Shown: positions 1 to 64,000 of the stretch, in pieces
How positions within the stretch are numbered: position 1 is the first letter of the stretch
How the letters are laid out: each line of letters starts with the position of its first letter
NCBI GenBank assembly: GCA_958295875.1
Contig: OY282379.1
Location: 62,001-126,000 of the forward strand
DNA length: 64,000 nucleotides
Origin: an uncultured Pseudomonadales bacterium
GTDB taxonomy: Bacteria; Pseudomonadota; Gammaproteobacteria; Pseudomonadales; Azotimanducaceae
Direction: 5' to 3'
Translations under genes and position numbers: made by a program
Notes under the pieces: model-generated
The model's database searches: none
What the model saw: only the letters and a program-made list of their open reading frames with translations
Told to the model about the DNA's origin: nothing

Positions 1-326
1 TCGCGAAGCCCATGGAAACCGTGCGTCAGAACCCGTTCGTGCTGTGCGCTTGGCCCTCCTTCGCAAACCAGGCGTACATCACCAACTACCGCATCTACGA
101 CGACCGCGTGGGCGAGACCACCCGCTTCACCCATCGGCCGGAACACGAGTGGTATTGGTTGCCGCAGCAGCAGCCGCACGAGGTGTCGATGCTGAAATGC
201 TACGACTCGGTGACCGACGGTTCAGTCTCGCGCTGGTCTTTCCACACCGCCTGCGTCGATCCGACAGCGCCCGCGGACGCGCCGTGCCGCAAGAACTTGG
301 TGGTGCGTTCCTTCGTGTTCTTTTAG
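1..326 (+). CDS. CmcJ/NvfI-type oxygenase, C-terminal part
   Basis: The reading frame is open from the window edge (first full codon at base 3) to the TAG at 324-326, so the 5' part lies outside. The ATG at 12 is internal. The visible 107 or so residues match the C-terminal end of the CmcJ/NvfI (AsaB-like) oxidoreductase family: an IYDDRVGE segment, an HEWYWLP segment, KCYDS, then FHTACVDP and a VRSFVFF terminus. Members are Fe(II)/2-oxoglutarate-type oxygenases of small-molecule metabolism. The family match is by recalled motif pattern. The substrate cannot be told, and the upstream metal ligands are not in the window. It reads in the same direction as the dioxygenase and symporter that follow, so the three may share a pathway. 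Confidence 0.75.
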   Translation, partial: AKPMETVRQNPFVLCAWPSFANQAYITNYRIYDDRVGETTRFTHRPEHEWYWLPQQQPHEVSMLKCYDSVTDGSVSRWSFHTACVDPTAPADAPCRKNLVVRSFVFF

Positions 327-370
327 GGGGCAGCCAACGCTGCGTGACAACAGCGCCCACCCCCCTTTTT
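326..370 (+). terminator. Possible hairpin terminator after the CmcJ-like gene
   Basis: Five G at 326-330 can pair with five C at 361-365, which are followed directly by five T (366-370). Inside lies a second small hairpin (GCAGC with GCTGC). The outer loop is long, so this is only a plausible intrinsic terminator separating the first gene from the dioxygenase at 420. Confidence 0.3.
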
Positions 371-419
371 GGAGTGTGCAGATGAGGGTTCTGGGCCACG
401 ACAACGGGGGTGACGCAGA

Positions 420-1589
420 ATGAGCGAGGCAACGGCCATCGCCGGCGCTCCCACGGCGGCTGAACACGCGGCCGGCATGGCGGCCTACTTCCGAGACGGC
501 GAGCGGCGCGCCCGCTCGCTCGGCAACCGCGGCCCCATCCGCTTCAAGCGAGGCAACGCGCTGGACGACGCCATCTTGGAGGCGTACTGGCAGCATGGCT
601 TCTACGTGTTCGAGAACGTCATCGACGCCGATGAGTTGGCGGAACTGCGCACCGACATGACGACGCTGCTCGCCCGGGCGCCGGCTGCGCCCGACGCCGA
701 AGTGGACGCAGCCGGGCGCCCTGCCATCGGGCAGGAGTTCGAGCGCCCCACGTTTTCTTTCATCAAGCCACTGGCCGACCCGTGGGGCGGCACCAGCCAG
801 CTTGGCGGGCGCCATCCTTCCAAGATGGTGGAGCCGACTCCCGCCCAAGACGCGCCCGATGCCGTCGTGTACATGGCGCACGGCATGTGCCAGACCATGC
901 CCAGCGGGCTGCGCCTCTACGGCCATCCGCAACTGCTCGCCATCGCCGAGAACGTGAACGGGGCAGACTTCACCCCTTTCAACGACGCTATCTTCGTCAA
1001 GCAGCCGGGCTTGGGCGGTTCCGTCGCTTGGCATCAAGACGGCCTCACCCACTGGGGCTCGCCGGATTGGGACGAAGGCATCCACGGCTTCAACTTCCAA
1101 GTGCAGCTCTATGCAACGACGCCGGGCAATTGCCTTTGGGTGATGCCAGGCACGCACAAGCTCGGCAAGCTGGACATCAAGGCAATGGTTGCCGCCAATG
1201 GCGGCTCCGAGCGTTTGCCCGGCGCCGTGCCACTCTTGTGCGAACCCGGCGACGTCACCATCGTGAACCGCCAAGCGCTGCACTGCTCGTTCGCCAACAC
1301 GTCGGATGCCTTGCGCATCTCGCTCACGTTTGGCTTCCATCGCCGCGCCTCCGTCTTGGGCGTGGCGGGGAAGCTCACCCAAAACGTCGACGCCGTCTAC
1401 GACGAGGCAAGGGTGTTCGAGCGTTCCGCCGTCATCGCCGTCGCCATCGATGCGCGGCGGCAGCGGCATCCCTCTGAGACGCCCTACGTCTATCAACCCT
1501 TCGTCGGTTTGGAAGACGACTATCGGCACAACGACGACACCCACGAGCGCGTCATTCGCAATTACAACTTGAAGGACCTCGGCATCTAG
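420..1589 (+). CDS. Phytanoyl-CoA dioxygenase (PhyH) family protein
   Basis: A 389-residue cytosolic Fe(II)/2-oxoglutarate dioxygenase. The facial triad is readable: HQD at H205-D207, a distal His at H288 (ALHCSF) and the 2-oxoglutarate-binding Arg at R299 (ALRISLTF). The rest fits the double-stranded beta-helix fold of PhyH proteins. Family members hydroxylate very varied substrates (phytanoyl-CoA, ectoine, mitomycins, halogenated peptides), so the reaction class is firm and the substrate is not. It starts at ATG 420, 93 bases after the CmcJ-like oxygenase and 34 bases before a sodium:solute symporter. This order suggests uptake plus oxidation of one small molecule (inference). Confidence 0.85.
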   Translation: MSEATAIAGAPTAAEHAAGMAAYFRDGERRARSLGNRGPIRFKRGNALDDAILEAYWQHGFYVFENVIDADELAELRTDMTTLLARAPAAPDAEVDAAGRPAIGQEFERPTFSFIKPLADPWGGTSQLGGRHPSKMVEPTPAQDAPDAVVYMAHGMCQTMPSGLRLYGHPQLLAIAENVNGADFTPFNDAIFVKQPGLGGSVAWHQDGLTHWGSPDWDEGIHGFNFQVQLYATTPGNCLWVMPGTHKLGKLDIKAMVAANGGSERLPGAVPLLCEPGDVTIVNRQALHCSFANTSDALRISLTFGFHRRASVLGVAGKLTQNVDAVYDEARVFERSAVIAVAIDARRQRHPSETPYVYQPFVGLEDDYRHNDDTHERVIRNYNLKDLGI

Positions 1590-1623
1590 AGCCGACTTAC
1601 CGCGGCGAATCGGAACCGCCAGC

Positions 1624-3123
1624 ATGTTCGACGCGTGGATCCTCATCGTCTTCGTCGCCTACTTCGCCATCTTGGTCGCCATCGCCGTGGTGCGCGCCCG
1701 GCGCATGCAGGCGATGTCGGATTATGTGCTGGGCGGGCGGCGCATGAGCAGCTTCACCTCCGCCCTGAGCGCCAGTTCCTCCGGCACCAGCGGCTGGGCG
1801 ATATTGGTGTTCCCGGCCCTCGCCTTTCAGCACGGCTTGGTCGAGATGTGGACGGCGATCATGCTGGTCATCGGCGTCTGGGCCAGTTGGACGGTGCTGG
1901 CCAAGCGGCTGCGGCGTTACACCATCCAAGCAGACGATTCGCTGACCGTGCCGGAGTTCCTGGAGCGCCGCTTCGCCGACGGCACCGGCGCCGTGCGCAC
2001 CGTCGCCGCGGCCATCACGCTGTTCTTCATCATCTTCTATGTGAGTTCCGGCCTCATCGCCGGCGCTAAGCTGCTCGAGACCTCATTCGGCATCAACGCG
2101 ACGAGCGGCGCCCTCATCACCCTCGTCGCCATCGGCAGCTACACCTTCATCGGCGGCTTCTTGGCCGTGTCGCGCACGGATGTTTTCCAAGCGACGCTGA
2201 TGTTGGCGGCGTTCCTCATCTTGCCGGCATGGCTCATGGTGGTCACGGAGAACCCGTTCGCGGGCCTCGGCGCCCAGACGCCGGGTTTCTGGAACCCGCT
2301 GACCGATCAGCACGGGGAGCCCATCACCTATGTGTTTGTGCTCTCGGTGCTGGGATGGAGCTTGGGCTATCTCGGCTCGCAGCGCGTCGTGCAGCGCTTC
2401 ATGGCTGTCGAGAGCGAGGCGAAGATCCCGCGCAGCCGCAACATCGGCTCCATGTGGATGCTGCTCATCTACCTCTGCGCCCTGCTGCTGGGGATGGTCG
2501 CGTTGCCGGCCTTCGCCGAGATCGGGCGCTTGGACGACGTGCTGGCCGATCCAGAGCGCGTCTTCCTGCTGGCGACGCAGGCATTCTTCCATCCCATCGT
2601 CGGCGGCATCCTGCTGACCGCGGTGATCGCGGCAGTGATGAGCACCGCGGATTCGCAGTTGCTGCTCGCGTCCGCCGTCGCCACGAACGACCTGCCGGGC
2701 GTGAGGCGCTACGCGCGCTCGCTCGACGCCGCCGGCCGGGTGCGGCTCGGCCGGGCCCTGCTCATCATCACCGGGGCGCTTGCCGCAGCGCTCTCCATCT
2801 TCCACCCGGAATCCGTGTTCACGCTGGTGGCGCTGGCGTGGGGCGGCATGGCCGCCGCCTTTGCGCCGGTGACGGTGATGGCGCTCTATTGGCGGCGCTT
2901 CAACGCCGCCGGGGCATTGGCCGCCATGCTCGCCGGCACGCTCACCGCCACCGTCTGGGGTTTCTCCTCCGGCGGGCCGGACGGCATCATGGACATTCAG
3001 CCGGGCGCACCGGGATGCATCGCGGCCACGTTGGCCGGCATCTTGGCAACTCTCGTGTCCGCGCATCCCCCCGCCGCGGTGACGGCGTTGTTCGACCGGG
3101 TGAATCCACGCGCCGCGACGTGA
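1624..3123 (+). CDS. Sodium:solute symporter (SSS/PutP family)
   Basis: A 499-residue inner-membrane permease with about 13 hydrophobic segments. The N-terminus runs straight into TM1 (LIVFVAYFAILVAIAVV). SSS signatures are visible: a LTVPEFLERRF loop after TM3 and the STADSQLLLASAV segment near residue 345, which matches the PutP sodium-site helix. Family members import proline, pantothenate, sugars or carboxylates with sodium. The substrate is unknown, though the closest resemblance is to proline/amino-acid-type members. It follows the PhyH dioxygenase by 34 bases in the same direction and is probably co-transcribed with it. Confidence 0.88.
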   Translation: MFDAWILIVFVAYFAILVAIAVVRARRMQAMSDYVLGGRRMSSFTSALSASSSGTSGWAILVFPALAFQHGLVEMWTAIMLVIGVWASWTVLAKRLRRYTIQADDSLTVPEFLERRFADGTGAVRTVAAAITLFFIIFYVSSGLIAGAKLLETSFGINATSGALITLVAIGSYTFIGGFLAVSRTDVFQATLMLAAFLILPAWLMVVTENPFAGLGAQTPGFWNPLTDQHGEPITYVFVLSVLGWSLGYLGSQRVVQRFMAVESEAKIPRSRNIGSMWMLLIYLCALLLGMVALPAFAEIGRLDDVLADPERVFLLATQAFFHPIVGGILLTAVIAAVMSTADSQLLLASAVATNDLPGVRRYARSLDAAGRVRLGRALLIITGALAAALSIFHPESVFTLVALAWGGMAAAFAPVTVMALYWRRFNAAGALAAMLAGTLTATVWGFSSGGPDGIMDIQPGAPGCIAATLAGILATLVSAHPPAAVTALFDRVNPRAAT

Positions 3124-3250
3124 CGGCAAGCGCCGCGCACGTGGCACCCGACGGACGCGATGCCGTGGGCACGGGCACCAAGAATTGCGCCGCCCAGCCG
3201 CATCGGGCGAGAATGGCAGCGTCACCACAGCCATGGGGCGACGCACCCGG

Positions 3251-4069
3251 ATGACGAATAGACTGAAGAGGCTGCTGCCGGCGCTGTTCGCCGCCACGGT
3301 GCTCGGCGCCTGCGCGACCAGCCCAACCGGGCGCACCCAATTCATGCTCATCTCGCCGGAAGCGGCGATCGTTGAATCTCAGCGCGCCTACGCGGCGACC
3401 ATGCGCGATGTCGGCGCACAGGACAAGTTCCTCGACGACCCAGTGCTGGCAGACCGGTTGGGCACGATCACGGGGCGGCTCGTCGGCCAAGCCGAAGCAA
3501 TGTTCCCGCACACCAGGGATTGGGCGTGGAGCGTAGCGCTCATCGACGAGCCAGACACGGTGAACGCATGGTGCATGGCCGGCGGCAAAATGGCGATTTA
3601 CAGCGGTTTCATCGAGCAGCTCGACCCCACGGATGACGAACTCGCCCAAGTGATGGGGCACGAGATCTCCCACGCCGTCGCCCACCACACCGCCGAGCGC
3701 ATGTCCATGGCCATGGCCCGAGGCATCGGTGTGGTGGCCATTGGCGCCACCACCAACGACGCCAGGACCACGCACGCCGCAGGCTCGATCGCAACGTTGG
3801 CGCTGGCGCTGCCCAATAGCCGCGCCGCCGAATCCGAGGCAGACCGCATCGGCATCGAGATCGCCGCGCGCGCCGGCTATGACCCAGCCGCCGGCGCCTC
3901 GCTATGGCGCAAGATGGAAAGCTTGGGCGGCGATGGGTTGCCCCAGTTCCTGAGCACCCACCCGAGCCCCGGCAACCGCGCCCAGACGCTCGCGGCCCTC
4001 GCGCCGACCATGCGCCCGTTGATGCCGGCGACGCCGCCGGCGACGCAGCCCGTCGAACTCCTGCCATAG
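3251..4069 (+). CDS. M48 family metalloprotease, lipoprotein
   Basis: A 272-residue zinc endopeptidase of the peptidase M48 (BepA/LoiP-like) group. The ATG at 3251 is chosen because it directly precedes a lipoprotein signal (Lys/Arg-rich start, hydrophobic stretch, LGAC lipobox near residue 19). In-frame starts upstream would bury that signal. The zinc site is clear: HEISH at H137-H141, then an E194-xxx-D198 motif (ESEAD). The C-terminal STHPSPGNRAQTL segment is typical of the family, which degrades misassembled outer-membrane proteins in the periplasm. It stands alone as a housekeeping-type gene. Confidence 0.88.
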   Translation: MTNRLKRLLPALFAATVLGACATSPTGRTQFMLISPEAAIVESQRAYAATMRDVGAQDKFLDDPVLADRLGTITGRLVGQAEAMFPHTRDWAWSVALIDEPDTVNAWCMAGGKMAIYSGFIEQLDPTDDELAQVMGHEISHAVAHHTAERMSMAMARGIGVVAIGATTNDARTTHAAGSIATLALALPNSRAAESEADRIGIEIAARAGYDPAAGASLWRKMESLGGDGLPQFLSTHPSPGNRAQTLAALAPTMRPLMPATPPATQPVELLP

Positions 4070-4102
4070 CGGGCGCCCCCAAAACGCCGCAGGAGGCAGC
4101 CC

Positions 4103-4417
4103 ATGAACGCCAAGGTCATCCTCATCCTCGCCGTCTTGATCGCCTTCGGCGGTTTGACCGGCTACGCCGTCTACGACGTGGGCATCTTGGGCATCTTTGG
4201 CGCCGGCGCTGCCAGCTCCGGCGCCGTTCAGATTTTCGTGGACCTCATCATCGTGTGCGGGCTGGCTTGCATCTGGATGTACTTCGATGCGGCCAAACGC
4301 AATCTGAATCCTTGGCCGTACATCGTCATCACCGTGCTCACCGCGTCGTTCGGCCCGCTGCTGTACCTGTTGCGGCGGGAGTGGGGCAATGCCGAGCCCG
4401 GAGGGCCGCCGGCGTAG
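4103..4417 (+). CDS. Small four-helix membrane protein (DUF2834-like)
   Basis: A 104-residue protein with a hydrophobic N-terminal helix, a second region around residues 30-45, a third (FVDLIIVCGLACIWMYFD) and a fourth (YIVITVLTASFGPLLYLL), ending in a short polar tail. The layout and the WMYFDAAKR / GPLLYLLRRE motifs recall DUF2834 membrane proteins, whose function is unknown. A good ribosome site (AGGAGG, about 9 bases upstream) supports the ATG at 4103. It lies 33 bases after the M48 protease, in the same direction. Confidence 0.7.
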   Translation: MNAKVILILAVLIAFGGLTGYAVYDVGILGIFGAGAASSGAVQIFVDLIIVCGLACIWMYFDAAKRNLNPWPYIVITVLTASFGPLLYLLRREWGNAEPGGPPA

Positions 4418-4427
4418 CGCGGTGACG

Positions 4428-4452
4428 GGCAACGCCGGCATGGGGCGTTGCC
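4428..4452. terminator. Perfect 9-bp hairpin between convergent genes
   Basis: GGCAACGCC (4428-4436) and GGCGTTGCC (4444-4452) form a perfect 9-bp stem with a 7-base loop. It sits in the 90-base gap between the plus-strand membrane-protein gene and the minus-strand stress-protein gene, where a bidirectional terminator is expected. It has no T-run, so termination is inferred from position and symmetry. Confidence 0.5.
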
Positions 4453-4507
4453 GAACGAACGGGCGACGCGCTTGCCGCCCGCCAAGCAGCAGCGCTTTCT
4501 GGCGGAC

Positions 4508-5374
4508 CTACAAGCCTACGCGCACCGCCAGCACGTCTGTCTTGGCGCCGTGCAGCACCGCGTTCGCCGTGGAACCGAGCAGCAGCGAGAAGCCGTGGCG
4601 CCCGTGGGTGCCGAGCACGACGAGGTCCGCGCCGATCTCTTCGGCCAGCGCATGCACTTCCTGGGCTGGATGGCCGCGGCGCAGAACGCGCTCCCCCTGC
4701 ACGCCGAACTCCTGCGCCAGTGCGTCCAAGCGTGCCTGCATCTGGGCTTCGGCCTCATAGTTGAAGCGCAGCCCAGCGTCGCCGTATGCGACCACGTCCA
4801 AACCCGCGTACACCTGCTCCAGCGGCCTGATGGCGGACATCAGCGAGACCTCGGCGCCGGTGGGCGCCGCCACCGCAACGGCGGCGCGCACCACATCTGC
4901 CGCTTCGTCCGTGGAATCCACGGCGACCAGCACACGCTCAAACGGCGCGGCTTCTTCCGGTATGTGCGCGCAGAAGACATCGCACTTGGCGCCGTGCAGC
5001 ACAGCGTTGGCGGTGGAGCCGAGCAAGAGCCGCCAGCCGTGGCGCCCGTGGGCGCCCATGACGATGGCGTCGGCGCCCTGCTCCTCCGCGTAGCGATGGA
5101 TTTCTTGCGCGGGATGGCCTCTCAGCACCGCGTGTTCGGCAATGCCGGCGGCCGCGCTGAGCGCCGCCAAGCGTTGGGTGGACTCCTCCACCAGCCGCTC
5201 GTGCATGTCCGCCACTCCCGGCGCGGCCACCTCGCCGTAGTGGAGATAGCTCTCGTCCACCACATGCACAGCGCTGACGCGAGCGTCCGCCGCCACCTGC
5301 CGCGCCCTCGCCACCACAGTTTCCGCGGAACTGGCAGCCACATCGAGCGCGACGACTACCCGTTGGTAGGCCAT
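4508..5374 (-). CDS. Tandem universal stress protein (UspA-like x2)
   Basis: A 288-residue cytosolic protein made of two UspA domains (about residues 1-145 and 146-288). Each domain begins with a hydrophobic beta strand (RRVVVALDVA-type and FERVLVAVDS) and ends with GxHGRHG...LLLGSTANAVLHGAKxDV, the nucleotide-binding loop of ATP-binding Usps. The start ATG at 5374 is set by the conserved MAYQRVVVALDV beginning. Usps bind ATP or AMP and assist survival under stress, without a defined reaction. It lies downstream of a close paralogue (5462-6364) in the same direction with an 87-base gap, an apparent tandem duplication. Confidence 0.88.
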   Translation of the reverse strand: MAYQRVVVALDVAASSAETVVARARQVAADARVSAVHVVDESYLHYGEVAAPGVADMHERLVEESTQRLAALSAAAGIAEHAVLRGHPAQEIHRYAEEQGADAIVMGAHGRHGWRLLLGSTANAVLHGAKCDVFCAHIPEEAAPFERVLVAVDSTDEAADVVRAAVAVAAPTGAEVSLMSAIRPLEQVYAGLDVVAYGDAGLRFNYEAEAQMQARLDALAQEFGVQGERVLRRGHPAQEVHALAEEIGADLVVLGTHGRHGFSLLLGSTANAVLHGAKTDVLAVRVGL

Positions 5375-5461
5375 GAGTCGAAACCCCGCCAAATCGCCCC
5401 AAGAAACCGCATCATATCGCCCTTCGCGCGCGTTGGGCGGTGGCGGGCCGACATAGGAGAG

Positions 5462-6364
5462 CTAGTGGTCGGAGCGCCCCAGCCGCACCGCCAACACGTC
5501 GGTCTTCGCGCCGTGCAGCACCGCGTTGGCGGTGGAGCCCAGCAGCAGCGAAAAGCCGTGGCGACCGTGCGTGCCCACCACCACCAAATCCGCCGCCAGT
5601 TCAGACGCCAGCGCATGAATCTCACTAGCCGGATTGCCACGGCGCAAGATGCACGCGCCCGCGACGCCGCTGGTTTGCGCCAACGCTTCCAGCCGCGCTT
5701 GCATCGCTGCCTCCGCTTCATCCGCGAATCGCGGCCCGGCGACCTCCCAAGCGGCCACGTCCATGCCGGCGTAGACCTGCTCCAAAGGCTTCACCACTGA
5801 TGTCAGCGACACCGCTGCGTCGCTGCGCGCCGCCAGCGCCTGCGCCTGCTCAACGACCCGCTCCGCCTCCTCTGTGCCGTCCACCGCAGCGAGCACCTGG
5901 CGGAATGGCCGCACTTCCTCTGGGATGTGGACGCACAGCACATCGCACTTGGCGCCGTGCAGCACGGCGTTGGCGGTGGAGCCCAACAGCAGCCGCCAGC
6001 CATGTCTCCCATGGGCGCCCAGCACCACGAGGTCTGCGTCGCGCTCCTCGGCGCAGCGGTGGACTTCCCTGGCGGCGTGGCCACGCCGGACAACGTGGTT
6101 GGCAAATCCGGCATTCCCGGCCAACTGCGCCAACCGTGCGTCGCACTCATCGACGATCTGCCCCCTTAGCTCGGCGATCGCCTCAATGGGGCGGTATGCG
6201 TACCGCATCGCCTCCGGGCCCGCGCCTTGGCCAAACAAGGAGTCGTCCACCACATGGAGGGCCGTCACCTCAGCGTCGCCACACACCATTGCCGCCCGCG
6301 CCAACACCGTCTCCGAGGCCTCGGAGGCCACGTCCAGCGCCACGATTACCCGTCGATACGACAT
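5462..6364 (-). CDS. Tandem universal stress protein (UspA-like x2), paralogue
   Basis: A 300-residue protein built like its downstream neighbour: two UspA domains, each ending in the GRHG...LLGSTANAVLHGAKxDV nucleotide-binding loop. ATG 6364 is chosen because MSYRRVIVALDV matches the family N-terminus and an AGGAG ribosome site lies just upstream. The first domain carries a somewhat longer linker (around PEAMRYAYRPIEAIAELRG) than the sister protein. The two genes probably form a stress-response operon with this one first. Confidence 0.88.
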   Translation of the reverse strand: MSYRRVIVALDVASEASETVLARAAMVCGDAEVTALHVVDDSLFGQGAGPEAMRYAYRPIEAIAELRGQIVDECDARLAQLAGNAGFANHVVRRGHAAREVHRCAEERDADLVVLGAHGRHGWRLLLGSTANAVLHGAKCDVLCVHIPEEVRPFRQVLAAVDGTEEAERVVEQAQALAARSDAAVSLTSVVKPLEQVYAGMDVAAWEVAGPRFADEAEAAMQARLEALAQTSGVAGACILRRGNPASEIHALASELAADLVVVGTHGRHGFSLLLGSTANAVLHGAKTDVLAVRLGRSDH

Positions 6365-6580
6365 GTTCGTCGCTCCTGCCTGCCACCACACTGCGGCGAA
6401 CCGCGCGCCCCAAGGCCGCGAACTCCCGCTCCGATTCCCCAATATAGGACGCCACGCCGAAGTTCAAGCGCCGCGCCTCGACCGCCCACACCGCAGCCGA
6501 GCGGCAAGCGGGTGTCTCCAGATGCATCGCCGGTCGCATCGCTTGAATCCAAGGCCGGCGAAACAAGCCGCGGGGCGCGT

Positions 6581-7576
6581 TCAAGCGCTCTGAGCAGCGG
6601 CCGTCACCGGCGGGCGAAATGCGATGCGCGCCTGCAGGAGATGATGCGCCAAGTCGATGGTGGGCGTTGCGACGCCAGCGAGCCGCGCAAGCTCCTGCAC
6701 CGCCCCGACCATCGCTTGATTCTCCAAAGGCCGGCCGCGCTCCAAGTCCTGCAGCATGGAGGTGCGATGGGCGCCCACGGCGGCGGCGGCATCGATGCGC
6801 CGCTCCACGTCCACAGCAAAGCGCGCGCCGAACGCTTCCCCCACCGCCTGCGCCTCCATCATCATGGCCCGCGCGACGGCGCGCGTGCCGGCGCCGGTGG
6901 CCAGCGCGTCCAAGGTGGCGCCGGTGAGGGCCGAGAGCGGATTGAAGGCCACATTACCCCATAGCTTCACCCACACTTCGTCGCGCACGCGGTTGCGCAC
7001 GGGTGCCTTGATGCCGGCCGCAACCAACGTGGCGGCGAGCGCGCGCACCCGCTCTGTGCGCTCACCGCACGGCTCGCCAAGCACCAGCTTGTCGCCGGAG
7101 AGATGGCGCACCACGCCGGGCACCACGACTTCCGCGGCGGGATACACCACGCAGCCAATGGCACGTTGCGGGCCGATGCCGTGCCAAACCTTGCCATCCG
7201 GGTCCACGCTCTGCAGCGGCCGCTCGGCAAAGGGTGACTCGAGGCAGTGGAAGTACCACCACGGCAAGCCATTGACGGCGCTCACAACAGCCGTATGCGG
7301 CCCCAGCAACGGCTGGATGGCGGCCGCCACGGCTGGCATCGAGTGCGCCTTGACGGTGGCGACGACATAGTCCTGAGGCGGCAGATCGCGAGGGCTATCG
7401 GTGGCTGGCACTTGGGCGACGAAGCGTTCGCCACCGAGTTCCAAGGCGATTCCCCGCTCGCGAATCGCGGCGAGTTGGGCACCCCGGGCCACCGCCGAGA
7501 CATCGACCCCGGCGCGCGCCAGCAACACTGCGATATAGCAGCCGATGGCGCCGGCGCCATACACGCACACCTTCAT
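6581..7576 (-). CDS. panE: 2-dehydropantoate 2-reductase (KPR family)
   Basis: A 331-residue NADPH-dependent dehydrogenase. The N-terminal Rossmann motif GAGAIG (residues 7-12) and the C-terminal segment VWVKLWGNVAFNPLSALTG, with the catalytic Lys and Asn of ketopantoate reductases, are both present. PanE reduces 2-dehydropantoate to pantoate in CoA biosynthesis. Many KPR-family enzymes act on other 2-oxo acids, so panE is the family assignment rather than a proven role. ATG 7576 starts exactly at the nucleotide-binding strand. It follows an acyl-CoA ligase by 43 bases in the same direction, so it may belong to a catabolic operon instead. Confidence 0.75.
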   Translation of the reverse strand: MKVCVYGAGAIGCYIAVLLARAGVDVSAVARGAQLAAIRERGIALELGGERFVAQVPATDSPRDLPPQDYVVATVKAHSMPAVAAAIQPLLGPHTAVVSAVNGLPWWYFHCLESPFAERPLQSVDPDGKVWHGIGPQRAIGCVVYPAAEVVVPGVVRHLSGDKLVLGEPCGERTERVRALAATLVAAGIKAPVRNRVRDEVWVKLWGNVAFNPLSALTGATLDALATGAGTRAVARAMMMEAQAVGEAFGARFAVDVERRIDAAAAVGAHRTSMLQDLERGRPLENQAMVGAVQELARLAGVATPTIDLAHHLLQARIAFRPPVTAAAQSA

Positions 7577-7619
7577 CCCAAGCGCTCCGCGAGCTGGCAG
7601 ACGGCGCTCGCGGCCCACA

Positions 7620-9152
7620 TCACGAAGCCAACCCCAACGCTGCGGCCATGCCGATGCGCTGCACCTTGCCCGTCGGCCCCTTTGGAATCTCGGCGGCGAA
7701 AACGATCTGGCGCGGCACCTTGAAGTCCGCCAAGCCACGGGCGGCGAACGCGCGCAGCGTTGCAGCATCCACCGCCTCGCCATCTCGCACCACCACCACG
7801 GCGGCGATGTCCTCGCCCAAGCGCGGATGCGGCACCGCAAAGGCGCACGCCTGCGCCACCGCCGGATGATCCAGCAATGCCTCGTCCACTTCCAACGGCG
7901 CGATCTTCTCGCCGCCGCGGTTGACGATCTCCTTCAGGCGCCCGGTCACCTTCACATAGCCATCCGCATCCATGAAGCCTTGGTCGCCGGTGCGGAACCA
8001 ATCGCCATGGAACGCCGCGGCATTGGCTTCGGGGCTGCCGACGTAGCCCAACATGACATTGGCGCCGCGGATCACGATTTCGCCTTCGGCGCCGGCTGGA
8101 AGCGCCGTGCCTTCGGCATTGAACACCGCCACCTCCGGCCCGGCGCCCGGGCCGACGAAGCCGGCCTTGCGCGGCGCCGGCGGCAGCGGGTTGGAACACA
8201 TCTGATGCGCAGCCTCTGTCATGGCGTATGCCTCGATCACCGGCGCGCCGAAAGTGGTTTCCAGCTCTGACATCACTTGGGGCGGGAGGGACGCGGAGGA
8301 CGAGCGGATGAAGCGCAGCCGCGTGGCGGCGATGCGCTCTCGATTGCGCGCGGCGCGGGCGAGAATGGCTTGGTGCATGGTGGGCACGGCGCTGTACCAC
8401 GTTGGCTGCGCCGCTTCGAGCCAGCCGAAGAATCGCAGCGCATCGAACCCCGGCGCGCAATAGACCGCGCCGCCGCTCGCCAAGCTGGCCAACACCGGCG
8501 CCATCAGGCCGTGGATGTGGAAGAGCGGCATCACGTTGAGGCACACATCGTCGCGGCCAAGCCGCAGCGTCGCCGCGATGTTGCGCGCCGACGCGCACAG
8601 GTTCGCCTGCGTCAACGGCACGATCTTCGGGCGCGACGTGGTGCCGGAAGTGTGCAGCACCAGCGCCACCGCATCGTCGTCCGCCGGCGTCGCCGAGGCT
8701 TGCGCCACGCTTGCGGCGCCGTGCAGCGCGAACGTGCCGGCGGCATCCCCCTCCGTCAGTTCGACGATGGGCACGCCGCGGCTCACGGCGACTTCGCGCA
8801 CCGCCGCTGGGCTATCCGGCGCCAGCACGACGGCCGCCGCCTCCAAGCTCTCGAGGTAGAAGCTGAACTCCGCGGCCTTGAGCGCCGGGTTCAGCGGCGC
8901 CACGGCGCACCACGGGGCGATGCATGCGAAGGCGCTGGCGAGGCTTGGGCCGTTCGGCAAGACGACGGCGACGCGATGGCGAGGTTCGATGCCAGCTGCG
9001 CGCAGGGCAGCGCCGACTTGATGTGCCTGCGCCGCCAACCCGGCGTAGGTCAAAGCCGGCCGGCCCGGAGCGCGAATCGCCGCGCCCTGCCCCGCATGGC
9101 CGATGAGTTGCAAGAACGCACTCACGGGCAGCGTCGCGAGTCCAAGATGCAC
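7620..9152 (-). CDS. AMP-dependent acyl-CoA synthetase/ligase
   Basis: An acyl-adenylate-forming enzyme (ANL superfamily) of about 510 residues that joins a carboxylic acid to CoA using ATP. Motifs in order: the phosphate-binding loop LHTSGTTSRPK; YAMTEAAHQM (A5); the A7-type WFRTGDQGF followed by GRLKEIVNRGGEKI (A8); and the A10 catalytic Lys in PKGPTGKVQR near the end. The start is uncertain because only GTG or TTG codons are available. GTG 9152 gives a normal-length protein, while starts up to 9254 or down to 9125 remain possible. The preference may be for medium-chain or aromatic acids, but the sequence does not settle it. It is probably co-transcribed with the downstream KPR-family gene. 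Confidence 0.87.
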   Translation of the reverse strand: MHLGLATLPVSAFLQLIGHAGQGAAIRAPGRPALTYAGLAAQAHQVGAALRAAGIEPRHRVAVVLPNGPSLASAFACIAPWCAVAPLNPALKAAEFSFYLESLEAAAVVLAPDSPAAVREVAVSRGVPIVELTEGDAAGTFALHGAASVAQASATPADDDAVALVLHTSGTTSRPKIVPLTQANLCASARNIAATLRLGRDDVCLNVMPLFHIHGLMAPVLASLASGGAVYCAPGFDALRFFGWLEAAQPTWYSAVPTMHQAILARAARNRERIAATRLRFIRSSSASLPPQVMSELETTFGAPVIEAYAMTEAAHQMCSNPLPPAPRKAGFVGPGAGPEVAVFNAEGTALPAGAEGEIVIRGANVMLGYVGSPEANAAAFHGDWFRTGDQGFMDADGYVKVTGRLKEIVNRGGEKIAPLEVDEALLDHPAVAQACAFAVPHPRLGEDIAAVVVVRDGEAVDAATLRAFAARGLADFKVPRQIVFAAEIPKGPTGKVQRIGMAAALGLAS

Positions 9153-9323
9153 CGGCAACCGATGGGAAGGCGCCCCGGCGCACGCCCGCGGGAGTATGGC
9201 AAAACTAGAGCCCGCGCCGTGCGTGCGCGATGGCTGCTCGGCCGCGGCCACCACGCCCGAGCGCGGCCAACCGCCGCGGGGCGCTCTCCCGCTGGCGTTG
9301 CGGTGTTCGTCGCCGCGCTCAGT

Positions 9324-9752
9324 TCAACGTCGGTTCGGTTCCGTCGGGTCGCGCCCATCCCGCGGCGCGCCAGTGCCGGAGGAGCCCATGAAGATCTTGC
9401 TGCCGTCCTCGAAGGTGATGTCGCGACCGTTGGCGCGTTGCGAGCGATCCTTGCTCTGGTAGCCATCCACCACGATCAACGTGCCCGGCGTCAGCGAATT
9501 GCGGCTCAGGCCGCGCCGCAACAAGGTGTTCGGCGTGCCCCCCTCCACCATCCACACCTCTTTGCCGCCGGCATCAGTGGTGTGTTCGAGGTGAATCCAA
9601 GCGTGTGGGTTCACCCACTCCACCTTGACCACCGGCCCTCTCAGCACCAAAGGGCGGTTCGGGTCGAACTCGGCCCCGAACGCATGATGGGCGGCAGCCG
9701 GCGCGCACGCCAACACAGCACCCGCCAACAACGTCAAACACTTCAAGCGCAT
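9324..9752 (-). CDS. DUF6152 family secreted protein
   Basis: A 142-residue protein with a clear Sec signal peptide (MRLKCLTLLAGAVLACAPAAA, cut before HHAF). The mature part carries the DUF6152 pattern: HHAFGAEFD, a VVKVEWVNPHAWIHL strand pair, and VVDGYQSKD. The family is periplasmic and of unknown function, probably a small beta-barrel. It is the last gene of a three-gene minus-strand cassette with two larger secreted proteins, separated by 30 bases. DUF6152 proteins often neighbour such proteins and TonB receptors (family knowledge). Confidence 0.8.
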   Translation of the reverse strand: MRLKCLTLLAGAVLACAPAAAHHAFGAEFDPNRPLVLRGPVVKVEWVNPHAWIHLEHTTDAGGKEVWMVEGGTPNTLLRRGLSRNSLTPGTLIVVDGYQSKDRSQRANGRDITFEDGSKIFMGSSGTGAPRDGRDPTEPNRR

Positions 9753-9782
9753 CTCGATTGCCTCGGTTGGTTGCTCAAAAGA

Positions 9783-10841
9783 TCACTCGGCGCCGCCGGC
9801 GGCCAGCCCATCGGCTTCCAAAAGCCTAGCGCCGCGCATGATGTTGCCGAGCGCGTAGTTCGCCTCGTGGCAAGCGTACTCGTACACGCTGGCGTCGGTC
9901 TCCGGCCACGGATACTCACCGCTCCACGGCTGCGTCCAAACTGTCGGATCCTCCACGGTGAAGCTGTACAGCAGCGTCTCATCGTTGAGCCGCTCGAAGC
10001 GCTCCACCACATGCAGGTTCTCCGACGCCGACGAGAGCCCCGGCGTGGCGCGGAAGTTCGTCGTGTCCACCACCAACGTGTCGCCTTCCCACCAACCGAT
10101 GGAATCCCCCATCCACTTGCGCACGGACGGCGGGGCATGTTCGCTGTTCAGGCGGATGATGCGCGCGTCATGCACCATCTCCACCAAGATCATCACATGG
10201 TCTGGCGTCTGCACGATGCGCTTCAGGTTGTTGTAAAGCACCGGCAGCATCGGCGGCCCGGACGTGGAGCCGAAGCCGAGCAGGCAGCGCTCGGCCAAGG
10301 GCCGCACCTCCGGGTCGTCATAGGGGCCAACGCCGTCGATGTCCAACCACCACGCGTGGCCCGTGTTCGGACGGAACATGGCGCGCCGGGCTGCCCTGCG
10401 GTCGCGCCCCGCCGGCGTCATGTCCGGCAGGCGGCCATTTTGCGGCTGGGTGATGATGGAGGTGCGGAACTGGCCGTCGATGGCGAACGTGTCCTCGCCG
10501 CGGTCAATCCAAAACGCGTTGTAGCCGCCCACATTGCCAGCCGCCCCCGGCGAACCGTCGCCACCTTCCGGCGGGGCGGTACGGTCTGGGTCGCTGTCGC
10601 GCTGGGCGGCCGCCATCGAGGCGCGCTCCCGCTCCGTGATCTCGCGGGCCCTTTCCGGCGTCAAGAACAGCTTGTCGCCGAACATCTCGGGGCGCTGCAG
10701 CGGCGTCAGCGTGGCCACGTCATAGTTGCCGGAGAGGTCTGGGCGGCCATCCGCGGTGCGCGGGATGTCCGCGGCGGCCATGCCGGCCACGCAAATCGCA
10801 GCGCCGGCCAGCGCAACACATGCCTCTCGACGCATGGTCAT
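9783..10841 (-). CDS. Secreted conserved hypothetical protein, paralogue of its upstream neighbour
   Basis: A 352-residue protein with a signal peptide (MRREACVALAGAAICVAGMAAA). The start ATG at 10841 overlaps the stop of the preceding gene in an ATGA junction, which argues for translational coupling. The mature part begins RTADGRPDLSGNYD and has a central WWEGDTLVVDTTNF motif also found in the upstream gene product (WEGDTLVVEVTGLN). The two are therefore diverged paralogues, each probably a periplasmic beta-rich protein. No enzymatic motif is evident. Such proteins are usually annotated only as hypothetical. Confidence 0.75.
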   Translation of the reverse strand: MTMRREACVALAGAAICVAGMAAADIPRTADGRPDLSGNYDVATLTPLQRPEMFGDKLFLTPERAREITERERASMAAAQRDSDPDRTAPPEGGDGSPGAAGNVGGYNAFWIDRGEDTFAIDGQFRTSIITQPQNGRLPDMTPAGRDRRAARRAMFRPNTGHAWWLDIDGVGPYDDPEVRPLAERCLLGFGSTSGPPMLPVLYNNLKRIVQTPDHVMILVEMVHDARIIRLNSEHAPPSVRKWMGDSIGWWEGDTLVVDTTNFRATPGLSSASENLHVVERFERLNDETLLYSFTVEDPTVWTQPWSGEYPWPETDASVYEYACHEANYALGNIMRGARLLEADGLAAGGAE

Positions 10842-11719
10842 CGCTCCAGCGGCTCGCGGCGCCACTCGCCGTACAGCAACTCTTCCACGAACTCGACGCA
10901 GCGGAAGTCCATCAACTGGATGTTCGCCTCTTTGCGGCGGTAGAGCGGCATGCTCATCTTCCAAGGACGCTCGAAGGTTTCGGGATCGTCGATGAGCGCT
11001 TCGTAAAGCAGGTGGTCTGGGCTGGTGGGCGTGTAGCGCTCCGTCACGGTCATGGCAGCGCTGTGGTGGTTGCCGGCGCGGTCGAACCACGTCTGGTCGT
11101 TGAGGCCCGTCACTTCCACGACCAAGGTGTCGCCTTCCCAACGGGCCACCGATTGCCCCATCCAAGAGTCAATGGGCGCGGGGCCTGGGTCTTCCGTGTA
11201 GATGTCGCGCACGGCGCCGTCCCACTGATAGGCAATGAACAGCTTGTCCTCGCCTTGGAATATCTGGAACGGGTGCGGCATGTAGGTGGCGCGCGGAACG
11301 CCGGGAAGGTAGCACTTCACCTCTGGATCGCGATTGATCCAATCCGCCTGATTCTCGCGCTTCTCGGCAAGCGCCTCCGGCTTGTATGGCAGCTTGCCGT
11401 CATGGACGACGCCCATGCCCGGCGGCACGGAGGCGACGGCGCCGAGCTTGTAGGTGGCAAGGGATGGCACCGGGCCGTGCGGGCCTTCGCGCATCTCCAT
11501 CGAAGCCCGCGCCATGTGCAGTTCGATGTCGTAGTGCGCGGCGTTCATCGCCTGCCAGATGCCGTTCAGGTCTGGATGCTCGCCGCCCGGCCCGCGCGGC
11601 GCGACATACCCCGCGTCGCTGGCCGCGGCTTCATGGGCCGCGGCAACGCCGCCATGTTCGAGCAACGCCCCCGACAGCGCCAGCGCCGCCCCGACAACCG
11701 CCATGACCGCTCGCCGCAT
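10838..11719 (-). CDS. Secreted conserved hypothetical protein, first gene of cassette
   Basis: A 293-residue protein. ATG 11719 is chosen because a GGGAGAGG ribosome site lies just upstream and the signal peptide (RRAVMAVVGAALALSGALL) starts there. An ATG 42 bases further up would add a charged extension. The mature protein begins with PDLNGIWQAMN and carries SWMGQSVARWEGDTLVVEV, the motif shared with the next gene. It is the first gene of the cassette ending in the DUF6152 gene. The function is unknown. The paired secreted proteins suggest a shared envelope complex or a substrate-processing role (inference). Confidence 0.75.
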   Translation of the reverse strand: MRRAVMAVVGAALALSGALLEHGGVAAAHEAAASDAGYVAPRGPGGEHPDLNGIWQAMNAAHYDIELHMARASMEMREGPHGPVPSLATYKLGAVASVPPGMGVVHDGKLPYKPEALAEKRENQADWINRDPEVKCYLPGVPRATYMPHPFQIFQGEDKLFIAYQWDGAVRDIYTEDPGPAPIDSWMGQSVARWEGDTLVVEVTGLNDQTWFDRAGNHHSAAMTVTERYTPTSPDHLLYEALIDDPETFERPWKMSMPLYRRKEANIQLMDFRCVEFVEELLYGEWRREPLER

Positions 11720-11776
11720 ATGCCTCTCCCGCCAAAATCGCGCAGGGGTGAAGTGTTCCACGAACTGCCTGCCAGA

Positions 11777-11782
11777 TACAAT
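11777..11782 (+). promoter_or_regulatory. Possible -10 element for the DUF2784 gene
   Basis: TACAAT stands 30 bases upstream of the ATG at 11812, in a 92-base divergent intergenic region. No good -35 hexamer is seen at the proper distance, so the call rests on the -10 alone. Confidence 0.3.
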
Positions 11783-11811
11783 GCGCCGGTGACGATGCCT
11801 TGGACTCGGCT

Positions 11812-12183
11812 ATGAGCCACGGGCTGGCCGCGGATGCGCTCGTCATCCTCCATGCAGCGTTCATTGCCTTCGTGGTGTTCGGCGGCCTGTTGGCGCTGCG
11901 CTGGCGCTGGCTGGCCGCTTTGCACCTGCCGGCCGCGGCATGGGGGGTACTCATCGAGGCGTTCGGCTGGACTTGCCCGCTCACGCCGTTGGAGCTGAGC
12001 TGGCGCGCCGCCGCGGGCGAGGCTGGCGACGATGGCGGCTTCATCGAGCGCTATCTGGTCGTCGCGCTGTATCCGCCCGGGCTCACCCGAGCCGCGCAAT
12101 GGGCGCTCGCGGCACTGCTCCTGCTCGGCAATGGCGTCGTCTACGCCTTTTGGCTGCGACGGGCGCGACGCTCACCGCCATGA
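11812..12183 (+). CDS. DUF2784 family membrane protein
   Basis: A 123-residue inner-membrane protein with about four helices. DUF2784 features are visible: an LHAAFIAFVVFGGL first helix, the loop FGWTCPLTPLE after the second, and a final VVYAFWLRRARR helix and positive tail. The function of the family is unknown. ATG 11812 gives the normal family start (ADALVILHAAFI); a TTG at 11800 would add four residues. It is transcribed alone and converges with the glycosyltransferase gene 14 bases away. Confidence 0.82.
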   Translation: MSHGLAADALVILHAAFIAFVVFGGLLALRWRWLAALHLPAAAWGVLIEAFGWTCPLTPLELSWRAAAGEAGDDGGFIERYLVVALYPPGLTRAAQWALAALLLLGNGVVYAFWLRRARRSPP

Positions 12184-12197
12184 GGCCTAGAGCGCCC

Positions 12198-14468
12198 TCA
12201 CGACCCCGCCGGGAACTTGCCAGACCAGCCAGCGCGCCCATCGGCACCGCGCTGCCCGGTCTCGATGGTGGCGATGGGATAGCTCGGCAGTTTATGCACT
12301 GCCAAGCAACGGGCGCCGTCCACGACGCCATGCGCCGAGAAGGCGAAATCCAGCTCGTCAAAGCCGACGGCGCGGCGGTGGTCCGGCAAATCCTCGGCAC
12401 GGACAGGCGACACGCGCACAAAGAACGGTTGGCGCCGGTCCGCCGCGGCGCAACGCTCCTTGGCATAGATGAGTTGCCCGTCGCGCAAGTGAACGTCGAA
12501 GGTGGAACGAATGGCCGGCGGCGGCGCTTGCGCCAGTGCCGCCGCGGCAATCCGCGCCACATACACTCGAAATGATCGCGCCCACACGAGATAGCCGCCA
12601 CCCGGCACATGCTGCCCCGCGTCGACGCGCTCGATCGGGTACGCCGGCAGCGGCGCCAAGGCAACGCACGCCGGCGGCACTTCCGCGCCCCGCTCATCAA
12701 AGCTGAAGTCCAAGTTCTCAAAACCAAAGCGTTGCCGATGGGCAGGCAAATCCGCCACCGACGCCGGCTTCACCCGCAGCATGAACGGCCCCATCGACTG
12801 CACGTCGTGACAGGGCGCCATGGCGTAGATCACACGCCGCCCCGCGTAGTCCAGAAAGGCGTCGAATCGCGGCCGCAGTGCAACCCCTTGGGCGTGCAAC
12901 GCACCGAGGGCGCGCAACGCAGTGCCCACGTTGCCGAGCGCCGCCGACAAGTCCGGCAGGTCGAATAGCTTGAAGGAACCGCTTTGCGCCACCTTGAGCG
13001 TGGTGCCAGCCGCCACCCACCTGTAAACGCCGCCCAGTGCGTCGTCGTTGAACGACGCCAGCCACAGCCGCTCCACGCCAGCCTGATGCAGGCGCAGCAA
13101 ATCCGCGACGAGCGCCTGCTCGCAGGCCTCCGTCCCTCTCCATGAGCACCAGGGGCCGTAATGGAACTGCGCGTCGAGCTCCTTGAAGTGAAACTGCGCG
13201 ACGCTCGCCGAACGAAACGGCACATACACGACGGCACTGCCCACATGGCGCTCCATCGCGGCCAACATGGCGTTCGCGTCGCCCCGCGCCCGCCATGGGT
13301 GCCCCGCCACCGCGCTGACGCCCACGATGACGATGGCGCCAGCCGCGACGACACTCACAGCGCGGCGGGGCAGTGTCGCCATGCCGGCCACGGCGGCGTG
13401 CATGGCATGGCCCAAAGCGATCCAGGCGATTGGCGCCAGATACATGGTCTGGCGGACGCCCCCCAAGGGATACAGGCGCAGCGCCGCGGCAGCGATCGCG
13501 GCGCCAAGGGCGACGCCAAACAGCAGCGGAATCGGCCCCAAACGACGCCGGCCGACGATGCGCATGCAAACGACCGCGGCCAACGCGGCAAGGCCCAGTG
13601 CGGCAACGGGCATCGAAGCGTGGTGCGCGAGGAACTCCCAAACCTTCGCGGCGGCGAACTCGCCGAGCGCGGCAATGTCGCCGAGGCTGCCATCGTAGAG
13701 GTGGCGCAAGTGCCCCGGCCCGTAGTAGCCCTCGCCAACAGAGGTGATGCCGCCCCGCTGTTCGCCAAGCGTGACCATCCAGCTCAGGGCGCTGCCGGCA
13801 CCAAGGCAGGCCCATGCCGCAACGGCGCCGATGGCGCGGTGCCATAACTCTCGCCGCGGCGCCCGCGGTTGCCCGCTAGGAGGGGCTAGGGAGCGGTGCA
13901 GTTGCCAAAGAGATAAGGTCAGCACGACCGCGGCGCAGAGCAACGCCAACCCATATTGAACGGATGGCGCGATCAAGAGCGCAATGCACAGCAACACCGG
14001 GTGCCTGCCGCGCGCGGCTTGCAGGAAACCAACCGTTAGCAGCACGGCCAGCAGCGCGTCGATGGAGTACTCCCGCGCGTCTTGCGCATGGCCAATGGCC
14101 GGCACCGAGAACGTCGCCATCGCCGCCGCCAGCCATGCCGCGACGCGGCTCACGCCGGCGCGGGGCAGCCAGAACAGAAGCGCTGCCACGGCCAAGACGC
14201 TGGCGATCGCTGGGATGATGCGGATGGCAAAGGGGCCAGCGTCGAACTGTTGCACCGTATGGAGCAACCACGGATACACAATCGGGCTCGAGTTGCGCTC
14301 CCGCGTGTTGTCCAGCACCTGCGCGAGCGTCAGTTCCGCGGCCGCCAGTTGCGAGGCAACGGACTCGTCGAGCCAAACAATCTCCTCGCCCAGCGCATAG
14401 AGCCGCAGCGTCGCTGCGACGGCCAACAGCGCGATGGCTGCGAGCAGGTACACGCGCCGCGGCGTCAT
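12198..14468 (-). CDS. GT39-like membrane glycosyltransferase with duplicated C-terminal domain
   Basis: About 756 residues. The N-terminal 430 or so residues form an ArnT/PMT-like multi-pass membrane domain. After TM1 comes WLDESVASQL, carrying the acidic catalytic pair of family-39 enzymes, which transfer sugars from lipid-phosphate donors at the periplasmic face. A soluble region follows, then two tandem copies of a domain of roughly 100 residues (about 536-650 and 657-750). Each copy has FDxxL...IYA...C, FxLRVxP/FVRVSP, DLPxHR, FGFENLDFSF / VGFDELDFAF, a Cys, LPxYPI and a TGQ/AGQ end. ATG 14468 is preferred because it just precedes TM1; a TTG at 14537 is the alternative. The acceptor is unknown. 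Confidence 0.75.
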   Translation of the reverse strand: MTPRRVYLLAAIALLAVAATLRLYALGEEIVWLDESVASQLAAAELTLAQVLDNTRERNSSPIVYPWLLHTVQQFDAGPFAIRIIPAIASVLAVAALLFWLPRAGVSRVAAWLAAAMATFSVPAIGHAQDAREYSIDALLAVLLTVGFLQAARGRHPVLLCIALLIAPSVQYGLALLCAAVVLTLSLWQLHRSLAPPSGQPRAPRRELWHRAIGAVAAWACLGAGSALSWMVTLGEQRGGITSVGEGYYGPGHLRHLYDGSLGDIAALGEFAAAKVWEFLAHHASMPVAALGLAALAAVVCMRIVGRRRLGPIPLLFGVALGAAIAAAALRLYPLGGVRQTMYLAPIAWIALGHAMHAAVAGMATLPRRAVSVVAAGAIVIVGVSAVAGHPWRARGDANAMLAAMERHVGSAVVYVPFRSASVAQFHFKELDAQFHYGPWCSWRGTEACEQALVADLLRLHQAGVERLWLASFNDDALGGVYRWVAAGTTLKVAQSGSFKLFDLPDLSAALGNVGTALRALGALHAQGVALRPRFDAFLDYAGRRVIYAMAPCHDVQSMGPFMLRVKPASVADLPAHRQRFGFENLDFSFDERGAEVPPACVALAPLPAYPIERVDAGQHVPGGGYLVWARSFRVYVARIAAAALAQAPPPAIRSTFDVHLRDGQLIYAKERCAAADRRQPFFVRVSPVRAEDLPDHRRAVGFDELDFAFSAHGVVDGARCLAVHKLPSYPIATIETGQRGADGRAGWSGKFPAGS

Positions 14469-14616
14469 GCGGCGCAGCGCCGGCCGCAGCCAAGGCAACA
14501 AGCTAGCGCTTCGCTCCAACACGCCTCTTAGCGTCAAAGACGGCTGCGGGGAAAGCAGGAGGGGTGAAGAGGCCGGCTGGTCTGGGGTTCAGCGGCGAGC
14601 ATCACAGCGGTGCGCA

Positions 14617-16092
14617 TCAGCGCGGTGTCGCTGGCGGCGGCGCCGGTCCGAACGGATTGGCGTTGCGCCACCAACCCAGCCCCAAGTCTTGGGCGGGATC
14701 GTAGTTGGGATTGTGGGTGGGAAGCTTCGTGCCCACGCTCGCCAAGTAGCTTTTGAGCTCGGCAAAGAGCGCGTTCGCCACAGCCGGGCGGAACCGCGAC
14801 AAGTCCGTGGTTTCACCCAAGTCGAGCGACAGGTCGAAGAGATATGCGCGCTCTGCATCGAGCTCCCAGACGAGCTTGTGGTCACCGCGCCGAATGGCAG
14901 CCTGCGGGGCGACGTGCTTCATGTTGCGATAGGCGCCGTAGTACCAAATCAGCGCCTCGGTGCCGCGCTCCACGTCGCCTTGGCCATCATTGGCCAGCAC
15001 CTCGCGCAAGCTGCCGCCATCGATGTCATCCGCCAAGGCGTTGGTGGCGCCCACCCAATCCTTGATGGTCGGCAGCAAGTCGTAACCGATGGCCGGCACA
15101 TGGCTGCGCGAACCGGCCCGGATGCCCGGGCCGCTGATGAAGAGGGGCACACGGATGCCACCTTCGAACACATGCGTCTTGCCAAGGCGCAGGGGGCGGT
15201 TGTTGGTGACATAGCCATCCGCTTCGCCGCCGTTGTCCGACGTGTAGATGACGTAGGTGTCCTCATCGAGGCCAAGTGCTTCCAAGGCGTCCAGGATGCG
15301 GCCAACGCCCGCGTCCAATTCGGCGGTCATCGCGGCATAGGCCGTGTTGGTGTGGTTCGTGCTCGCCATGTCTTTGAACGCATCGATGGTCTCGCCCTTG
15401 GCCAGCACCGGCGTGTGGACGGCGTAGTAGGACACTTGCGCGAAGAACGGTCGCCCCGACTCGGCGTGCTCGCGAATGAAGGCAATGGCCTCGTCCGTCA
15501 CGGCGCCGGAGCGTTTCGGGTCTGGCGCGCCGGCACGTCCTTCGGCGTTCGTGGTGAGGCCGCTATGCGCATCGTAACCGTGCAGCGCGGGAGACTCGCC
15601 ACCCATGTGCCACTTGCCGAAGTGCCCCGCCGCGTAGTCGGCGTCGTGCACCTTCAAGAACTCCGCGATGGTGATTTCGGCGTCCGCCAGATGCGCTACC
15701 GGCAACGGCACCACCATCGGCTTGTTGACGTACATGGCGTCGTGGAAGAACTGGATGCCGGCCACCCCTTCTGCGTTTGGCACGACGTCGATGATGTCGG
15801 TGGCGCCGAGACGCGCCGCGGTCTTGCCCGTTTGGATGCTCATGCGCGTCGGCGAACAATTGGGCGCCGGCGAATAAGCATTTGAGAACGTCATGCCCCG
15901 CGCGGCGATGCGCTCCAGGTTCGGCGTCCGATACAAGTCGCTCACCGCTCCCGGCACGCGGTCGTCCATTTGCACGGACGAACCGGTCCAACCTTGGTCG
16001 TCCGCCAAGATCAAGACGATGTTCTGCGCCGCGGCATGGCTCGACGCGGCCACCACGGCCACCGCCAAGCCACGCCACACGCTGCGTTTCAC
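14617..16092 (-). CDS. Sulfatase (formylglycine-dependent), secreted
   Basis: A 491-residue alkaline-phosphatase-fold sulfatase. A signal peptide ends in SSHAAA, after which the mature protein opens with NIVLILADDQG, where the paired Asp residues bind calcium. The maturation motif CSPTRMSIQTG fits C-x-P-x-R-x4-TG; its Cys is converted to formylglycine by FGE. The GKWHMGG, HTPV and TSDNGG segments supply further active-site residues. GTG 16092 is chosen because the signal peptide begins there, though no strong ribosome site is seen. It probably removes sulfate esters from an imported or extracellular glycan or ester. It lies 38 bases downstream of a TonB receptor in the same direction, with a TPR-sulfotransferase further upstream. 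Confidence 0.87.
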   Translation of the reverse strand: MKRSVWRGLAVAVVAASSHAAAQNIVLILADDQGWTGSSVQMDDRVPGAVSDLYRTPNLERIAARGMTFSNAYSPAPNCSPTRMSIQTGKTAARLGATDIIDVVPNAEGVAGIQFFHDAMYVNKPMVVPLPVAHLADAEITIAEFLKVHDADYAAGHFGKWHMGGESPALHGYDAHSGLTTNAEGRAGAPDPKRSGAVTDEAIAFIREHAESGRPFFAQVSYYAVHTPVLAKGETIDAFKDMASTNHTNTAYAAMTAELDAGVGRILDALEALGLDEDTYVIYTSDNGGEADGYVTNNRPLRLGKTHVFEGGIRVPLFISGPGIRAGSRSHVPAIGYDLLPTIKDWVGATNALADDIDGGSLREVLANDGQGDVERGTEALIWYYGAYRNMKHVAPQAAIRRGDHKLVWELDAERAYLFDLSLDLGETTDLSRFRPAVANALFAELKSYLASVGTKLPTHNPNYDPAQDLGLGWWRNANPFGPAPPPATPR

Positions 16093-16130
16093 CGCGCGAC
16101 TAGGGCACCCATCCTCGGCGGTGCCCGTCG

Positions 16131-18524
16131 CTACGACTGGCCGAAGATCAGCCGCAAGCCGATGGTGCGCGGCTGATTGGTGGTGACGCGGGGATCGTAG
16201 TAGCCGCTGTTCTGGAATATCTCGGCGCGCTCGTCCGTCGCGTTGGTGACGAACACCTCCGCCGCCCAACTGCCGAACGACATGCCGCCGCGCAATTGCA
16301 GCAGCGAGTACGCATCCATGATGACCGGCGCTTGCTCGCTTTGCCGCGCCAACAGGTTCCAACGCTCGTCCGTATATGACCAAGCGGCGTGCCCGTAGAC
16401 CTCGCGGCCATTGTTCAACGGCCGCGTATAGCGCAGACCGAGCGTGTACGACCACTCGGGCACATGGGCGAGGCGCCGTCCATCCTCGGCATAGACGAAG
16501 CGCTCTTCCCGGGCGATGGTGGCGAAATCGCCCTCCAACTCGGCGGTGTTGTAGGCGACGCCGGCGCGCAGTTCCAAGTTGTAGCTGAGCCGCGCCGTTA
16601 GATCCACCTCCACGCCGCGGATCTGCGAGCCTTCCACGTTGCGGCGAAACTCGAAGGGCACGGTGAGCAGGTCATACAGCGTCGTCTGGAAGTTCTCCCA
16701 GTCGATGACATAGGCGGCGCCGTTCAAATGCACCCTGCCGTCGCCGAGGGTCGCCTTCCAGCCAATCTCGTAAGACTTCGTGTAGTCCGCCTGCACGAAC
16801 ACGGGCACCTCTTCGTGCGTGACGTTCGGGTTGCGGAAACCAGGACGCACGCCCTCGCCGTAGCCGAAGTAGACGAGCAAGTCATCGGTCAAGTCGTAAC
16901 GAACGTTGAACTTGTACGTCTCCTCGCGGATGTCCGGCGCTTGCTCGTTACGGTCGAACCCGCCCTTGGATTCCCACCCGTAGCCGCAGCTATAGCCCCA
17001 GTCGTCGCCGTCTTCCCACTGGAAGAAGCGCATCCCCGCCGACACGGTGAGGCGATCGCTGAAGTCCCACGAGACGTCTCCAAACACGGCGCTGACGTAG
17101 TCCTCGTATTTCCAGCCTGGGCAGCTCCACCACTCTTGCGGGAGCGGGTCCACGGCTTCGCGGCGGATGTAGTCTCCCGCCGGGCCGTTGTCGAAGTTGA
17201 TGTTGGGCATGCGCCAAAACAGGTAGCCGTTGCCCCAAGTCCGTTCGTGATAGGCGCCGACCAGCCAATTCATGCGGCTGCCATCGTCCGTCTTGGAGGT
17301 GAGCCGCACTTCATGCGCCACGCGGGAGGCGTTGTCCTCATGGTCGAAGTAGATGCTCGGGTCGCTGCAGCCCGTGGAGCTGTACCAGTAATAGTCCTCA
17401 CAGGCGTGCTGCTGGATCCAACTGCCGAACGATGCGTACTCCACATAGTCTGAGTAGTCATTGACGGCCAGATCTTGGCGGTCGTAGTACGAGCCGGCGT
17501 AGATGATGTCGCCGATGGGCGTCTCGCCAGTCAGCGTGAAGGCGTATTGCTTGGTGTCCACATCCACCCGCTCCGGGCCAAAGCGAGCCACCACCAAGTC
17601 TGACCTGCGGGTCGGGTCGTGGTCCCAAGCGCCGTCGGCCTCCAAAGTCTGGCTCAAGGCGGAGAGCGTGGCCTGCCATGTGTCGTTCAGGTCGAGGGAC
17701 AGGGCGAGCCGCCCGCCAGTGGTGGTCTCGTCGTTGTAGTCCTTCTCGGCCCAGCGGTCATTGTTCACGGTCACGCCGTTGCGGTAGACGCGCTCCTCAC
17801 GCACGTTGTCCACAAAGCCGTTGGACTGCGAATGCCAAATCACGCCACGCGCCGCCATCCGGTCAGACAAGGGCACGTTGACGAACCCCTTCGCCTCATA
17901 GGTGGTGTCGCCGTGGGCGATGCTGCCGCCCGAAATCTCGGAGCCGTAGTCGAACGCTTCCGTATCCGGCTTGTTGGTGATGATGCGCACGGTGCCGGAC
18001 ACGGCCGAGGCGCCGTAGTAGGTGCCTTCCGGGCCGCGCAGCACTTCGATGCGCTCGATGTCGTAGAGGTGGATGTCTGGCGGGCCGCCGCGCCGCCCGC
18101 TCACCGGTTGCTCGTCCAGATAGTAGGCGGTGGTCGCCTCGTTGGTGCGGCCGATATGCGGGATGCCGCCATCCGCGACGCCGCGGATGTGCATGATCTG
18201 GCTGCCCGGGCCGACGCTGATGTAGGAAATCGAGGCGGTTTGATCCGCAAAGTCCTCGAAGCGCGAGATGTCGAGTTGCTCGATGTCGTCTGCGGTGAAC
18301 GCTTGGATGCTCACCGGCGTGTCTTGGATGTTGGACTCGCGCTTGCGGGCAGTGACGATGACCTCTTCAATCGCCGGCTGCGCGCCCTCTTCTTCCGCCG
18401 CCTCTTGGGCCAAGGCCGGCGCCGCAGCCATGCCGGAAGCCGCCGTGATGGCCAGAGCCAGCCGCGAGGGCTGAAAGCGCTGTGCGGCGCCGCCACGCCG
18501 CGCGGGGGACTTTCGGTTCAACAT
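16131..18524 (-). CDS. TonB-dependent outer-membrane receptor
   Basis: A 797-residue receptor. The Ala-rich signal peptide ends near PALAQ. Next come a TonB box-like EEVIVTARKR, a plug domain with IRGVADGG and IERIEVLRGPEGT..GASAVSGTVRIITNKP, and a beta-barrel ending GLRLIFGQS. It imports a ligand across the outer membrane using TonB energy; the ligand is unknown. ATG 18524 has a GAGAGG ribosome site. Several features (YLDEQPVS, RIITNKP, QTLEADGAWDHDP) are shared with the receptor at 39970-42819, so the two form one subfamily. It lies between a TPR-sulfotransferase and a sulfatase, suggesting a sulfated ligand or a sulfated partner protein (inference). Confidence 0.92.
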   Translation of the reverse strand: MLNRKSPARRGGAAQRFQPSRLALAITAASGMAAAPALAQEAAEEEGAQPAIEEVIVTARKRESNIQDTPVSIQAFTADDIEQLDISRFEDFADQTASISYISVGPGSQIMHIRGVADGGIPHIGRTNEATTAYYLDEQPVSGRRGGPPDIHLYDIERIEVLRGPEGTYYGASAVSGTVRIITNKPDTEAFDYGSEISGGSIAHGDTTYEAKGFVNVPLSDRMAARGVIWHSQSNGFVDNVREERVYRNGVTVNNDRWAEKDYNDETTTGGRLALSLDLNDTWQATLSALSQTLEADGAWDHDPTRRSDLVVARFGPERVDVDTKQYAFTLTGETPIGDIIYAGSYYDRQDLAVNDYSDYVEYASFGSWIQQHACEDYYWYSSTGCSDPSIYFDHEDNASRVAHEVRLTSKTDDGSRMNWLVGAYHERTWGNGYLFWRMPNINFDNGPAGDYIRREAVDPLPQEWWSCPGWKYEDYVSAVFGDVSWDFSDRLTVSAGMRFFQWEDGDDWGYSCGYGWESKGGFDRNEQAPDIREETYKFNVRYDLTDDLLVYFGYGEGVRPGFRNPNVTHEEVPVFVQADYTKSYEIGWKATLGDGRVHLNGAAYVIDWENFQTTLYDLLTVPFEFRRNVEGSQIRGVEVDLTARLSYNLELRAGVAYNTAELEGDFATIAREERFVYAEDGRRLAHVPEWSYTLGLRYTRPLNNGREVYGHAAWSYTDERWNLLARQSEQAPVIMDAYSLLQLRGGMSFGSWAAEVFVTNATDERAEIFQNSGYYDPRVTTNQPRTIGLRLIFGQS

Positions 18525-18742
18525 GACTGCCTCTCCAGGAAACTCAATCGGGCAAGACTACTCCATGCGCCACGCGGCTGAAACCCGCTTGCGGGCGGGC
18601 GCCCGTTGCGTCAAACAAGGCATGGAGGGCTTGACCGCGGCGCATCTGCCCCATTTCGCCCCTGCCACCATCGCCCGCGATGGCAATGCCAAGCCGCCGA
18701 GCGTGCGGGCCGGCAAGTACCCTCCTGGGCCGCGCCGGGCCC

Positions 18743-20743
18743 TCAGCGCTGCCAAGCATCCAACGCTGGCCCAAGCGCCGCCTTGAGCGAGCCCAAGTGC
18801 GCCTCGAACGCTTGCCACTGCGTCTTGGCCTGTTGGTAGATCGGCCGCCGCACCTGTTCCGCGCTGGCGGTGCGCACCACGCGCCGCGTTTCATGGAACC
18901 GCAAACAGGCAGGCTCGAAGGCCAGCCCGCAGCCATCAAGCAGCGAGCGCGTTTCCGCCTCGGTGGCATCCACCATGCGCTCGTAGATGACGCGATGCAC
19001 ACGCCCGGGCAACACCCGGTCCCAATGCGCCATCACCCCCAAGTAGCCGCGGTAGTACGCGGCAAGCGCGTCCAAATCGTAGCCGAACGCCTGGCCGCGG
19101 GCGAAGCTCTGCTTGAAGATGCTGAAGCAGCAACCGAGCGGATGCCGGCGCGCATCGACGAACACGGCCGCCGGCAACATGCAGGCGATGAGGCCAACGT
19201 GCATGAAATTATTTGGCATCTTATCGACGAAGAACGGCGCATCGCCACGATATGGGCGCGTCTCTTCCAGGTAGCGTTGGCCCAGCGCGTTGAAATCCGC
19301 CGGCGACATCCCCTCGACGGCGGCCGGATAGCCCGGCGGCTTGCCGCCGCGTTCGGGATCCATTTCCCGCACGTAACCCAAGATGTGGGGCAACTCCATG
19401 GTACCGCGCACTTGGCTGTGCGAGGACAGGATCTGATCCACGAGCGTGGAGCCGGAACGCGGCAGGCCGACGACAAAGATCGGCGTGGCGCCCGGCGCCG
19501 CTGGTGCCTGTTTGCGCTCGATGCGCGCCGCGGTGAACGTCTCTTGGAGCCGCCGGCATTGGCGCTCGAAGCGCTCCACGTCGAAAGATTCGTGGCGACG
19601 GCGAATGGCGTTGCCGCGCCGATAGTGCTCAAAGGCGTCATCGACCGCGCCGGCATCCTCCGCGGCCTTGCCGAGGGCGAAGCGAACCGCGGCGCGGTCG
19701 CGATCGCCCAAGCTCTCCTGATCGAGCACGCGCCGCATAGCCGCCACTTCCGTATCGGAGAACGCATAGGTCTTGAGGTCGGCGAGGCTCCACCACGCTT
19801 CGCCGAGTTGCGGCGCCAAGCCCAACGCCGCCTTGTAGGCGCGCTCGCTGCCGGCGCGATCGCCGAGCGCCTTCTGCACATGGCCGAGCGAGAGCTGCAC
19901 GCGCGGCTGCCGCGGCGCGATGGCGAGGGACTGCTTGAACGCGCGCGCCGCTTCCGCTTGCTTCAAACCCCCAGCGCAGACGGTGCCGAGCGTCGTCCAA
20001 CTCTCCGCCAACTCCGGGTTGAGGACTGTTGCGCGCCGCGCCGCCGCCTCGGCGGGTTCGAACTGGCCCCGGTTCATGTGCCACCGCGCCATGCCCCGAT
20101 GCGCATGGCTAGTGTTCGGCGACACGGACAGCGCATGCTTGAGCAGGCGCTCCGCATCGCCCGGCGCGTTGCCGTCGAGGGCGGCGTTGGCCAAGCCGAT
20201 TAGCGCGTGGACATGGTTCGGGTCTGCCCGCAGGATGTCGCGGTAGATGGCCTCCGCTTGCCGCGCGTCGCCGTCGGCGGCCGCCTGCACCGCGCGGCGC
20301 ATGTCCGCAAAGAAGCGATCGACCTCCACCGCTTGGCGTTGCGCGGCGCGCGCGGCCACCGGCTTGTCATTGTCGAAGAGGGTGTCCGCGTAGGCCTGCC
20401 ACGCCTTGGCCGCACGCGGGTGGCGCTCGCAGAAACCAGCCAGCACCGTTTCGGCTTCGGCGCCGCGCTCGGCTTGCCGGCAGACGCCGGCGAGTTCCAC
20501 CGCCGCGGCCTCCAAGTCTGGCGCGTCCTGCAGTGCGCGGGCAAGGTGGCCGATCGCCTCCTTCAAGCGCCCGGCGCTCGCGCATACGCGGCCGAGCAAC
20601 AGCCGCGCCTGCGCTTCGCTGGGGTGCGCGTCCAAGAGCGCCCGCAACGCAGTTTCGCCACGACGCAGTTCGCCTTCGCGCAACAGCCGCTCGGCGTGCT
20701 GCAGCGCTCCCGAAGCGGCGTCCGGCGGGGATGGCGGACTCAT
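18743..20743 (-). CDS. TPR-repeat sulfotransferase
   Basis: A 666-residue fusion. The first 400 or so residues are tetratricopeptide helices (for example AEAIYRDILRADPNHVHALIGLANAAL). They are followed by a Sulfotransfer_3-type domain with the PAPS 5'-phosphosulfate loop GLPRSGSTLVDQIL near residue 425, DKMPNNFMHVGLI, VDARRHPLGC and HWDRVLPGRV. Such enzymes move sulfate from PAPS to an acceptor, and the TPR part presumably holds a protein or peptide. There is no signal peptide, so it acts in the cytoplasm. ATG 20743 is the only good start. It lies 218 bases upstream of a TonB receptor in the same direction and is paralogous to 37888-39918. Confidence 0.88.
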   Translation of the reverse strand: MSPPSPPDAASGALQHAERLLREGELRRGETALRALLDAHPSEAQARLLLGRVCASAGRLKEAIGHLARALQDAPDLEAAAVELAGVCRQAERGAEAETVLAGFCERHPRAAKAWQAYADTLFDNDKPVAARAAQRQAVEVDRFFADMRRAVQAAADGDARQAEAIYRDILRADPNHVHALIGLANAALDGNAPGDAERLLKHALSVSPNTSHAHRGMARWHMNRGQFEPAEAAARRATVLNPELAESWTTLGTVCAGGLKQAEAARAFKQSLAIAPRQPRVQLSLGHVQKALGDRAGSERAYKAALGLAPQLGEAWWSLADLKTYAFSDTEVAAMRRVLDQESLGDRDRAAVRFALGKAAEDAGAVDDAFEHYRRGNAIRRRHESFDVERFERQCRRLQETFTAARIERKQAPAAPGATPIFVVGLPRSGSTLVDQILSSHSQVRGTMELPHILGYVREMDPERGGKPPGYPAAVEGMSPADFNALGQRYLEETRPYRGDAPFFVDKMPNNFMHVGLIACMLPAAVFVDARRHPLGCCFSIFKQSFARGQAFGYDLDALAAYYRGYLGVMAHWDRVLPGRVHRVIYERMVDATEAETRSLLDGCGLAFEPACLRFHETRRVVRTASAEQVRRPIYQQAKTQWQAFEAHLGSLKAALGPALDAWQR

Positions 20744-20817
20744 GGCGTGGCGAGCGGGCTCCTGTCGGCGCGCGACGCTCTTGCGCTACGCTTGGCCTTG
20801 AGTGTCGCAGAACGGAA

Positions 20818-22101
<1,284 letters not shown>

Positions 22102-22122
22102 CCGGGGCCGCCGACTGGAACG

Positions 22123-22401
22123 ATGCTCGAAATCCACTGCCCATATTGCGGCGAATCGCGCAGCGAGGAAGAGTTCTCGTATGCCGGCGAGGCGCACATC
22201 CGGCGGCCGAGCGACCCAGCCGGGCTGGATGACCGCGCGTGGGGCGACTACCTGCACTTTCGGAGCAATCCACGCGGGGCGCACCGCGAGTTGTGGTTCC
22301 ACGCCGCCGGCTGCCGGCGCTACCTCAACGTGCTGCGTGACACGGCCAGCTATCAGATCTCCCAGACGTATCGCGTGGGCGAAAGCCCGGAGGATGTCTA
22401 A
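22123..22401 (+). CDS. soxD: Sarcosine oxidase delta subunit
   Basis: A 92-residue zinc-binding delta subunit of heterotetrameric sarcosine oxidase. The zinc ligands C6, C9, H60 and C64 (HCPYCG and FHAAGC) match the family. The complex oxidatively demethylates sarcosine to glycine in the cytosol, passing the C1 unit to tetrahydrofolate and making peroxide. The stop codon overlaps the soxA start (TAATG), a sign of translational coupling. The length is normal for the family. Confidence 0.93.
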   Translation: MLEIHCPYCGESRSEEEFSYAGEAHIRRPSDPAGLDDRAWGDYLHFRSNPRGAHRELWFHAAGCRRYLNVLRDTASYQISQTYRVGESPEDV

Positions 22402-25400
22402 TGAGCGCTGGCGGCGCATCGCTCCCCACTTCTTCGCACCCCGCCCACACACCCGCGCGCCCCGCCCACTCACCCGCGCGGCGCCTGCCCGCCGGCGGGC
22501 GCATCGACCGTTCGCAGCCGCTGCGGTTCACTTTCGATGGACGTTCCATGTCCGGCTTCGGCGGCGATACGTTGGCTTCCGCGCTGTTGGCCAACGGCGT
22601 GGACACCGTGGCGCAAAGCTTCAAGCATGGCCGCCGCCGGGGCATCGTCGGCAGCGGCGCCGAGGAACCGAACGCCATCGTGGACTTGGCCGATGGCGCC
22701 CACCGCATCCCCAACCAACGCGCCACCCAAGTGGAATTGCATGCCGGCTTGGTGGCGACGAGCGGCGCCCGCCGGCCGCTGAAGCGCTTCGCCGGCGCTT
22801 TCGCGGGGGTGATGCCGGCCGGCTTCTACTACAAGTTCTTCATGGGGCCGCCGTGGCTCTGGAGGCGATGGGAAGCGCTCCTGCGGCGCGCCGCAGGCTT
22901 GGGCGCCGTGCCCGCGGGCGCGGACCCGGACACCTACGACAAGCTCAATCACCACTGCGACGTGCTGGTCGTCGGCGGCGGCCCGGCGGGCATTGCAGCG
23001 GCCTTGGCGGCAGCGCGGGTCGATGCCCGCGTCGTCTTGGTCGATGAACAGAACGAGTTCGGCGGCAGCCTGCTGGGTGCCCCGCAGGCCATCGGCGACA
23101 CGCCGGCGACGCAGTGGATCGACGCCGCCATCGAGGAACTGAGCGCCCGCCCGAACGTGGCCTTGCTGCCCCGCGCCACGGCGTTTGGCTACTACGACCA
23201 CAACTTCGTCACCGCGCTGGAGCGCCGCACAGACCATCTCGGCGCCACCTCGCCATCCGCCCCGCGCCAGCGCCTGCATCGCATTCGCGCCAAGCAAGTG
23301 GCCTTGGCCACCGGCGCCGTGGAGCGCCCGGCAACATTCGCCAACAACGACTTGCCCGGCGTGATGCTCGCGAGCGCCGTGGCCACCTATCTCAACCGCT
23401 ACGCCGTGGCGCCCGGCACACGGCTGCTGCTCTTCACGAGCAACGACAACGCCTATCGCACGGCCCTCGATTGGCGCCGCGCGGGGCGTTGCGTCGTCGC
23501 GGTGTCGGACACGCGGCCGGGCCCCGAGGGGGCGCTGGTAGCGCAAGCGGTAGCGGCCGGCATCGAAATCCACAGGGCGCACGCCGTCATCGAAGCCATC
23601 GGCCGCAAGCGCGTCGCCGGGGCGTTGATCGCTCCCTTGAGTGAAGATGGGCGGCGCCTCGCCGCCAAGCCGCGGCGCTTGGATTGCGACCTGATCGCCT
23701 GCTCCGACGGCTGGAGCCCCGCGATTCACCTGAGCTCACAAGCCGGCGCCCGGCCCCGTTGGAACGAAGAAGGGATGATGTTCCTTCCCGGCGCGCCCCG
23801 ACAACCGACCTTGTGCGCCGGCGCCGTCAACGGCGCCATGTCGTTGGCCGCATGTCTGGCAGATGGCGCCGCGGCCGGCGCGCGCGCCGCCCACGCGGCC
23901 GGCTTCGGCGATGCGCGTCCACGCTTTGCCCCGCCGCCAGTGGAAGAGGCCGAAGAAGGCGCCGCCCGCCCCCTCTTCATCGCGCCCCATGTGCAGCCGA
24001 GCAGCCGGGCGCCCAAGCAGTTCGTGGATTTCCAGCTAGACGTGACGGCGGCGGACATCGAACTCGCCGCCCGCGAGGGCTACCGTTCGGTGGAGCACGC
24101 CAAACGCTACACGGCCCTTGGCTTCGGCACGGACCAAGGCAAGCTCGGCAACGTCAACGGCGTCGCCATTTTGGCGCGCGCGCTTGGCCAAGGCATCGCG
24201 GAAACCGGCGTCACCGTGTTCCGCCCCGCGTACACGCCAGTGACGTTCGGCGCCATCGCGGGACGCGACACGGGCGAGTTGTTCGATGCGGAACGCCACA
24301 CGCCGATGCACGCCTGGCACGCTGCACACGGGGCGGCGTGGGAGAACGTTGGCCGCTGGAAACGGCCGTGGCACTACCCGCAAGCCGACGAGACCATGCA
24401 CGATGCGGTGGTTCGGGAATGCCGCAGCGCCCGCCAAAGCGTCGCCATGTTGGACGCCTCCACCCTCGGCAAGATCGACGTCCAAGGCGCCGACGCGGCG
24501 GCGTTTCTAGACCGCATCTATGCCGGCAGCTTCCAGCGGCTTGGCGTGGGCCGCTGCCGCTACGGTCTCATGCTGCGCGAGGACGGCACGATTTTCGATG
24601 ACGGGGTGGCCGCGCGGCTCGCCGACACCCGCTTTCTGCTGCACACCACCACCGGCAACGCCGAGGCGGCGTTGGCATGGCTTGAGCTCTGGCGCCAAAC
24701 CGAGTGGCCAGATCTCGACGTCTACTTCACGTCTGTGACCGACCATTGGGCGACCGCGGCCTTGGCCGGGCCCAAGGCACGGGACGTGCTGCGCCGCGTC
24801 TGCGACGACATCGATCTGTCGCGGGAAGCCTTCCCCTTCATGTCGGTGCGCAGCGGCCATGTCGCCGGCCGCCCGGCGCGGGTCTTCCGCATCAGCTTCA
24901 GCGGCGAGCTCTGCTTTGAGGTCAACGTGGCCGCGCACGACGGCATGGATGTCTGGAACGCCTTGATGGCGGCCGGCGAGCCGTTCGGCATCACCCCCTA
25001 CGGCACTGAGACGATGCATGTGCTGCGGGCGGAGAAGGGCTTCATCATCGTCGGCCAGGACACGGATGGCTCCATGACGCCAGAGGACATGGGCTTGGGC
25101 TGGGCCGTTCGCCACGGCAAGCCCTTTGGATTCATCGGCGACCGTTCGCTGGCCCTCGCAGACCATCGCCGCGCCGACCGGCTGCACTTCGTTGGCCTCG
25201 CGACGACCGACGCTGCCGCGGTGCTGCCGGAAGGCGCGCAAATCGTCGCAGCGTCCACTCGACGCGCAGCGAAGCCAACCACGCCCCGCGCCATGCAGGG
25301 CCACGTCACGTCCAGCTACTTCAGCCCGGCGCTGGAGCGGTCCATCGCGCTGGCGATGCTGAAGCGCGGCCGGGAACGGTTGGGGGAGATCGTTTGTTGC

Positions 25401-25484
25401 CCGCTTGCGGACGGCCGGGAGGTCTCGGCGCAAGTGGTGAACCCCATCTTCTTCGATGCCGAAGGCCGGCGCACCCGTGCCTGA
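22401..25484 (+). CDS. soxA: Sarcosine oxidase alpha subunit
   Basis: A 1027-residue alpha subunit. The N-terminal ferredoxin-like domain (FTFDGRSMSGFGGDTLASAL) is followed by a Rossmann dinucleotide site VVGGGPAGIAAALAAAR near residue 190 that binds NAD. The C-terminal half is a glycine-cleavage T-protein/folate-binding domain (VRSGHVAGRPARVF, GTETMHVLRAEKG, DTDGSMTPEDMGL) that receives the C1 unit. The length is close to the usual 970-1000 or slightly above it. It is coupled to soxD by a 1-base overlap and to soxG by a 29-base overlap. The usual partner gene soxB, which carries the catalytic FAD and the covalent FMN, is not found beside it. Confidence 0.95.
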   Translation: MSAGGASLPTSSHPAHTPARPAHSPARRLPAGGRIDRSQPLRFTFDGRSMSGFGGDTLASALLANGVDTVAQSFKHGRRRGIVGSGAEEPNAIVDLADGAHRIPNQRATQVELHAGLVATSGARRPLKRFAGAFAGVMPAGFYYKFFMGPPWLWRRWEALLRRAAGLGAVPAGADPDTYDKLNHHCDVLVVGGGPAGIAAALAAARVDARVVLVDEQNEFGGSLLGAPQAIGDTPATQWIDAAIEELSARPNVALLPRATAFGYYDHNFVTALERRTDHLGATSPSAPRQRLHRIRAKQVALATGAVERPATFANNDLPGVMLASAVATYLNRYAVAPGTRLLLFTSNDNAYRTALDWRRAGRCVVAVSDTRPGPEGALVAQAVAAGIEIHRAHAVIEAIGRKRVAGALIAPLSEDGRRLAAKPRRLDCDLIACSDGWSPAIHLSSQAGARPRWNEEGMMFLPGAPRQPTLCAGAVNGAMSLAACLADGAAAGARAAHAAGFGDARPRFAPPPVEEAEEGAARPLFIAPHVQPSSRAPKQFVDFQLDVTAADIELAAREGYRSVEHAKRYTALGFGTDQGKLGNVNGVAILARALGQGIAETGVTVFRPAYTPVTFGAIAGRDTGELFDAERHTPMHAWHAAHGAAWENVGRWKRPWHYPQADETMHDAVVRECRSARQSVAMLDASTLGKIDVQGADAAAFLDRIYAGSFQRLGVGRCRYGLMLREDGTIFDDGVAARLADTRFLLHTTTGNAEAALAWLELWRQTEWPDLDVYFTSVTDHWATAALAGPKARDVLRRVCDDIDLSREAFPFMSVRSGHVAGRPARVFRISFSGELCFEVNVAAHDGMDVWNALMAAGEPFGITPYGTETMHVLRAEKGFIIVGQDTDGSMTPEDMGLGWAVRHGKPFGFIGDRSLALADHRRADRLHFVGLATTDAAAVLPEGAQIVAASTRRAAKPTTPRAMQGHVTSSYFSPALERSIALAMLKRGRERLGEIVCCPLADGREVSAQVVNPIFFDAEGRRTRA

Positions 25485-25998
25485 CGCGACGACGCTGCGC
25501 GGGCCACGCCGCCAAGCGTGCCTCAGCTTGCGTGCCCAACCCACCGCGTCCTTGCGCGGCGCAGTGGCAACGGCGCTAGGCGTTGAGTTGCCGGTAGCGC
25601 CATGCACCCATCGCCGTGCCGGGGAGCGGGCCCTCCACTGGCTGGGGCCGGACGAGTGGCTGGCGACGGCCCCCGCCGGCACCGAGGACGCCCTGCAAGC
25701 CGCCCTGCGCGCCGCGCTCACCGGGCACTTCGCTGTGACGGACGTGAGCGGCGCTTGGCGTTCGTTCAACCTCGCAGGGCCTCGCGCCATCGAGGTGTTG
25801 CGCAAGTCCAGCCCGTGTGATTTCCACCCCCGCGCCTTTGCGCCGGGCCGATGCGTCCAAACCGTGTTCGCCAAGGCGACGGCGCTCATCGCCTGCAACG
25901 CCGACGGCGATTTCGACGTGATCACGCGCACCAGCTACGCAGACTATCTGCGCCACTGGCTTGAGGTTGCCACGCTCGAACACCCAGCATCACCCTGA
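25456..25998 (+). CDS. soxG: Sarcosine oxidase gamma subunit
   Basis: A 180-residue gamma subunit with the family pattern LHWLGPDEWLATAP, VTDVSGAWRSFNLAGPRAIEVLRKSSPCDF and TVFAKATALI. It is a structural subunit of the heterotetramer resembling the folate-binding T-protein fold. It starts inside soxA (ATG 25456, 29 bases before the soxA stop), typical for this operon. It ends 94 bases before a TonB receptor in the same direction. Confidence 0.92.
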   Translation: MPKAGAPVPDATTLRGPRRQACLSLRAQPTASLRGAVATALGVELPVAPCTHRRAGERALHWLGPDEWLATAPAGTEDALQAALRAALTGHFAVTDVSGAWRSFNLAGPRAIEVLRKSSPCDFHPRAFAPGRCVQTVFAKATALIACNADGDFDVITRTSYADYLRHWLEVATLEHPASP

Positions 25999-26092
25999 GC
26001 GCCGTCGATGCGCTAGCCGCCCGCCGCCGCATCGCCACCAAACGCCAGCCGCAAAACTGCGAAAATGCGCCGAGCTGCCTAAGGAGCACCCT

Positions 26093-28726
26093 ATGCTCAG
26101 ATCGCCACTGCGCCTTTCCACCCTAGCCCTCGCCAGTAGCGCGTTGCCGGGCGCTGCGTTGTTCGCGAACGAGCCCGACGCAGACGCTCAATTCGGCGCG
26201 GTGGAGGAGATCGTGGTGGTGGCGTACACCGGAAGCCGCGTCAAACGCCATGCGACGTCGCCATCGCCACTGTCCGAGTATGACGCCGACGAACTGGCGG
26301 ACTACGCCATCAAGGACGTGCGAGACCTCGTCGGCCGCCTGCCCACCAACAGCGGCGCCGAGAACAACGCAGACAACCTGACGCAGAACTTCACCGCCGG
26401 CACCGCCAACATCAACCTGCGGGGCCTCGGCGTCGCCTCCACCTTGGTGTTGTTGAACGGCAAGCGGCAGGTGCTCTCTGCGGTGCAAACCGATGACGGC
26501 GCGAGCTTCGTCGACCTCGCCGCGTTGCTGCCGCTGCTGGCCATCGAGCGGGTGGAGGTGCTGAAGGACGGCGCCTCCGCCATCTACGGCTCAGACGCCG
26601 TGGCCGGCGTCGCCAACTTCATCACCAGGCGCGACTACGAAGGCGCGGAGCTGCAGCTTGAATACCGCAATCGCGTCAGCGACGGCAGCCAAGACGACGT
26701 GTATGTGGACGGCGTGGTGGGCGGTCGCCTGAGCGAAGGCGGGTCGTTCCTGCTCGCCGCAAGCTACCTGGACCGCAGCAGCCTGTTGCTCGGCGAGGTG
26801 GATTGGCTGCGCCCGACAACGAGTGGCTTCGGCAATCCGGCGAGCTTCAACGTGCCCTCCCTGGGCCGCACCGTGGCGGATGCCAATTGCGAACGCTACG
26901 ACGGCCTGCTGCAGACGCTGGCCAACGGCAGCACCCTGTGCCGCTTCGACTTCGGCCCGCAAATCACCGCAGTGCCGGAGGAAGAGCGGGTGCAAGCCTT
27001 CGCCCGGGTGAATTGGCAAATGCGTGGCGGGACGCGCCTGTGGGCCGAAATCGGCTACGCCCGCAACGATGTGCGTCGCGACGTGTCGCCGAGCTTCCCG
27101 GTGCTCAATACCCCCTTGGTGCCAGCCGACCACCCCGCCAACCCCTTCGGCGAGGCGGTTTACTTCCAAGGGCGCCCTTACGGCTTCGGCTACGCGCCGG
27201 AGATCAACTACTACCAGCACGACACGCATCGGCTGGCGTTGGGCTTGGAGGGCGACGCCGGCAGCTTGGCATGGGATGCAACCTATGTGTGGGGCGCGAA
27301 CGACGCGGTGCTGAATCCACGCGACGTGATCGGCGCCAACTTCCAAGCGGCGTTGTTGGGGTTTGGCGGCGATGACTGCGACACCGGCCCCACGGCCATG
27401 CCACCGGCCCGCCCCGGGGCCGGCGCGTGCCGCTACTTCAACCCCTTCAGTTCGGCGTTTTCCGCGCGCCCCGGCGACGCGACCTACAACGACCCTGCCC
27501 TCAAGGGCTTCATCATCGGCGACTATCTGGGCGACGCCGAATCTGGGCTGCGCGCGTTCGAAGCGAACCTGACGGGGGAACTCTGGACACTGCGCAACGG
27601 CGCGGTCGGCTTCGCCGCTGGCGCGCAGTGGCGCGACCAATCCTCAGGCACGGCTTACGACTCCATCACCCAAAGCGATGGCTTCGCTTTCCTCATCGGC
27701 AACTCCAACTTTTCCGGGGCCTTGGATTCCTACGCCGTGTATGGCGAGCTTTGGCTGCCGCTCGCGCCTTGGCTCGAAGTCACCGGGGCGGTGCGCTTCG
27801 AGGACTACGGCGGCGACATCGGCAACACGCTGGACCCAAAGCTGGCCGTCTTCGCCTCGCCAACGGAGGCGCTCACCCTGCGCGCCTCTTTCGGCACCTC
27901 GTTCCGCGCGCCATCGCCGTTCCAGACCCAAGGCGCGCAGACGAACTTCGTGAACATCACAGACCATGACGGCGCAACCACGTTCGCCGGGCGGCGCACC
28001 CTCGGCGACCCCACCCTGCAGCCAGAGACCTCGCGCACCGCGAGCGTCGGCGCGTCCTGGGCGTTCCACGATGACATGGAACTCGACATCGACTTCTGGG
28101 ACTACTCTTTCGAGGATGTGCTGCGCAAGGAGAACGCGCAGGCCATCGTCAACGCCGACCCCTTCGATGCGCGCGTCGAGCGCACCTCCGCCGGCACTGT
28201 GGCCATCGTCAACGTCGCCTTCATCAACGCCGATGCCATCGACACCCGCGGGGCAGACCTGCACGTGCATGGCCGTTTCGACACGCGCATCGGGGTGTTG
28301 GCGCCCTATGCCGAGGGCACCGTCGTGCTGGCGTACGACGTGACCAACGCCGGGCGGCGCGTGGATGGCTTGGGACGCCTGAACCGCGCCAATGTCGGCG
28401 CCCCCAATCAGCAGTTCAAGGCCGTCGCCGGCGTCGGCTTGGAACGGGGCAGCCTAGCCGCCAACCTGCAGGTGCGCCACGTCGGCGGCTATGAGGACGA
28501 CGGCGGCGGCGACATCGACGCCTTCACCACCTTTGACGCCAATGTCACCTTCAATTTGGCCGAGCGCGTGTGGCCGGGGACCGACACCTCGATCACGCTC
28601 GGCGTCATCAACCTCGCCGACCAAGACCCGCCCTACGTCAACGTGGCCGGCAGCTACGATGTGCGCTCCGCCGACCCGCGCGGCCGCAGGGTGTTCGCGC
28701 GGTTTGCGATGCGCTTGGAGCGATGA
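26093..28726 (+). CDS. TonB-dependent outer-membrane receptor
   Basis: An 877-residue receptor. ATG 26093 has an AAGGAG ribosome site and begins a signal peptide (LSTLALASSALPGAALFA). Following segments: TonB-box-like EEIVVVAYTGSRVKR, a plug with NINLRGLGVASTLVLLNGKRQ and ERVEVLKDGASAIYGSDAVAGVANFITRR, and a large barrel ending RRVFARFAMRLER. The GSDAVAGVxN pattern belongs to the outer-membrane receptor subfamily often found for oligomeric or nitrogen-containing nutrients, but the ligand is unproven. It follows soxG by 94 bases and converges with the carnitinyl-CoA dehydratase gene (9-base gap), so the ligand may be a quaternary amine or a compound containing one (inference). Confidence 0.92.
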   Translation: MLRSPLRLSTLALASSALPGAALFANEPDADAQFGAVEEIVVVAYTGSRVKRHATSPSPLSEYDADELADYAIKDVRDLVGRLPTNSGAENNADNLTQNFTAGTANINLRGLGVASTLVLLNGKRQVLSAVQTDDGASFVDLAALLPLLAIERVEVLKDGASAIYGSDAVAGVANFITRRDYEGAELQLEYRNRVSDGSQDDVYVDGVVGGRLSEGGSFLLAASYLDRSSLLLGEVDWLRPTTSGFGNPASFNVPSLGRTVADANCERYDGLLQTLANGSTLCRFDFGPQITAVPEEERVQAFARVNWQMRGGTRLWAEIGYARNDVRRDVSPSFPVLNTPLVPADHPANPFGEAVYFQGRPYGFGYAPEINYYQHDTHRLALGLEGDAGSLAWDATYVWGANDAVLNPRDVIGANFQAALLGFGGDDCDTGPTAMPPARPGAGACRYFNPFSSAFSARPGDATYNDPALKGFIIGDYLGDAESGLRAFEANLTGELWTLRNGAVGFAAGAQWRDQSSGTAYDSITQSDGFAFLIGNSNFSGALDSYAVYGELWLPLAPWLEVTGAVRFEDYGGDIGNTLDPKLAVFASPTEALTLRASFGTSFRAPSPFQTQGAQTNFVNITDHDGATTFAGRRTLGDPTLQPETSRTASVGASWAFHDDMELDIDFWDYSFEDVLRKENAQAIVNADPFDARVERTSAGTVAIVNVAFINADAIDTRGADLHVHGRFDTRIGVLAPYAEGTVVLAYDVTNAGRRVDGLGRLNRANVGAPNQQFKAVAGVGLERGSLAANLQVRHVGGYEDDGGGDIDAFTTFDANVTFNLAERVWPGTDTSITLGVINLADQDPPYVNVAGSYDVRSADPRGRRVFARFAMRLER

Positions 28727-28735
28727 TCGCGGCGG

Positions 28736-29518
28736 CTACTCCCCCTTCCAAACGGGCGCGCGCTTCTCGGCGAACGCCACGGCGCCTTCAAGCTGGTCCT
28801 CGCTGTCGTAGAGGCCATCGACGGTGGCGAATTGCCGCTTGCCGATGCGGCTCAGCGCATCTTGCGCAGACATGGCCTCTGCTTCCCGCACCACCTCCTT
28901 GATGGCCGCATACACCAGCGGCGGGCCGCTCTCCAGCGTGCGGGCGAGTTCCCAAGCGCGGTCCAGCAGGCGCTCCGGCTCCAGCACCTCGTTGACGAGG
29001 CCCCAACGGTGCGCTTCGCCAGCGTCCATCCAACGCCCGGTCAGCAGCATTTCCATGGCAATGTGATACGCCACCCGCTTCGGCAGCTTCACGGCGGCGG
29101 CGTCGGCCAGCGTGCCAGCACGAATCTCCGGCAGCGCGAAGGCGGCGGCGTTGGAGGCGAGGATAAGGTCGCACGACAACGCCAACTCCCAGCCGCCGCC
29201 AACGGCCAAGCCGTTCACCGCGGCGATCATGGGCTTGTTCAGCCTTGGCAACTCTTGAACGCCACCAAAGCCGCCCACGCCGTAATCGCCATCCACCGGG
29301 TCTCCCGCGGCGGCGGCCTTGAGGTCCCACCCGGCGCAGAAGAACCGCTCCCCGGCCCCGGTGATGATGGCGACACGCAGCGTCGGGTCGTCCCGGAACG
29401 CCTTGAAGGTCTCGCCCATCTCGCGGCTGGTGGCCAGATCGATGGCGTTCGCCTTGGGACGGTCAAGCGTCACTTCCAGCACGCCGCCCTCGCGCAGAGT
29501 TCGAATGGTCTCGCTCAC
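28736..29518 (-). CDS. caiD: Carnitinyl-CoA dehydratase-like crotonase
   Basis: A 260-residue crotonase closely resembling E. coli CaiD from end to end: the start LEVTLDRPKANAIDLATSREMGE, the oxyanion-hole GAGERFF, the end FAEKRAPVWKG. The catalytic glutamates E111 (GGGWELALS) and E131 (FALPEI) fall at the same numbers as in CaiD. The reaction is reversible hydration of crotonobetainyl-CoA to L-carnitinyl-CoA in the cytosol. The GTG start at 29518 overlaps the stop of the acyl-CoA synthetase gene by 4 bases (GTGA), so the two are translationally coupled. It is the last gene of the carnitine-type operon. Confidence 0.88.
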   Translation of the reverse strand: MSETIRTLREGGVLEVTLDRPKANAIDLATSREMGETFKAFRDDPTLRVAIITGAGERFFCAGWDLKAAAAGDPVDGDYGVGGFGGVQELPRLNKPMIAAVNGLAVGGGWELALSCDLILASNAAAFALPEIRAGTLADAAAVKLPKRVAYHIAMEMLLTGRWMDAGEAHRWGLVNEVLEPERLLDRAWELARTLESGPPLVYAAIKEVVREAEAMSAQDALSRIGKRQFATVDGLYDSEDQLEGAVAFAEKRAPVWKGE

Positions 29519-31581
29519 TTACTGCCCTCCCGAATTCGAATCAGTGCATCAAGCGCCACGGCGCCCTGGCCTTCTGGTAACACGGCCAAGGGATTGACGT
29601 CCAACTCCTCCACCGCGCCGGGGTGCGCCGCGCCGAAGCTGGCGATCGCGAGGATCGCCGCCACCGCGGCCTGCACATCACCGGCGGGCTGCCCGCGGTA
29701 GCCGTGCAACAGTGGCGCACAGCGCAGCGCCGCCAAGGCATCGCGCACCGCCTCCGCGCTGGTTGGCAGCAGCAGCGTCACGCTGTCGCCAGCGAGCTCC
29801 ACCAAGACGCCGCCGGACCCCACCATGAGGAGGATGCCGAACTGCGCGTCGCGCTGAAGGCCGACAATCAGCTCGCAAACGGCAGCGCCGACATGGCGCT
29901 CCACCAGGAGACCGTCTCCCAACGGCAACAGCGCTTGCGCCGCGGCGCACACTTGGGCTTCGCCCCGCAGGCCAATCCGCACCGCGCCCTGTTCCGTCTT
30001 GTGCGCCACACCTAACGCCTTCATCACCACCGCGCCGCCCAACGTTGCCGCAAGGGCCACCGCCGCGTCCGCATCCCGTGCCACGCCCCCTGCCGGCACG
30101 GCGACGCCGAAGCGCCGCAGACGCGCCTTGGCCGCGGCTTCGTCCAGCACTTGCGGGGCCGCGGCGGCCACCGCCGGCGCCAGCGCCGGCGGCGCTGCCG
30201 GCCGTTGCCACGCGGTGCCCACAAACGCGGCGGCCTCCAACGCGGCCAGCCCCTCGCCCAAGCCGCAGAGCGGCGCGATGCCACGCGCCAGCAACGCTTC
30301 CGCCCAAGATTCCGGCATGTTCTCCGCCAACGTGGCGAGCACCGCACCGGTCGCGTTGGCGTGGCGCAGGGCCTGCTCGAACGCACGCGCCGTCACCTGC
30401 CATTCCGCATCGTCGCAGCGGTCGGCCCTTGGGACGTCCAACACCAGCACGTTGGCGTCGAAGCCGGCTGCCGCGAACGCGGAGAAGGTCGCCGTGAGCG
30501 CCGCTTCGTCGCCCCAGCTAAAGGTGTGGTAGTCGAGCGGGTTGGCCACATGCACCAGTGGATGGGTGGTGGCCGCCACCGTCGCGGCTTGCTCCGATGT
30601 GAGCGCCGGCAGCGAGAGGCGTGTGTTCGCCACAGCGTCCGCCATCAGGCCGGCCTCGCCACCGGAGCAGCTCAGGGAACCGATGCGGCGGCCACGCAAC
30701 GGGCCATGCGCGTGGAGGAACTTCAACGCTTCTACGAAGTCTGCGAGACCACGCGCCCGCGCCACGCCCAGGCGCGACAGCAGCGCCTCGGCGCCGGCGT
30801 CCGCCCCGGCGATGGACGCCGTGTGACTCAACGCCGCCGCCGACCCGGCCGTTGAGCGCCCCACCTTCAAGGCCACCACCGGCACACGCCGCGCCCGCGC
30901 CTGGCTCGCCAACGCCTCCATGCCGGCCATCGAATCGAACGCCTCGACGTGCAACCCGATTGCGCTCACGCGGTCGTCTTCCAACAGCGCCAGCGCCAGT
31001 TGCGAGAGGCCGAGCTGTGCTTGGTTGCCAGCGGTGACCATGTAGGCGATGGGCAGGCCGCGCCGCTGCATGGTGACGCTGATGGCGACATTCGAGGACT
31101 GCATGACGATGGCGACGCCGCGGCCATCGGCGCCGAGGCGCTTGCCGCCGTGTTGATCCGGCCACAGCGGAACGCCGTCCAGAAAATTGATGAGGCCGTA
31201 GCAGTTCGGGCCCACGAGCGGCATCTGCGCCGCTGCAGCCACCAACTCCTCCTGCAACTCCGCCCCGCCGGCTTCGAGAAAGCCGGCCGCGTAGCAGATG
31301 GCGCCACCCGCGCCGGTGTCAGCCAAAGCGGCCACCGCCTCCACCGCGGCATGGCGGTTAACGCCCACGAACGCGGCGTCGGGCACGCCCGGCAGCGCCG
31401 CCACGCAACGATAAGCAGTGCGGCCGGCGACTTGGGAGCGAGTGGGGTGTACCGGCCAAACCTCGCCCTGGAAGCCCATCCGTTCGCACTGCTCCGCCAC
31501 CCGCGCCGCCGCGACGCCGCCGATCACGGCAACGCTGCGCGGCCGCAGCAGCCGGTGGAGGGGGGCGATGGGCGCGGCCAT
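29515..31581 (-). CDS. NDP-forming acyl-CoA synthetase (fused alpha-beta)
   Basis: A 688-residue enzyme of the acetate-CoA ligase (ADP-forming) superfamily. The order is an N-terminal CoA-binding domain (RSVAVIGG, VGPNCYGLIN), a ligase-CoA domain with the phospho-His segment ALSHTASIAGAD, and a C-terminal ATP-grasp domain (AVVMKALGVAHKTEQGAVRIGL, LDVNPLAVLPEG). It makes acyl-CoA from an acid with ATP. Placed between a crotonase and an acyl-CoA dehydrogenase, it may activate gamma-butyrobetaine, crotonobetaine or carnitine in place of CaiC (inference). The stop overlaps the caiD start. It lies 15 bases after the dehydrogenase gene. Confidence 0.87.
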   Translation of the reverse strand: MAAPIAPLHRLLRPRSVAVIGGVAAARVAEQCERMGFQGEVWPVHPTRSQVAGRTAYRCVAALPGVPDAAFVGVNRHAAVEAVAALADTGAGGAICYAAGFLEAGGAELQEELVAAAAQMPLVGPNCYGLINFLDGVPLWPDQHGGKRLGADGRGVAIVMQSSNVAISVTMQRRGLPIAYMVTAGNQAQLGLSQLALALLEDDRVSAIGLHVEAFDSMAGMEALASQARARRVPVVALKVGRSTAGSAAALSHTASIAGADAGAEALLSRLGVARARGLADFVEALKFLHAHGPLRGRRIGSLSCSGGEAGLMADAVANTRLSLPALTSEQAATVAATTHPLVHVANPLDYHTFSWGDEAALTATFSAFAAAGFDANVLVLDVPRADRCDDAEWQVTARAFEQALRHANATGAVLATLAENMPESWAEALLARGIAPLCGLGEGLAALEAAAFVGTAWQRPAAPPALAPAVAAAAPQVLDEAAAKARLRRFGVAVPAGGVARDADAAVALAATLGGAVVMKALGVAHKTEQGAVRIGLRGEAQVCAAAQALLPLGDGLLVERHVGAAVCELIVGLQRDAQFGILLMVGSGGVLVELAGDSVTLLLPTSAEAVRDALAALRCAPLLHGYRGQPAGDVQAAVAAILAIASFGAAHPGAVEELDVNPLAVLPEGQGAVALDALIRIREGSK

Positions 31582-31596
31582 GGCGTTCGCGGCGCC

Positions 31597-32757
31597 CTAA
31601 GCGCCCCGCGGCCGCAGCAGTTCGCGCCCGATGATGTGGCGCTGAATCTCCGATGTGCCATCCCAGATGCGCTCCACCCGGGCATCGCGCCAGAACCGAG
31701 CGAGCGGCAAATCGCTCATGAGGCCCATGCCGCCGTGGATCTGCACAGCCTCGTCCGTCACTCGCGCCAGCATCTCAGAGGCATAGAGCTTCGCCGACGC
31801 GATCTCGCGGTTCGCCGGCAGCCCTGCATCCAAGCGCCAAGCGGCGGCCAGCGTCAGCCAGTCCGCCGCGTCCATCTCGGTCGCCATGTCAGCGAGTTTG
31901 AAGGCCACGCCCTGAAAACGACCGATGGGTTGGCCGAACTGCTGCCGCTCGGCGGCGTGGGCGAGCGCCAAATCGAAGGCGCGACGCGCCCGCCCCACGC
32001 ACATCGCCGCCACCGTGAGGCGGGTGCCGTAGAGCCACTCGTTCGCCAGCTCGAAACCGCGGTGGGGCTCGCCGAGCACCTGCGCCGAGGACAGCCGGCA
32101 ATCATCGAAGGTGAGGATGCAGTTGTGGTAGCCGCGGTGCGACACGGATTCATATCCGGAGCGGATGTCGAAGCCCGGCGTGCCGCGGTCCACCAGAAAG
32201 CAGGTGATGCGCTTCTTCGGGCCGTTGGCGGTGGACTCCTCGCCCGTGGCCACGAACACGATCACGAAGTCTGCGATGTCCGCATGGGAAATGAAGTGCT
32301 TGGCGCCGTTGAGCAACCAGTCGTCACCAACGGGGCGCGCCGCGCATTGCATGCCGCGCAGGTCGGAGCCGGCGGCCGGTTCCGTCATGGCCAACGCATC
32401 AAAGCGTTCGCCACGCACGGCGGGATGGAGGTAACGCTCGCGCTGCTCTGCGTCGCAGGCCATGAGGATGCCGGACGGACGCCCCCAGAACACCGTGAGG
32501 GCCATGGCGGCGCGGCCCAGTTCGCGTTCGAGCAAGGTGAAGGTGAGGTGGTCCAAACCGCCACCGCCAACCGCCTCCGGCAAGTTCGGCGCGAAGAAGC
32601 CGAGCGCTTGCACCTTGCGGGCGATGTCTTGGCCGATCTCCGGCGGCACACGCCCAGCGCGCTCCACTTCCTCCTCAAGGGGGTAGAGCTCCTGCTCCAC
32701 GAATTCGCGCACGGTGTCGACCACCAGCTGCTGCTCTTGAGAGAGACCGAATTGCAT
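31597..32757 (-). CDS. Acyl-CoA dehydrogenase, possible (gamma-butyrobetainyl/crotonobetainyl)-CoA type
   Basis: A 386-residue FAD-dependent acyl-CoA dehydrogenase with the three usual domains. The ALAMTEPAAGSDLRG and AKHFISHADIADF segments bind FAD and substrate, RQQFGQPIGRFQ is the ACAD signature 2 region, and IHGGMGLMSD is present. Where many enzymes have catalytic Glu in YEGTSEIQR, this one reads RIWDGTSEIQR, so Asp replaces it. No Glu stands at the alternative base position of the isovaleryl-CoA group either. It is predicted to introduce the double bond into gamma-butyrobetainyl-CoA, from its place in the carnitine operon (inference). ATG 32757; 15 bases from the downstream synthetase gene. 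Confidence 0.82.
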   Translation of the reverse strand: MQFGLSQEQQLVVDTVREFVEQELYPLEEEVERAGRVPPEIGQDIARKVQALGFFAPNLPEAVGGGGLDHLTFTLLERELGRAAMALTVFWGRPSGILMACDAEQRERYLHPAVRGERFDALAMTEPAAGSDLRGMQCAARPVGDDWLLNGAKHFISHADIADFVIVFVATGEESTANGPKKRITCFLVDRGTPGFDIRSGYESVSHRGYHNCILTFDDCRLSSAQVLGEPHRGFELANEWLYGTRLTVAAMCVGRARRAFDLALAHAAERQQFGQPIGRFQGVAFKLADMATEMDAADWLTLAAAWRLDAGLPANREIASAKLYASEMLARVTDEAVQIHGGMGLMSDLPLARFWRDARVERIWDGTSEIQRHIIGRELLRPRGA

Positions 32758-32766
32758 GGCTTAGCT

Positions 32767-32785
32767 TGCCCAAGCGGACTGGGCA
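32767..32785. promoter_or_regulatory. 6-bp inverted repeat in the lcdH to acyl-CoA dehydrogenase gap
   Basis: TGCCCA (32767-32772) and TGGGCA (32780-32785) form a perfect inverted repeat with 7 bases between, ten bases upstream of the dehydrogenase ATG. The 134-base gap between lcdH and this gene is the longest in the minus-strand set. The repeat may be an operator or an RNA hairpin; six base pairs is weak evidence. Confidence 0.25.
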
Positions 32786-32891
32786 TCATACGCCTGTTCG
32801 GTTGCCAAAGCCGTCGGGCGCGTGCGGCAGCCGTCACGCCAAACTCCCCGCTTCAGCGAGGGTGCCGACGCTTGCGGGCAAGCTCTGCGTG

Positions 32892-33893
32892 CTACATGGG
32901 CACGGCGTTGCGCAGCCGATCTTCATGCGCGGCCAACACTTGGCCGGCACCAATCTCGTAGGTGCTGAGCGCCCGCATGATCGCCACGAGACATTCGTCG
33001 CGCAGCCGCTCCAACTCGCGCACACCACGCCCGTCCGCCAAGCGCTCCGCCCCAGCCGCCACCTTTTCCGCGAGGGCATCCGTGAGCTCAGGCGCCGCCA
33101 AGCGCGTCCACGGCGCCTTCAGAGTCGGGCCGAACTGGCGCATGAAATCCCGCATGCCGTGTTCCCCGCCAGCCAGATGGAAAGCAAGAAAGGTGCCCAT
33201 GAATGCCCAGCGCAAGCCTGGCCCGTACGCGATGGCCGCGTCGAGTTCCTCCGGCGTCGCCACGTCTTCGGCGACGAGGTGCAGGGCTTCCCGCCACAGG
33301 GCTTCCTGCAGCCGATCGGACAAGAAGCCCTCGATCTCCACCCGCACCCGCAGGGGATGCATGCCGAGGTCTGCGTAAAACGCGACCGCCCGGTCAACCA
33401 CCGACGGCGCGGTGCGCTCACCGCCCAGCACCTCCACCAACGGCAACAGGTACACGGGATTGAACGGATGCCCGACCAGCACCCGTTCAGGATGGCGGCA
33501 ATCGCGTTGGAGGTCTGAAGGCTTGAGGCCAGAGGTGCTCGACGCGAGGATGACTTCGGGCGGCGCCGCGGCGTCGAGCTCCGCGAGCACATGGCGCTTC
33601 ACGGCAAGACGTTCTGGCGCACTCTCCTGCACAAAGCCCGCGGCGGCGCACATCTCTTCGAGCGACTTGGCGCACCGCAGCCGGTCTTGGCTGGCGCCGG
33701 GGAAGAGGCCGACGGACTCAAGCGCCGGCCACGCATTCGCCACCGCCATGCGCAACTTGGCTTCCCAGCCGGGCGCGACGTCCCACGCGATGACGTCGAG
33801 CCCCCGCGCCAGCGCCCGGGCGGCCCAACCGGCGCCGATGACGCCGGCACCGACGATGCCGAGGGTTTGCGCAGCCAACGCGGGCTGGCTCAA
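32892..33893 (-). CDS. lcdH: L-carnitine dehydrogenase
   Basis: A 333-residue NAD-dependent dehydrogenase of the 3-hydroxyacyl-CoA dehydrogenase superfamily that oxidises L-carnitine to 3-dehydrocarnitine. It has GAGVIG at about residues 15-20, [19 protein letters not shown] with the catalytic His/Glu pair, and the diagnostic carnitine-dehydrogenase stretch [21 protein letters not shown]...[11 protein letters not shown]. It is the single-domain form; the rhizobial thioesterase-fused version is about 490 residues. The start is TTG 33893, overlapping the TGA of the upstream gene by 4 bases (TTGA). Its neighbours, the dehydrocarnitine cleavage enzyme and CaiD, support the assignment. Confidence 0.92.
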
Positions 33894-34780
33894 CCGCGCT
33901 TGACGAGGCCGAACTTCTCGCGCGCCGCGGCCGGGCCCACGACCTCCGCCCCCATCAGTTCAACGATGGTGCGCACCCGCTCCACCAGTTGGGCGTTGCT
34001 GGCATGGACGCCGCGCTGCAGGTAGAGGTTGTCTTCAAGCCCGACCCGCACGTTGCCGCCCAACAACGCCGCCGCCGCCGCGAACGGCATTTGGTCGCGG
34101 CTGATGGCGAACGCGGTCCAATTGGCGCCCGGGGGCAGCAGCTGCACCCAAGCCTGCAGCACCGGCAGTTCAGGCGGCGCGCCCCAACGGATGCCGTGGC
34201 AAAGCTGAAACAGCGGCGGCTCGTCGAGCAGGCCCTCATCGTGCATCTGGCGGGCAAACCACAGATGCCCCGTGTCGAATACCTCGAGCTCTGGCTTCAC
34301 GCCCAACTCTTGGATGCGCTTAGCGCCCCGACGCAGCATGTCCGGCGTCGACACATAGACTAGGCTGCCCTCGCCGAAGTTGTATGAGCCACAGTCCAGC
34401 GAACAGATCTCAGGCAATAGCTCTTCGACGTGCGGCAGCCGCTCCAGAGCGCCCACCAAGTCCGTGTCCGCGCCGAACTGCCGGGGATCTTCGTCCGCAC
34501 CGATGAAGAGATCGCCCCCCATGCCAGCCGTTAAGTTGATGACCACATCCGTGTCCGCATCGCGAATGCGCGCCACCACCTCCCGATACAGCGCCACGTC
34601 GCGCGAGCCTTTCCCCGTGACGGGATCCCGCACATGGCAATGCACCACCGCCGCCCCGGCCCTTGCGGCATCGAGGGCCGCGGTGGCGATCTCGGCCGGC
34701 ATGACGGGAATGGCCGGATGCCGGCCGACGGTATCGCCGGCACCCGTGACCGCGCATGTAATGACAACTTCCCGATTCAT
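33890..34780 (-). CDS. 3-dehydrocarnitine cleavage enzyme (BKACE/DUF849 family)
   Basis: A 296-residue beta-keto acid cleavage enzyme. The zinc-binding HCHVRD is at H47 and H49, with family segments [28 protein letters not shown] and the C-terminal [33 protein letters not shown] enzymes condense a 3-oxo acid with acetyl-CoA and split it; next to lcdH the expected reaction is 3-dehydrocarnitine plus acetyl-CoA to betainyl-CoA plus acetoacetate (pathway knowledge from Pseudomonas, called DhcA/CdhC there). ATG 34780 has a GGAGCAG ribosome site; upstream in-frame starts lack one. It overlaps lcdH by 4 bases and is the first gene of the operon. Confidence 0.9.
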
Positions 34781-34906
34781 ATGTCTGCTCCGTTGCGGAC
34801 GCGCCAGCCCACTGTAGCGCACCACGAACGGCACCGGAAGAAGCGCGGCGCTGCCCATCGGCACCGATGCGGCGAGGGCGTGGCCGCCGGCGACGACTGT
34901 GGATGG

Positions 34907-36040
34907 TCAGCGCTGGTGAGCCTCCGCCAGCATGGCCTCAACCTTGGCGACCAACTGCTCCAGCGTGTCGACCATGAGCCATTCGCCGACATCGGCCAAC
35001 CGCGCCGGCGAGTCCACGCGCTCAAGCAGCGGATGCAGCACTTCGGCGCGCGGCCCGAACCGCAGCGCCGCCTGACGCCGCAAGGCCGCGCGCTGCGCGG
35101 CGAGGCCCTGTTCCATGCCTTGCGCGAGGCCCTGCTCTACACCTTGCGCACGGCCCTGCTCCACGCCCTCAGCGCGGCCCTGCTCCAGCCACTTCTCCGT
35201 CCAACCCTTCACCCGCTCCTCGAGTTGCGAATGAAACTCGTCCAAGCTCGCCATCGCCCTCATCTCCTCCGCCTTGGCGCCCGTGATTCCCAACCGCCGC
35301 AGCGCCCATTCCAGTATCGTCCGCGCCAAGCCCCGGTCGGCCAAGCTCGCCAACGCTTTGAGCCACCCCACCAGCTCCGCTTCGTTGCGCGCGCCCTCCA
35401 TGCAGATCAGCGCCGACATCGCGTTGCCGGGCCTTGGATCGTCCCCGCGGCAGGACTCAAAATCAAGCACGAAGTAGGCATGGCGGAGTTGGAACGCTGC
35501 CAAGTCGCCGGACGCCTGTCGGGCATCCGCTATGTCCTCGGGCGCCCCGGCGCCAAGCTCTGGCCACGCCAACGAAGACAGTTCCGTCGGCGCGGTCCAA
35601 CGCCGCGGGCCGTTGTACACCACCAGCGGGAACACCGGCGGCAGCGGGCCGCCCGGACGCATTACGCCGGCGGCACTCAACTCTCGCTGCAGACCCAGCA
35701 CATAGCCCGCCATGCGCAACGCCATGTCCGGATCCGGCCGCGACTGGAACTCCGCCAAGATCAGCAGGCAGCCACCCGATGCCGCCCAATCCCGCGCCCA
35801 ACGAAAGCGCAAGCGCCACGCTTGGTCCCCCTGCCGGCGCCGGAAACCGTCGCCGATCCACTCGGTCGGCAGCCTCTCCAGCGTCTCGAAGTCGAGCGCG
35901 GCGAGCGTGCGCGGATGCAGCGGCCCGGCCGGGCGCACCGCGTAGCCACGCAGCGCGTCCTCGATCATGCGGCGATGCGAGAAGATCGCTTTGAAGGCTT
36001 GGTCGTGCGGCCGACGCGAGGTGTCGTCGGAAGACGCCAT
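34907..36040 (-). CDS. Rpn-family PD-(D/E)XK nuclease/putative transposase
   Basis: A 377-residue protein of the Rpn (recombination-promoting nuclease) family. It starts with HDQAFKAIFSHRRMIEDALRGY and contains LLILAEFQSRPDPDMALRMAGYV, in which the E-x-Q takes the E-x-K place of the nuclease core, and PPVFPLVVYNG. Near residues 285-325 lies a low-complexity repeat (EQGRAEGVEQGRAQGVEQGLAQGMEQG), then a DUF4351-like C-terminus (ALRRQAALRFG...). Rpn proteins cleave DNA and promote recombination; some are linked to defence. ATG 36040 is preferred; an in-frame start at 36067 adds 9 residues. It is monocistronic, 126 bases upstream of the carnitine operon start. Confidence 0.82.
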   Translation of the reverse strand: MASSDDTSRRPHDQAFKAIFSHRRMIEDALRGYAVRPAGPLHPRTLAALDFETLERLPTEWIGDGFRRRQGDQAWRLRFRWARDWAASGGCLLILAEFQSRPDPDMALRMAGYVLGLQRELSAAGVMRPGGPLPPVFPLVVYNGPRRWTAPTELSSLAWPELGAGAPEDIADARQASGDLAAFQLRHAYFVLDFESCRGDDPRPGNAMSALICMEGARNEAELVGWLKALASLADRGLARTILEWALRRLGITGAKAEEMRAMASLDEFHSQLEERVKGWTEKWLEQGRAEGVEQGRAQGVEQGLAQGMEQGLAAQRAALRRQAALRFGPRAEVLHPLLERVDSPARLADVGEWLMVDTLEQLVAKVEAMLAEAHQR

Positions 36041-36214
36041 CGCCGTAAGATAGACCGACGGCCGCACTTGGTCTGTCAGCCAAGGTCCCTATGTGGCGTG
36101 GGACATTTCGGACGGGGCCAGAAGCGACTCACCCCGCACCGCGGCGATCCCCTCGCTCGACGGGCGGGCAAGCCTTACCATCCGCCGTGGCGATGGGCGG
36201 GCACAGGCCGCACA

Positions 36215-36859
36215 GTGATCGTTTCGCACCGACACGGGTTCATTTTCTTTGCCGTGCCCAGAACCGGCACCCACGCGGTGCGCGCGGCGCTTGAACCCAT
36301 GCTTGGCGACGACGATTGGCAACAGCAGTCCCTCACCGCCACCATGCGTCTGCCTGTGCCGGCCCTAGCCAGCCTAGGGCATGGCCACATCTCTCTGCGC
36401 CAAGCTCAAGCATCGCTCCCAGACACGATGTGGCGGAGCTATCTCAAGTTCGCCTTCGTCAGAAACCCTTACGACCGCTTCGTTTCCGTGGCCGCGATGT
36501 TGAACAAGCGCAATCCCCGCTACGCCGGCAACGAGGCGAACTTCATGAAGCGCGCATTGCGCGTGCCGCGCTTCCGCCAGCGTGTGTTGGCGCGACCGCA
36601 GGCGGACATCCTGACAGACGCCGCCGGCAACGTTGGCATGGACTTCACCGGTCGCTACGAGACGCTGCAAGGCTCTTTCAACGAGGCATGTCGGCGCATC
36701 GGCCTGCCGGAGCGCGCCCTGCGGCGCGCGAACACCGCCGCCCATCCCCCTTTCGCCCACTGCTATGACGACGAGCTCCTGCAAGCCGTGACGGACTTCT
36801 ACCGCATAGATTTCGAACTCTTCGGCTACCCGGTTGGAGAGCTTTCGCCATGCGCTTGA
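36215..36859 (+). CDS. Sulfotransferase family 2-type protein
   Basis: A 214-residue cytosolic protein starting at GTG 36215 (no ATG is available). The PAPS-binding loop is FFAVPRTGTHAVR (around residues 12-22), followed by WRSYLKFAFVRNPYDRFVSVAAML with the 3'-phosphate-binding RNPYDR motif, and a typical GRYETLQGSFNEACRRIGLP. It transfers sulfate from PAPS to an unknown acceptor. Its last 10 bases overlap the Asp/Asn hydroxylase gene, so the two are probably co-translated and work on one target. Upstream lies a 175-base divergent region shared with the Rpn gene. Confidence 0.8.
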   Translation: MIVSHRHGFIFFAVPRTGTHAVRAALEPMLGDDDWQQQSLTATMRLPVPALASLGHGHISLRQAQASLPDTMWRSYLKFAFVRNPYDRFVSVAAMLNKRNPRYAGNEANFMKRALRVPRFRQRVLARPQADILTDAAGNVGMDFTGRYETLQGSFNEACRRIGLPERALRRANTAAHPPFAHCYDDELLQAVTDFYRIDFELFGYPVGELSPCA

Positions 36860-37827
36860 GCCATCCCTTCATTCGCCTGCCTTGGCGCTTCGACGCGGCT
36901 CGGCTGGCTGAGGAAGCGCTTGCGCTGCCCAGAGAGGCATGGATGGCCCACCCAAACGGCACGCCAGGCAACTTCGCCGTCGCGCTCATCTCCTCCGGCG
37001 GCGGCGACAATGACTCGTTCGACGGCGCCAAGCGCGCCACGCCGCATCTGGCGGCCTGCCCCTACATGCGGCAAGTGATGGCTAGCTTCGGCGTGGTGCT
37101 GTCGCGTTCGCGCTTGATGAAGCTCGACGCCGGCGCCGAGGTTGGCCTGCATGTGGACTTCAACTATCACTGGTTCAGCCGCGTGCGCATCCACATCCCG
37201 GTGGTCACGCACCCCCACGTCACCTTCCACTGTGGCGCCGAGCGTGTCCACATGGCCGCCGGCGAGTGTTGGATCTTCGATTCCTGGCGGCGGCACAACG
37301 TGATGAACCAAAGCCAGACGGAGCGCATCCACCTAGTCATCGACACCACTGGTTCTTCCGGCTTCTGGCAGGCAGCGCACACCGCGGCGGCGCGAGACGA
37401 CGGCGAAGTGGCAGCATCCGCCGAGTTCGTACACTTCAACCCAGCCGCAGACCCTGCTCTCAACATGGAACACTGCAGCGGCTCGCCCGTGATGGCGCCG
37501 GAGGAGTGCGCGGCCTTGGTGGAAGACCTCATCGCGGATTTTCTTGCCAATCCAGCCAACGACGCGCCATTGAGCGGCGCCTACGCGAGGCTCATGCGAG
37601 GTTTCGTCGCAGACTGGCGCGAACTCTGGCACTTGCACGGGCCGACGGCCGCGGGGCTGCCTCACTTCCGTGCGCTGATCCGCGAGACGCGCCGCCGCCT
37701 GCATCCCAATCGCCGCGCCCTGACTACGCGCAGCAACGACATCGGCGTCAACGCGGTGTTTGCCGCCCGCGTATTGAACGCCGCCGTCGCACAGGACGCG
37801 ACCGGGCCGCGCCAAAGCCAAGCCTGA
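36850..37827 (+). CDS. Aspartyl/asparaginyl beta-hydroxylase domain protein
   Basis: A 325-residue Fe(II)/2-oxoglutarate dioxygenase. The Asp_Arg_Hydrox fold is readable: GLHVDFNYHW gives H101 and D103, RIHIPVVTHPHVTFH the core strands, SWRRHNVMN the distal H149, and TERIHLVID the R159 that binds 2-oxoglutarate. Residues about 195-325 form an extra C-terminal region (FLANPANDAPLSGAYARLMRGF) without a recognised domain. Such enzymes hydroxylate Asp or Asn in proteins. It overlaps the upstream sulfotransferase gene by 10 bases and converges (60-base gap) with a TPR-sulfotransferase, so sulfation and hydroxylation may act on the same protein (inference). Confidence 0.83.
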   Translation: MRLSHPFIRLPWRFDAARLAEEALALPREAWMAHPNGTPGNFAVALISSGGGDNDSFDGAKRATPHLAACPYMRQVMASFGVVLSRSRLMKLDAGAEVGLHVDFNYHWFSRVRIHIPVVTHPHVTFHCGAERVHMAAGECWIFDSWRRHNVMNQSQTERIHLVIDTTGSSGFWQAAHTAAARDDGEVAASAEFVHFNPAADPALNMEHCSGSPVMAPEECAALVEDLIADFLANPANDAPLSGAYARLMRGFVADWRELWHLHGPTAAGLPHFRALIRETRRRLHPNRRALTTRSNDIGVNAVFAARVLNAAVAQDATGPRQSQA

Positions 37828-37887
37828 GGCGTTTGGGCACCATCGCCACGACGCCTATCTCAAGCCTCAAGCGCCACGCTCGGCGCG

Positions 37888-39918
37888 TCACCCCAAGGCG
37901 TCGCCCAGCTCGCGCTCGTACCGCTCCACCGTGTCGACGCCCAAGCCCTCCCGCAATGGGCCGAGCCACGGCTCGAAGTTCCGCCATTGGCCCATGGCGG
38001 CGCGAGAAATGGGCTGGCGCACTTGCTCTGCGCTCGGCGTGCGAATGCTGCGTTCCGTGCGGTGGTATTCCACGCAGGCCGGCTCGAATGGCAAACCACA
38101 GAAATCCAGAATGCGCCGCACTTGGCCTTCAAGGTCTGCCACCACGTCCTCGTGCAGCACCCGCAGCACGAAGCCAGGCAGGACGCGATCCCAGTGGTCC
38201 ATCAACTTCACATACTGGCGGTAGTAGTTGCCGACTTCGTGCAGCCCATAAGAGAACTCCTGCCCTTCGCCAAAGAGCTGCTTGAAGCCGCTGACGCAGC
38301 AATCCATGGGATGGCGGCGCGCGTCGATGACCTTCGCGTTCGGCAGAATCAACCGGATGAGGCCAATGTGGAAGAAGTTATTCGGCATCTTATCGATGAA
38401 GAACGGCGCGTCGCCGCGGTAGGCGCGGGTCTCCTCGATGAATTGCTCCCCGAAGCGGCGGAAGTAGTCATCCTCCAGTTCCGCGAGGAGCTTCGGATAG
38501 CGTGGCGGCTGCCCCGGCGCGTCACGGCCACGCAGCCGCTTCGCCAAATTGAGGATGTTGTGCAGTTCCATCGTGCCATCCACCTGCGAGTGCGAGGCGA
38601 GAATCTGCTCGATGAGGGTCGATCCCGCCCGTGGCAGGCCAACGATGAAGATCGGGTCTGGCGCATCGCAGCCCAAGCCGGCCTTGGCCCTGAACAACGC
38701 CTCCCCGCACACCTCAATCTGGCTGTCGATGCGCACCTTTAGGTGTTCGGGGCTGTGCCCGGTATCGGCCTGCCGCAACGCATTGCCCTTGCGGTAGTAA
38801 CCAAACGCGCGCTCGTAATCCTTGCGCCCCTCAAAAGCCGCGCCTAGGGCGAAGCAGATGTGGATGCGATCCTCCGCCGCTGTGGTCGGCGCCACTTCCA
38901 GCGCGACCATTGCATCGATCTCGGCGTCCGAAAATGCGTAGGACTTCGTGTTGGCGAGGCTCCAATAGGCGTCGCCGTGATCTCGCTTGACGCGGTACGC
39001 CTGCTGGTAGAGCGCCACCGCACGGTCGATGTCGCCTTGGGCCTTATGCACATGGGCGAGCGCGATCGGATGCAGATGGCTATCCGGATGCGCTGCCATC
39101 AACCGCTCATAGTGCTCGATGGCCGCCGCGGTGTTGCCAACGCCGCCCAAGGCCGCAGCGTAGAGGGAACGAACGATCCCGGCGTCTTCGGGCGTTTCCT
39201 GGAGCAGCTGCTCGGCTTGGTCGCGCGCCTTGGCGAACTTCTGCGCCTGCAACAGCACGCTCGCGTATTGGATGCGCGCCTCCCGGTGCTGCGGCTCGAA
39301 CTCGACGCAGCTCTCAAGCAGGAACTCCGCCTCGCCGAGGGCCTTGTTGCGCGTCGCCACCTCGGCCAGCAGGCGCATGCCTTCAACATGGGTCTGGTTG
39401 GTGCGCAGAAAGTGCTTGCACAGGCGCTCGGCGTCGGCCAGCCGATCCTCGGAAAGGTAGCTGATGACGGTGAGCAGCTCCGCCGGCAAGCCATCGAGCC
39501 AAGCCGCACGCTCGCGGGCTGTCGCAAGTTTGCCACGCGCTGCGGCGTCGGGCGCATCGTCCTCGTACAGCTTGACGAGGCATTTCCAGCTATTGATGAG
39601 GGACGGATCCGCCGCCACCGCCTCCTCAAAGGCTGCCCGTGCCGCGACGAAGTCGCGCCGGGCGATGTGGTTGTACCCCACCTCCTGCAGCGCCCTGCCG
39701 AAGCCCGGCCGCCGTTTGAGAATCTCTGCGAGGGCGCTGAGTGCCGCTTGCCATTTGTGGCCGTGCCGCAACGCCACCGCAAAGGCGTACCGCGCCTCGT
39801 CGTTGTCTGGCTCGGCTTCGAGCAAGGCAGCCAGCGCACGCTCCGCCCGCGCCGGTTTCCCCGCCGCAAGCTCTCGTTGCGCCGCAAGCACCGCGTCTTG
39901 CGAGCCCCGCTCTGGCAC
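37888..39918 (-). CDS. TPR-repeat sulfotransferase, second copy
   Basis: A 676-residue paralogue of the protein at 18743-20743, with the same plan: TPR repeats over residues 1-400 (EARYAFAVALRHG, AREARIQYASVLL), then a PAPS sulfotransferase domain with GLPRAGSTLIEQIL near residue 425, DKMPNNFFHIGLI, IDARRHPMDCC and HWDRVLPGFVLRV. The start is GTG 39918; an earlier start would run into the receptor gene. It lies 51 bases downstream of a TonB receptor in the same direction, so the pair is probably one operon. It would act in the cytoplasm on a peptide or protein held by the TPRs (inference). Confidence 0.88.
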   Translation of the reverse strand: MPERGSQDAVLAAQRELAAGKPARAERALAALLEAEPDNDEARYAFAVALRHGHKWQAALSALAEILKRRPGFGRALQEVGYNHIARRDFVAARAAFEEAVAADPSLINSWKCLVKLYEDDAPDAAARGKLATARERAAWLDGLPAELLTVISYLSEDRLADAERLCKHFLRTNQTHVEGMRLLAEVATRNKALGEAEFLLESCVEFEPQHREARIQYASVLLQAQKFAKARDQAEQLLQETPEDAGIVRSLYAAALGGVGNTAAAIEHYERLMAAHPDSHLHPIALAHVHKAQGDIDRAVALYQQAYRVKRDHGDAYWSLANTKSYAFSDAEIDAMVALEVAPTTAAEDRIHICFALGAAFEGRKDYERAFGYYRKGNALRQADTGHSPEHLKVRIDSQIEVCGEALFRAKAGLGCDAPDPIFIVGLPRAGSTLIEQILASHSQVDGTMELHNILNLAKRLRGRDAPGQPPRYPKLLAELEDDYFRRFGEQFIEETRAYRGDAPFFIDKMPNNFFHIGLIRLILPNAKVIDARRHPMDCCVSGFKQLFGEGQEFSYGLHEVGNYYRQYVKLMDHWDRVLPGFVLRVLHEDVVADLEGQVRRILDFCGLPFEPACVEYHRTERSIRTPSAEQVRQPISRAAMGQWRNFEPWLGPLREGLGVDTVERYERELGDALG

Positions 39919-39930
39919 TAGCCCCGCCCC

Positions 39931-39956
39931 GGCAGCGCCTTCAGCAAGCCGCTGCC
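39931..39956. terminator. Hairpin between TonB receptor and TPR-sulfotransferase
   Basis: GGCAGCG (39931-39937) pairs with CGCTGCC (39950-39956), a perfect 7-bp stem with a 12-base loop, in the 51-base gap between the two minus-strand genes. Without a T-run it may lower read-through or protect the receptor mRNA 3' end rather than terminate. Confidence 0.35.
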
Positions 39957-39969
39957 CGAACGCAAGCGC

Positions 39970-42819
39970 CTACGGGAAATCGTAGGTGAGGCGCAGCCCA
40001 ATGGTGCGGGGCCGCTGGTGCGTCACATAGGGCGTGTAGTGGCCGGCGATTTGCATGATCGCCGCTTCTTCGTTGTTGGCGTTGTCGACGAAGAACTCGC
40101 CGCGCCAGCCATCCCTGATGATGCCGAAGGACAGCGTCAGCGTGGTGGCCGCCGGGTTAATGAAGCGCGAGTTCCTCGGCAGCCTGAGGTCGCCGCTCAC
40201 GTCGTTGGGGTCTCCCACGCCGGGGCCAGCCACCGGGATTGACACTGTGCCATAGGTGCCGCCCTCGTTTTGGCGCTTCAAGCCGGAAACGCGGCCGGTT
40301 TGGCGGAACAGCGTGTCGTCCATGAACTCGGCGCTGCCGACGATGCCGGACACGCTCTCGCCCCGATAGTTCAACGCGGCGTTGAGGAATGCATCCGCCT
40401 GCAGCGCATCCAGCGGGAACTGATAGTTCACGCGGATGTTGCCGGAGAAGCCCGGCGCAAGCGGCATTTCCGAGCCGGTCGGCACCGCGATGCCGTTGAG
40501 TTGGGCATTGATGCGCGTGAGCTCGGTGTCGAGCATCGTCAAGGCGCCGGTGATGGTCAAGCGTTCGGTGGGGGCCCATGTGAAGTCCGCATCCAAGCCG
40601 CTCACTTCCGCGTCGCCCACATTCTCAATGAAAAACAGGAACGCGACGTTCGATGGGTCGAAGCGCGATACCTGCAGATCTTCAATGTCGGACCGGTACA
40701 GCGTGGCATTCACGCGCAAGCCCAAGAAATCGCCTTTGAGGCCGATTTCATAGCTGCTGAGGTGATCCGTCAATGCCGCAGCCGGCACAACGTAGTTCGC
40801 GAATACGCCGGATTGGTTGGTGGAGAGTTGCCCCGCGTTCCGGTTCTGGGTCGCCGGGCGGTATCCCTCGGCAAAGCCGGCAAACAACATCAGGTCGTTA
40901 GTGGCCTGCCAACTGACGGTGGCGCGAACGATGGTGTCCTCCTCGTTGATGGAGCCATCGCTTTCCAAGCTGCCGATGTCGAGGTAACCATTCTTGATGG
41001 CGTCCAAGGTTGCTTGATTGCTGCCGCCGCCGCGGAACAGATCGCGCGGTGTGCCGTCCTCGCCGTTCGGGCTGCGCGCGTTCAGGATGATGCTGTCATC
41101 GCCGCTTGCGCCGTACCGGCCCAAAGTGCGCAGCCGTTCGGTGACGTCGTTGCTGAAGTCTGTGCCGTTGCAGCGCCCGTCCGCCGTCTCTTGGGCGTTT
41201 GAGCCGATGCCATAGCGGCAGCCGAACGAGAAGTTCGCGGCGCCGGCAAGGGTGGACGTCAAATCGTATCGACGCGCGCTCAACGCGATGTTCCACTCAT
41301 CCGTCAAGTCAAAGGAGAACTCGCCAAAGAATGCCAGTTCCTCCACCTCACGCGTGAAGTCGTTGAAGAACGTCGTGAAGGGCGAGCGCGGCCCTGAGGC
41401 GTTGACCCCGCGAGTGGGCAAGCTGGCGTTGCCGAGCAAGAAACCATCGCCGGAGTTGTTGTTGTTGTAGCTGTTGATGTGCTCGGCGAAGGCGGGATTG
41501 GAGGCAGCGTACTGGAAATCGCCAATATGGTTCGTTTCCCCGTCGTTCATGTACACCCCGGCGAGAATGTGCCAGCGGTTCGTCGGGTCTGTAGTGAAGC
41601 GGAACTCATGCGTCGTGCGGGTGTTCTCCGTGTCTTCCGTGTACTGCTTGGTCGGGTCGTAGCAGTTATTCGGATCCGTCGAATCGTAGAGGTTGCCGCT
41701 GCAAAGGTAGTAGGTGATGTACCCGCCGCCGTTGTTGTAGTGGGTGTAGTCGATGACGCTATCCACTTCGCGGCTCAAATGGCCCCCGGTATAGATGACG
41801 TCCAGCCCCCACAGCCGCCCGCTCAACGTCCACGTCGTCAAGCCGAACTCATCGCGGTTGTAGTCTGGCGAGAAGTTGCCGATGGAATGGTCTCCATCCA
41901 GGCTCGGGTCGATGATGAACGCCCCCTCGGCTTCCAACGTCTGCGCCGTGTGCTGGACGAGCACCTCCCAATCCAAATTGATGTCGTAGGCAGCGCTAAG
42001 CCGCGTGCCGCGGTAGGAGGCTTCGTTCCAATCATCCTGCACGATGCCGTCATTGCGGGCGCTGGCGATGGAGTCTGCCCCGGTGAGGTTGGGGCCATAA
42101 CCAGCAGCGTTGTTGCGATCCACCACGACGCCGCTCGGCGTGAAGGTGGCCGGCACGTTGTCGATCCAGCCGCCCTGCGTATCGCTGTACACCACTGCGC
42201 GGACGGCGAGCGAATCTGTGAGCGGGACGTTGACGTAGCCATCCACCCCGCTGTTATCGGCGCCGTCGCGCGTCATGCTGTAGGTGGCCTTGAAGCCGGC
42301 GCCGAACTCGCCTTGGCGCGGCTTGTTGGTGATGAGCCGCAGGTTGCCGGACTGGGAGCTGGCACCGAACAGGGTGCCTTGGGGCCCAGCCAACACCTCA
42401 ATGCGCTCCAAGTCTGCCCCGTAGACGTCCAAGTTGCGGCCGCCGAACGACACCGGCTGTTCGTCCAGATACAGGGCAACGCCAGGCGCCGACCCCTGCG
42501 CCGCGCTGATCGTGACGCTGGTTTGTTCCGTCGCGCTGCCGCGGATGTAAAGCTCCTTCTTGCCGGGGCCGTTGCCGGCGCCGACGACGTTGGGCAGGTA
42601 ATCCACGTACTTGTCGAAGGTCTCGATGCCTTGTTCCCGCATGCCGTCGCCTGTCACCGCCTGCACCGCAACGGCGACATCCTGCATGCTCACGGCCCGC
42701 TTGGTGGCGGTGACGATCACCTCTTCGATCTCGCCAGCCGCGTACGCTCCCGAAGCGCTGGCCAACGCGGCGGTCACGGCGATGCTGAGCTTGTTCCGTT
42801 CCCAAGTCGTGCGTGTCAT
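39970..42819 (-). CDS. TonB-dependent outer-membrane receptor
   Basis: A 949-residue receptor. ATG 42819 is set by the signal peptide (KLSIAVTAALASASGAYA) and a GGGAGGA ribosome site; the in-frame extension upstream to 43176 is not needed. The TonB-box-like EEVIVTATKR is followed by a plug (LYIRGSATEQ, LERIEVLAGPQGTLFGASSQSGNLRLITNKP) and a barrel ending GLRLTYDFP. Shared segments (YLDEQPVS, LITNKP, QTLEAEGAFIIDP) make it a paralogue of the receptor at 16131-18524; both sit beside a TPR-sulfotransferase. The ligand is unknown. Confidence 0.92.
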   Translation of the reverse strand: MTRTTWERNKLSIAVTAALASASGAYAAGEIEEVIVTATKRAVSMQDVAVAVQAVTGDGMREQGIETFDKYVDYLPNVVGAGNGPGKKELYIRGSATEQTSVTISAAQGSAPGVALYLDEQPVSFGGRNLDVYGADLERIEVLAGPQGTLFGASSQSGNLRLITNKPRQGEFGAGFKATYSMTRDGADNSGVDGYVNVPLTDSLAVRAVVYSDTQGGWIDNVPATFTPSGVVVDRNNAAGYGPNLTGADSIASARNDGIVQDDWNEASYRGTRLSAAYDINLDWEVLVQHTAQTLEAEGAFIIDPSLDGDHSIGNFSPDYNRDEFGLTTWTLSGRLWGLDVIYTGGHLSREVDSVIDYTHYNNGGGYITYYLCSGNLYDSTDPNNCYDPTKQYTEDTENTRTTHEFRFTTDPTNRWHILAGVYMNDGETNHIGDFQYAASNPAFAEHINSYNNNNSGDGFLLGNASLPTRGVNASGPRSPFTTFFNDFTREVEELAFFGEFSFDLTDEWNIALSARRYDLTSTLAGAANFSFGCRYGIGSNAQETADGRCNGTDFSNDVTERLRTLGRYGASGDDSIILNARSPNGEDGTPRDLFRGGGSNQATLDAIKNGYLDIGSLESDGSINEEDTIVRATVSWQATNDLMLFAGFAEGYRPATQNRNAGQLSTNQSGVFANYVVPAAALTDHLSSYEIGLKGDFLGLRVNATLYRSDIEDLQVSRFDPSNVAFLFFIENVGDAEVSGLDADFTWAPTERLTITGALTMLDTELTRINAQLNGIAVPTGSEMPLAPGFSGNIRVNYQFPLDALQADAFLNAALNYRGESVSGIVGSAEFMDDTLFRQTGRVSGLKRQNEGGTYGTVSIPVAGPGVGDPNDVSGDLRLPRNSRFINPAATTLTLSFGIIRDGWRGEFFVDNANNEEAAIMQIAGHYTPYVTHQRPRTIGLRLTYDFP

Positions 42820-43156
42820 GGAGTCCTCCCCTGGCGACAAGCGGCCAGCGAGCGCACGCGGCCGCCACTTCCGCGCCACTGTAACACAAGGGCGGCCCAT
42901 CGTCACAGGCACCCCCTGACAAGGCACCCCTGACACGCTTTGGAGACTGGCGGCCGCGCGCCCTTGGTGGCTCGGCGGCAGGTTCCTCAAGCCCCGCGCG
43001 GCGGTGCCAACAAACGGGCGCGTCTGCCTCAGGGTGCGCGAGAAGGCCGTTTCCATCAGCTCCTCCGAATGCCCCTCTGGCGCGCGTTCCTGCCGGCGCC
43101 AGAAAGCTGCGCTATGCTTCGCCATCGCACTTTGGAACGGCAGGGGCAGAACTCCC
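42820..43156. other. 337-base divergent intergenic region with direct repeat
   Basis: This gap separates the minus-strand receptor gene from the plus-strand LLM oxidoreductase gene and must hold both promoters. No convincing -35/-10 pair was found; TATGCT near 43116 could be a -10 for the plus-strand gene. A direct repeat is clear: AGGCACCCCCTGACA (42907-42921) followed at once by AGGCACCCCTGACA (42922-42935). It lies 88 bases upstream of the receptor start and could be a regulator-binding site. Confidence 0.4.
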
Positions 43157-44161
43157 ATGAAGCTAGGACTCGGCATCGGCCCACTCGGCCCGCCAGGCGG
43201 CGCGCGCTTGGTGCAACTCGCCCAAGAAGCGGAAGCGTTGGGTTACGACACCATCTGGGCACCGGAAATCTACGGCGCAGACTGTTTCACGCCGCTCACA
43301 TGGATCGGGGCGCAAACCGAGCGCATCAACCTCGGCACCTCCATCATGCAGATTTCCGCCCGCACGCCGGCGAGCGCTGCCATGCACGCGGTCGCCTTGG
43401 ACTATTTGTCGAACGGGCGGCTCATCCTCGGCATCGGCGTGTCCGGGCCGCAAGTGGTGGAAGGCTGGTACGGCCAGCCCTATCCGAAGCCGTTGGCGCG
43501 CACGCGGGAGTGGGTGTCGATCTTTCGCTCCATCGTCTCCCGCGACGGCGCCGTGTCCTTCGACGGCGACCACTACAAGCTGCCGCTGCCCGGCGGCACC
43601 GGCCTCGGCAAGCCCTTGAAGCTCATCCTGCACCCGGTGCGGGAGCGCATCCCCGTCTATCTCGGGGCAGAGGGGCCAAAGAACGTGGCGCTCAGCGCGG
43701 AAATCTGCGACGGCTGGATTCCGATGTTCCTGTCGCCGTACCGCATGATGGAACAGTACAAGGACGCCATGTCCATCCGCGCCCCCGGCTTCGAGATCGC
43801 CGCGACGGTGTCCGTGATTGTCGATGACGACGTGCAACGGGCCCTCGCGCAAATCAAACAGCAGGTGGGCTTCTATGTGGGCGGCATGGGCGCGAAGAGC
43901 TTCAACGTCCACAAAGACCATGTGACGCGCATGGGCTTCGGCGACGCCGCGAACCGCGTCCAAGAGCTGTTCATGGCCGGCCGCCGGGATCAAGCAATCG
44001 CCGCGGTGCCCGACGAACTCTGCGACGAGATCTCGCTGGTGGGCCCGAAAGCTCGCATCCGCGAGCGCTTGGCCGCTTGGCGCGAGAGCCCCGTGACCAT
44101 GCTGAACGTCGGCACGGCAGACACCGAAACGCTCAGATTCATGGCCGAAGAACTGCTGTGA
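43157..44161 (+). CDS. LLM-class flavin/F420-dependent oxidoreductase (Rv3520c-like)
   Basis: A 334-residue luciferase-like TIM-barrel oxidoreductase. The pattern AEALGYDTIWAPEIYGADCFTPL, IGAQTERINLGTSIMQISARTPASAAM, GRLILGIGVSGPQVVEGWYG and TGLGKPLKLI..P...IPVYLGAEGPKNVALSAEICDGWIP follows the F420-dependent Rv3520c subgroup (TIGR03559-like). Whether it uses F420 or FMN cannot be read with confidence. Start ATG 43157 has an AGGGGCAG ribosome site; the reading frame extends upstream but without a better start. It is a single gene ending 121 bases before the tRNA-Leu. Confidence 0.87.
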   Translation: MKLGLGIGPLGPPGGARLVQLAQEAEALGYDTIWAPEIYGADCFTPLTWIGAQTERINLGTSIMQISARTPASAAMHAVALDYLSNGRLILGIGVSGPQVVEGWYGQPYPKPLARTREWVSIFRSIVSRDGAVSFDGDHYKLPLPGGTGLGKPLKLILHPVRERIPVYLGAEGPKNVALSAEICDGWIPMFLSPYRMMEQYKDAMSIRAPGFEIAATVSVIVDDDVQRALAQIKQQVGFYVGGMGAKSFNVHKDHVTRMGFGDAANRVQELFMAGRRDQAIAAVPDELCDEISLVGPKARIRERLAAWRESPVTMLNVGTADTETLRFMAEELL

Positions 44162-44224
44162 GGGGCGGAGCGGCGCGGGGCCACCGCTGACCAAAGCGGC
44201 GGCCGCGGTGCCCGTCGCCGCGAT

Positions 44225-44253
44225 TTGACCGGCGTGGCCGGCGTCGCTACAGT
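44225..44253 (+). promoter_or_regulatory. Promoter of the tRNA-Leu gene
   Basis: TTGACC (44225-44230), a 17-base spacer and TACAGT (44248-44253) make a good sigma-70-type promoter. It ends 29 bases before the mature tRNA 5' end. Confidence 0.7.
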
Positions 44254-44282
44254 CCCGTTCCCCGCAACGCCGGGGCCACCCC

Positions 44283-44369
44283 GCCTGGGTGGCGAAATTG
44301 GTAGACGCGCCAGACTCAAAATCTGGTAGGGGCAACCCTGTGAGAGTTCGAGTCTCTCCCCAGGCACCA
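44283..44369 (+). tRNA. tRNA-Leu (anticodon CAA)
   Basis: The acceptor stem GCCTGGG (44283-44289) pairs perfectly with CCCAGGC (44359-44365); discriminator A and an encoded CCA (44367-44369) follow. The anticodon stem-loop CCAGA-CTCAAAA-TCTGG gives anticodon CAA, which reads UUG. A class II long variable arm (GGTAGGGGCAACCCTG region) and T-arm GAGTTCGAGTCTC fit tRNA-Leu. It borders the probable island downstream; tRNA-Leu 3' ends are common integrase targets. Confidence 0.96.
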
Positions 44370-44535
44370 CGATCATGTTTCCCAATCAGCCGCTACAGGG
44401 CGGATGGCGCACCAGCGGGCGCATTTGGACGCCGGACTCAGACCGCTACCCGCCCGCACTCCTCCCGACCAGCGGGAGAACCGGACAGACACATCCTGTC
44501 GAAGACGAACAAATCGATTTGCTATCGCACCCGTA

Positions 44536-44574
44536 ATACGCCACAATTGACGTAAGCCATTATCGGCGTATGAT
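44536..44574 (+). promoter_or_regulatory. Promoter with overlapping operator-like inverted repeat
   Basis: TTGACG (44547-44552), a 16-base spacer and TATGAT (44569-44574) form a strong promoter for the island operon. An inverted repeat ATACGCC (44536-44542) / GGCGTAT (44565-44571) spans the -35 and overlaps the -10, the placement of a repressor operator. The GTG start of the first gene follows 21 bases after the -10, with GGAGGAGG at 44581-44588 as a near-perfect ribosome site. Confidence 0.65.
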
Positions 44575-44594
44575 GGACATGGAGGAGGTGTGCT

Positions 44595-45779
44595 GTGCAG
44601 ATCAACCCGGGCGGACTCCTGAACACCAACGACATGGTGGGCCGGGACAACGAAATCGCCCGATATTGGCAGGTTCTCAAGCGCCAAGGGCTCGTCATCT
44701 CGGCGGAGCGGCGCATCGGCAAGACCCACATTGTTCTGAAGATGCGGGACGAATGCCGAAGCGGATACGTGCCCTTCTATCAGGATCTCGAGGCTGTTCA
44801 TTCCATCCCGGAACTCATCCGCTCGATCTACGACACCGTTCAACAGTCCTCAAGTGCGTTGCCCAGCGTTAAGCTTAAGGCTTACATCGCCAAGTGGTCT
44901 TCTCTGCTTCCAAGCAAGATATCCGGTGTCGATCTGCCGACCGGCGACAGCACTTGGCAGGTTCTCCTTGCCGAAGCATTCGACGATCTGATGGGCATGG
45001 CCAACAACCGGATCATACTCTTACTTTGGGACGAGTTCCCGCTCATGCTGCACAACCTTCAACGCCGGGAGGGGCCGGACGCCGCCATACAACTCCTCGA
45101 TCACCTGCGCGCCTTGCGTCTTCGCCACGCCAACCGTCTGCGCTTCCTGTTCACAGGCTCAATCGGCCTCCATCTCGTGCTTCGATCTCTGTGTGCGGCG
45201 GGAAACACCAACGATCCCGTCAACGACATGCTATCGCTCACTGTCCCGCCGATGGCCCCTCAAGACACCACCGACCTTGCTGCGGCGTTGCTCGAAGAAA
45301 CCCGTGCCGCCCGACCGCATATTCCCGACTTGGCCTCCCGTATAGCCAGCGAAGTCGGCGGCTTTCCCTATTACGTCCACCATGTTGTCGATCAGCTAGA
45401 CCAACTGCAGCGACCGCCTCTCCTAGAGGACGTGTCAGCCGCGGTGGACAAGCTCGTCTACGACCCCCAAGACCCAGCCAACTTCAACTACTACGTGAAC
45501 CGCCTGTCTTCCTACTATGCCGCCTATGCCGCCGACGAGGGAGCGCTCGCCTTGGTCGTGCTCGACACCATGGCCGGCCTGTCGTCTCCGGTGCCTATCC
45601 CGGATCTCCTCAATCTGTGCCGGCACCGCGACCCATCGCTGCAGGACGAAGCACTGCGCGAAGTCCTCACGGTTCTAGCCGAAGATCACTACATCGAGCC
45701 AAGGAAGAGCGCCGCCGGAACGGCGTACGACTTCCGTTGGCAGCTCGTCAAGAGATGGTGGAAGGCGAGACGATCATGA
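44595..45779 (+). CDS. AAA/STAND-type ATPase, first gene of the island operon
   Basis: A 394-residue ATPase resembling the archaeal-type ATPase_2/STAND group. The N-terminus MVGRDNEIARYW is the usual domain start; the Walker A is ERRIGKTH (K43, T44), the Walker B IILLLWDEF (D146, E147), and a sensor-like FLFTGSIG follows. The C-terminal 150 residues look helical (winged-helix-like, VLTVLAEDHYI). No transmembrane segment or effector enzyme is seen. GTG 44595 is set by the GGAGGAGG site 6 bases upstream. The stop overlaps the next gene's start in an ATGA, so both products are probably made in matched amounts. Confidence 0.8.
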   Translation: MQINPGGLLNTNDMVGRDNEIARYWQVLKRQGLVISAERRIGKTHIVLKMRDECRSGYVPFYQDLEAVHSIPELIRSIYDTVQQSSSALPSVKLKAYIAKWSSLLPSKISGVDLPTGDSTWQVLLAEAFDDLMGMANNRIILLLWDEFPLMLHNLQRREGPDAAIQLLDHLRALRLRHANRLRFLFTGSIGLHLVLRSLCAAGNTNDPVNDMLSLTVPPMAPQDTTDLAAALLEETRAARPHIPDLASRIASEVGGFPYYVHHVVDQLDQLQRPPLLEDVSAAVDKLVYDPQDPANFNYYVNRLSSYYAAYAADEGALALVVLDTMAGLSSPVPIPDLLNLCRHRDPSLQDEALREVLTVLAEDHYIEPRKSAAGTAYDFRWQLVKRWWKARRS

Positions 45780-48673
45780 GACAAGGCTTCCTACGCGCTT
45801 CACGCTACAGTCCAGGGAACATGAATCGCGAGTCGCTAGAGGCTCTTTTCGTCGGGCGCGACGATGTCATGGAAAATGTGCTGTCCCGCGTCACCAACGC
45901 GACACAAACCCAAGCGAAGCACTACGTTCTTCTGGTCGGGCCAAGGGGTTCGGGCAAAACCCACTTCCTCGCCCTCGCCTATCATCGATTGATGGATCGG
46001 TTGCGCGCGGCCAACGCCTGCGACAGCGTCGCTGTGGCTCTGCTCAAGGAGGAAGAGTGGGGGGTCGCATCTTTTCTCGACCTCGTCGTGCGCATCTTGA
46101 GAGCCCTCGCCGATGAGGCGCCACAGATCAACGCCGAAGTCGCCGGGATATACGAGAGGTTCTCGAAAGGTCACGCAGACGCTGAGGCATTCGCCGTGGC
46201 TCGGCTTCGACGACACACGCGGGGCAAGACGCTTCTACTTTTCTGCGAGAACTTGGTGGACCTGTTCGATGGTTTGGGCGAGGAGGGACAGAAGCGGTGG
46301 CGAGCCACGATCCAGGAAGACGGCAACTGGACTATCGTTGCCTCCACGCCGTCTCTATTCTCCGCCGTCACGCTGCAAGACAACCCCTTCTACGGCTTCT
46401 TTACGATCCGCGCGTTGGCGAAGATCGACTTCGAAACAGGGCTCGAACTGCTCGTTAAGAAAGCCGTCCACGAGGGTGAGAAGGAACTGGCGGACTTTCT
46501 CCGCACGCCCCTAGGCCGCGCCCGCGTTCGGGCCATCCACCATCTCGCCGCCGGGAACCACCGGGCCTACGTCGTCCTTTTCGATTTCCTCGACAAGGAG
46601 TCCCTCGAGGATCTCGTCCGACCATTTATGGAGATGGTCGATGACCTGACGCCCTACTACCAAGACCGGATGCGTCAACTCGCCCCAGCACAGCGCAAGA
46701 TCGTCGAGTTCCTGTGCCTCGAAGGCAAGCCCAAGACCGTCAAGGACATTGCGACGCCCTGCCTGATGTCGCAGCAGACCGCTGCCAAACAGGTCGGCGA
46801 ACTTGAGATTGCCGGATTCGTCAGCCGGACGCGCGTCGGACGCAACACCTATTGCGAACTCTCGGAGCCGTTGATGCGGATCTGCATCGAGGTCAAAGAC
46901 AACAAGACCCAACACTTCCGTCTGTTCGTCGAGTTCCTGCGCCACTGGTTCACCAGCCGCGAACTCGAACGGCGGCAAGTGGCGTTCCAGCACGGCGACC
47001 ACGCAGGTCTGGATCGCATTCACGTCGAGGAGGCCATCAGGTGCTCCCTCGCTGATGTTCACGAGCCACTCGTCGATGCGTTGGAGGTCGAAGCGAAGCG
47101 ATGTTGGGAAGCCGGCGACTACAGCGGGTTGGCGACGATTCAAGAGACTCTGGTGAAGAACGGCGGCGAGGCAGAGGACTATCGCGTATGGATATTGGCT
47201 CTCGTCGAGGTGGGTGACGCCCAGGCTGCGATTGCGGCCGGACGCGAAGGCACCGCGAAATACCCTGACGAAGCTGACCTCTACTACTGGCTCACCCATG
47301 CGCTCTTCAGGGAGGATCGTTTCATCGAGGCTCTCTCCGCTATTGATGAGGCTATCGCCACCGAAAGCGAAGACCCCGCCTACTACTGCCTCCGGGCCGA
47401 CGTTCTACTAAAGATCGAGCGATTCGAGGAGGCGATCCAGGACGCTCAAGCCGTACTCGACATCGAGCCCGATCACTGGCACAGCTTCCAGCAGATGATC
47501 CAGGCGACGGTGGCCATGGGCTGTCTTCAAGATGCCGAAGTCCACGCAAGGGAGCTGGTCCGGCTTGCCCCTGCCGAGCCGGATGCGTTGCTATTTGCAT
47601 CAAGGTTCTACCTGTCCCAAGACCAGCTAGACAAGGCTCTCGAACTCGTCGATGAAGCACTCAACATTGACGCCGACGATCAAGAGGCGCAACACTTGCG
47701 CAGCTTTGTTCTCTTTGAGATGGGGGACTACGGCCGGGCGAGCGAGGAGTTGCGACAGTCCGCATCTCATCGCCCAGACTCCGTATTCACGCACTGCCTT
47801 CTGGCCGATTCGTTGCTCCTTTCAGGAGATTGGGCGGCAGCTGTCGATGTGGCAGAACACCTCGTCGAAATCGACCCGACGCATAACCATGCGCACTGTG
47901 TGCGTGGACAGGCATTGATCGAATTGGGCCGCTCCGGCGAAGCGATCGCCGCCTTTGATGCGCTTCTGTCCACGAGCGATTGCCATTCATTGCTGCTCGC
48001 TGGCTCATCCGCTCGCCAGATGGGCGACTACGCATCGGCCCGCAGATACCTCAAACGGGTGGCCGAGTTGCAGCCGGACAGTCAGGAACTCTGGATCGAA
48101 CACACGCGGCTGTGCATCGATGAGTGCGTCTTCGACGCGGCCGCCGAGAGTGCCGCCAAGATCGAGGCGCTTCCAGACGGTTTACTTCTCGGCCGCCTGC
48201 TTGCTACGCAGGTCGCCGCGGCAACCAAGCCGCTGCCGATCGCGCTGGATACGCTTGGGGAAGTCCTTGAACGTAGAGACTTCGACATTTACGAAGAACG
48301 GCATCTCGAAGCCGTCGTAGGGATTCTCACCGTCTCGTTGCGCAGTTTCGGTCCCCGGTATCTCCCGCAAGGGTTGGCGAAGATCCAGGACCTGTTGGCG
48401 GCTCGACTAGAAGGGGACGACGTCGGCAGTATTCTGACGGACTTCCTCAAGGCGAACGCTAGAGGCGGTTTTGCCGGCTCCTTGGCGGATTGGGAGCAGG
48501 CGTTGGAGAGTCTCGCCATCTCCCTGACCGACCTGCCCGGCTGCCGCATCCCGGTCGCTATGCTCGAAGTGGCGGTGCGGTACACGAAGACAGGCGACCA
48601 GAGGCACTTGTTGAGCCTGCCGCTCGAACAGCGTCAGCTACTGGAGAGCGTGCTGCCGTTCACCGCGGGCTAG
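45776..48673 (+). CDS. ATPase - winged helix - TPR protein, second gene of the island operon
   Basis: A 965-residue, three-part protein. Residues 25-300 are an ATPase domain (LFVGRDDVMENVL, Walker A GPRGSGKT at 55-62, an unusual Walker B LLLFCENLVDLF in which Cys precedes E158). Residues about 300-365 look like a winged helix (LAPAQRKIVEFLCLEGKPKTV..., TAAKQVGELEIAGFVSR). From about 430 to the end are TPR-type helical repeats (AIAAGREGTAKYPDEADLYYWL, AIQDAQAVLDIEPDHW). This layout resembles STAND sensors (MalT- or Avs-like) that detect a ligand with their repeats and switch through ATP. No nuclease or other effector is visible. The start at ATG 45776 is set by the ATGA overlap. A defence or regulatory role is inference. 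Confidence 0.75.
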   Translation: MRQGFLRASRYSPGNMNRESLEALFVGRDDVMENVLSRVTNATQTQAKHYVLLVGPRGSGKTHFLALAYHRLMDRLRAANACDSVAVALLKEEEWGVASFLDLVVRILRALADEAPQINAEVAGIYERFSKGHADAEAFAVARLRRHTRGKTLLLFCENLVDLFDGLGEEGQKRWRATIQEDGNWTIVASTPSLFSAVTLQDNPFYGFFTIRALAKIDFETGLELLVKKAVHEGEKELADFLRTPLGRARVRAIHHLAAGNHRAYVVLFDFLDKESLEDLVRPFMEMVDDLTPYYQDRMRQLAPAQRKIVEFLCLEGKPKTVKDIATPCLMSQQTAAKQVGELEIAGFVSRTRVGRNTYCELSEPLMRICIEVKDNKTQHFRLFVEFLRHWFTSRELERRQVAFQHGDHAGLDRIHVEEAIRCSLADVHEPLVDALEVEAKRCWEAGDYSGLATIQETLVKNGGEAEDYRVWILALVEVGDAQAAIAAGREGTAKYPDEADLYYWLTHALFREDRFIEALSAIDEAIATESEDPAYYCLRADVLLKIERFEEAIQDAQAVLDIEPDHWHSFQQMIQATVAMGCLQDAEVHARELVRLAPAEPDALLFASRFYLSQDQLDKALELVDEALNIDADDQEAQHLRSFVLFEMGDYGRASEELRQSASHRPDSVFTHCLLADSLLLSGDWAAAVDVAEHLVEIDPTHNHAHCVRGQALIELGRSGEAIAAFDALLSTSDCHSLLLAGSSARQMGDYASARRYLKRVAELQPDSQELWIEHTRLCIDECVFDAAAESAAKIEALPDGLLLGRLLATQVAAATKPLPIALDTLGEVLERRDFDIYEERHLEAVVGILTVSLRSFGPRYLPQGLAKIQDLLAARLEGDDVGSILTDFLKANARGGFAGSLADWEQALESLAISLTDLPGCRIPVAMLEVAVRYTKTGDQRHLLSLPLEQRQLLESVLPFTAG

Positions 48674-48756
48674 TGCGCCAAACCGCATGCCCTGTTACGC
48701 CTGCCGTACCGGCCGACGAATGGTCGCCGAGGAAGTCTCCTCGCTCCCACGCGGTG

Positions 48757-48951
48757 CGAGATCGCGCCAGTCACGAAGATGCGCAAAAGGGCGCGATGCC
48801 GACCTTCCAAGAAGCGGTGCCGGAGGTGCTCAACGACACGGAGCGCCACTTGGAAAGGGACAAGACCGCCGATCACAGGCGCGCCTCGCTTGCTCGCCAG
48901 CCCCGCCAGGCCATCGGCGCGATCCCGCGACTAGTGTTCTGGTTCAGATAG
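48757..48951 (+). pseudogene. Relic of a tyrosine recombinase (integrase)
   Basis: The frame ending at TAG 48949-48951 reads AMPTFQEAVPEVL, then after a short gap KTADHRRASLARQ and AIGAIP. This recalls the core-binding region of P4/phage-type integrases (typically VPTFxEAA...WRASLxxY..PxIGxxPV). There is no catalytic domain with the R-H-R-Y residues, so it is a fragment. The match is from memory of family patterns and needs an HMM search. Confidence 0.4.
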
Positions 48952-49049
48952 ATATGGCACTGCGCCGGCCGATGGCGGGATGAGGCGACGCCGACGGCGG
49001 AGACCCGCCGCCGTCGTCAAAGCCCTCCCCGTGCCGCCGGAGTTCGTCC

Positions 49050-49283
49050 AGGTCGAGACGACCGAAGTGGAACGGCTGCGTCGAGCGCGCCAACCGCACC
49101 GCCCGCATCGAGTTCTGGAACCTCCTCGACTGCGACCTTACCGTCGAGGCCGTCTTCAAGAGGCTCCTCGGACACGAGTTCTTCCACAACTGCAAGCGCC
49201 CACACTCGGCTCTCGACTACCTCTCCCCCAACGACTGCCTTGTCGCCTGCGAGGCTGCCCAGCCTCAGTGCCAAATGTCGTGA
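49050..49283 (+). pseudogene. 3' fragment of a DDE transposase (integrase core)
   Basis: A frame ending at TGA 49281-49283 reads RPKWNGCVERANRTARIEFW, later FFHNCKRPHSALDYLSPNDCL. These are the end of an rve integrase core (the last acidic residue of DDE is the E in NGCVERANRT) and the PHSALDYLSP tail of IS3/IS481-type transposases. The first two thirds are missing and no terminal inverted repeats were recognised. It marks past insertion-sequence activity in the island. Confidence 0.65.
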
Positions 49284-49554
49284 ACCAGTTCAAGTCCTGT
49301 GGGGGAAAGGCGGTCGGCCACCAACAGCGGGGCGAATCGCCAATCGAGTGCGGCAGGACGACAAGCCGCCGTACGTGCTCGTCGTCGACGAGGGTCAACC
49401 GTGCCAACGTCTCGGGTCAATCCAAACCGCACCCATTTTGATGTTTCGGGGCTATCCCGAGGTCAACGCTAGGCGGTCGTTCCAGTCGGGCTGGTCGCGA
49501 GGATGGCGATTTGACTGGCGCGGAGTTGCAGCCAATCTCGCCGGCGCAGCCCGG

Positions 49555-49737
49555 CTACCTGTGGGCTCGGAGTCGATACCTGCCCAGCGTGACGCGAACG
49601 AAGAGCTCGGTGTTGCCGCCGGGGTTGCCCACACAGTGCTTGGGAAGGAACGTGCCAAGCGTAGGAGCGGCACAGCGAACGCCCGCTTTAAGGACATCAG
49701 CGCTGCTGAACGGTTCGGCAAGCCGGCCATCTCGCAC
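49555..49737 (-). CDS. Small conserved hypothetical protein (possibly truncated)
   Basis: A 60-residue reading frame from GTG 49737, with a stop codon two triplets upstream. It reads DGRLAEPFSSADVLKAG, then GTFLPKHCVGNPGGNTELFVRV and a GRYRL end. I recall this FLPKHxxGNPGGNTE pattern in small uncharacterised bacterial proteins, sometimes near restriction or nuclease genes, but I cannot name the family. It lies 100 bases downstream of the PD-(D/E)XK gene on the same strand. Length and lack of a strong start leave open that it is a fragment. Confidence 0.4.
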   Translation of the reverse strand: MRDGRLAEPFSSADVLKAGVRCAAPTLGTFLPKHCVGNPGGNTELFVRVTLGRYRLRAHR

Positions 49738-49837
49738 AGCTTATCGTATCTCTCGGATGAGACGACCTTCTTTGCCCATCGCGCCTGCCGGTGGCTACAA
49801 TCCTCTTCGCACGTCCGTCACTCTGCCATCCCTTTCA

Positions 49838-51241
49838 TCATTCTGCCAGCGCAGAATCGGCTTCTTTGCCGTCCATAGATGATTCGTTTACGTCGGTGAC
49901 ATCGCCAAGGGGAGGTAGTTGTACTTGCGGTGCCGCCGGCTGCCAAGCCTTCAATCGTTGACCCACATGCTCGTAGAACCGAGGCATGGCATCTTCGAGT
50001 TCGGCAATGAACGTGCGACTGCCTGCGAATCGCCCGCCTGCGTCTCGCACCAGCATCACGGTGAACGCCCTAGCCGGGGTGCCGTTCCCTTTGCCCGTAG
50101 GTCGATCCATGACAGATGGGTTGTCGCGAGCATCAACGAGCGTCGCTTGAACGGGTGGGTGATGCGGCCAATGTCCCACGATGTGAACTGAGTCAGGGTC
50201 AGATTTCCGGAGTTGGCGCAGCAACCAGTTCACCCGTGCCTTCGTCGAGACGCGGTCTTGTGGCGCATCCATCTTCATGGAGACCGTGATTGTGCGCCTG
50301 CGCAAATCGGCTTCAACGGCAATCGGAGCAGCGGCGCTAGGAATGCTGAACTCAGCCGTTAGACAGGCACTTTCGCAGAGTTCGGTAGCATCGTCGTTGA
50401 TGCGCTTCTTCGGTTCGTCGCGGTGCTTTCTGGACATCTTGATGCCGACATGCGCGTTGACTAGTTGGGTTAGTTGTAGCGCGAGGTCTCGCGTTTCTTG
50501 GTGCCAACTGGCGACCGCGTCTTTCACCGCATCGGATGTACGGTGGGGGGTGGCACCCGCCATTACCGACGCGGTTAGGCCTTTCCACGACGCCGGCATG
50601 TGGTCGAAGCTACGCACACCCGTGCTCGTATGATCTAGGAAGCGCACGAGTTCATCGATCAACAGCTTGTGATCGGCATCCTCGAACATGTCGTTGGCCA
50701 GCATCAGTCTGGCATGCGTCAAGATGCTCGTCCACGAAACATGCACCAGAGAAACGCCAGAAGGCACACGACCAACATAGGTGGGATGGTGGTTTGGTCG
50801 TGGCGCGAAGTCGTTAGAGATTGTGGCCACTGTGTTGACGCCATTGGCCTTGGCCAAGTCCAAATAGGCACTGATCTGGTCGTTGTCGAGCTTGGCACCG
50901 CGCACTTTGGCTTCGACTAGGGCGCACCACTGTAGCCGTTTCGACATGCCAACCACCAACAACCCATCTGGCCGCAGGCCGCCGTGCTTCTCGATCTCCT
51001 GCGTGAGCACAACTTCGGTGTAGGTACGTAAGCGCGACCGGGTACGCATCTTGTGGCCCAGTTCAGCGAGCAATGTCGATGCGAACAGAGGAACGAAGCG
51101 CATTGTGGCAAGCAGGATGGAGAGCGCCCTGCCCTCCCGCGAATTGTCGGAAAGAACGGGAAACAGCCTAGCTTCCTCCCCAGCTTGGAGGAAGTCTGGA
51201 CGCATGGAATCAGTGCCGGTTGTTTGCGATAGTTCGTTCAT
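49838..51241 (-). CDS. PD-(D/E)XK-like nuclease domain protein, uncharacterised
   Basis: A 467-residue protein without a signal peptide. Residues 89-112 carry a nuclease-type motif: GLRPDGLLVVG (D92) followed by CALVEAK (E110 and K112), in the spacing of restriction-endonuclease-like folds, then DNDQISAYLDLAK. The C-terminal 200 residues (VRTHS-like, TRARVNWLLRQLRKSD) are not recognised. The ATG at 51241 is chosen over a GTG at 51274 because a TATAGT -10 (51282-51277) would place transcription start near 51270, downstream of the GTG. A stress or defence role is possible, but the function is unknown. It is the lowest-G+C gene in the window. Confidence 0.6.
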   Translation of the reverse strand: MNELSQTTGTDSMRPDFLQAGEEARLFPVLSDNSREGRALSILLATMRFVPLFASTLLAELGHKMRTRSRLRTYTEVVLTQEIEKHGGLRPDGLLVVGMSKRLQWCALVEAKVRGAKLDNDQISAYLDLAKANGVNTVATISNDFAPRPNHHPTYVGRVPSGVSLVHVSWTSILTHARLMLANDMFEDADHKLLIDELVRFLDHTSTGVRSFDHMPASWKGLTASVMAGATPHRTSDAVKDAVASWHQETRDLALQLTQLVNAHVGIKMSRKHRDEPKKRINDDATELCESACLTAEFSIPSAAAPIAVEADLRRRTITVSMKMDAPQDRVSTKARVNWLLRQLRKSDPDSVHIVGHWPHHPPVQATLVDARDNPSVMDRPTGKGNGTPARAFTVMLVRDAGGRFAGSRTFIAELEDAMPRFYEHVGQRLKAWQPAAPQVQLPPLGDVTDVNESSMDGKEADSALAE

Positions 51242-51276
51242 CCTGAGATTCCGAATGCCCTGCTTCGACTGCACAC

Positions 51277-51282
51277 ACTATA
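51277..51282 (-). promoter_or_regulatory. -10 element of the PD-(D/E)XK gene
   Basis: On the minus strand TATAGT occupies 51282-51277, 35 bases before the ATG at 51241. The matching -35 is weak (TTTCCA with an 18-base spacer). It helps choose the start codon. Confidence 0.4.
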
Positions 51283-51440
51283 CAGGGCAATCGCTTTTTT
51301 GGAAATCAGACCTACTCCCAACTTCTCGCCGTTGGCGGGAGAGGCTAGCAGCACGTCGAGCCACAACCGCGCCCAACGTAGACCGCAAGCGCCGGATCGG
51401 GCACCACCACCCACGCCCGGCCCGCCACTGTGCCACCCGC

Positions 51441-51446
51441 TATACT
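51441..51446 (+). promoter_or_regulatory. Possible -10 element of the dehydrogenase gene
   Basis: TATACT lies 73 bases before the ATG at 51520, in the 245-base divergent gap at the island border. No recognisable -35 is found at 17 bases, so it is a tentative call. Confidence 0.3.
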
Positions 51447-51519
51447 GCATCCTTGAGCCGCGCTTGCCGCCCTACGGTACGCAGCGCGAAACCCGCAACG
51501 CTTGCCAACGGACGACCAA

Positions 51520-52569
51520 ATGCTGAAGACCATCGCCGTCATTGAAGGGGACGACGCGGCACCGGAGGCGATGCGGCCGACGGTGGAGCTGCTGCAGTCG
51601 CTGAACTTGGGCCTTGAGTTTCAGCACCCGCAAGTGGGTGAGGCCGCGCTCGCAGCCGAGGGCAGCCCCTTTCCGGACGCTGCCCGCGCCACCATCGATG
51701 CCGCCGACGCCACCTTGTTCGGCTCTACGAGCGGGCTGTCTGGTGCGGCGCTCATGTACCTGCGATGGGGCAAACAGACTTACGCAAACGTGCGCCCTTG
51801 CCAGCACCTGCCCGGCTGCGCGAGCCCGTTGGCGCGTCCCGAAGGCATCGACTTCGTGATCGTGCGGGAGAACTTGGAAGATCTCTACGTTGGCTGCGAA
51901 GGTCCGTTGGAAGACTTGGCGCCGCTCGGTTTGACGGGACGCACCATTCGCCGGCCAGTGCATGAGTTGGGCGCAGGCAAGTACGCCATCAAGGCGATCA
52001 CTCGCGTCGGCGTCGAGCGCGTCACCCGCTTCGCCTGCGAACTCGCGCGCCAACGCCGCGGCCAACTCACCTGTGCGACCAAGCACAACATGCTGCGCGA
52101 CACCGACGGCTTCTTCCTAGAGGTGGCGCGGGAGGTGGCGGCGGACTACCCGGATGTCGCGTTCGACGCCTTCATCGTCGATGACTTTGCGTGCCGCATG
52201 ATCCGCGAGCCGCAGCGCTTCGACGTGGTGGTGATGCCGAACTTGTATGGCGACATCCTCTCCGATGCCGCTGGCGGCTTGTTGGGCAGCCTAGGGCTCG
52301 CGCCGAGCGCGTGTTACGGCGACGACTACGCCTACTTCGAACCCGCCCACGGCACGGCGCCAGACATCGCTGGGCAGCACATCATCAACCCCACCGCCAC
52401 GCTCCTAAGCGCCGCGCTGATGCTGGACTACTTGGAGTTGCCCGAGGCCGGCGCGCGCTTGCGTGAAGCCGTGCGCCGCGTGTACGCGCAAGGTGACGCC
52501 CTCACGCCGGATCAAGGTGGCCGCGCGACCACGGAGGACCTCTGCGGCGCTGTGGCCGCGGCGCTGTGA
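51520..52569 (+). CDS. Isocitrate/isopropylmalate dehydrogenase family protein
   Basis: A 349-residue beta-decarboxylating NAD(P)-dependent dehydrogenase. The family signature [28 protein letters not shown] carries the metal-binding Asp residues, [11 protein letters not shown] is the substrate-binding loop, [12 protein letters not shown] contains the catalytic Lys, and [12 protein letters not shown] binds NAD. The substrate cannot be read: isopropylmalate, homoisocitrate and tartrate enzymes share these motifs. ATG 51520 starts the first beta strand ([10 protein letters not shown]); a TTG 18 bases up is possible. It is the first core-type gene after the island, 112 bases upstream of a hydrolase. 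Confidence 0.87.
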
Positions 52570-52577
52570 CCGGCCTC

Positions 52578-52596
52578 CGGCAGGCACGACCTGCCG
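52578..52596 (+). terminator. Hairpin after the dehydrogenase gene
   Basis: CGGCAGG (52578-52584) and CCTGCCG (52590-52596) form a perfect 7-bp stem with a 5-base loop, 9 bases after the dehydrogenase stop codon. No T-run follows, so termination may be partial or Rho-assisted. Confidence 0.45.
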
Positions 52597-52681
52597 AACC
52601 GCGGCCGACGGTGCCCGCCACCCGCTCCGTCCGTCCACCCGCGCAGGCCTCAGCGTTCGCCCCGGTGCCACCCAAGGCCCC

Positions 52682-53497
52682 ATGAGCGCAAGCTCTCATC
52701 CACCACTCACCTACGCCGTCCACCAGGGCACCGGGCCGTTCCTGCTGTTGGTACACGGCTTTCTCGCCAGTTCTGCCCAGTGGCTGCTGAATGTGCGCGC
52801 CCTCTCCACAGTGTGCCGACCAATCACTGTTGATCTGTTCGGGCACGGCGCTTCGCCGGCACCAGAGGCCCCGGACGCCTATGCGCCCAGCGCCTACGTC
52901 GACGCCTTCGAGGCGGTGCGCACAGCGCTCGGCGCCGAGCGCTGGCTCGTCTGTGGCTATTCCTTGGGCGGCGCTCTCACCATTCGCTATGCGCTCACGC
53001 ACCCGGAGCGGCTCTTCGGCCATGTGTTCACGAACTCCATGTCCGCTTTCGCGGATGCAGCGCAGAGCGAGCAGTGGGCGGCCGGTGGGGAAGCCGCCGC
53101 GGCGTCGATCCGAAAGGGGGGCTTGGCGGCCATCGAGCGCATGTCCGTGCATCCGAAACATGCGCGGCGCCTGCCGCCGGAGGTGTCTAGCGCCTTGGCA
53201 CGGGATGCCGAGGCCCTAAATTCAACCGGCATCGCCAACACGGTCCAGGTCACCACGCCGGACGCCTCCGTGCGCAAGGTGGTGAGCGGCAACAGCGTAT
53301 CCGCCCTGCTCGCCTGCGGGCGCTTCGAGAAACGTTTTCAGCCGCACAGAGAGTTCGCCGCGGCGCACATGCCAAGGCTCAGCGTGGTCGATCTGAATGC
53401 CGGGCATGCGGTGAACATGCAGGACGCCGCCGGCTTCAATCATGCGGTGAGCAGCTTCATCCGCACAGTGGCGGGCAAAGTGCAAAGCCCGCCGTGA
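52682..53497 (+). CDS. Alpha/beta-fold hydrolase
   Basis: A 271-residue hydrolase of the alpha/beta superfamily. Oxyanion-hole strand LLLVHGFLASSAQW, nucleophile elbow VCGYSLGG (Ser), and a terminal His in LNAGHAVNMQ. The acid residue is probably in the RLSVVDLNAG segment. The closest feel is to MhpC/BioH/lactonase-type enzymes acting on esters; the substrate is unknown. Start ATG 52682 just precedes the first strand; earlier in-frame codons fall inside the hairpin region. Confidence 0.85.
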   Translation: MSASSHPPLTYAVHQGTGPFLLLVHGFLASSAQWLLNVRALSTVCRPITVDLFGHGASPAPEAPDAYAPSAYVDAFEAVRTALGAERWLVCGYSLGGALTIRYALTHPERLFGHVFTNSMSAFADAAQSEQWAAGGEAAAASIRKGGLAAIERMSVHPKHARRLPPEVSSALARDAEALNSTGIANTVQVTTPDASVRKVVSGNSVSALLACGRFEKRFQPHREFAAAHMPRLSVVDLNAGHAVNMQDAAGFNHAVSSFIRTVAGKVQSPP

Positions 53498-53552
53498 GAC
53501 TAGCGGGGCCCTTTGCGCCCGGTCGCCCGCCCAAGCCGCCCAAGGCCCGTCT

Positions 53553-54416
53553 TCAGATCAGGCTCTCGGCAGCAGGGATCAGGCTTGCGCTGTAGGCGAC
53601 GACTTCCTTGCCGTCCGCGTCGCCGCAACTGGCCAACACGCCCGCCGATGGCGCAGGCGTCACCGCCACGGTGTGGCAGCCGCCTGCGGTGCGCAACATC
53701 ACGCGGGCATCTTCACACTCCAACACCTCGAGGGCCGGCTCGTCTAGGAGCGCCTCCGCCGCTTGGGCCTGAGGCGCGAACGCGGAACGCCCGCGCAGGT
53801 ACGGCGTGGCGACGCGGCCAGCCTCCACCACAGCGAGAAAGCCCCCGATCGCCTCCGGTGTAAGACGGCCGTAGAGCACGCCCTGCGGGAGCGCCAGCAC
53901 ATTGGCAGCGAAGCGATGTCCGCCGACGTGGGTCGTCTGCCAAGCGCGACGGCCCACCAACTCGCGCAGGCGCGCATACACCGGCACGCCAAGGCGTGAG
54001 CAGCACACGTCTCGTTGGCCGTTCGTGCAAACAAAGTACTGAGGCGACAGCACCCGCTCAAACCGCTCGGCGAGGGTGGCTTCGACAGTGAGGTCGAGGC
54101 CTAGAAGCTCACCCTCGTCCGGCACGTCCAGCCGATGCAGCTCGCCGCCACGTGCCACGAACAACGTGACGCCGTCCAATGGGCTGCTCTGCCTTGCAAA
54201 TTGCGGGCGCGCCCGCAGCCCCGCCGCCGCGAATACCGCCACTTGAGCGTGCAGCCATGTCTGCACTGGCGGCGGCAGGTCGTTGTCCTCCAGCGCCTTC
54301 GCCCGCCAGGTCGAGCGATGCGTGAGGATGATCCAAACGTCCACCGCCGGCGACGTGCCGAGCATCGGCTCGCCCATGCGTGCGGAACGTTCGGCGCAAG
54401 AAGGATGCGCTGGCAT
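53553..54416 (-). CDS. Sucrase/ferredoxin-like (Apd1/AIM32-type) protein
   Basis: A 287-residue member of the Suc_Fer-like thioredoxin-fold family. The diagnostic segments are SCAERSARMGEP near the N-terminus, YFVCTNGQRDVCCSRLGVPVYARL, and THVGGHRFAANVLALPQGVLYGRL. In Apd1-type proteins the Cys residues and the two His of the HVGGH motif bind a [2Fe-2S] cluster; the same residues are present here. The role is redox, perhaps in iron or stress homeostasis, and is unproven. ATG 54416 is preferred over an upstream start at 54473. It stands as a single gene. Confidence 0.83.
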   Translation of the reverse strand: MPAHPSCAERSARMGEPMLGTSPAVDVWIILTHRSTWRAKALEDNDLPPPVQTWLHAQVAVFAAAGLRARPQFARQSSPLDGVTLFVARGGELHRLDVPDEGELLGLDLTVEATLAERFERVLSPQYFVCTNGQRDVCCSRLGVPVYARLRELVGRRAWQTTHVGGHRFAANVLALPQGVLYGRLTPEAIGGFLAVVEAGRVATPYLRGRSAFAPQAQAAEALLDEPALEVLECEDARVMLRTAGGCHTVAVTPAPSAGVLASCGDADGKEVVAYSASLIPAAESLI

Positions 54417-54626
54417 GGTGCAACATGGTAGACGCCCCGGTTGGCAACGCCAAGCGCTGAACGGGCTCAGCACCTTCTAGACACCCGCCCCCCAACGGAA
54501 AGCCGCCGGGGGCGACGGTTCAGCAGCCCGCGGGCCGCTGGCCAGTCCTTGCGGGATCACCGAGGTCATCCAAAAGCTCGTCGTCCCTGTTTAGTCGCGG
54601 CGCCGGTCTTCATCCACCACCACGCC

Positions 54627-55763
54627 CTAGGCCAAGGTGAACTGTCGCTGCACATGGGCCATCAAGGAAGGAATGCCGGCGCGCCAAGTCACCGGCGGTC
54701 GCTGGCCCGGCGGGCACCAGATGTAGCCAAGGTGGTTCAACTCCTCCCTTGCGGCGAGCCGAGCGGCAGCGTCCGCGCCGATGGTTGCAAGCGCGGCGTC
54801 GATCTCGCGGTCGCTCGCTTCGGCGTCTGCGCTGGCTTGGAAGACCGGCCACACTGCCGCCGCGGCGGCGAGCAGCCCAGCAGCTTCCAATTCACGATAG
54901 CGATCTTGGTAGTACTCCGCTGCTTGCGCGGTCACTACGGGACGCACGATGTCGACGTGTTCAGTGGTCAGGGACGTCGTGCCGGCCGCCCCGTGCTGCT
55001 GCCACAGTGCATCCCCCCAAAGCTGGACGAAGTACGGATAACACTGGCTCTCGTCCACCACCTGATCGAGCGCATCCGCGTCCAGGCCTACGCCCTGCGC
55101 CCCCAACGGTTCTTGCAGAGCGTTTCGGGCGGTGTCCTTGGAAAGTCTGCCCACACCCAACCGGCCCGCGCCCAAACGATTCCAAAACGAGGCGTCCATC
55201 TTGGCAAGATGGCCCGGCAGGCCCGGCGTCCCTGCCAGCACCAACAGGAAGGGCGCTTCGTCGCGCACCCGCTGGCTCGCGTTCAGCAGTGCGCTCCCCA
55301 CGGCGATGTCCAGCGTGTGCGCTTCGTCCAGCAAGACGGCAAGCGGCTTGGCGCCGCATCTGGCGATCAAACGCTGGGTCAGGCGGGCGGGCGCGTCGGT
55401 TCCCATCTTCCATTCGAGCGAGCCAACGGCAGCGCCCCCCACTTTGCGCGGCAGCAGCCGAGCCAAGGCGGAACGGGGCGCCAACTCGGCGACCAAGCTA
55501 TGCAGATCGGGTATGTCTTGCGGCGTCCACGCAGCCACGTCCACGGCACCGCTCGCCCGACACTCGCGCTTGAACCAGTTGAGCAGAACGGTTTTGCCGT
55601 TGCCTCGCGGGCCGATCAAGACCACGTTGTGCGGCGGCGGCTCGCCTTCCAGCAAGTCCGCTAAGCACCGGGAAAGCAAGGCCTGCTGTTCTTCGCGCCC
55701 ACTCAGCAACGGCGGCGTCGCGCCGTCTCCCGGCGTGAACAAACGGCGCTTGGCGGGCTTCAT
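54627..55763 (-). CDS. AAA-family ATP-binding protein
   Basis: A 378-residue ATPase (ATPase/AAA superfamily, OrcA/ExeA-like). Walker A LIGPRGNGKTVLL near residue 50 and Walker B PLAVLLDEAHTLD near 145 are clear, and a VLAGTPGLPGHL sensor stretch follows. A helical C-terminus ends LNHLGYIWCPPGQRPPVTWRAGIPSLMAHV. No effector domain is seen. It resembles the island ATPases only in fold class. It is flanked by a 219-base divergent gap to the alanine symporter and a 210-base gap to the ferredoxin-like gene, both without recognisable features. Confidence 0.8.
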   Translation of the reverse strand: MKPAKRRLFTPGDGATPPLLSGREEQQALLSRCLADLLEGEPPPHNVVLIGPRGNGKTVLLNWFKRECRASGAVDVAAWTPQDIPDLHSLVAELAPRSALARLLPRKVGGAAVGSLEWKMGTDAPARLTQRLIARCGAKPLAVLLDEAHTLDIAVGSALLNASQRVRDEAPFLLVLAGTPGLPGHLAKMDASFWNRLGAGRLGVGRLSKDTARNALQEPLGAQGVGLDADALDQVVDESQCYPYFVQLWGDALWQQHGAAGTTSLTTEHVDIVRPVVTAQAAEYYQDRYRELEAAGLLAAAAAVWPVFQASADAEASDREIDAALATIGADAAARLAAREELNHLGYIWCPPGQRPPVTWRAGIPSLMAHVQRQFTLA

Positions 55764-55982
55764 GGGGCAAGTCTACCCACGGCCGCGCTTCTAACACGCC
55801 TATCCGTCCGGTTCGCTGTTTGAACGAGCCTGCCGGCAGTTGGCCACGGTGCCGAGCCGCCGCGTTCTCTCACACCCTGCCAGCGCTTGGCCGACTTGGC
55901 ACCGGCGCGCCAAGGGCACGCGCCCGCAGAGCGTTTATGATGGCGAGCACTGGGCGCAACCCATTCCTCGGCGCTTGACCGC

Positions 55983-57407
55983 ATGGACCAGATCATCGAC
56001 GCCGCGGTGCGGCCCCTCGCGGATTTCGTTTCCGCAATCGTTTTCTACAGCGTTCCCCTGTTCGGCGCCGACGTGCCGCTCATCGTCGTCTGGCTCGTGG
56101 CCGGCGGCGTCTTCTTCACCGTTTACCTGCGCTTCATCAACCTGCGCGGCTTTGCCCACGCTGTGCGCGTGGTGACGGGGCGCTACAAAGCGCCCGGCGA
56201 CCCGGGCGAGATCTCGCAGTTCCGGGCGCTCACCACCGCGGTTTCCGGCACGGTGGGCATCGGCAACATCGGCGGCGTGGCCATCGCCATTTCCGTGGGC
56301 GGGCCCGGCGCCACTTTCTGGTTGATCGTCTCTGGCTTGCTCGGCATGTCCACCAAGTTCGCGGAATGTTCGCTCGGCGTGCTGTATCGCCGCAAACATC
56401 CGGACGGTTCGGTGTCTGGCGGCCCGATGCATTACTTGGAGCGTGGCCTCGCCGAACGCGGCTGGGCGCGGCTCGGCCGCGGGTTGGGGCTTTTCTACGC
56501 GGCGGCGATGGTGTTCGGCTGCCTCGGCATCGGCAACATGTTCCAGTCCAACCAAGCCACCGCCATCATCGTGCATGTGACGGGCAGCGAGTTCCTAGCG
56601 AACAACGCGTGGCTCATTGGGTTGTTGCTCGCCGGGTTGATCGGCCTCGTCATCGTCGGCGGCATCAAGTCCATCGCCAGCACCACGGTGCGGTTGGTGC
56701 CGACGATGGCGGTGCTCTATGTGGTGTCCGCCCTGCTGGTCATTGGCTTGAACTTCGAGCGCCTGCCGAGCGCCTTCGTCGCTATCTGGGAAGGCGCCTT
56801 CGCGCCGCAAGGCGTCGCCGGGGGCATGCTCGGCGTCATCATCATGGGCTTTCGCCGCGCCGTCTTCTCCAACGAGGCGGGTCTCGGCAGCGCGGCCATC
56901 GCGCACGCCGCCGCGCAGACGCCCAAGCCCGTGAGCGAGGGTTTCGTCGCCCTGTTGGAGCCCTTCATCGACACCGTGGTGATCTGCACGATGACGGCAT
57001 TGGTCATCATCCTCACGGTTTACGACCCGGCTGACGCCGGCGGCGCCGTGGACGGCATCGCGCTCACCACCCGCGCCTTCGCTTCAACGCTGCCGTGGGC
57101 GCCAGTGCTGCTGTTGGTGGCCGCGCTGCTCTTCGCGTTCTCCACCATGATCGCTTGGGCCTACTACGGCCTAAAGGCGTTCACTTATTTGGTTGGGGAC
57201 GGGCGCGCGAAGGACTTGGGTTTCAAGCTCTTCTATTGCCTTTTCGCCATCGTCGGCTCCAGCCTTAACTTGGGCGCGTTGGTGGATCTCTCGGATGCCT
57301 TGGTGTTCGTTGTGGCGATCCCTAATCTTTTGGGGTTGTACCTGTTGGCGCCGGTGTTGCGACGGGAACTCAATGCGTATTGGCCGGCCGCGGCGGGGAA
57401 GCGCTAG
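55983..57407 (+). CDS. Alanine/glycine:sodium symporter (AGCS family)
   Basis: A 474-residue inner-membrane transporter of the AGCS (DagA/AlsT) family with about ten to eleven helices. The hallmark VAIAISVGGPGATFWLIVSGLLGMSTKFAECSLG lies in the first third, and the FSNEAGLGSAAIAHAAAQT segment later matches the family. It imports small amino acids such as alanine or glycine with sodium. ATG 55983 starts just before the first helix. It converges tail-to-tail with the CoA-transferase gene (10-base gap). Glycine is a product of sarcosine oxidase, but they are far apart, so no link is claimed. Confidence 0.9.
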   Translation: MDQIIDAAVRPLADFVSAIVFYSVPLFGADVPLIVVWLVAGGVFFTVYLRFINLRGFAHAVRVVTGRYKAPGDPGEISQFRALTTAVSGTVGIGNIGGVAIAISVGGPGATFWLIVSGLLGMSTKFAECSLGVLYRRKHPDGSVSGGPMHYLERGLAERGWARLGRGLGLFYAAAMVFGCLGIGNMFQSNQATAIIVHVTGSEFLANNAWLIGLLLAGLIGLVIVGGIKSIASTTVRLVPTMAVLYVVSALLVIGLNFERLPSAFVAIWEGAFAPQGVAGGMLGVIIMGFRRAVFSNEAGLGSAAIAHAAAQTPKPVSEGFVALLEPFIDTVVICTMTALVIILTVYDPADAGGAVDGIALTTRAFASTLPWAPVLLLVAALLFAFSTMIAWAYYGLKAFTYLVGDGRAKDLGFKLFYCLFAIVGSSLNLGALVDLSDALVFVVAIPNLLGLYLLAPVLRRELNAYWPAAAGKR

Positions 57408-57417
57408 ACCGGGCGTC

Positions 57418-59868
57418 TCACCCCACCGCCAGCGAAGCGAAGGCATTGGCGATGCGTTCGTCGTCGTAGCCGAGGATCTCCTGCAACACTTGGGCGGTGT
57501 GCTCGCCTAACTCTGGGCCTGCGTGGCGCGGGCCGCCCGGTGTGCGCGAGAGCTTGAAGCGGCTGCCTTCAACCACCATTTCGCCCAGCCCAGTGTGCGG
57601 CACCGTCACGAAATGGCCGCGATGCGCCAACTGCGGATCGGCCCAGCACTCTGCCGAGTTCTGCACCACATGCGCTGCCACCCCGGCGGCAATCAACACA
57701 GACACGATCTCGTCCTCCGGGCGTTCGCAAGTCCAAGCCGCGATCATCGCGTCGATGGCGTCGGCGCGGCCTAGGCGACCGGCAGCGTTCGCCAAGGCCG
57801 CATCGCCCGCCGCTTCCCCGAAGCCCATGGTCTCGCACAAGGCGAGCCATGCCGCATCGGACTGACACGCGATGGCCACCCAACGGTCGTCCCCTTGCGC
57901 CGGATAGACGCCGTGCGGGCAGAGCGCCAAGTCGCGGTTGCCCATGCGGCGCCAGACTTCGCCGTTCACGCCGCAACGCAGAATCGCCGGCGCCAAGTAG
58001 TGAATGGCCGCTTCGGCCTGCGACACGTCGATGTGCTGCCCTGCCCCGGTCTTGCGGCGGTGCTCAAGCGCGGCCAGCAGGGATACCAGCATCATGCGCG
58101 GCGACACGCCGTCCGTGTAGGCGAGATATGGGCCCGCCGGCGAACGATCCGGCCAACCCGTCAGGTCGTAGAAGCCGGTGAGCGCCGCCGCCATGTTGCC
58201 GTACCCCGGCACGCCGGCGCGGGGGCCGGTTTGCCCCATCAGGCAACTGCTCAGCATGATGATGGACGGATTCACCTCCCTCAAGGCGGCGTAGTCCAAC
58301 CCCCAGCCCTTCATCGCCTTCGGCGAGAAGGATTCCGTCACCACGTCTGCCCAGCGCACGAGGTCCAAGATCACATCGCGGCCGGCGGGGTTGCCCGGAT
58401 CGATGGTGACGCCGAGTTTGCCGGCGTTGAAATTGCCGAACGCCACGCCGGTCTCCACGCCCGGTTCGCCATCCTTGAAGGGGGGCGCCGCCCGCGCCGG
58501 TTCCATGTGCGCGCCGCTGGACTCCACCTTGACGACCGTGGCGCCATAGTCCGCCAGCACGCGGGAGAAGAACGGGCCGGCAATCACCCACATGAAGTCC
58601 AGCACCTTGAGGCCCGCCAAGGGGCGCGGATCTGCCGTGTCGGCGGCCCAAGCGGGGCCGGCGCTGCCCGTCTGCGCCGCTCTTGCCCGCCGCGCTGGCG
58701 GCCCCTCGCTGGCGGCAAGCCGCGGCGCCGGCGCCGACGCGCCAACTGGCGTGGCGGAGAACTTGGCGAATGGCCCCGGCGCCGGCACCGCGCCGCCATC
58801 ACCCACTTCGAGCGCGGCCCAGAAATCTCGCGCCTTGAAGTGGGGTTCGTCCAACAAGCCCTGCACATCGAACGTGGGCGCGATGTAGATGCCGCGCTCG
58901 ATGCCCTCCCGAAACAGCTCCTGCTGCGTGCGTTGCAACGTGAACGCCTCGATCTTCCGGCACAGATCGAAGTACGGCGTTGGCGACTGCTCCTGCTGCA
59001 CCATCGCGGCGATTTCGAGCCCCCAATCCTTCGCCGCATCCTCCGCGGTGCAGGCGCCGTGCTCCAGCAGCCAGTTCAAGAGCCGTTGGTTCGCTGCGGT
59101 GAAGGCGTGGCCGAAGAGCAGCGTGAGGGCGATGTGGCCATCCTTGCAAGGCCACGTCAGCTTGACAGGGAATGTCGCTGCGAGGCCGCCGGCGACACGC
59201 TGCACGATGAGCCCCGCATTGTTGGGAGCGCCGAGGTTGGCCGACAGCGCCGCCTGCGCCGAAGATTGCTGCGCCGAGACGTCCACATGCTGGCCGCGGC
59301 CATCCACATGCCGCGCCTGCAGCGCGATGAGTGCCGCGCCCGCCGCATCCGCCCCAGCGTGCAGGAAAGACTGCGGAACGCTGGTGCGCACGGGCGCGCG
59401 GTCTGCGTCCCCGGCAAGGGCATGGGCGCCGGAAGCGGCCCACACCGTTAAGTCCGTGGCGGGCCAATCCGCCTTCGGGCCGGTGCGCCCGAACGGGCTG
59501 ATGGAAACGACGATCAGCGCTGGGTTGATGGCGGCCAGCGTCTCGTAGCCGGCACCAAGCGCTTGTGCCCGCTCTGCCGGGAAGGACTCGATGACGAAAT
59601 CTGCCCCAGCGACCAGATCATGGAACCTGGCGCGGCCTTCCCGCCCCTCAAGATCCAATGCGCAGCCCGTCTTGCCCCGCGCATATGCCTGCCACCACAG
59701 GCTTCGCTCGGCGTCGGCCAGCCCCTTCCCGAACGGCGGCAGGGCCCGCGCCGGCGAACCACCGGGCGGTTCAATGGCGATCACTTCCGCGCCGAGCTGA
59801 GCCAAGATGTAGCCGCAAAAGAAACCACGCTCATCCGTCAGGTCGAGCACGCGATAGGATGAGAGCAC
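57418..59868 (-). CDS. Fused double CaiB/BaiF family III CoA-transferase
   Basis: An 816-residue fusion of two class III CoA-transferase domains, about 1-390 and 415-816, each with the start pattern SYRVLDL / LAGLKVLDF and the GRTGPKA / GQTGPRA loop. The C-terminal half keeps the catalytic Asp (D586, LAYTDGVSPRMM); in the N-terminal half the aligned position is not Asp (QSFLHAGADA), so that half may be inactive. Class III enzymes move CoA between carboxylic acids, in CaiB between butyrobetainyl-CoA and carnitine. GTG 59868 is the start. The substrate is unknown, and it is 23 kb from the carnitine operon. Confidence 0.85.
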   Translation of the reverse strand: MLSSYRVLDLTDERGFFCGYILAQLGAEVIAIEPPGGSPARALPPFGKGLADAERSLWWQAYARGKTGCALDLEGREGRARFHDLVAGADFVIESFPAERAQALGAGYETLAAINPALIVVSISPFGRTGPKADWPATDLTVWAASGAHALAGDADRAPVRTSVPQSFLHAGADAAGAALIALQARHVDGRGQHVDVSAQQSSAQAALSANLGAPNNAGLIVQRVAGGLAATFPVKLTWPCKDGHIALTLLFGHAFTAANQRLLNWLLEHGACTAEDAAKDWGLEIAAMVQQEQSPTPYFDLCRKIEAFTLQRTQQELFREGIERGIYIAPTFDVQGLLDEPHFKARDFWAALEVGDGGAVPAPGPFAKFSATPVGASAPAPRLAASEGPPARRARAAQTGSAGPAWAADTADPRPLAGLKVLDFMWVIAGPFFSRVLADYGATVVKVESSGAHMEPARAAPPFKDGEPGVETGVAFGNFNAGKLGVTIDPGNPAGRDVILDLVRWADVVTESFSPKAMKGWGLDYAALREVNPSIIMLSSCLMGQTGPRAGVPGYGNMAAALTGFYDLTGWPDRSPAGPYLAYTDGVSPRMMLVSLLAALEHRRKTGAGQHIDVSQAEAAIHYLAPAILRCGVNGEVWRRMGNRDLALCPHGVYPAQGDDRWVAIACQSDAAWLALCETMGFGEAAGDAALANAAGRLGRADAIDAMIAAWTCERPEDEIVSVLIAAGVAAHVVQNSAECWADPQLAHRGHFVTVPHTGLGEMVVEGSRFKLSRTPGGPRHAGPELGEHTAQVLQEILGYDDERIANAFASLAVG

Positions 59869-60021
59869 GATGCCGGCCTCCTAGCGATTGGGCGAAGGGC
59901 GGCGATGGCTTGCCAAATCGCCGCGCCCGCCCATGATAGCCCCGCATCCGCGCAGCCGCGCCCGACCTGAGCGGTGGTGAGCGCAACTGTGACAACCCTT
60001 GGAGAGCAGCCAGCCAAAGCC

Positions 60022-61560
60022 ATGAGCAAGCGTCCTCACATCATCATCTTCAACCCAGACCAGTGGCGCGGCGACGCGCTGGGGCATCTGGGCCATCCGG
60101 CCGTGCAAACGCCGCAGTTGGACAGCTTCGCAGCGCAAGATGCCGTGTCGTTCCGCAACGCCTTCGCGCAGGCCACCGTCTGCACGCCAAGCCGCTGCGC
60201 CTTCATGACCGGTTGGTATCCCCATGTGCGTGGCCACCGCACCATGCACCGGATGTTGAACCCCGGCCTCGGCGAGCCGAACCTGCTGCAGACGTTGCGC
60301 GACAACGGCTACTTCGTGTGGTGGGGTGGCAAGAATGACCTGGTGCCCGGCCAACTCGGCCACGCCGAGCATTGCGACATCCAGTTTCGCCCCACGCCGG
60401 CAGACTACGAGCGTTGGGGCGTGAGGCGCCGCCACAGCAACCACGGCGGCGACCTCGCGTGGCGTGGCGCGCCAGAAGGCGACAACTACTACAGCTTCCT
60501 GAAAGGACGGTTGGACACCCCGCCGGGCGAAGTGTGGTTCGACAGCGACTGGGCGATGGTCCACGGTGCCATCGATTTTCTGCGCGCCTGGCAGGGCGAG
60601 CAGCCCGTCTGCGTCTTCCTGCCCCTCGGCTACCCCCACCCGCCGTATTGCGTGGAAGAGCCGTGGCACTCGCTCACCGAACGCGGCGCGATGCCAGAAC
60701 GCCATCGCTACGACACGTGGGACGACAAGCCGCGGCTGCTCCGCGAGATGCGTGACAACCAAGGCCTCGCCGGCTGGAGCGAGGAGCGCTGGCGCGAGCT
60801 GCGCGCCACCTACTACGGCATGTGCAGCCGCGTGGACCACCAATTCGGCATGTTGCGCGACGCGCTCAAGGAAACCGGCCACTATGACGACAGCGCCATC
60901 TTCGTCTTCTCGGACCACGGCGATTTCACTGGCGACTACGGCTTGGTGGAGAAGACGCAAAACACCTTCCAGGATTGCCTCTCCCGCGTGCCCTTCCTGG
61001 TGAAGCCACCGGCCAGCGTCAACGTGCAACCCGGCGTGCGCGAGCAGCTCGTCGAGCTCATTGACTTTCCCGCCACCGCGCACGATCTGGCCGGCATCGA
61101 TTGCGGCTACTGGCATTTCGGGCGCAGCCTCACGCCGCTGTTCGCCGATGCGGCCCGCCCCCACCGCGATGCGGTGTTCTGCGAGGGCGGTCGGCTGCGC
61201 GGCGAGGGACAGGCCAGCGAACGGGAGAGCTTGGCGGCCGGCACGCCGGAAGCTCTCCGCAAAACCGCCATCGGCCTCTACATGCCGCGCATCACCGTTC
61301 AGTTGCAGGAGGCGGAGCGCCTGCCGCACACCAAGGCGGCCATGTGCCGCACAGAGCGCTTCAAGTACGTCCGGCGCGCCTTTGAGCCGGACGAGTTCTA
61401 CGACTTGGTGGAAGACCCTGGCGAGACGCGCAACCGCATCTTGGACCCGACATGCCAAGACGCGGTGCAGGGCCTCAAGGAACGCATGCTGAGCTGGTAC
61501 ATGGAAACCTGCGATGTGGTGCCCATGCAGTCCGACCAGCGGTACTTTCGGTCCGCGTAA
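60022..61560 (+). CDS. Sulfatase (formylglycine-dependent), cytosolic type
   Basis: A 512-residue sulfatase without a signal peptide. The N-terminal HIIIFNPDQWRGDALGHLGHP gives the first metal-binding Asp, CTPSRCAFMTG is the formylglycine motif (C-x-P-x-R), and SDHGDFTGDYG supplies the C-terminal metal site. It resembles choline-sulfatase/phosphonate-monoester-hydrolase-type members more than the secreted sulfatase at 14617. ATG 60022 is chosen at the typical SKRPHIIIF start; an ATG at 59974 would add 16 residues. The upstream 153-base region shares the divergent gap with the CoA-transferase gene. Confidence 0.87.
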   Translation: MSKRPHIIIFNPDQWRGDALGHLGHPAVQTPQLDSFAAQDAVSFRNAFAQATVCTPSRCAFMTGWYPHVRGHRTMHRMLNPGLGEPNLLQTLRDNGYFVWWGGKNDLVPGQLGHAEHCDIQFRPTPADYERWGVRRRHSNHGGDLAWRGAPEGDNYYSFLKGRLDTPPGEVWFDSDWAMVHGAIDFLRAWQGEQPVCVFLPLGYPHPPYCVEEPWHSLTERGAMPERHRYDTWDDKPRLLREMRDNQGLAGWSEERWRELRATYYGMCSRVDHQFGMLRDALKETGHYDDSAIFVFSDHGDFTGDYGLVEKTQNTFQDCLSRVPFLVKPPASVNVQPGVREQLVELIDFPATAHDLAGIDCGYWHFGRSLTPLFADAARPHRDAVFCEGGRLRGEGQASERESLAAGTPEALRKTAIGLYMPRITVQLQEAERLPHTKAAMCRTERFKYVRRAFEPDEFYDLVEDPGETRNRILDPTCQDAVQGLKERMLSWYMETCDVVPMQSDQRYFRSA

Positions 61561-61649
61561 GGGTTGCTTGGCATGGGCCTGCGGGGACAGAGACCAGCCA
61601 CCGGGCACGGCAGCCCGCCCGCTCGAGAGTCAGCCGCAGCGCGGGAACG

Positions 61650-62225
61650 TCAGGGCCGCCTAGCCGCCAGCCGAGCCAGCGCCATGACCGCACCGTCCGG
61701 ATCCACCGTCACGCCCTCCCAATGGTCGAGGATGTCGAGGCCCGCGGCAGCTTCCAGCAACGCGCCCGGCGACACGCGGAACGCCGGGTTGCGCGGGCCG
61801 CCAACATCCTGCGTCGTTTGCAAGTGTTCCTCCGCCACCAGCACGCCACCCGGCGCGAGCCACTCGCCAAGTTGCCGCAACAGCGCTTGGTCCACATAAC
61901 GGATCATGGCGATGAGCGTGAACTCGCCGGCAACGCCAAGGCCATCGTCCAAATCCCTCTCCAGCCAAGTGGCGGCGAGCCCCCGCCCCGCGGCGGCGGC
62001 CGCGGCTTGCGCCAGCGCAGTGGGCGACACATCCACGCCGGTGACGTCAAAGCCGAGTTGCGCCAAATGGAGCGCGTTGCGCCCACGGCCGCAGGCAACG
62101 TCCAGTGCGCGTCCCGGCGGCGCGGCCGCCGCCCACTCGGTGAGCCATGCGCTCGGCTGCTTCCGCTCAGCGTAGGCGCCTTCACGGTAGCGCGCCTCCC
62201 AACGGCAACGGTCGGCGGCGCTCAA
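61650..62225 (-). CDS. Class I SAM-dependent methyltransferase
   Basis: A 191-residue methyltransferase resembling TehB/thiopurine methyltransferase types. Motif I is LDVACGRGRNALHLA with the acidic end GVDVS after the second strand; WLERDLDD and FTLIAMIRYV follow. TTG 62225 is preferred because it overlaps the upstream gene's stop by 4 bases (TTGA); a TTG at 62243 is the alternative. The acceptor is unknown. It is coupled to the hydrolase lipoprotein gene upstream. Confidence 0.8.
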   Translation of the reverse strand: MSAADRCRWEARYREGAYAERKQPSAWLTEWAAAAPPGRALDVACGRGRNALHLAQLGFDVTGVDVSPTALAQAAAAAAGRGLAATWLERDLDDGLGVAGEFTLIAMIRYVDQALLRQLGEWLAPGGVLVAEEHLQTTQDVGGPRNPAFRVSPGALLEAAAGLDILDHWEGVTVDPDGAVMALARLAARRP

Positions 62226-63757
62226 CAGTTCTCCAACACCCAAGCGCCGATGGCCGTCAGGGCCGCCGGCGCCATGGTCTCATCGATGCGCGCGTACTCC
62301 TCCGGCGAACCCGTCTCCGCGGTCTGGAAGAGGTGGTTCAAGCCCGGCAACACGCGCAGGTCGATGGCACCTGTCACGGCGTTCACCGCTTGCACCACCG
62401 GCATGCTCTGCGTCGGCGGCACTTGCAGGTCCAGCTCGCCATAGAGCGCGAGCATCGGCACCCGCGCCGCCAACAAGTCTTCCCGCGGGTCATAGTTCAG
62501 GAACTCGAGGAACCAGGGCGAGACGACGAAATCAACGAGGGCGGCGTTGTCGGCATCGAGCTGCAGCAGGGTGCGTTCGACGAAGTTGAACTCTGCCACC
62601 GCGGCGGCGTAGCGCTCAAGCCCTGCGGCGCGGCGCTCCTCCCAAGTGCCCGGCGCGCGCGCCACGGCGTACAGCGTCGCCTGCAAATCGGCGAACTGCT
62701 CGATGGTGGAATCAAACAGCGGCGTCGAGCCGGCGTCGAGCACCAAACGAATCTGGCGTTGATGCAGCGCCTCGCCAGACACGGCGGGCCCCGCCAACAT
62801 CACCGCGCAAGCGAGGCCGGCGTCGCCGGCCGCGAGCTGCGCCGCCACCAACCCGCCCTCGCTGTGGCCAATCACGCCGATGCGCTGCGCGGCGATTTCT
62901 TCCCGCTGTCGCAGCCACGCCACCGCCGCCGCGGCGTCGGCAGCAAAGTCTCTGGTGACGGCCTTCGCAAAGTCGCCGGTGGAGTCGCCGACGCCACGGT
63001 CGTCGTAACGCAACACGCCGACGCCATTGCGCGACAGATGATCTGCTAGCACCGAAAACGGCTTGTGGCCAAGCAAGGTCTCGTCCCGGTCTTGCGGCCC
63101 GGAGCCAGTCACCAAAACCACGGTCGGGAACGGGCCGCTCGGCGGCAGCGTCAACGTGCCGGCCAACATGACATCCGGCGCCCCGCCGGGCAGCGTGACG
63201 TCCTGCACAGCGTAGGGAAACGGCGGCTTGGGCGTTTGCGGGCGCGGGCGCTCCGAGGGCTTGTCCACCTTGGCCAGGTTGAGATCCATCCCCACGCCCT
63301 GATGCCACTCCCCTTCGAGCGTCCCCGGCGCGGCCATGACGCCGGAGTATGAAGCCGCCAACGCCTTGATGTGCAAGGCGAAGCGCTCGCCATCAAAGCG
63401 CGCGTCGTCCACCGCGATGCCGAGGGCGCCCTGGTCTGGGCTGTCCAATGTCGCCGACAAGGCGCCATCGGCTTGCGTCACCCGCACAATGATCCGCAGG
63501 TCCGCATCTTCCAGCCGACCCTCCCAAATGCCGACGATGCGCTCCGCTTGCACCGGCGTCTCCGGCAAGGACTCAATGTCCATGGCCGGCGAGCAGCCCA
63601 CCAAGGTAAAGGGGATGAAGGGGAGGAGCGCCCACCACGCAAACGAGTTTGGGCCCAGCCCCCGCTTCGCCTGCCGGCCCGCACTGCAACCGCCAGCGCG
63701 TGGCGCAGTTGAGGCACCGCCCCCGTCTCGGCACAGCTCAAGCGCTAGGTTCGCCAC
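62222..63757 (-). CDS. Alpha/beta hydrolase lipoprotein
   Basis: About 511 residues from a GTG at 63757. Near residue 55 a lipobox (LLPFIPFTLVGCSP) suggests a lipoprotein anchored in the envelope; the true start may be later than 63757. Residues about 70-165 are a small beta-rich domain (GIWEGRLEDADLRIIV), then an S33/dienelactone-type hydrolase domain with VVLVTGSGPQDRDE, YDDRGVGDSTG, nucleophile GHSEGG and a C-terminal GLNHLF with the catalytic His. The substrate is unknown. The stop overlaps the methyltransferase start. Confidence 0.83.
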   Translation of the reverse strand: MANLALELCRDGGGASTAPRAGGCSAGRQAKRGLGPNSFAWWALLPFIPFTLVGCSPAMDIESLPETPVQAERIVGIWEGRLEDADLRIIVRVTQADGALSATLDSPDQGALGIAVDDARFDGERFALHIKALAASYSGVMAAPGTLEGEWHQGVGMDLNLAKVDKPSERPRPQTPKPPFPYAVQDVTLPGGAPDVMLAGTLTLPPSGPFPTVVLVTGSGPQDRDETLLGHKPFSVLADHLSRNGVGVLRYDDRGVGDSTGDFAKAVTRDFAADAAAAVAWLRQREEIAAQRIGVIGHSEGGLVAAQLAAGDAGLACAVMLAGPAVSGEALHQRQIRLVLDAGSTPLFDSTIEQFADLQATLYAVARAPGTWEERRAAGLERYAAAVAEFNFVERTLLQLDADNAALVDFVVSPWFLEFLNYDPREDLLAARVPMLALYGELDLQVPPTQSMPVVQAVNAVTGAIDLRVLPGLNHLFQTAETGSPEEYARIDETMAPAALTAIGAWVLENC

Positions 63758-63771
63758 GGCACCTGCGACCG

Positions 63772-64000
63772 TCAGCCGTCGCGGCTACAAGCGTCCCGAT
63801 ATGGCGTCATGTCCATGTTCCGGTACCGGGCGCTCACGCCGTCCAAGGTCTCTGCCGTCCAATAGGAATGGCCCGGCGGCGGAAAGCCGAGCATCTCGCG
63901 CTGCGCCGGCGTCGCTTGTTCAATCCAGTCCCGGAACTCGCGCTTGATGGCGTAGGCAGACCAACCGACGATGCCGAGCCACCGCCAAGCCGCCGGCGCA
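63772..64000 (-). CDS. C-terminal fragment of an unknown protein, cut by window edge
   Basis: The minus-strand frame is open from the right edge to the TGA at 63774-63772 and gives about 75 residues. It reads WLGIVGWSAYAIKREFRDW, then REMLGFPPPGHSYWTAETL and RYRNMDMTPYR. I recall such a FPPPGHxYWTxETL tail in some PhyH-like dioxygenases, but this is not firm. It lies 14 bases upstream of the hydrolase lipoprotein gene in the same direction. Confidence 0.5.
   Translation of the reverse strand, partial: APAAWRWLGIVGWSAYAIKREFRDWIEQATPAQREMLGFPPPGHSYWTAETLDGVSARYRNMDMTPYRDACSRDG

Follow-up and report, generated by a model that had tools for sequence, protein, structure and literature searches.

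A conserved gene pair of a TonB-dependent receptor and a TPR-sulfotransferase, with a proposed sulfation of tyrosines in receptor loop L4

The DNA analyzed here, which we call the window, is a stretch of 64,000 nucleotides from an uncultured Pseudomonadales bacterium, and it contains two pairs of genes in which a TonB-dependent receptor (TBDR) is encoded beside a sulfotransferase (ST) carrying TPR repeats. The genes and features of the two pairs and their immediate surroundings are listed below.

18743–20743, minus strand: ST1, cytosolic TPR-sulfotransferase, 666 aa; TPR repeats at approximately residues 9–410 and a TPST-like catalytic domain at approximately residues 411–666; Sulfotransfer_3, E 6e-46
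19457–19459, 19394–19396, 19220–19222, and 18863–18865, minus strand: codons of the ST1 catalytic residues R429, E450, K508, and S627, respectively
16131–18524, minus strand: TB1, TBDR partner of ST1, 797 aa; Plug and TonB_dep_Rec domains
17352–17456, minus strand: Tyr-rich extracellular loop L4 of TB1, residues 357–391
14617–16092, minus strand: exported sulfatase 3′ of TB1; PF00884, E 4e-40; CSPTR motif
37888–39918, minus strand: ST2, second TPR-sulfotransferase, 676 aa; Sulfotransfer_3
39970–42819, minus strand: TB2, TBDR partner of ST2; the chosen start is the ATG preceding MTRTTWERNKLS
41620–41748, minus strand: loop L4 of TB2, approximately residues 358–400
36850–37827, plus strand: Asp/Asn beta-hydroxylase family gene (PF05118), convergent with ST2
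36215–36859, plus strand: small Sulfotransfer_2 family gene (PF03567), overlapping the Asp/Asn beta-hydroxylase gene

An initial annotation of the window had described both pairs as co-directional and opposite in order, and the ORF coordinates and domain matches show that this is real: on the minus strand, pair 1 reads ST1, then TB1, then the sulfatase, and pair 2 reads TB2, then ST2. The strings YLDEQPVS and ITNKP, by which the receptors had been assigned to one subfamily, are also found in the sequence. ST1 and ST2 are 38% identical, TB1 and TB2 are 30% identical over their main segment, and the Sulfotransfer_3 profile matches the two STs at E 6e-46 and 6e-51. The window belongs to a genome of one 3.75-Mb contig, in which the Plug domain has 33 matches. 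Sulfotransfer_3 matches it in 10 places, and a full TPR-ST query matches ST1 and ST2 only, both of which adjoin a TBDR. By a rough estimate, the chance that a TBDR is the immediate neighbor of an ST is 2% per gene, or about 4e-4 for both pairs. Elsewhere in this genome (locus L106, 1.430–1.443 Mb), near-identical ORF starts at positions 8406 and 10491 of the locus (MTGRTLPPDGTDETRPAP), and a second such pair at 4976 and 10013 (MPRPSLIRIGVLPDG), adjoin two Sulfotransfer_3 matches and are probably a tandem duplication. A further TPR-rich protein, of 1258 aa, is encoded in the window at 44897–48670 (plus strand), just downstream of a tRNA-Leu gene (44283–44369).

To obtain a set of related pairs, we scanned genome contigs with ST1 and ST2, which gave 80 related ST loci. 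In 77 of these 80 loci, the ST and a TBDR are separated by no more than about 2.4 kb; mostly the two are adjacent, usually with fewer than 400 bases between them. Two of the three loci without a nearby TBDR are short contigs (L007 and L051), and the third is L066. There (L066:9950–13968), a close ST is directly followed by a BCCT transporter gene rather than a TBDR, and the two genes apparently sit beside ribosomal protein genes, with an S6-like ORF at 14160 and an L9-like ORF at 15771. The 69 complete pairs fall into three arrangements: ST then TBDR, co-directional (41); TBDR then ST, co-directional (15); and the two genes on opposite strands (13).

So that genomes were not selected for the pair itself, STs and TBDRs were then searched for independently of each other in two samples, one of 56 gammaproteobacterial genomes and one of 219 genomes from the phylum. 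In the larger sample the best 4–5 candidates per genome were scored, so that the counts are of best candidates. Matches were called close above 700 bits for the ST and above 550 bits for the TBDR, with duplicates left out. In these evenly drawn genomes, a TBDR adjoins 17 of the 18 close STs among the best candidates, although the neighbor of one of the 17 (G198:C2) is a more distant TBDR, and the single exception is the ST of G017:C20 (L242). Conversely, 16 of 17 close clade TBDRs, again among best candidates per genome, adjoin an ST; the one that does not is a TB2 paralog in the genome of the window itself, at 395–398 kb. This paralog is flanked by carA-carB on one side and by a truncated copy of carB on the other (L105:2073–10556, 390–398.6 kb of the genome). 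The truncated and the full carB share their first residues, a hint that part of the gene was duplicated upon arrival of the receptor gene. The co-occurrence that the initial annotation had proposed is thus clearly beyond chance, and the TBDR with its TPR-ST is a real, conserved, and widespread two-gene module, kept in alpha- and gammaproteobacterial lineages in all three arrangements. We found no description of this pairing in the open-access literature, subscription papers and preprints being outside that scope.

More distant TPR-sulfotransferases also occur as tandem arrays (L226:2628–15352, L236:3756–15001, and G040:C31:91375–96962). In the two arrays checked (L226 and L236) no TBDR was detected nearby, which suggests other targets for the wider family. 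The motif S-x-[ED]-Q-V is missing in 59 of 77 other TPR-ST matches, many of these 59 being cut by the ends of their loci.

The two families have also diverged together. Across 69 pairs, the distances among STs and among their partner TBDRs correlate with a Mantel r of 0.85, whereas the highest value reached in 2000 permutations was 0.31. The nearest relatives of ST1 are those of L001 and L002, and the same holds for TB1, while ST2 and TB2 both group with L036, L063, L071, L076, and L080. Because each pair groups with matching pairs, the two modules of the genome belong to distinct lineages, a pattern for which the species tree by itself does not account.

Apart from the receptor and the enzyme, the surroundings vary between loci. 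Clustering of neighboring genes over 81 regions revealed no third conserved gene beside the pair; the next clusters reach at most 15 of 81, and the 15-member cluster looks like ORFs in overlapping frames. Frequent neighbors are oxidoreductases of the DAO/sarcosine-oxidase type (13/81 regions), BCCT betaine/carnitine/choline transporters (10/81), amidohydrolases, acyl-CoA dehydrogenases, and Rieske oxygenases. In the window, positions 22401–34864 and 57421–59868 encode a sarcosine-oxidase-alpha type protein, ECH, CoA ligase, acyl-CoA dehydrogenase, 3HCDH, BKACE, and a family III CoA-transferase, a set that would fit carnitine or betaine catabolism by resemblance. The initial annotation had placed a sulfatase in the module as well. 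It does follow the receptor at pair 1, where its ORF opens at 16455 with a likelier start at a GTG near 16092, and it retains the formylglycine-type motif CSPTR. A phmmer search of the 80 loci matched this sulfatase itself and no relative, however, which rules it out as a module member, and because no relative occurs at any related locus, the suggestion that a neighboring sulfatase recycles sulfate is unsupported.

Other modifying enzymes do lie near some modules. The Sulfotransfer_2 and Asp/Asn beta-hydroxylase genes at 36215–37827 (plus strand), overlooked in the initial annotation, recur as a duo at L242:2154–3502, beside the close ST that has no TBDR. Asp/Asn beta-hydroxylase relatives are found at a minority of modules (L026, L035, L057, L062, and L070), and at L035 a DUF6445 gene lies 5′ of an ST. 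These neighbors suggest that several side-chain-modifying enzymes may serve the receptors of TBDR-ST pairs.

We next consider what the enzyme resembles. With the whole AlphaFold2 model of ST1 (mean pLDDT 92.3) as query, the top Foldseek matches were TPR proteins only, and it was VIA-align that brought out the catalytic domain. In the VIA-align comparison, residues 414–666 match human TPST1 with Z 22.0 over 240 residues (rmsd 2.7 Å, 20% identity) and the catalytic domain matches TPST2 with Z 21.8, whereas the small-molecule ST domains among the chains compared score lower (olefin synthase ST, Z 18.2; CurM, Z 17.7). By sequence, the catalytic domain alone matches TPSTs at E 0.0015–0.02. The TPR part is nearest to O-GlcNAc transferase (OGT; Z 21.9, VIA-align). 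The catalytic residues of TPST2 are R78, E99, K158, and S285 (PMC5562738), to which R429, E450, K508, and S627 of ST1 correspond, all invariant in 58 STs; K508 and S627 align with TPST in the sequence alignment, and the equivalence of E450 is that of the ungapped register from R429, from which a gapped HMMER alignment differs. In the sequence alignment, the substrate-binding arginines of TPST1 (R102, R106, and R285) are absent at the equivalent positions of ST1, which has ELPHI where TPST1 has ETRIIPR and A626 where R285 would be, R621 and R624 being close by. We treat the contacts of these arginines to acidic substrate positions as a feature of specificity rather than one that defines the family, and since they are missing at the same positions, the target specificity of ST1 is not readable from its sequence. 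No signal peptide or membrane anchor is visible in ST1 by eye, and the genome encodes an APS kinase, so PAPS can be made. Fold, PAPS-binding motifs, and catalytic residues fit the prediction that the ST is a TPST-like protein-tyrosine sulfotransferase.

The receptor of pair 1 is modeled as a plug within a 22-strand barrel (mean pLDDT 83.9; PF07715 and PF00593), with FyuA (E 2.7e-36) and FptA as its closest structures. Its strands alternate long and short loops, and the long loops were therefore taken as extracellular. Loop L4, which follows strand 7 of the model, stands out by its tyrosines: they make up 19.8% of L4 in 46 paired receptors versus 4.3% in 24 unpaired ones, and 2.2–5.4% of the other long loops of paired receptors. 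Tyr360 is present in 100% of paired versus 4% of unpaired receptors (invariant in 49 paired), and Tyr357 in 91% versus 8%. In a wider L4 segment, which holds 7 Tyr in 53 aa in TB1 and 8 Tyr in 52 aa in TB2, Tyr is 3.4 times as frequent as in the remainder of the protein; Cys is as strongly enriched and Asp moderately so, whereas Phe and Trp show no enrichment in this comparison. An acidic residue precedes Tyr directly (position −1) in 23.5% of cases in L4 versus 9.7% elsewhere, and an acidic residue at −1 is a main determinant of recognition by human TPSTs (PMC5562738).

How far the Tyr-rich loop can be linked to the ST is limited by descent. Of 53 paired receptors, 47 pass the threshold for a Tyr-rich L4, as do 4 of 25 unpaired ones. 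When 78 receptors are placed on a tree built with L4 left out, however, pairing occupies two clades and one unsure long-branch row, and pairing and Tyr-rich L4 are both largely clade traits. With no more than four independent contrasts (sign test, p = 1), the link between the ST and a Tyr-rich L4 is not established statistically. The Tyr-rich unpaired receptors of L105, L062, and L006 belong to genomes that do hold an ST. The receptor at L214:3269–5800 has 6 Tyr in a 39-residue L4, and no ST of the TPR-ST type was found in its genome (G237), which reflects either loss of the ST or a role of the loop that is independent of it. The paired receptors of L209 and L212, in the second and more distant clade, have only 2–3 Tyr in L4. 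We also considered a tyrosine cluster as a genome-wide signature and rejected it: by densest 30-residue Tyr window, TB1 and TB2 are near the top of the 29 TBDRs of their genome, but equally dense clusters occur in other TBDRs, strand regions among others, and the loop-specific measure was therefore used alone.

From these observations we propose, with moderate confidence, that a dedicated cytosolic TPST-like enzyme sulfates tyrosines in L4 of its partner receptor before export. Of the functions put forward in the initial annotation, receptor sulfation is the best supported, because the enzyme combines a TPST-like domain with an OGT-like TPR arm, because the receptor is its sole constant partner, and because L4 is enriched in Tyr and not in other aromatic residues; for a peptide or a chaperone as the substrate, no conserved gene was found beside the pair in the neighbor clustering, whose coverage of very short ORFs was not systematic. 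We infer the receptor as substrate, tyrosine as target, the timing, and the ligand as follows. The TPR superhelix would hold the unfolded receptor precursor ahead of Sec export, a role modeled on the TPR arm with which OGT guides its protein substrates. The TPST-like domain, with PAPS as donor, would then sulfate Tyr360, Tyr357, and their neighbors in the future L4. Once the receptor is exported and inserted, L4 would be anionic, aromatic, and ligand-facing, and would help catch cationic substrates, for instance compounds of the betaine or carnitine type, for which catabolic genes are often found nearby. Against this scheme, a precursor bearing sulfotyrosine would have to pass the Sec channel.

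An alternative that we consider unlikely, though worth weighing, is that the ST sulfates a peptide or small molecule that the cell makes and secretes and that the receptor recognizes or re-imports, as in a siderophore- or signal-like cycle. TBDRs classically import small ligands, peptides are substrates of TPST-like enzymes, and the RaxST of Xanthomonas sulfates a secreted peptide, RaxX (PMC6637879). The neighbor clustering, in which very short ORFs were not systematically covered, nevertheless gave no conserved biosynthetic, exporter, or precursor gene beside the pair, and a single shared ligand would not predict nearby pathways that differ by locus.

Aromatic cages often bind quaternary amines, and L4 could be such a cage, unmodified, with the ST acting on the receptor elsewhere, at Ser, Thr, or plug sites. 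The distant pairs that keep an ST despite few L4 tyrosines, and the Tyr-rich L4 kept in a genome with no detected ST, speak for this explanation; Phe and Trp would suit a cage equally well, yet they are not enriched in L4, and we regard it as improbable. Similarly doubtful in our judgment is a cytoplasmic metabolic or trapping step in which the ST sulfates or conjugates a substrate imported through the receptor. The amine, betaine, and carnitine catabolic genes near many modules (the BCCT and DAO-type neighbors counted above), including the carnitine-type genes of the window, would agree with such a step, but the OGT-like arm and TPST-like active site indicate protein or peptide substrates, the catabolic context changes while the pair does not, and the Tyr-rich L4 is left unexplained. 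Finally, shared regulation or horizontal co-transfer with no biochemical link would suit three arrangements that include divergent pairs able to share a promoter region, but it is very improbable given that partners are kept over alpha- and gammaproteobacteria in all three arrangements with co-divergence, and that two separate receptor clades have ST partners.

Returning to sulfation of the receptor, we tentatively extend it to a wider proposal, that alpha- and gammaproteobacteria co-encode tyrosine sulfation of a ligand-facing TBDR loop, that bacterial protein sulfation is common beyond one Xanthomonas peptide, and that Asp/Asn hydroxylases and DUF6445 proteins may modify these receptors as well. 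Should sulfation of the receptor hold, it would be a post-translational modification new for outer-membrane transporters of bacteria, carried out by a bacterial enzyme of the TPST-like kind that brings its own arm for binding the substrate, and in many species the gene pair would predict the receptors that are modified. Tyrosine sulfation in bacteria, known from one peptide system, would then extend to an entire class of receptors, and it would suggest how bacteria tune their uptake of cationic nutrients that are scarce. Whether or not sulfation occurs, so strict a pairing of receptor and enzyme over two proteobacterial classes needs explaining.

Among known systems, TPST1 and TPST2 share with ST1 the fold of the catalytic domain and the four catalytic residues R/E/K/S. 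They differ in that the ST is bacterial, has an N-terminal TPR superhelix, and by eye has no signal or membrane anchor, and in that the arginines R102, R106, and R285, through which TPST1 contacts its substrate, are missing from the equivalent places. By its description in the parts of PMC6637879 drawn on here, RaxST is likewise a bacterial ST, modeled on TPST2 and encoded beside its substrate RaxX, which is sulfated before export; the complete RaxX/RaxST cluster is described there from Xanthomonas only. RaxX is a 60-residue peptide with type I export, whereas the substrate proposed here is a TBDR, and those parts mention no TPR arm for RaxST, unlike the TPR-bearing ST of the module (PMC6637879). 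Our neighbor clustering encountered no RaxX-type leader-peptide substrate with a type I exporter beside the ST, and catabolic neighbors instead. In OGT and SPINDLY, too, a TPR superhelix is fused to a transferase domain acting on the side chains of proteins, but here the predicted group is sulfate, and the predicted target is one class of outer-membrane receptor rather than many proteins. On the receptor side, the TonB-dependent siderophore and nutrient receptors FyuA, FptA, and FhuA have the same architecture of a plug and a 22-strand barrel, from which the module receptor differs by its Tyr-rich L4 and the dedicated sulfotransferase gene alongside it.
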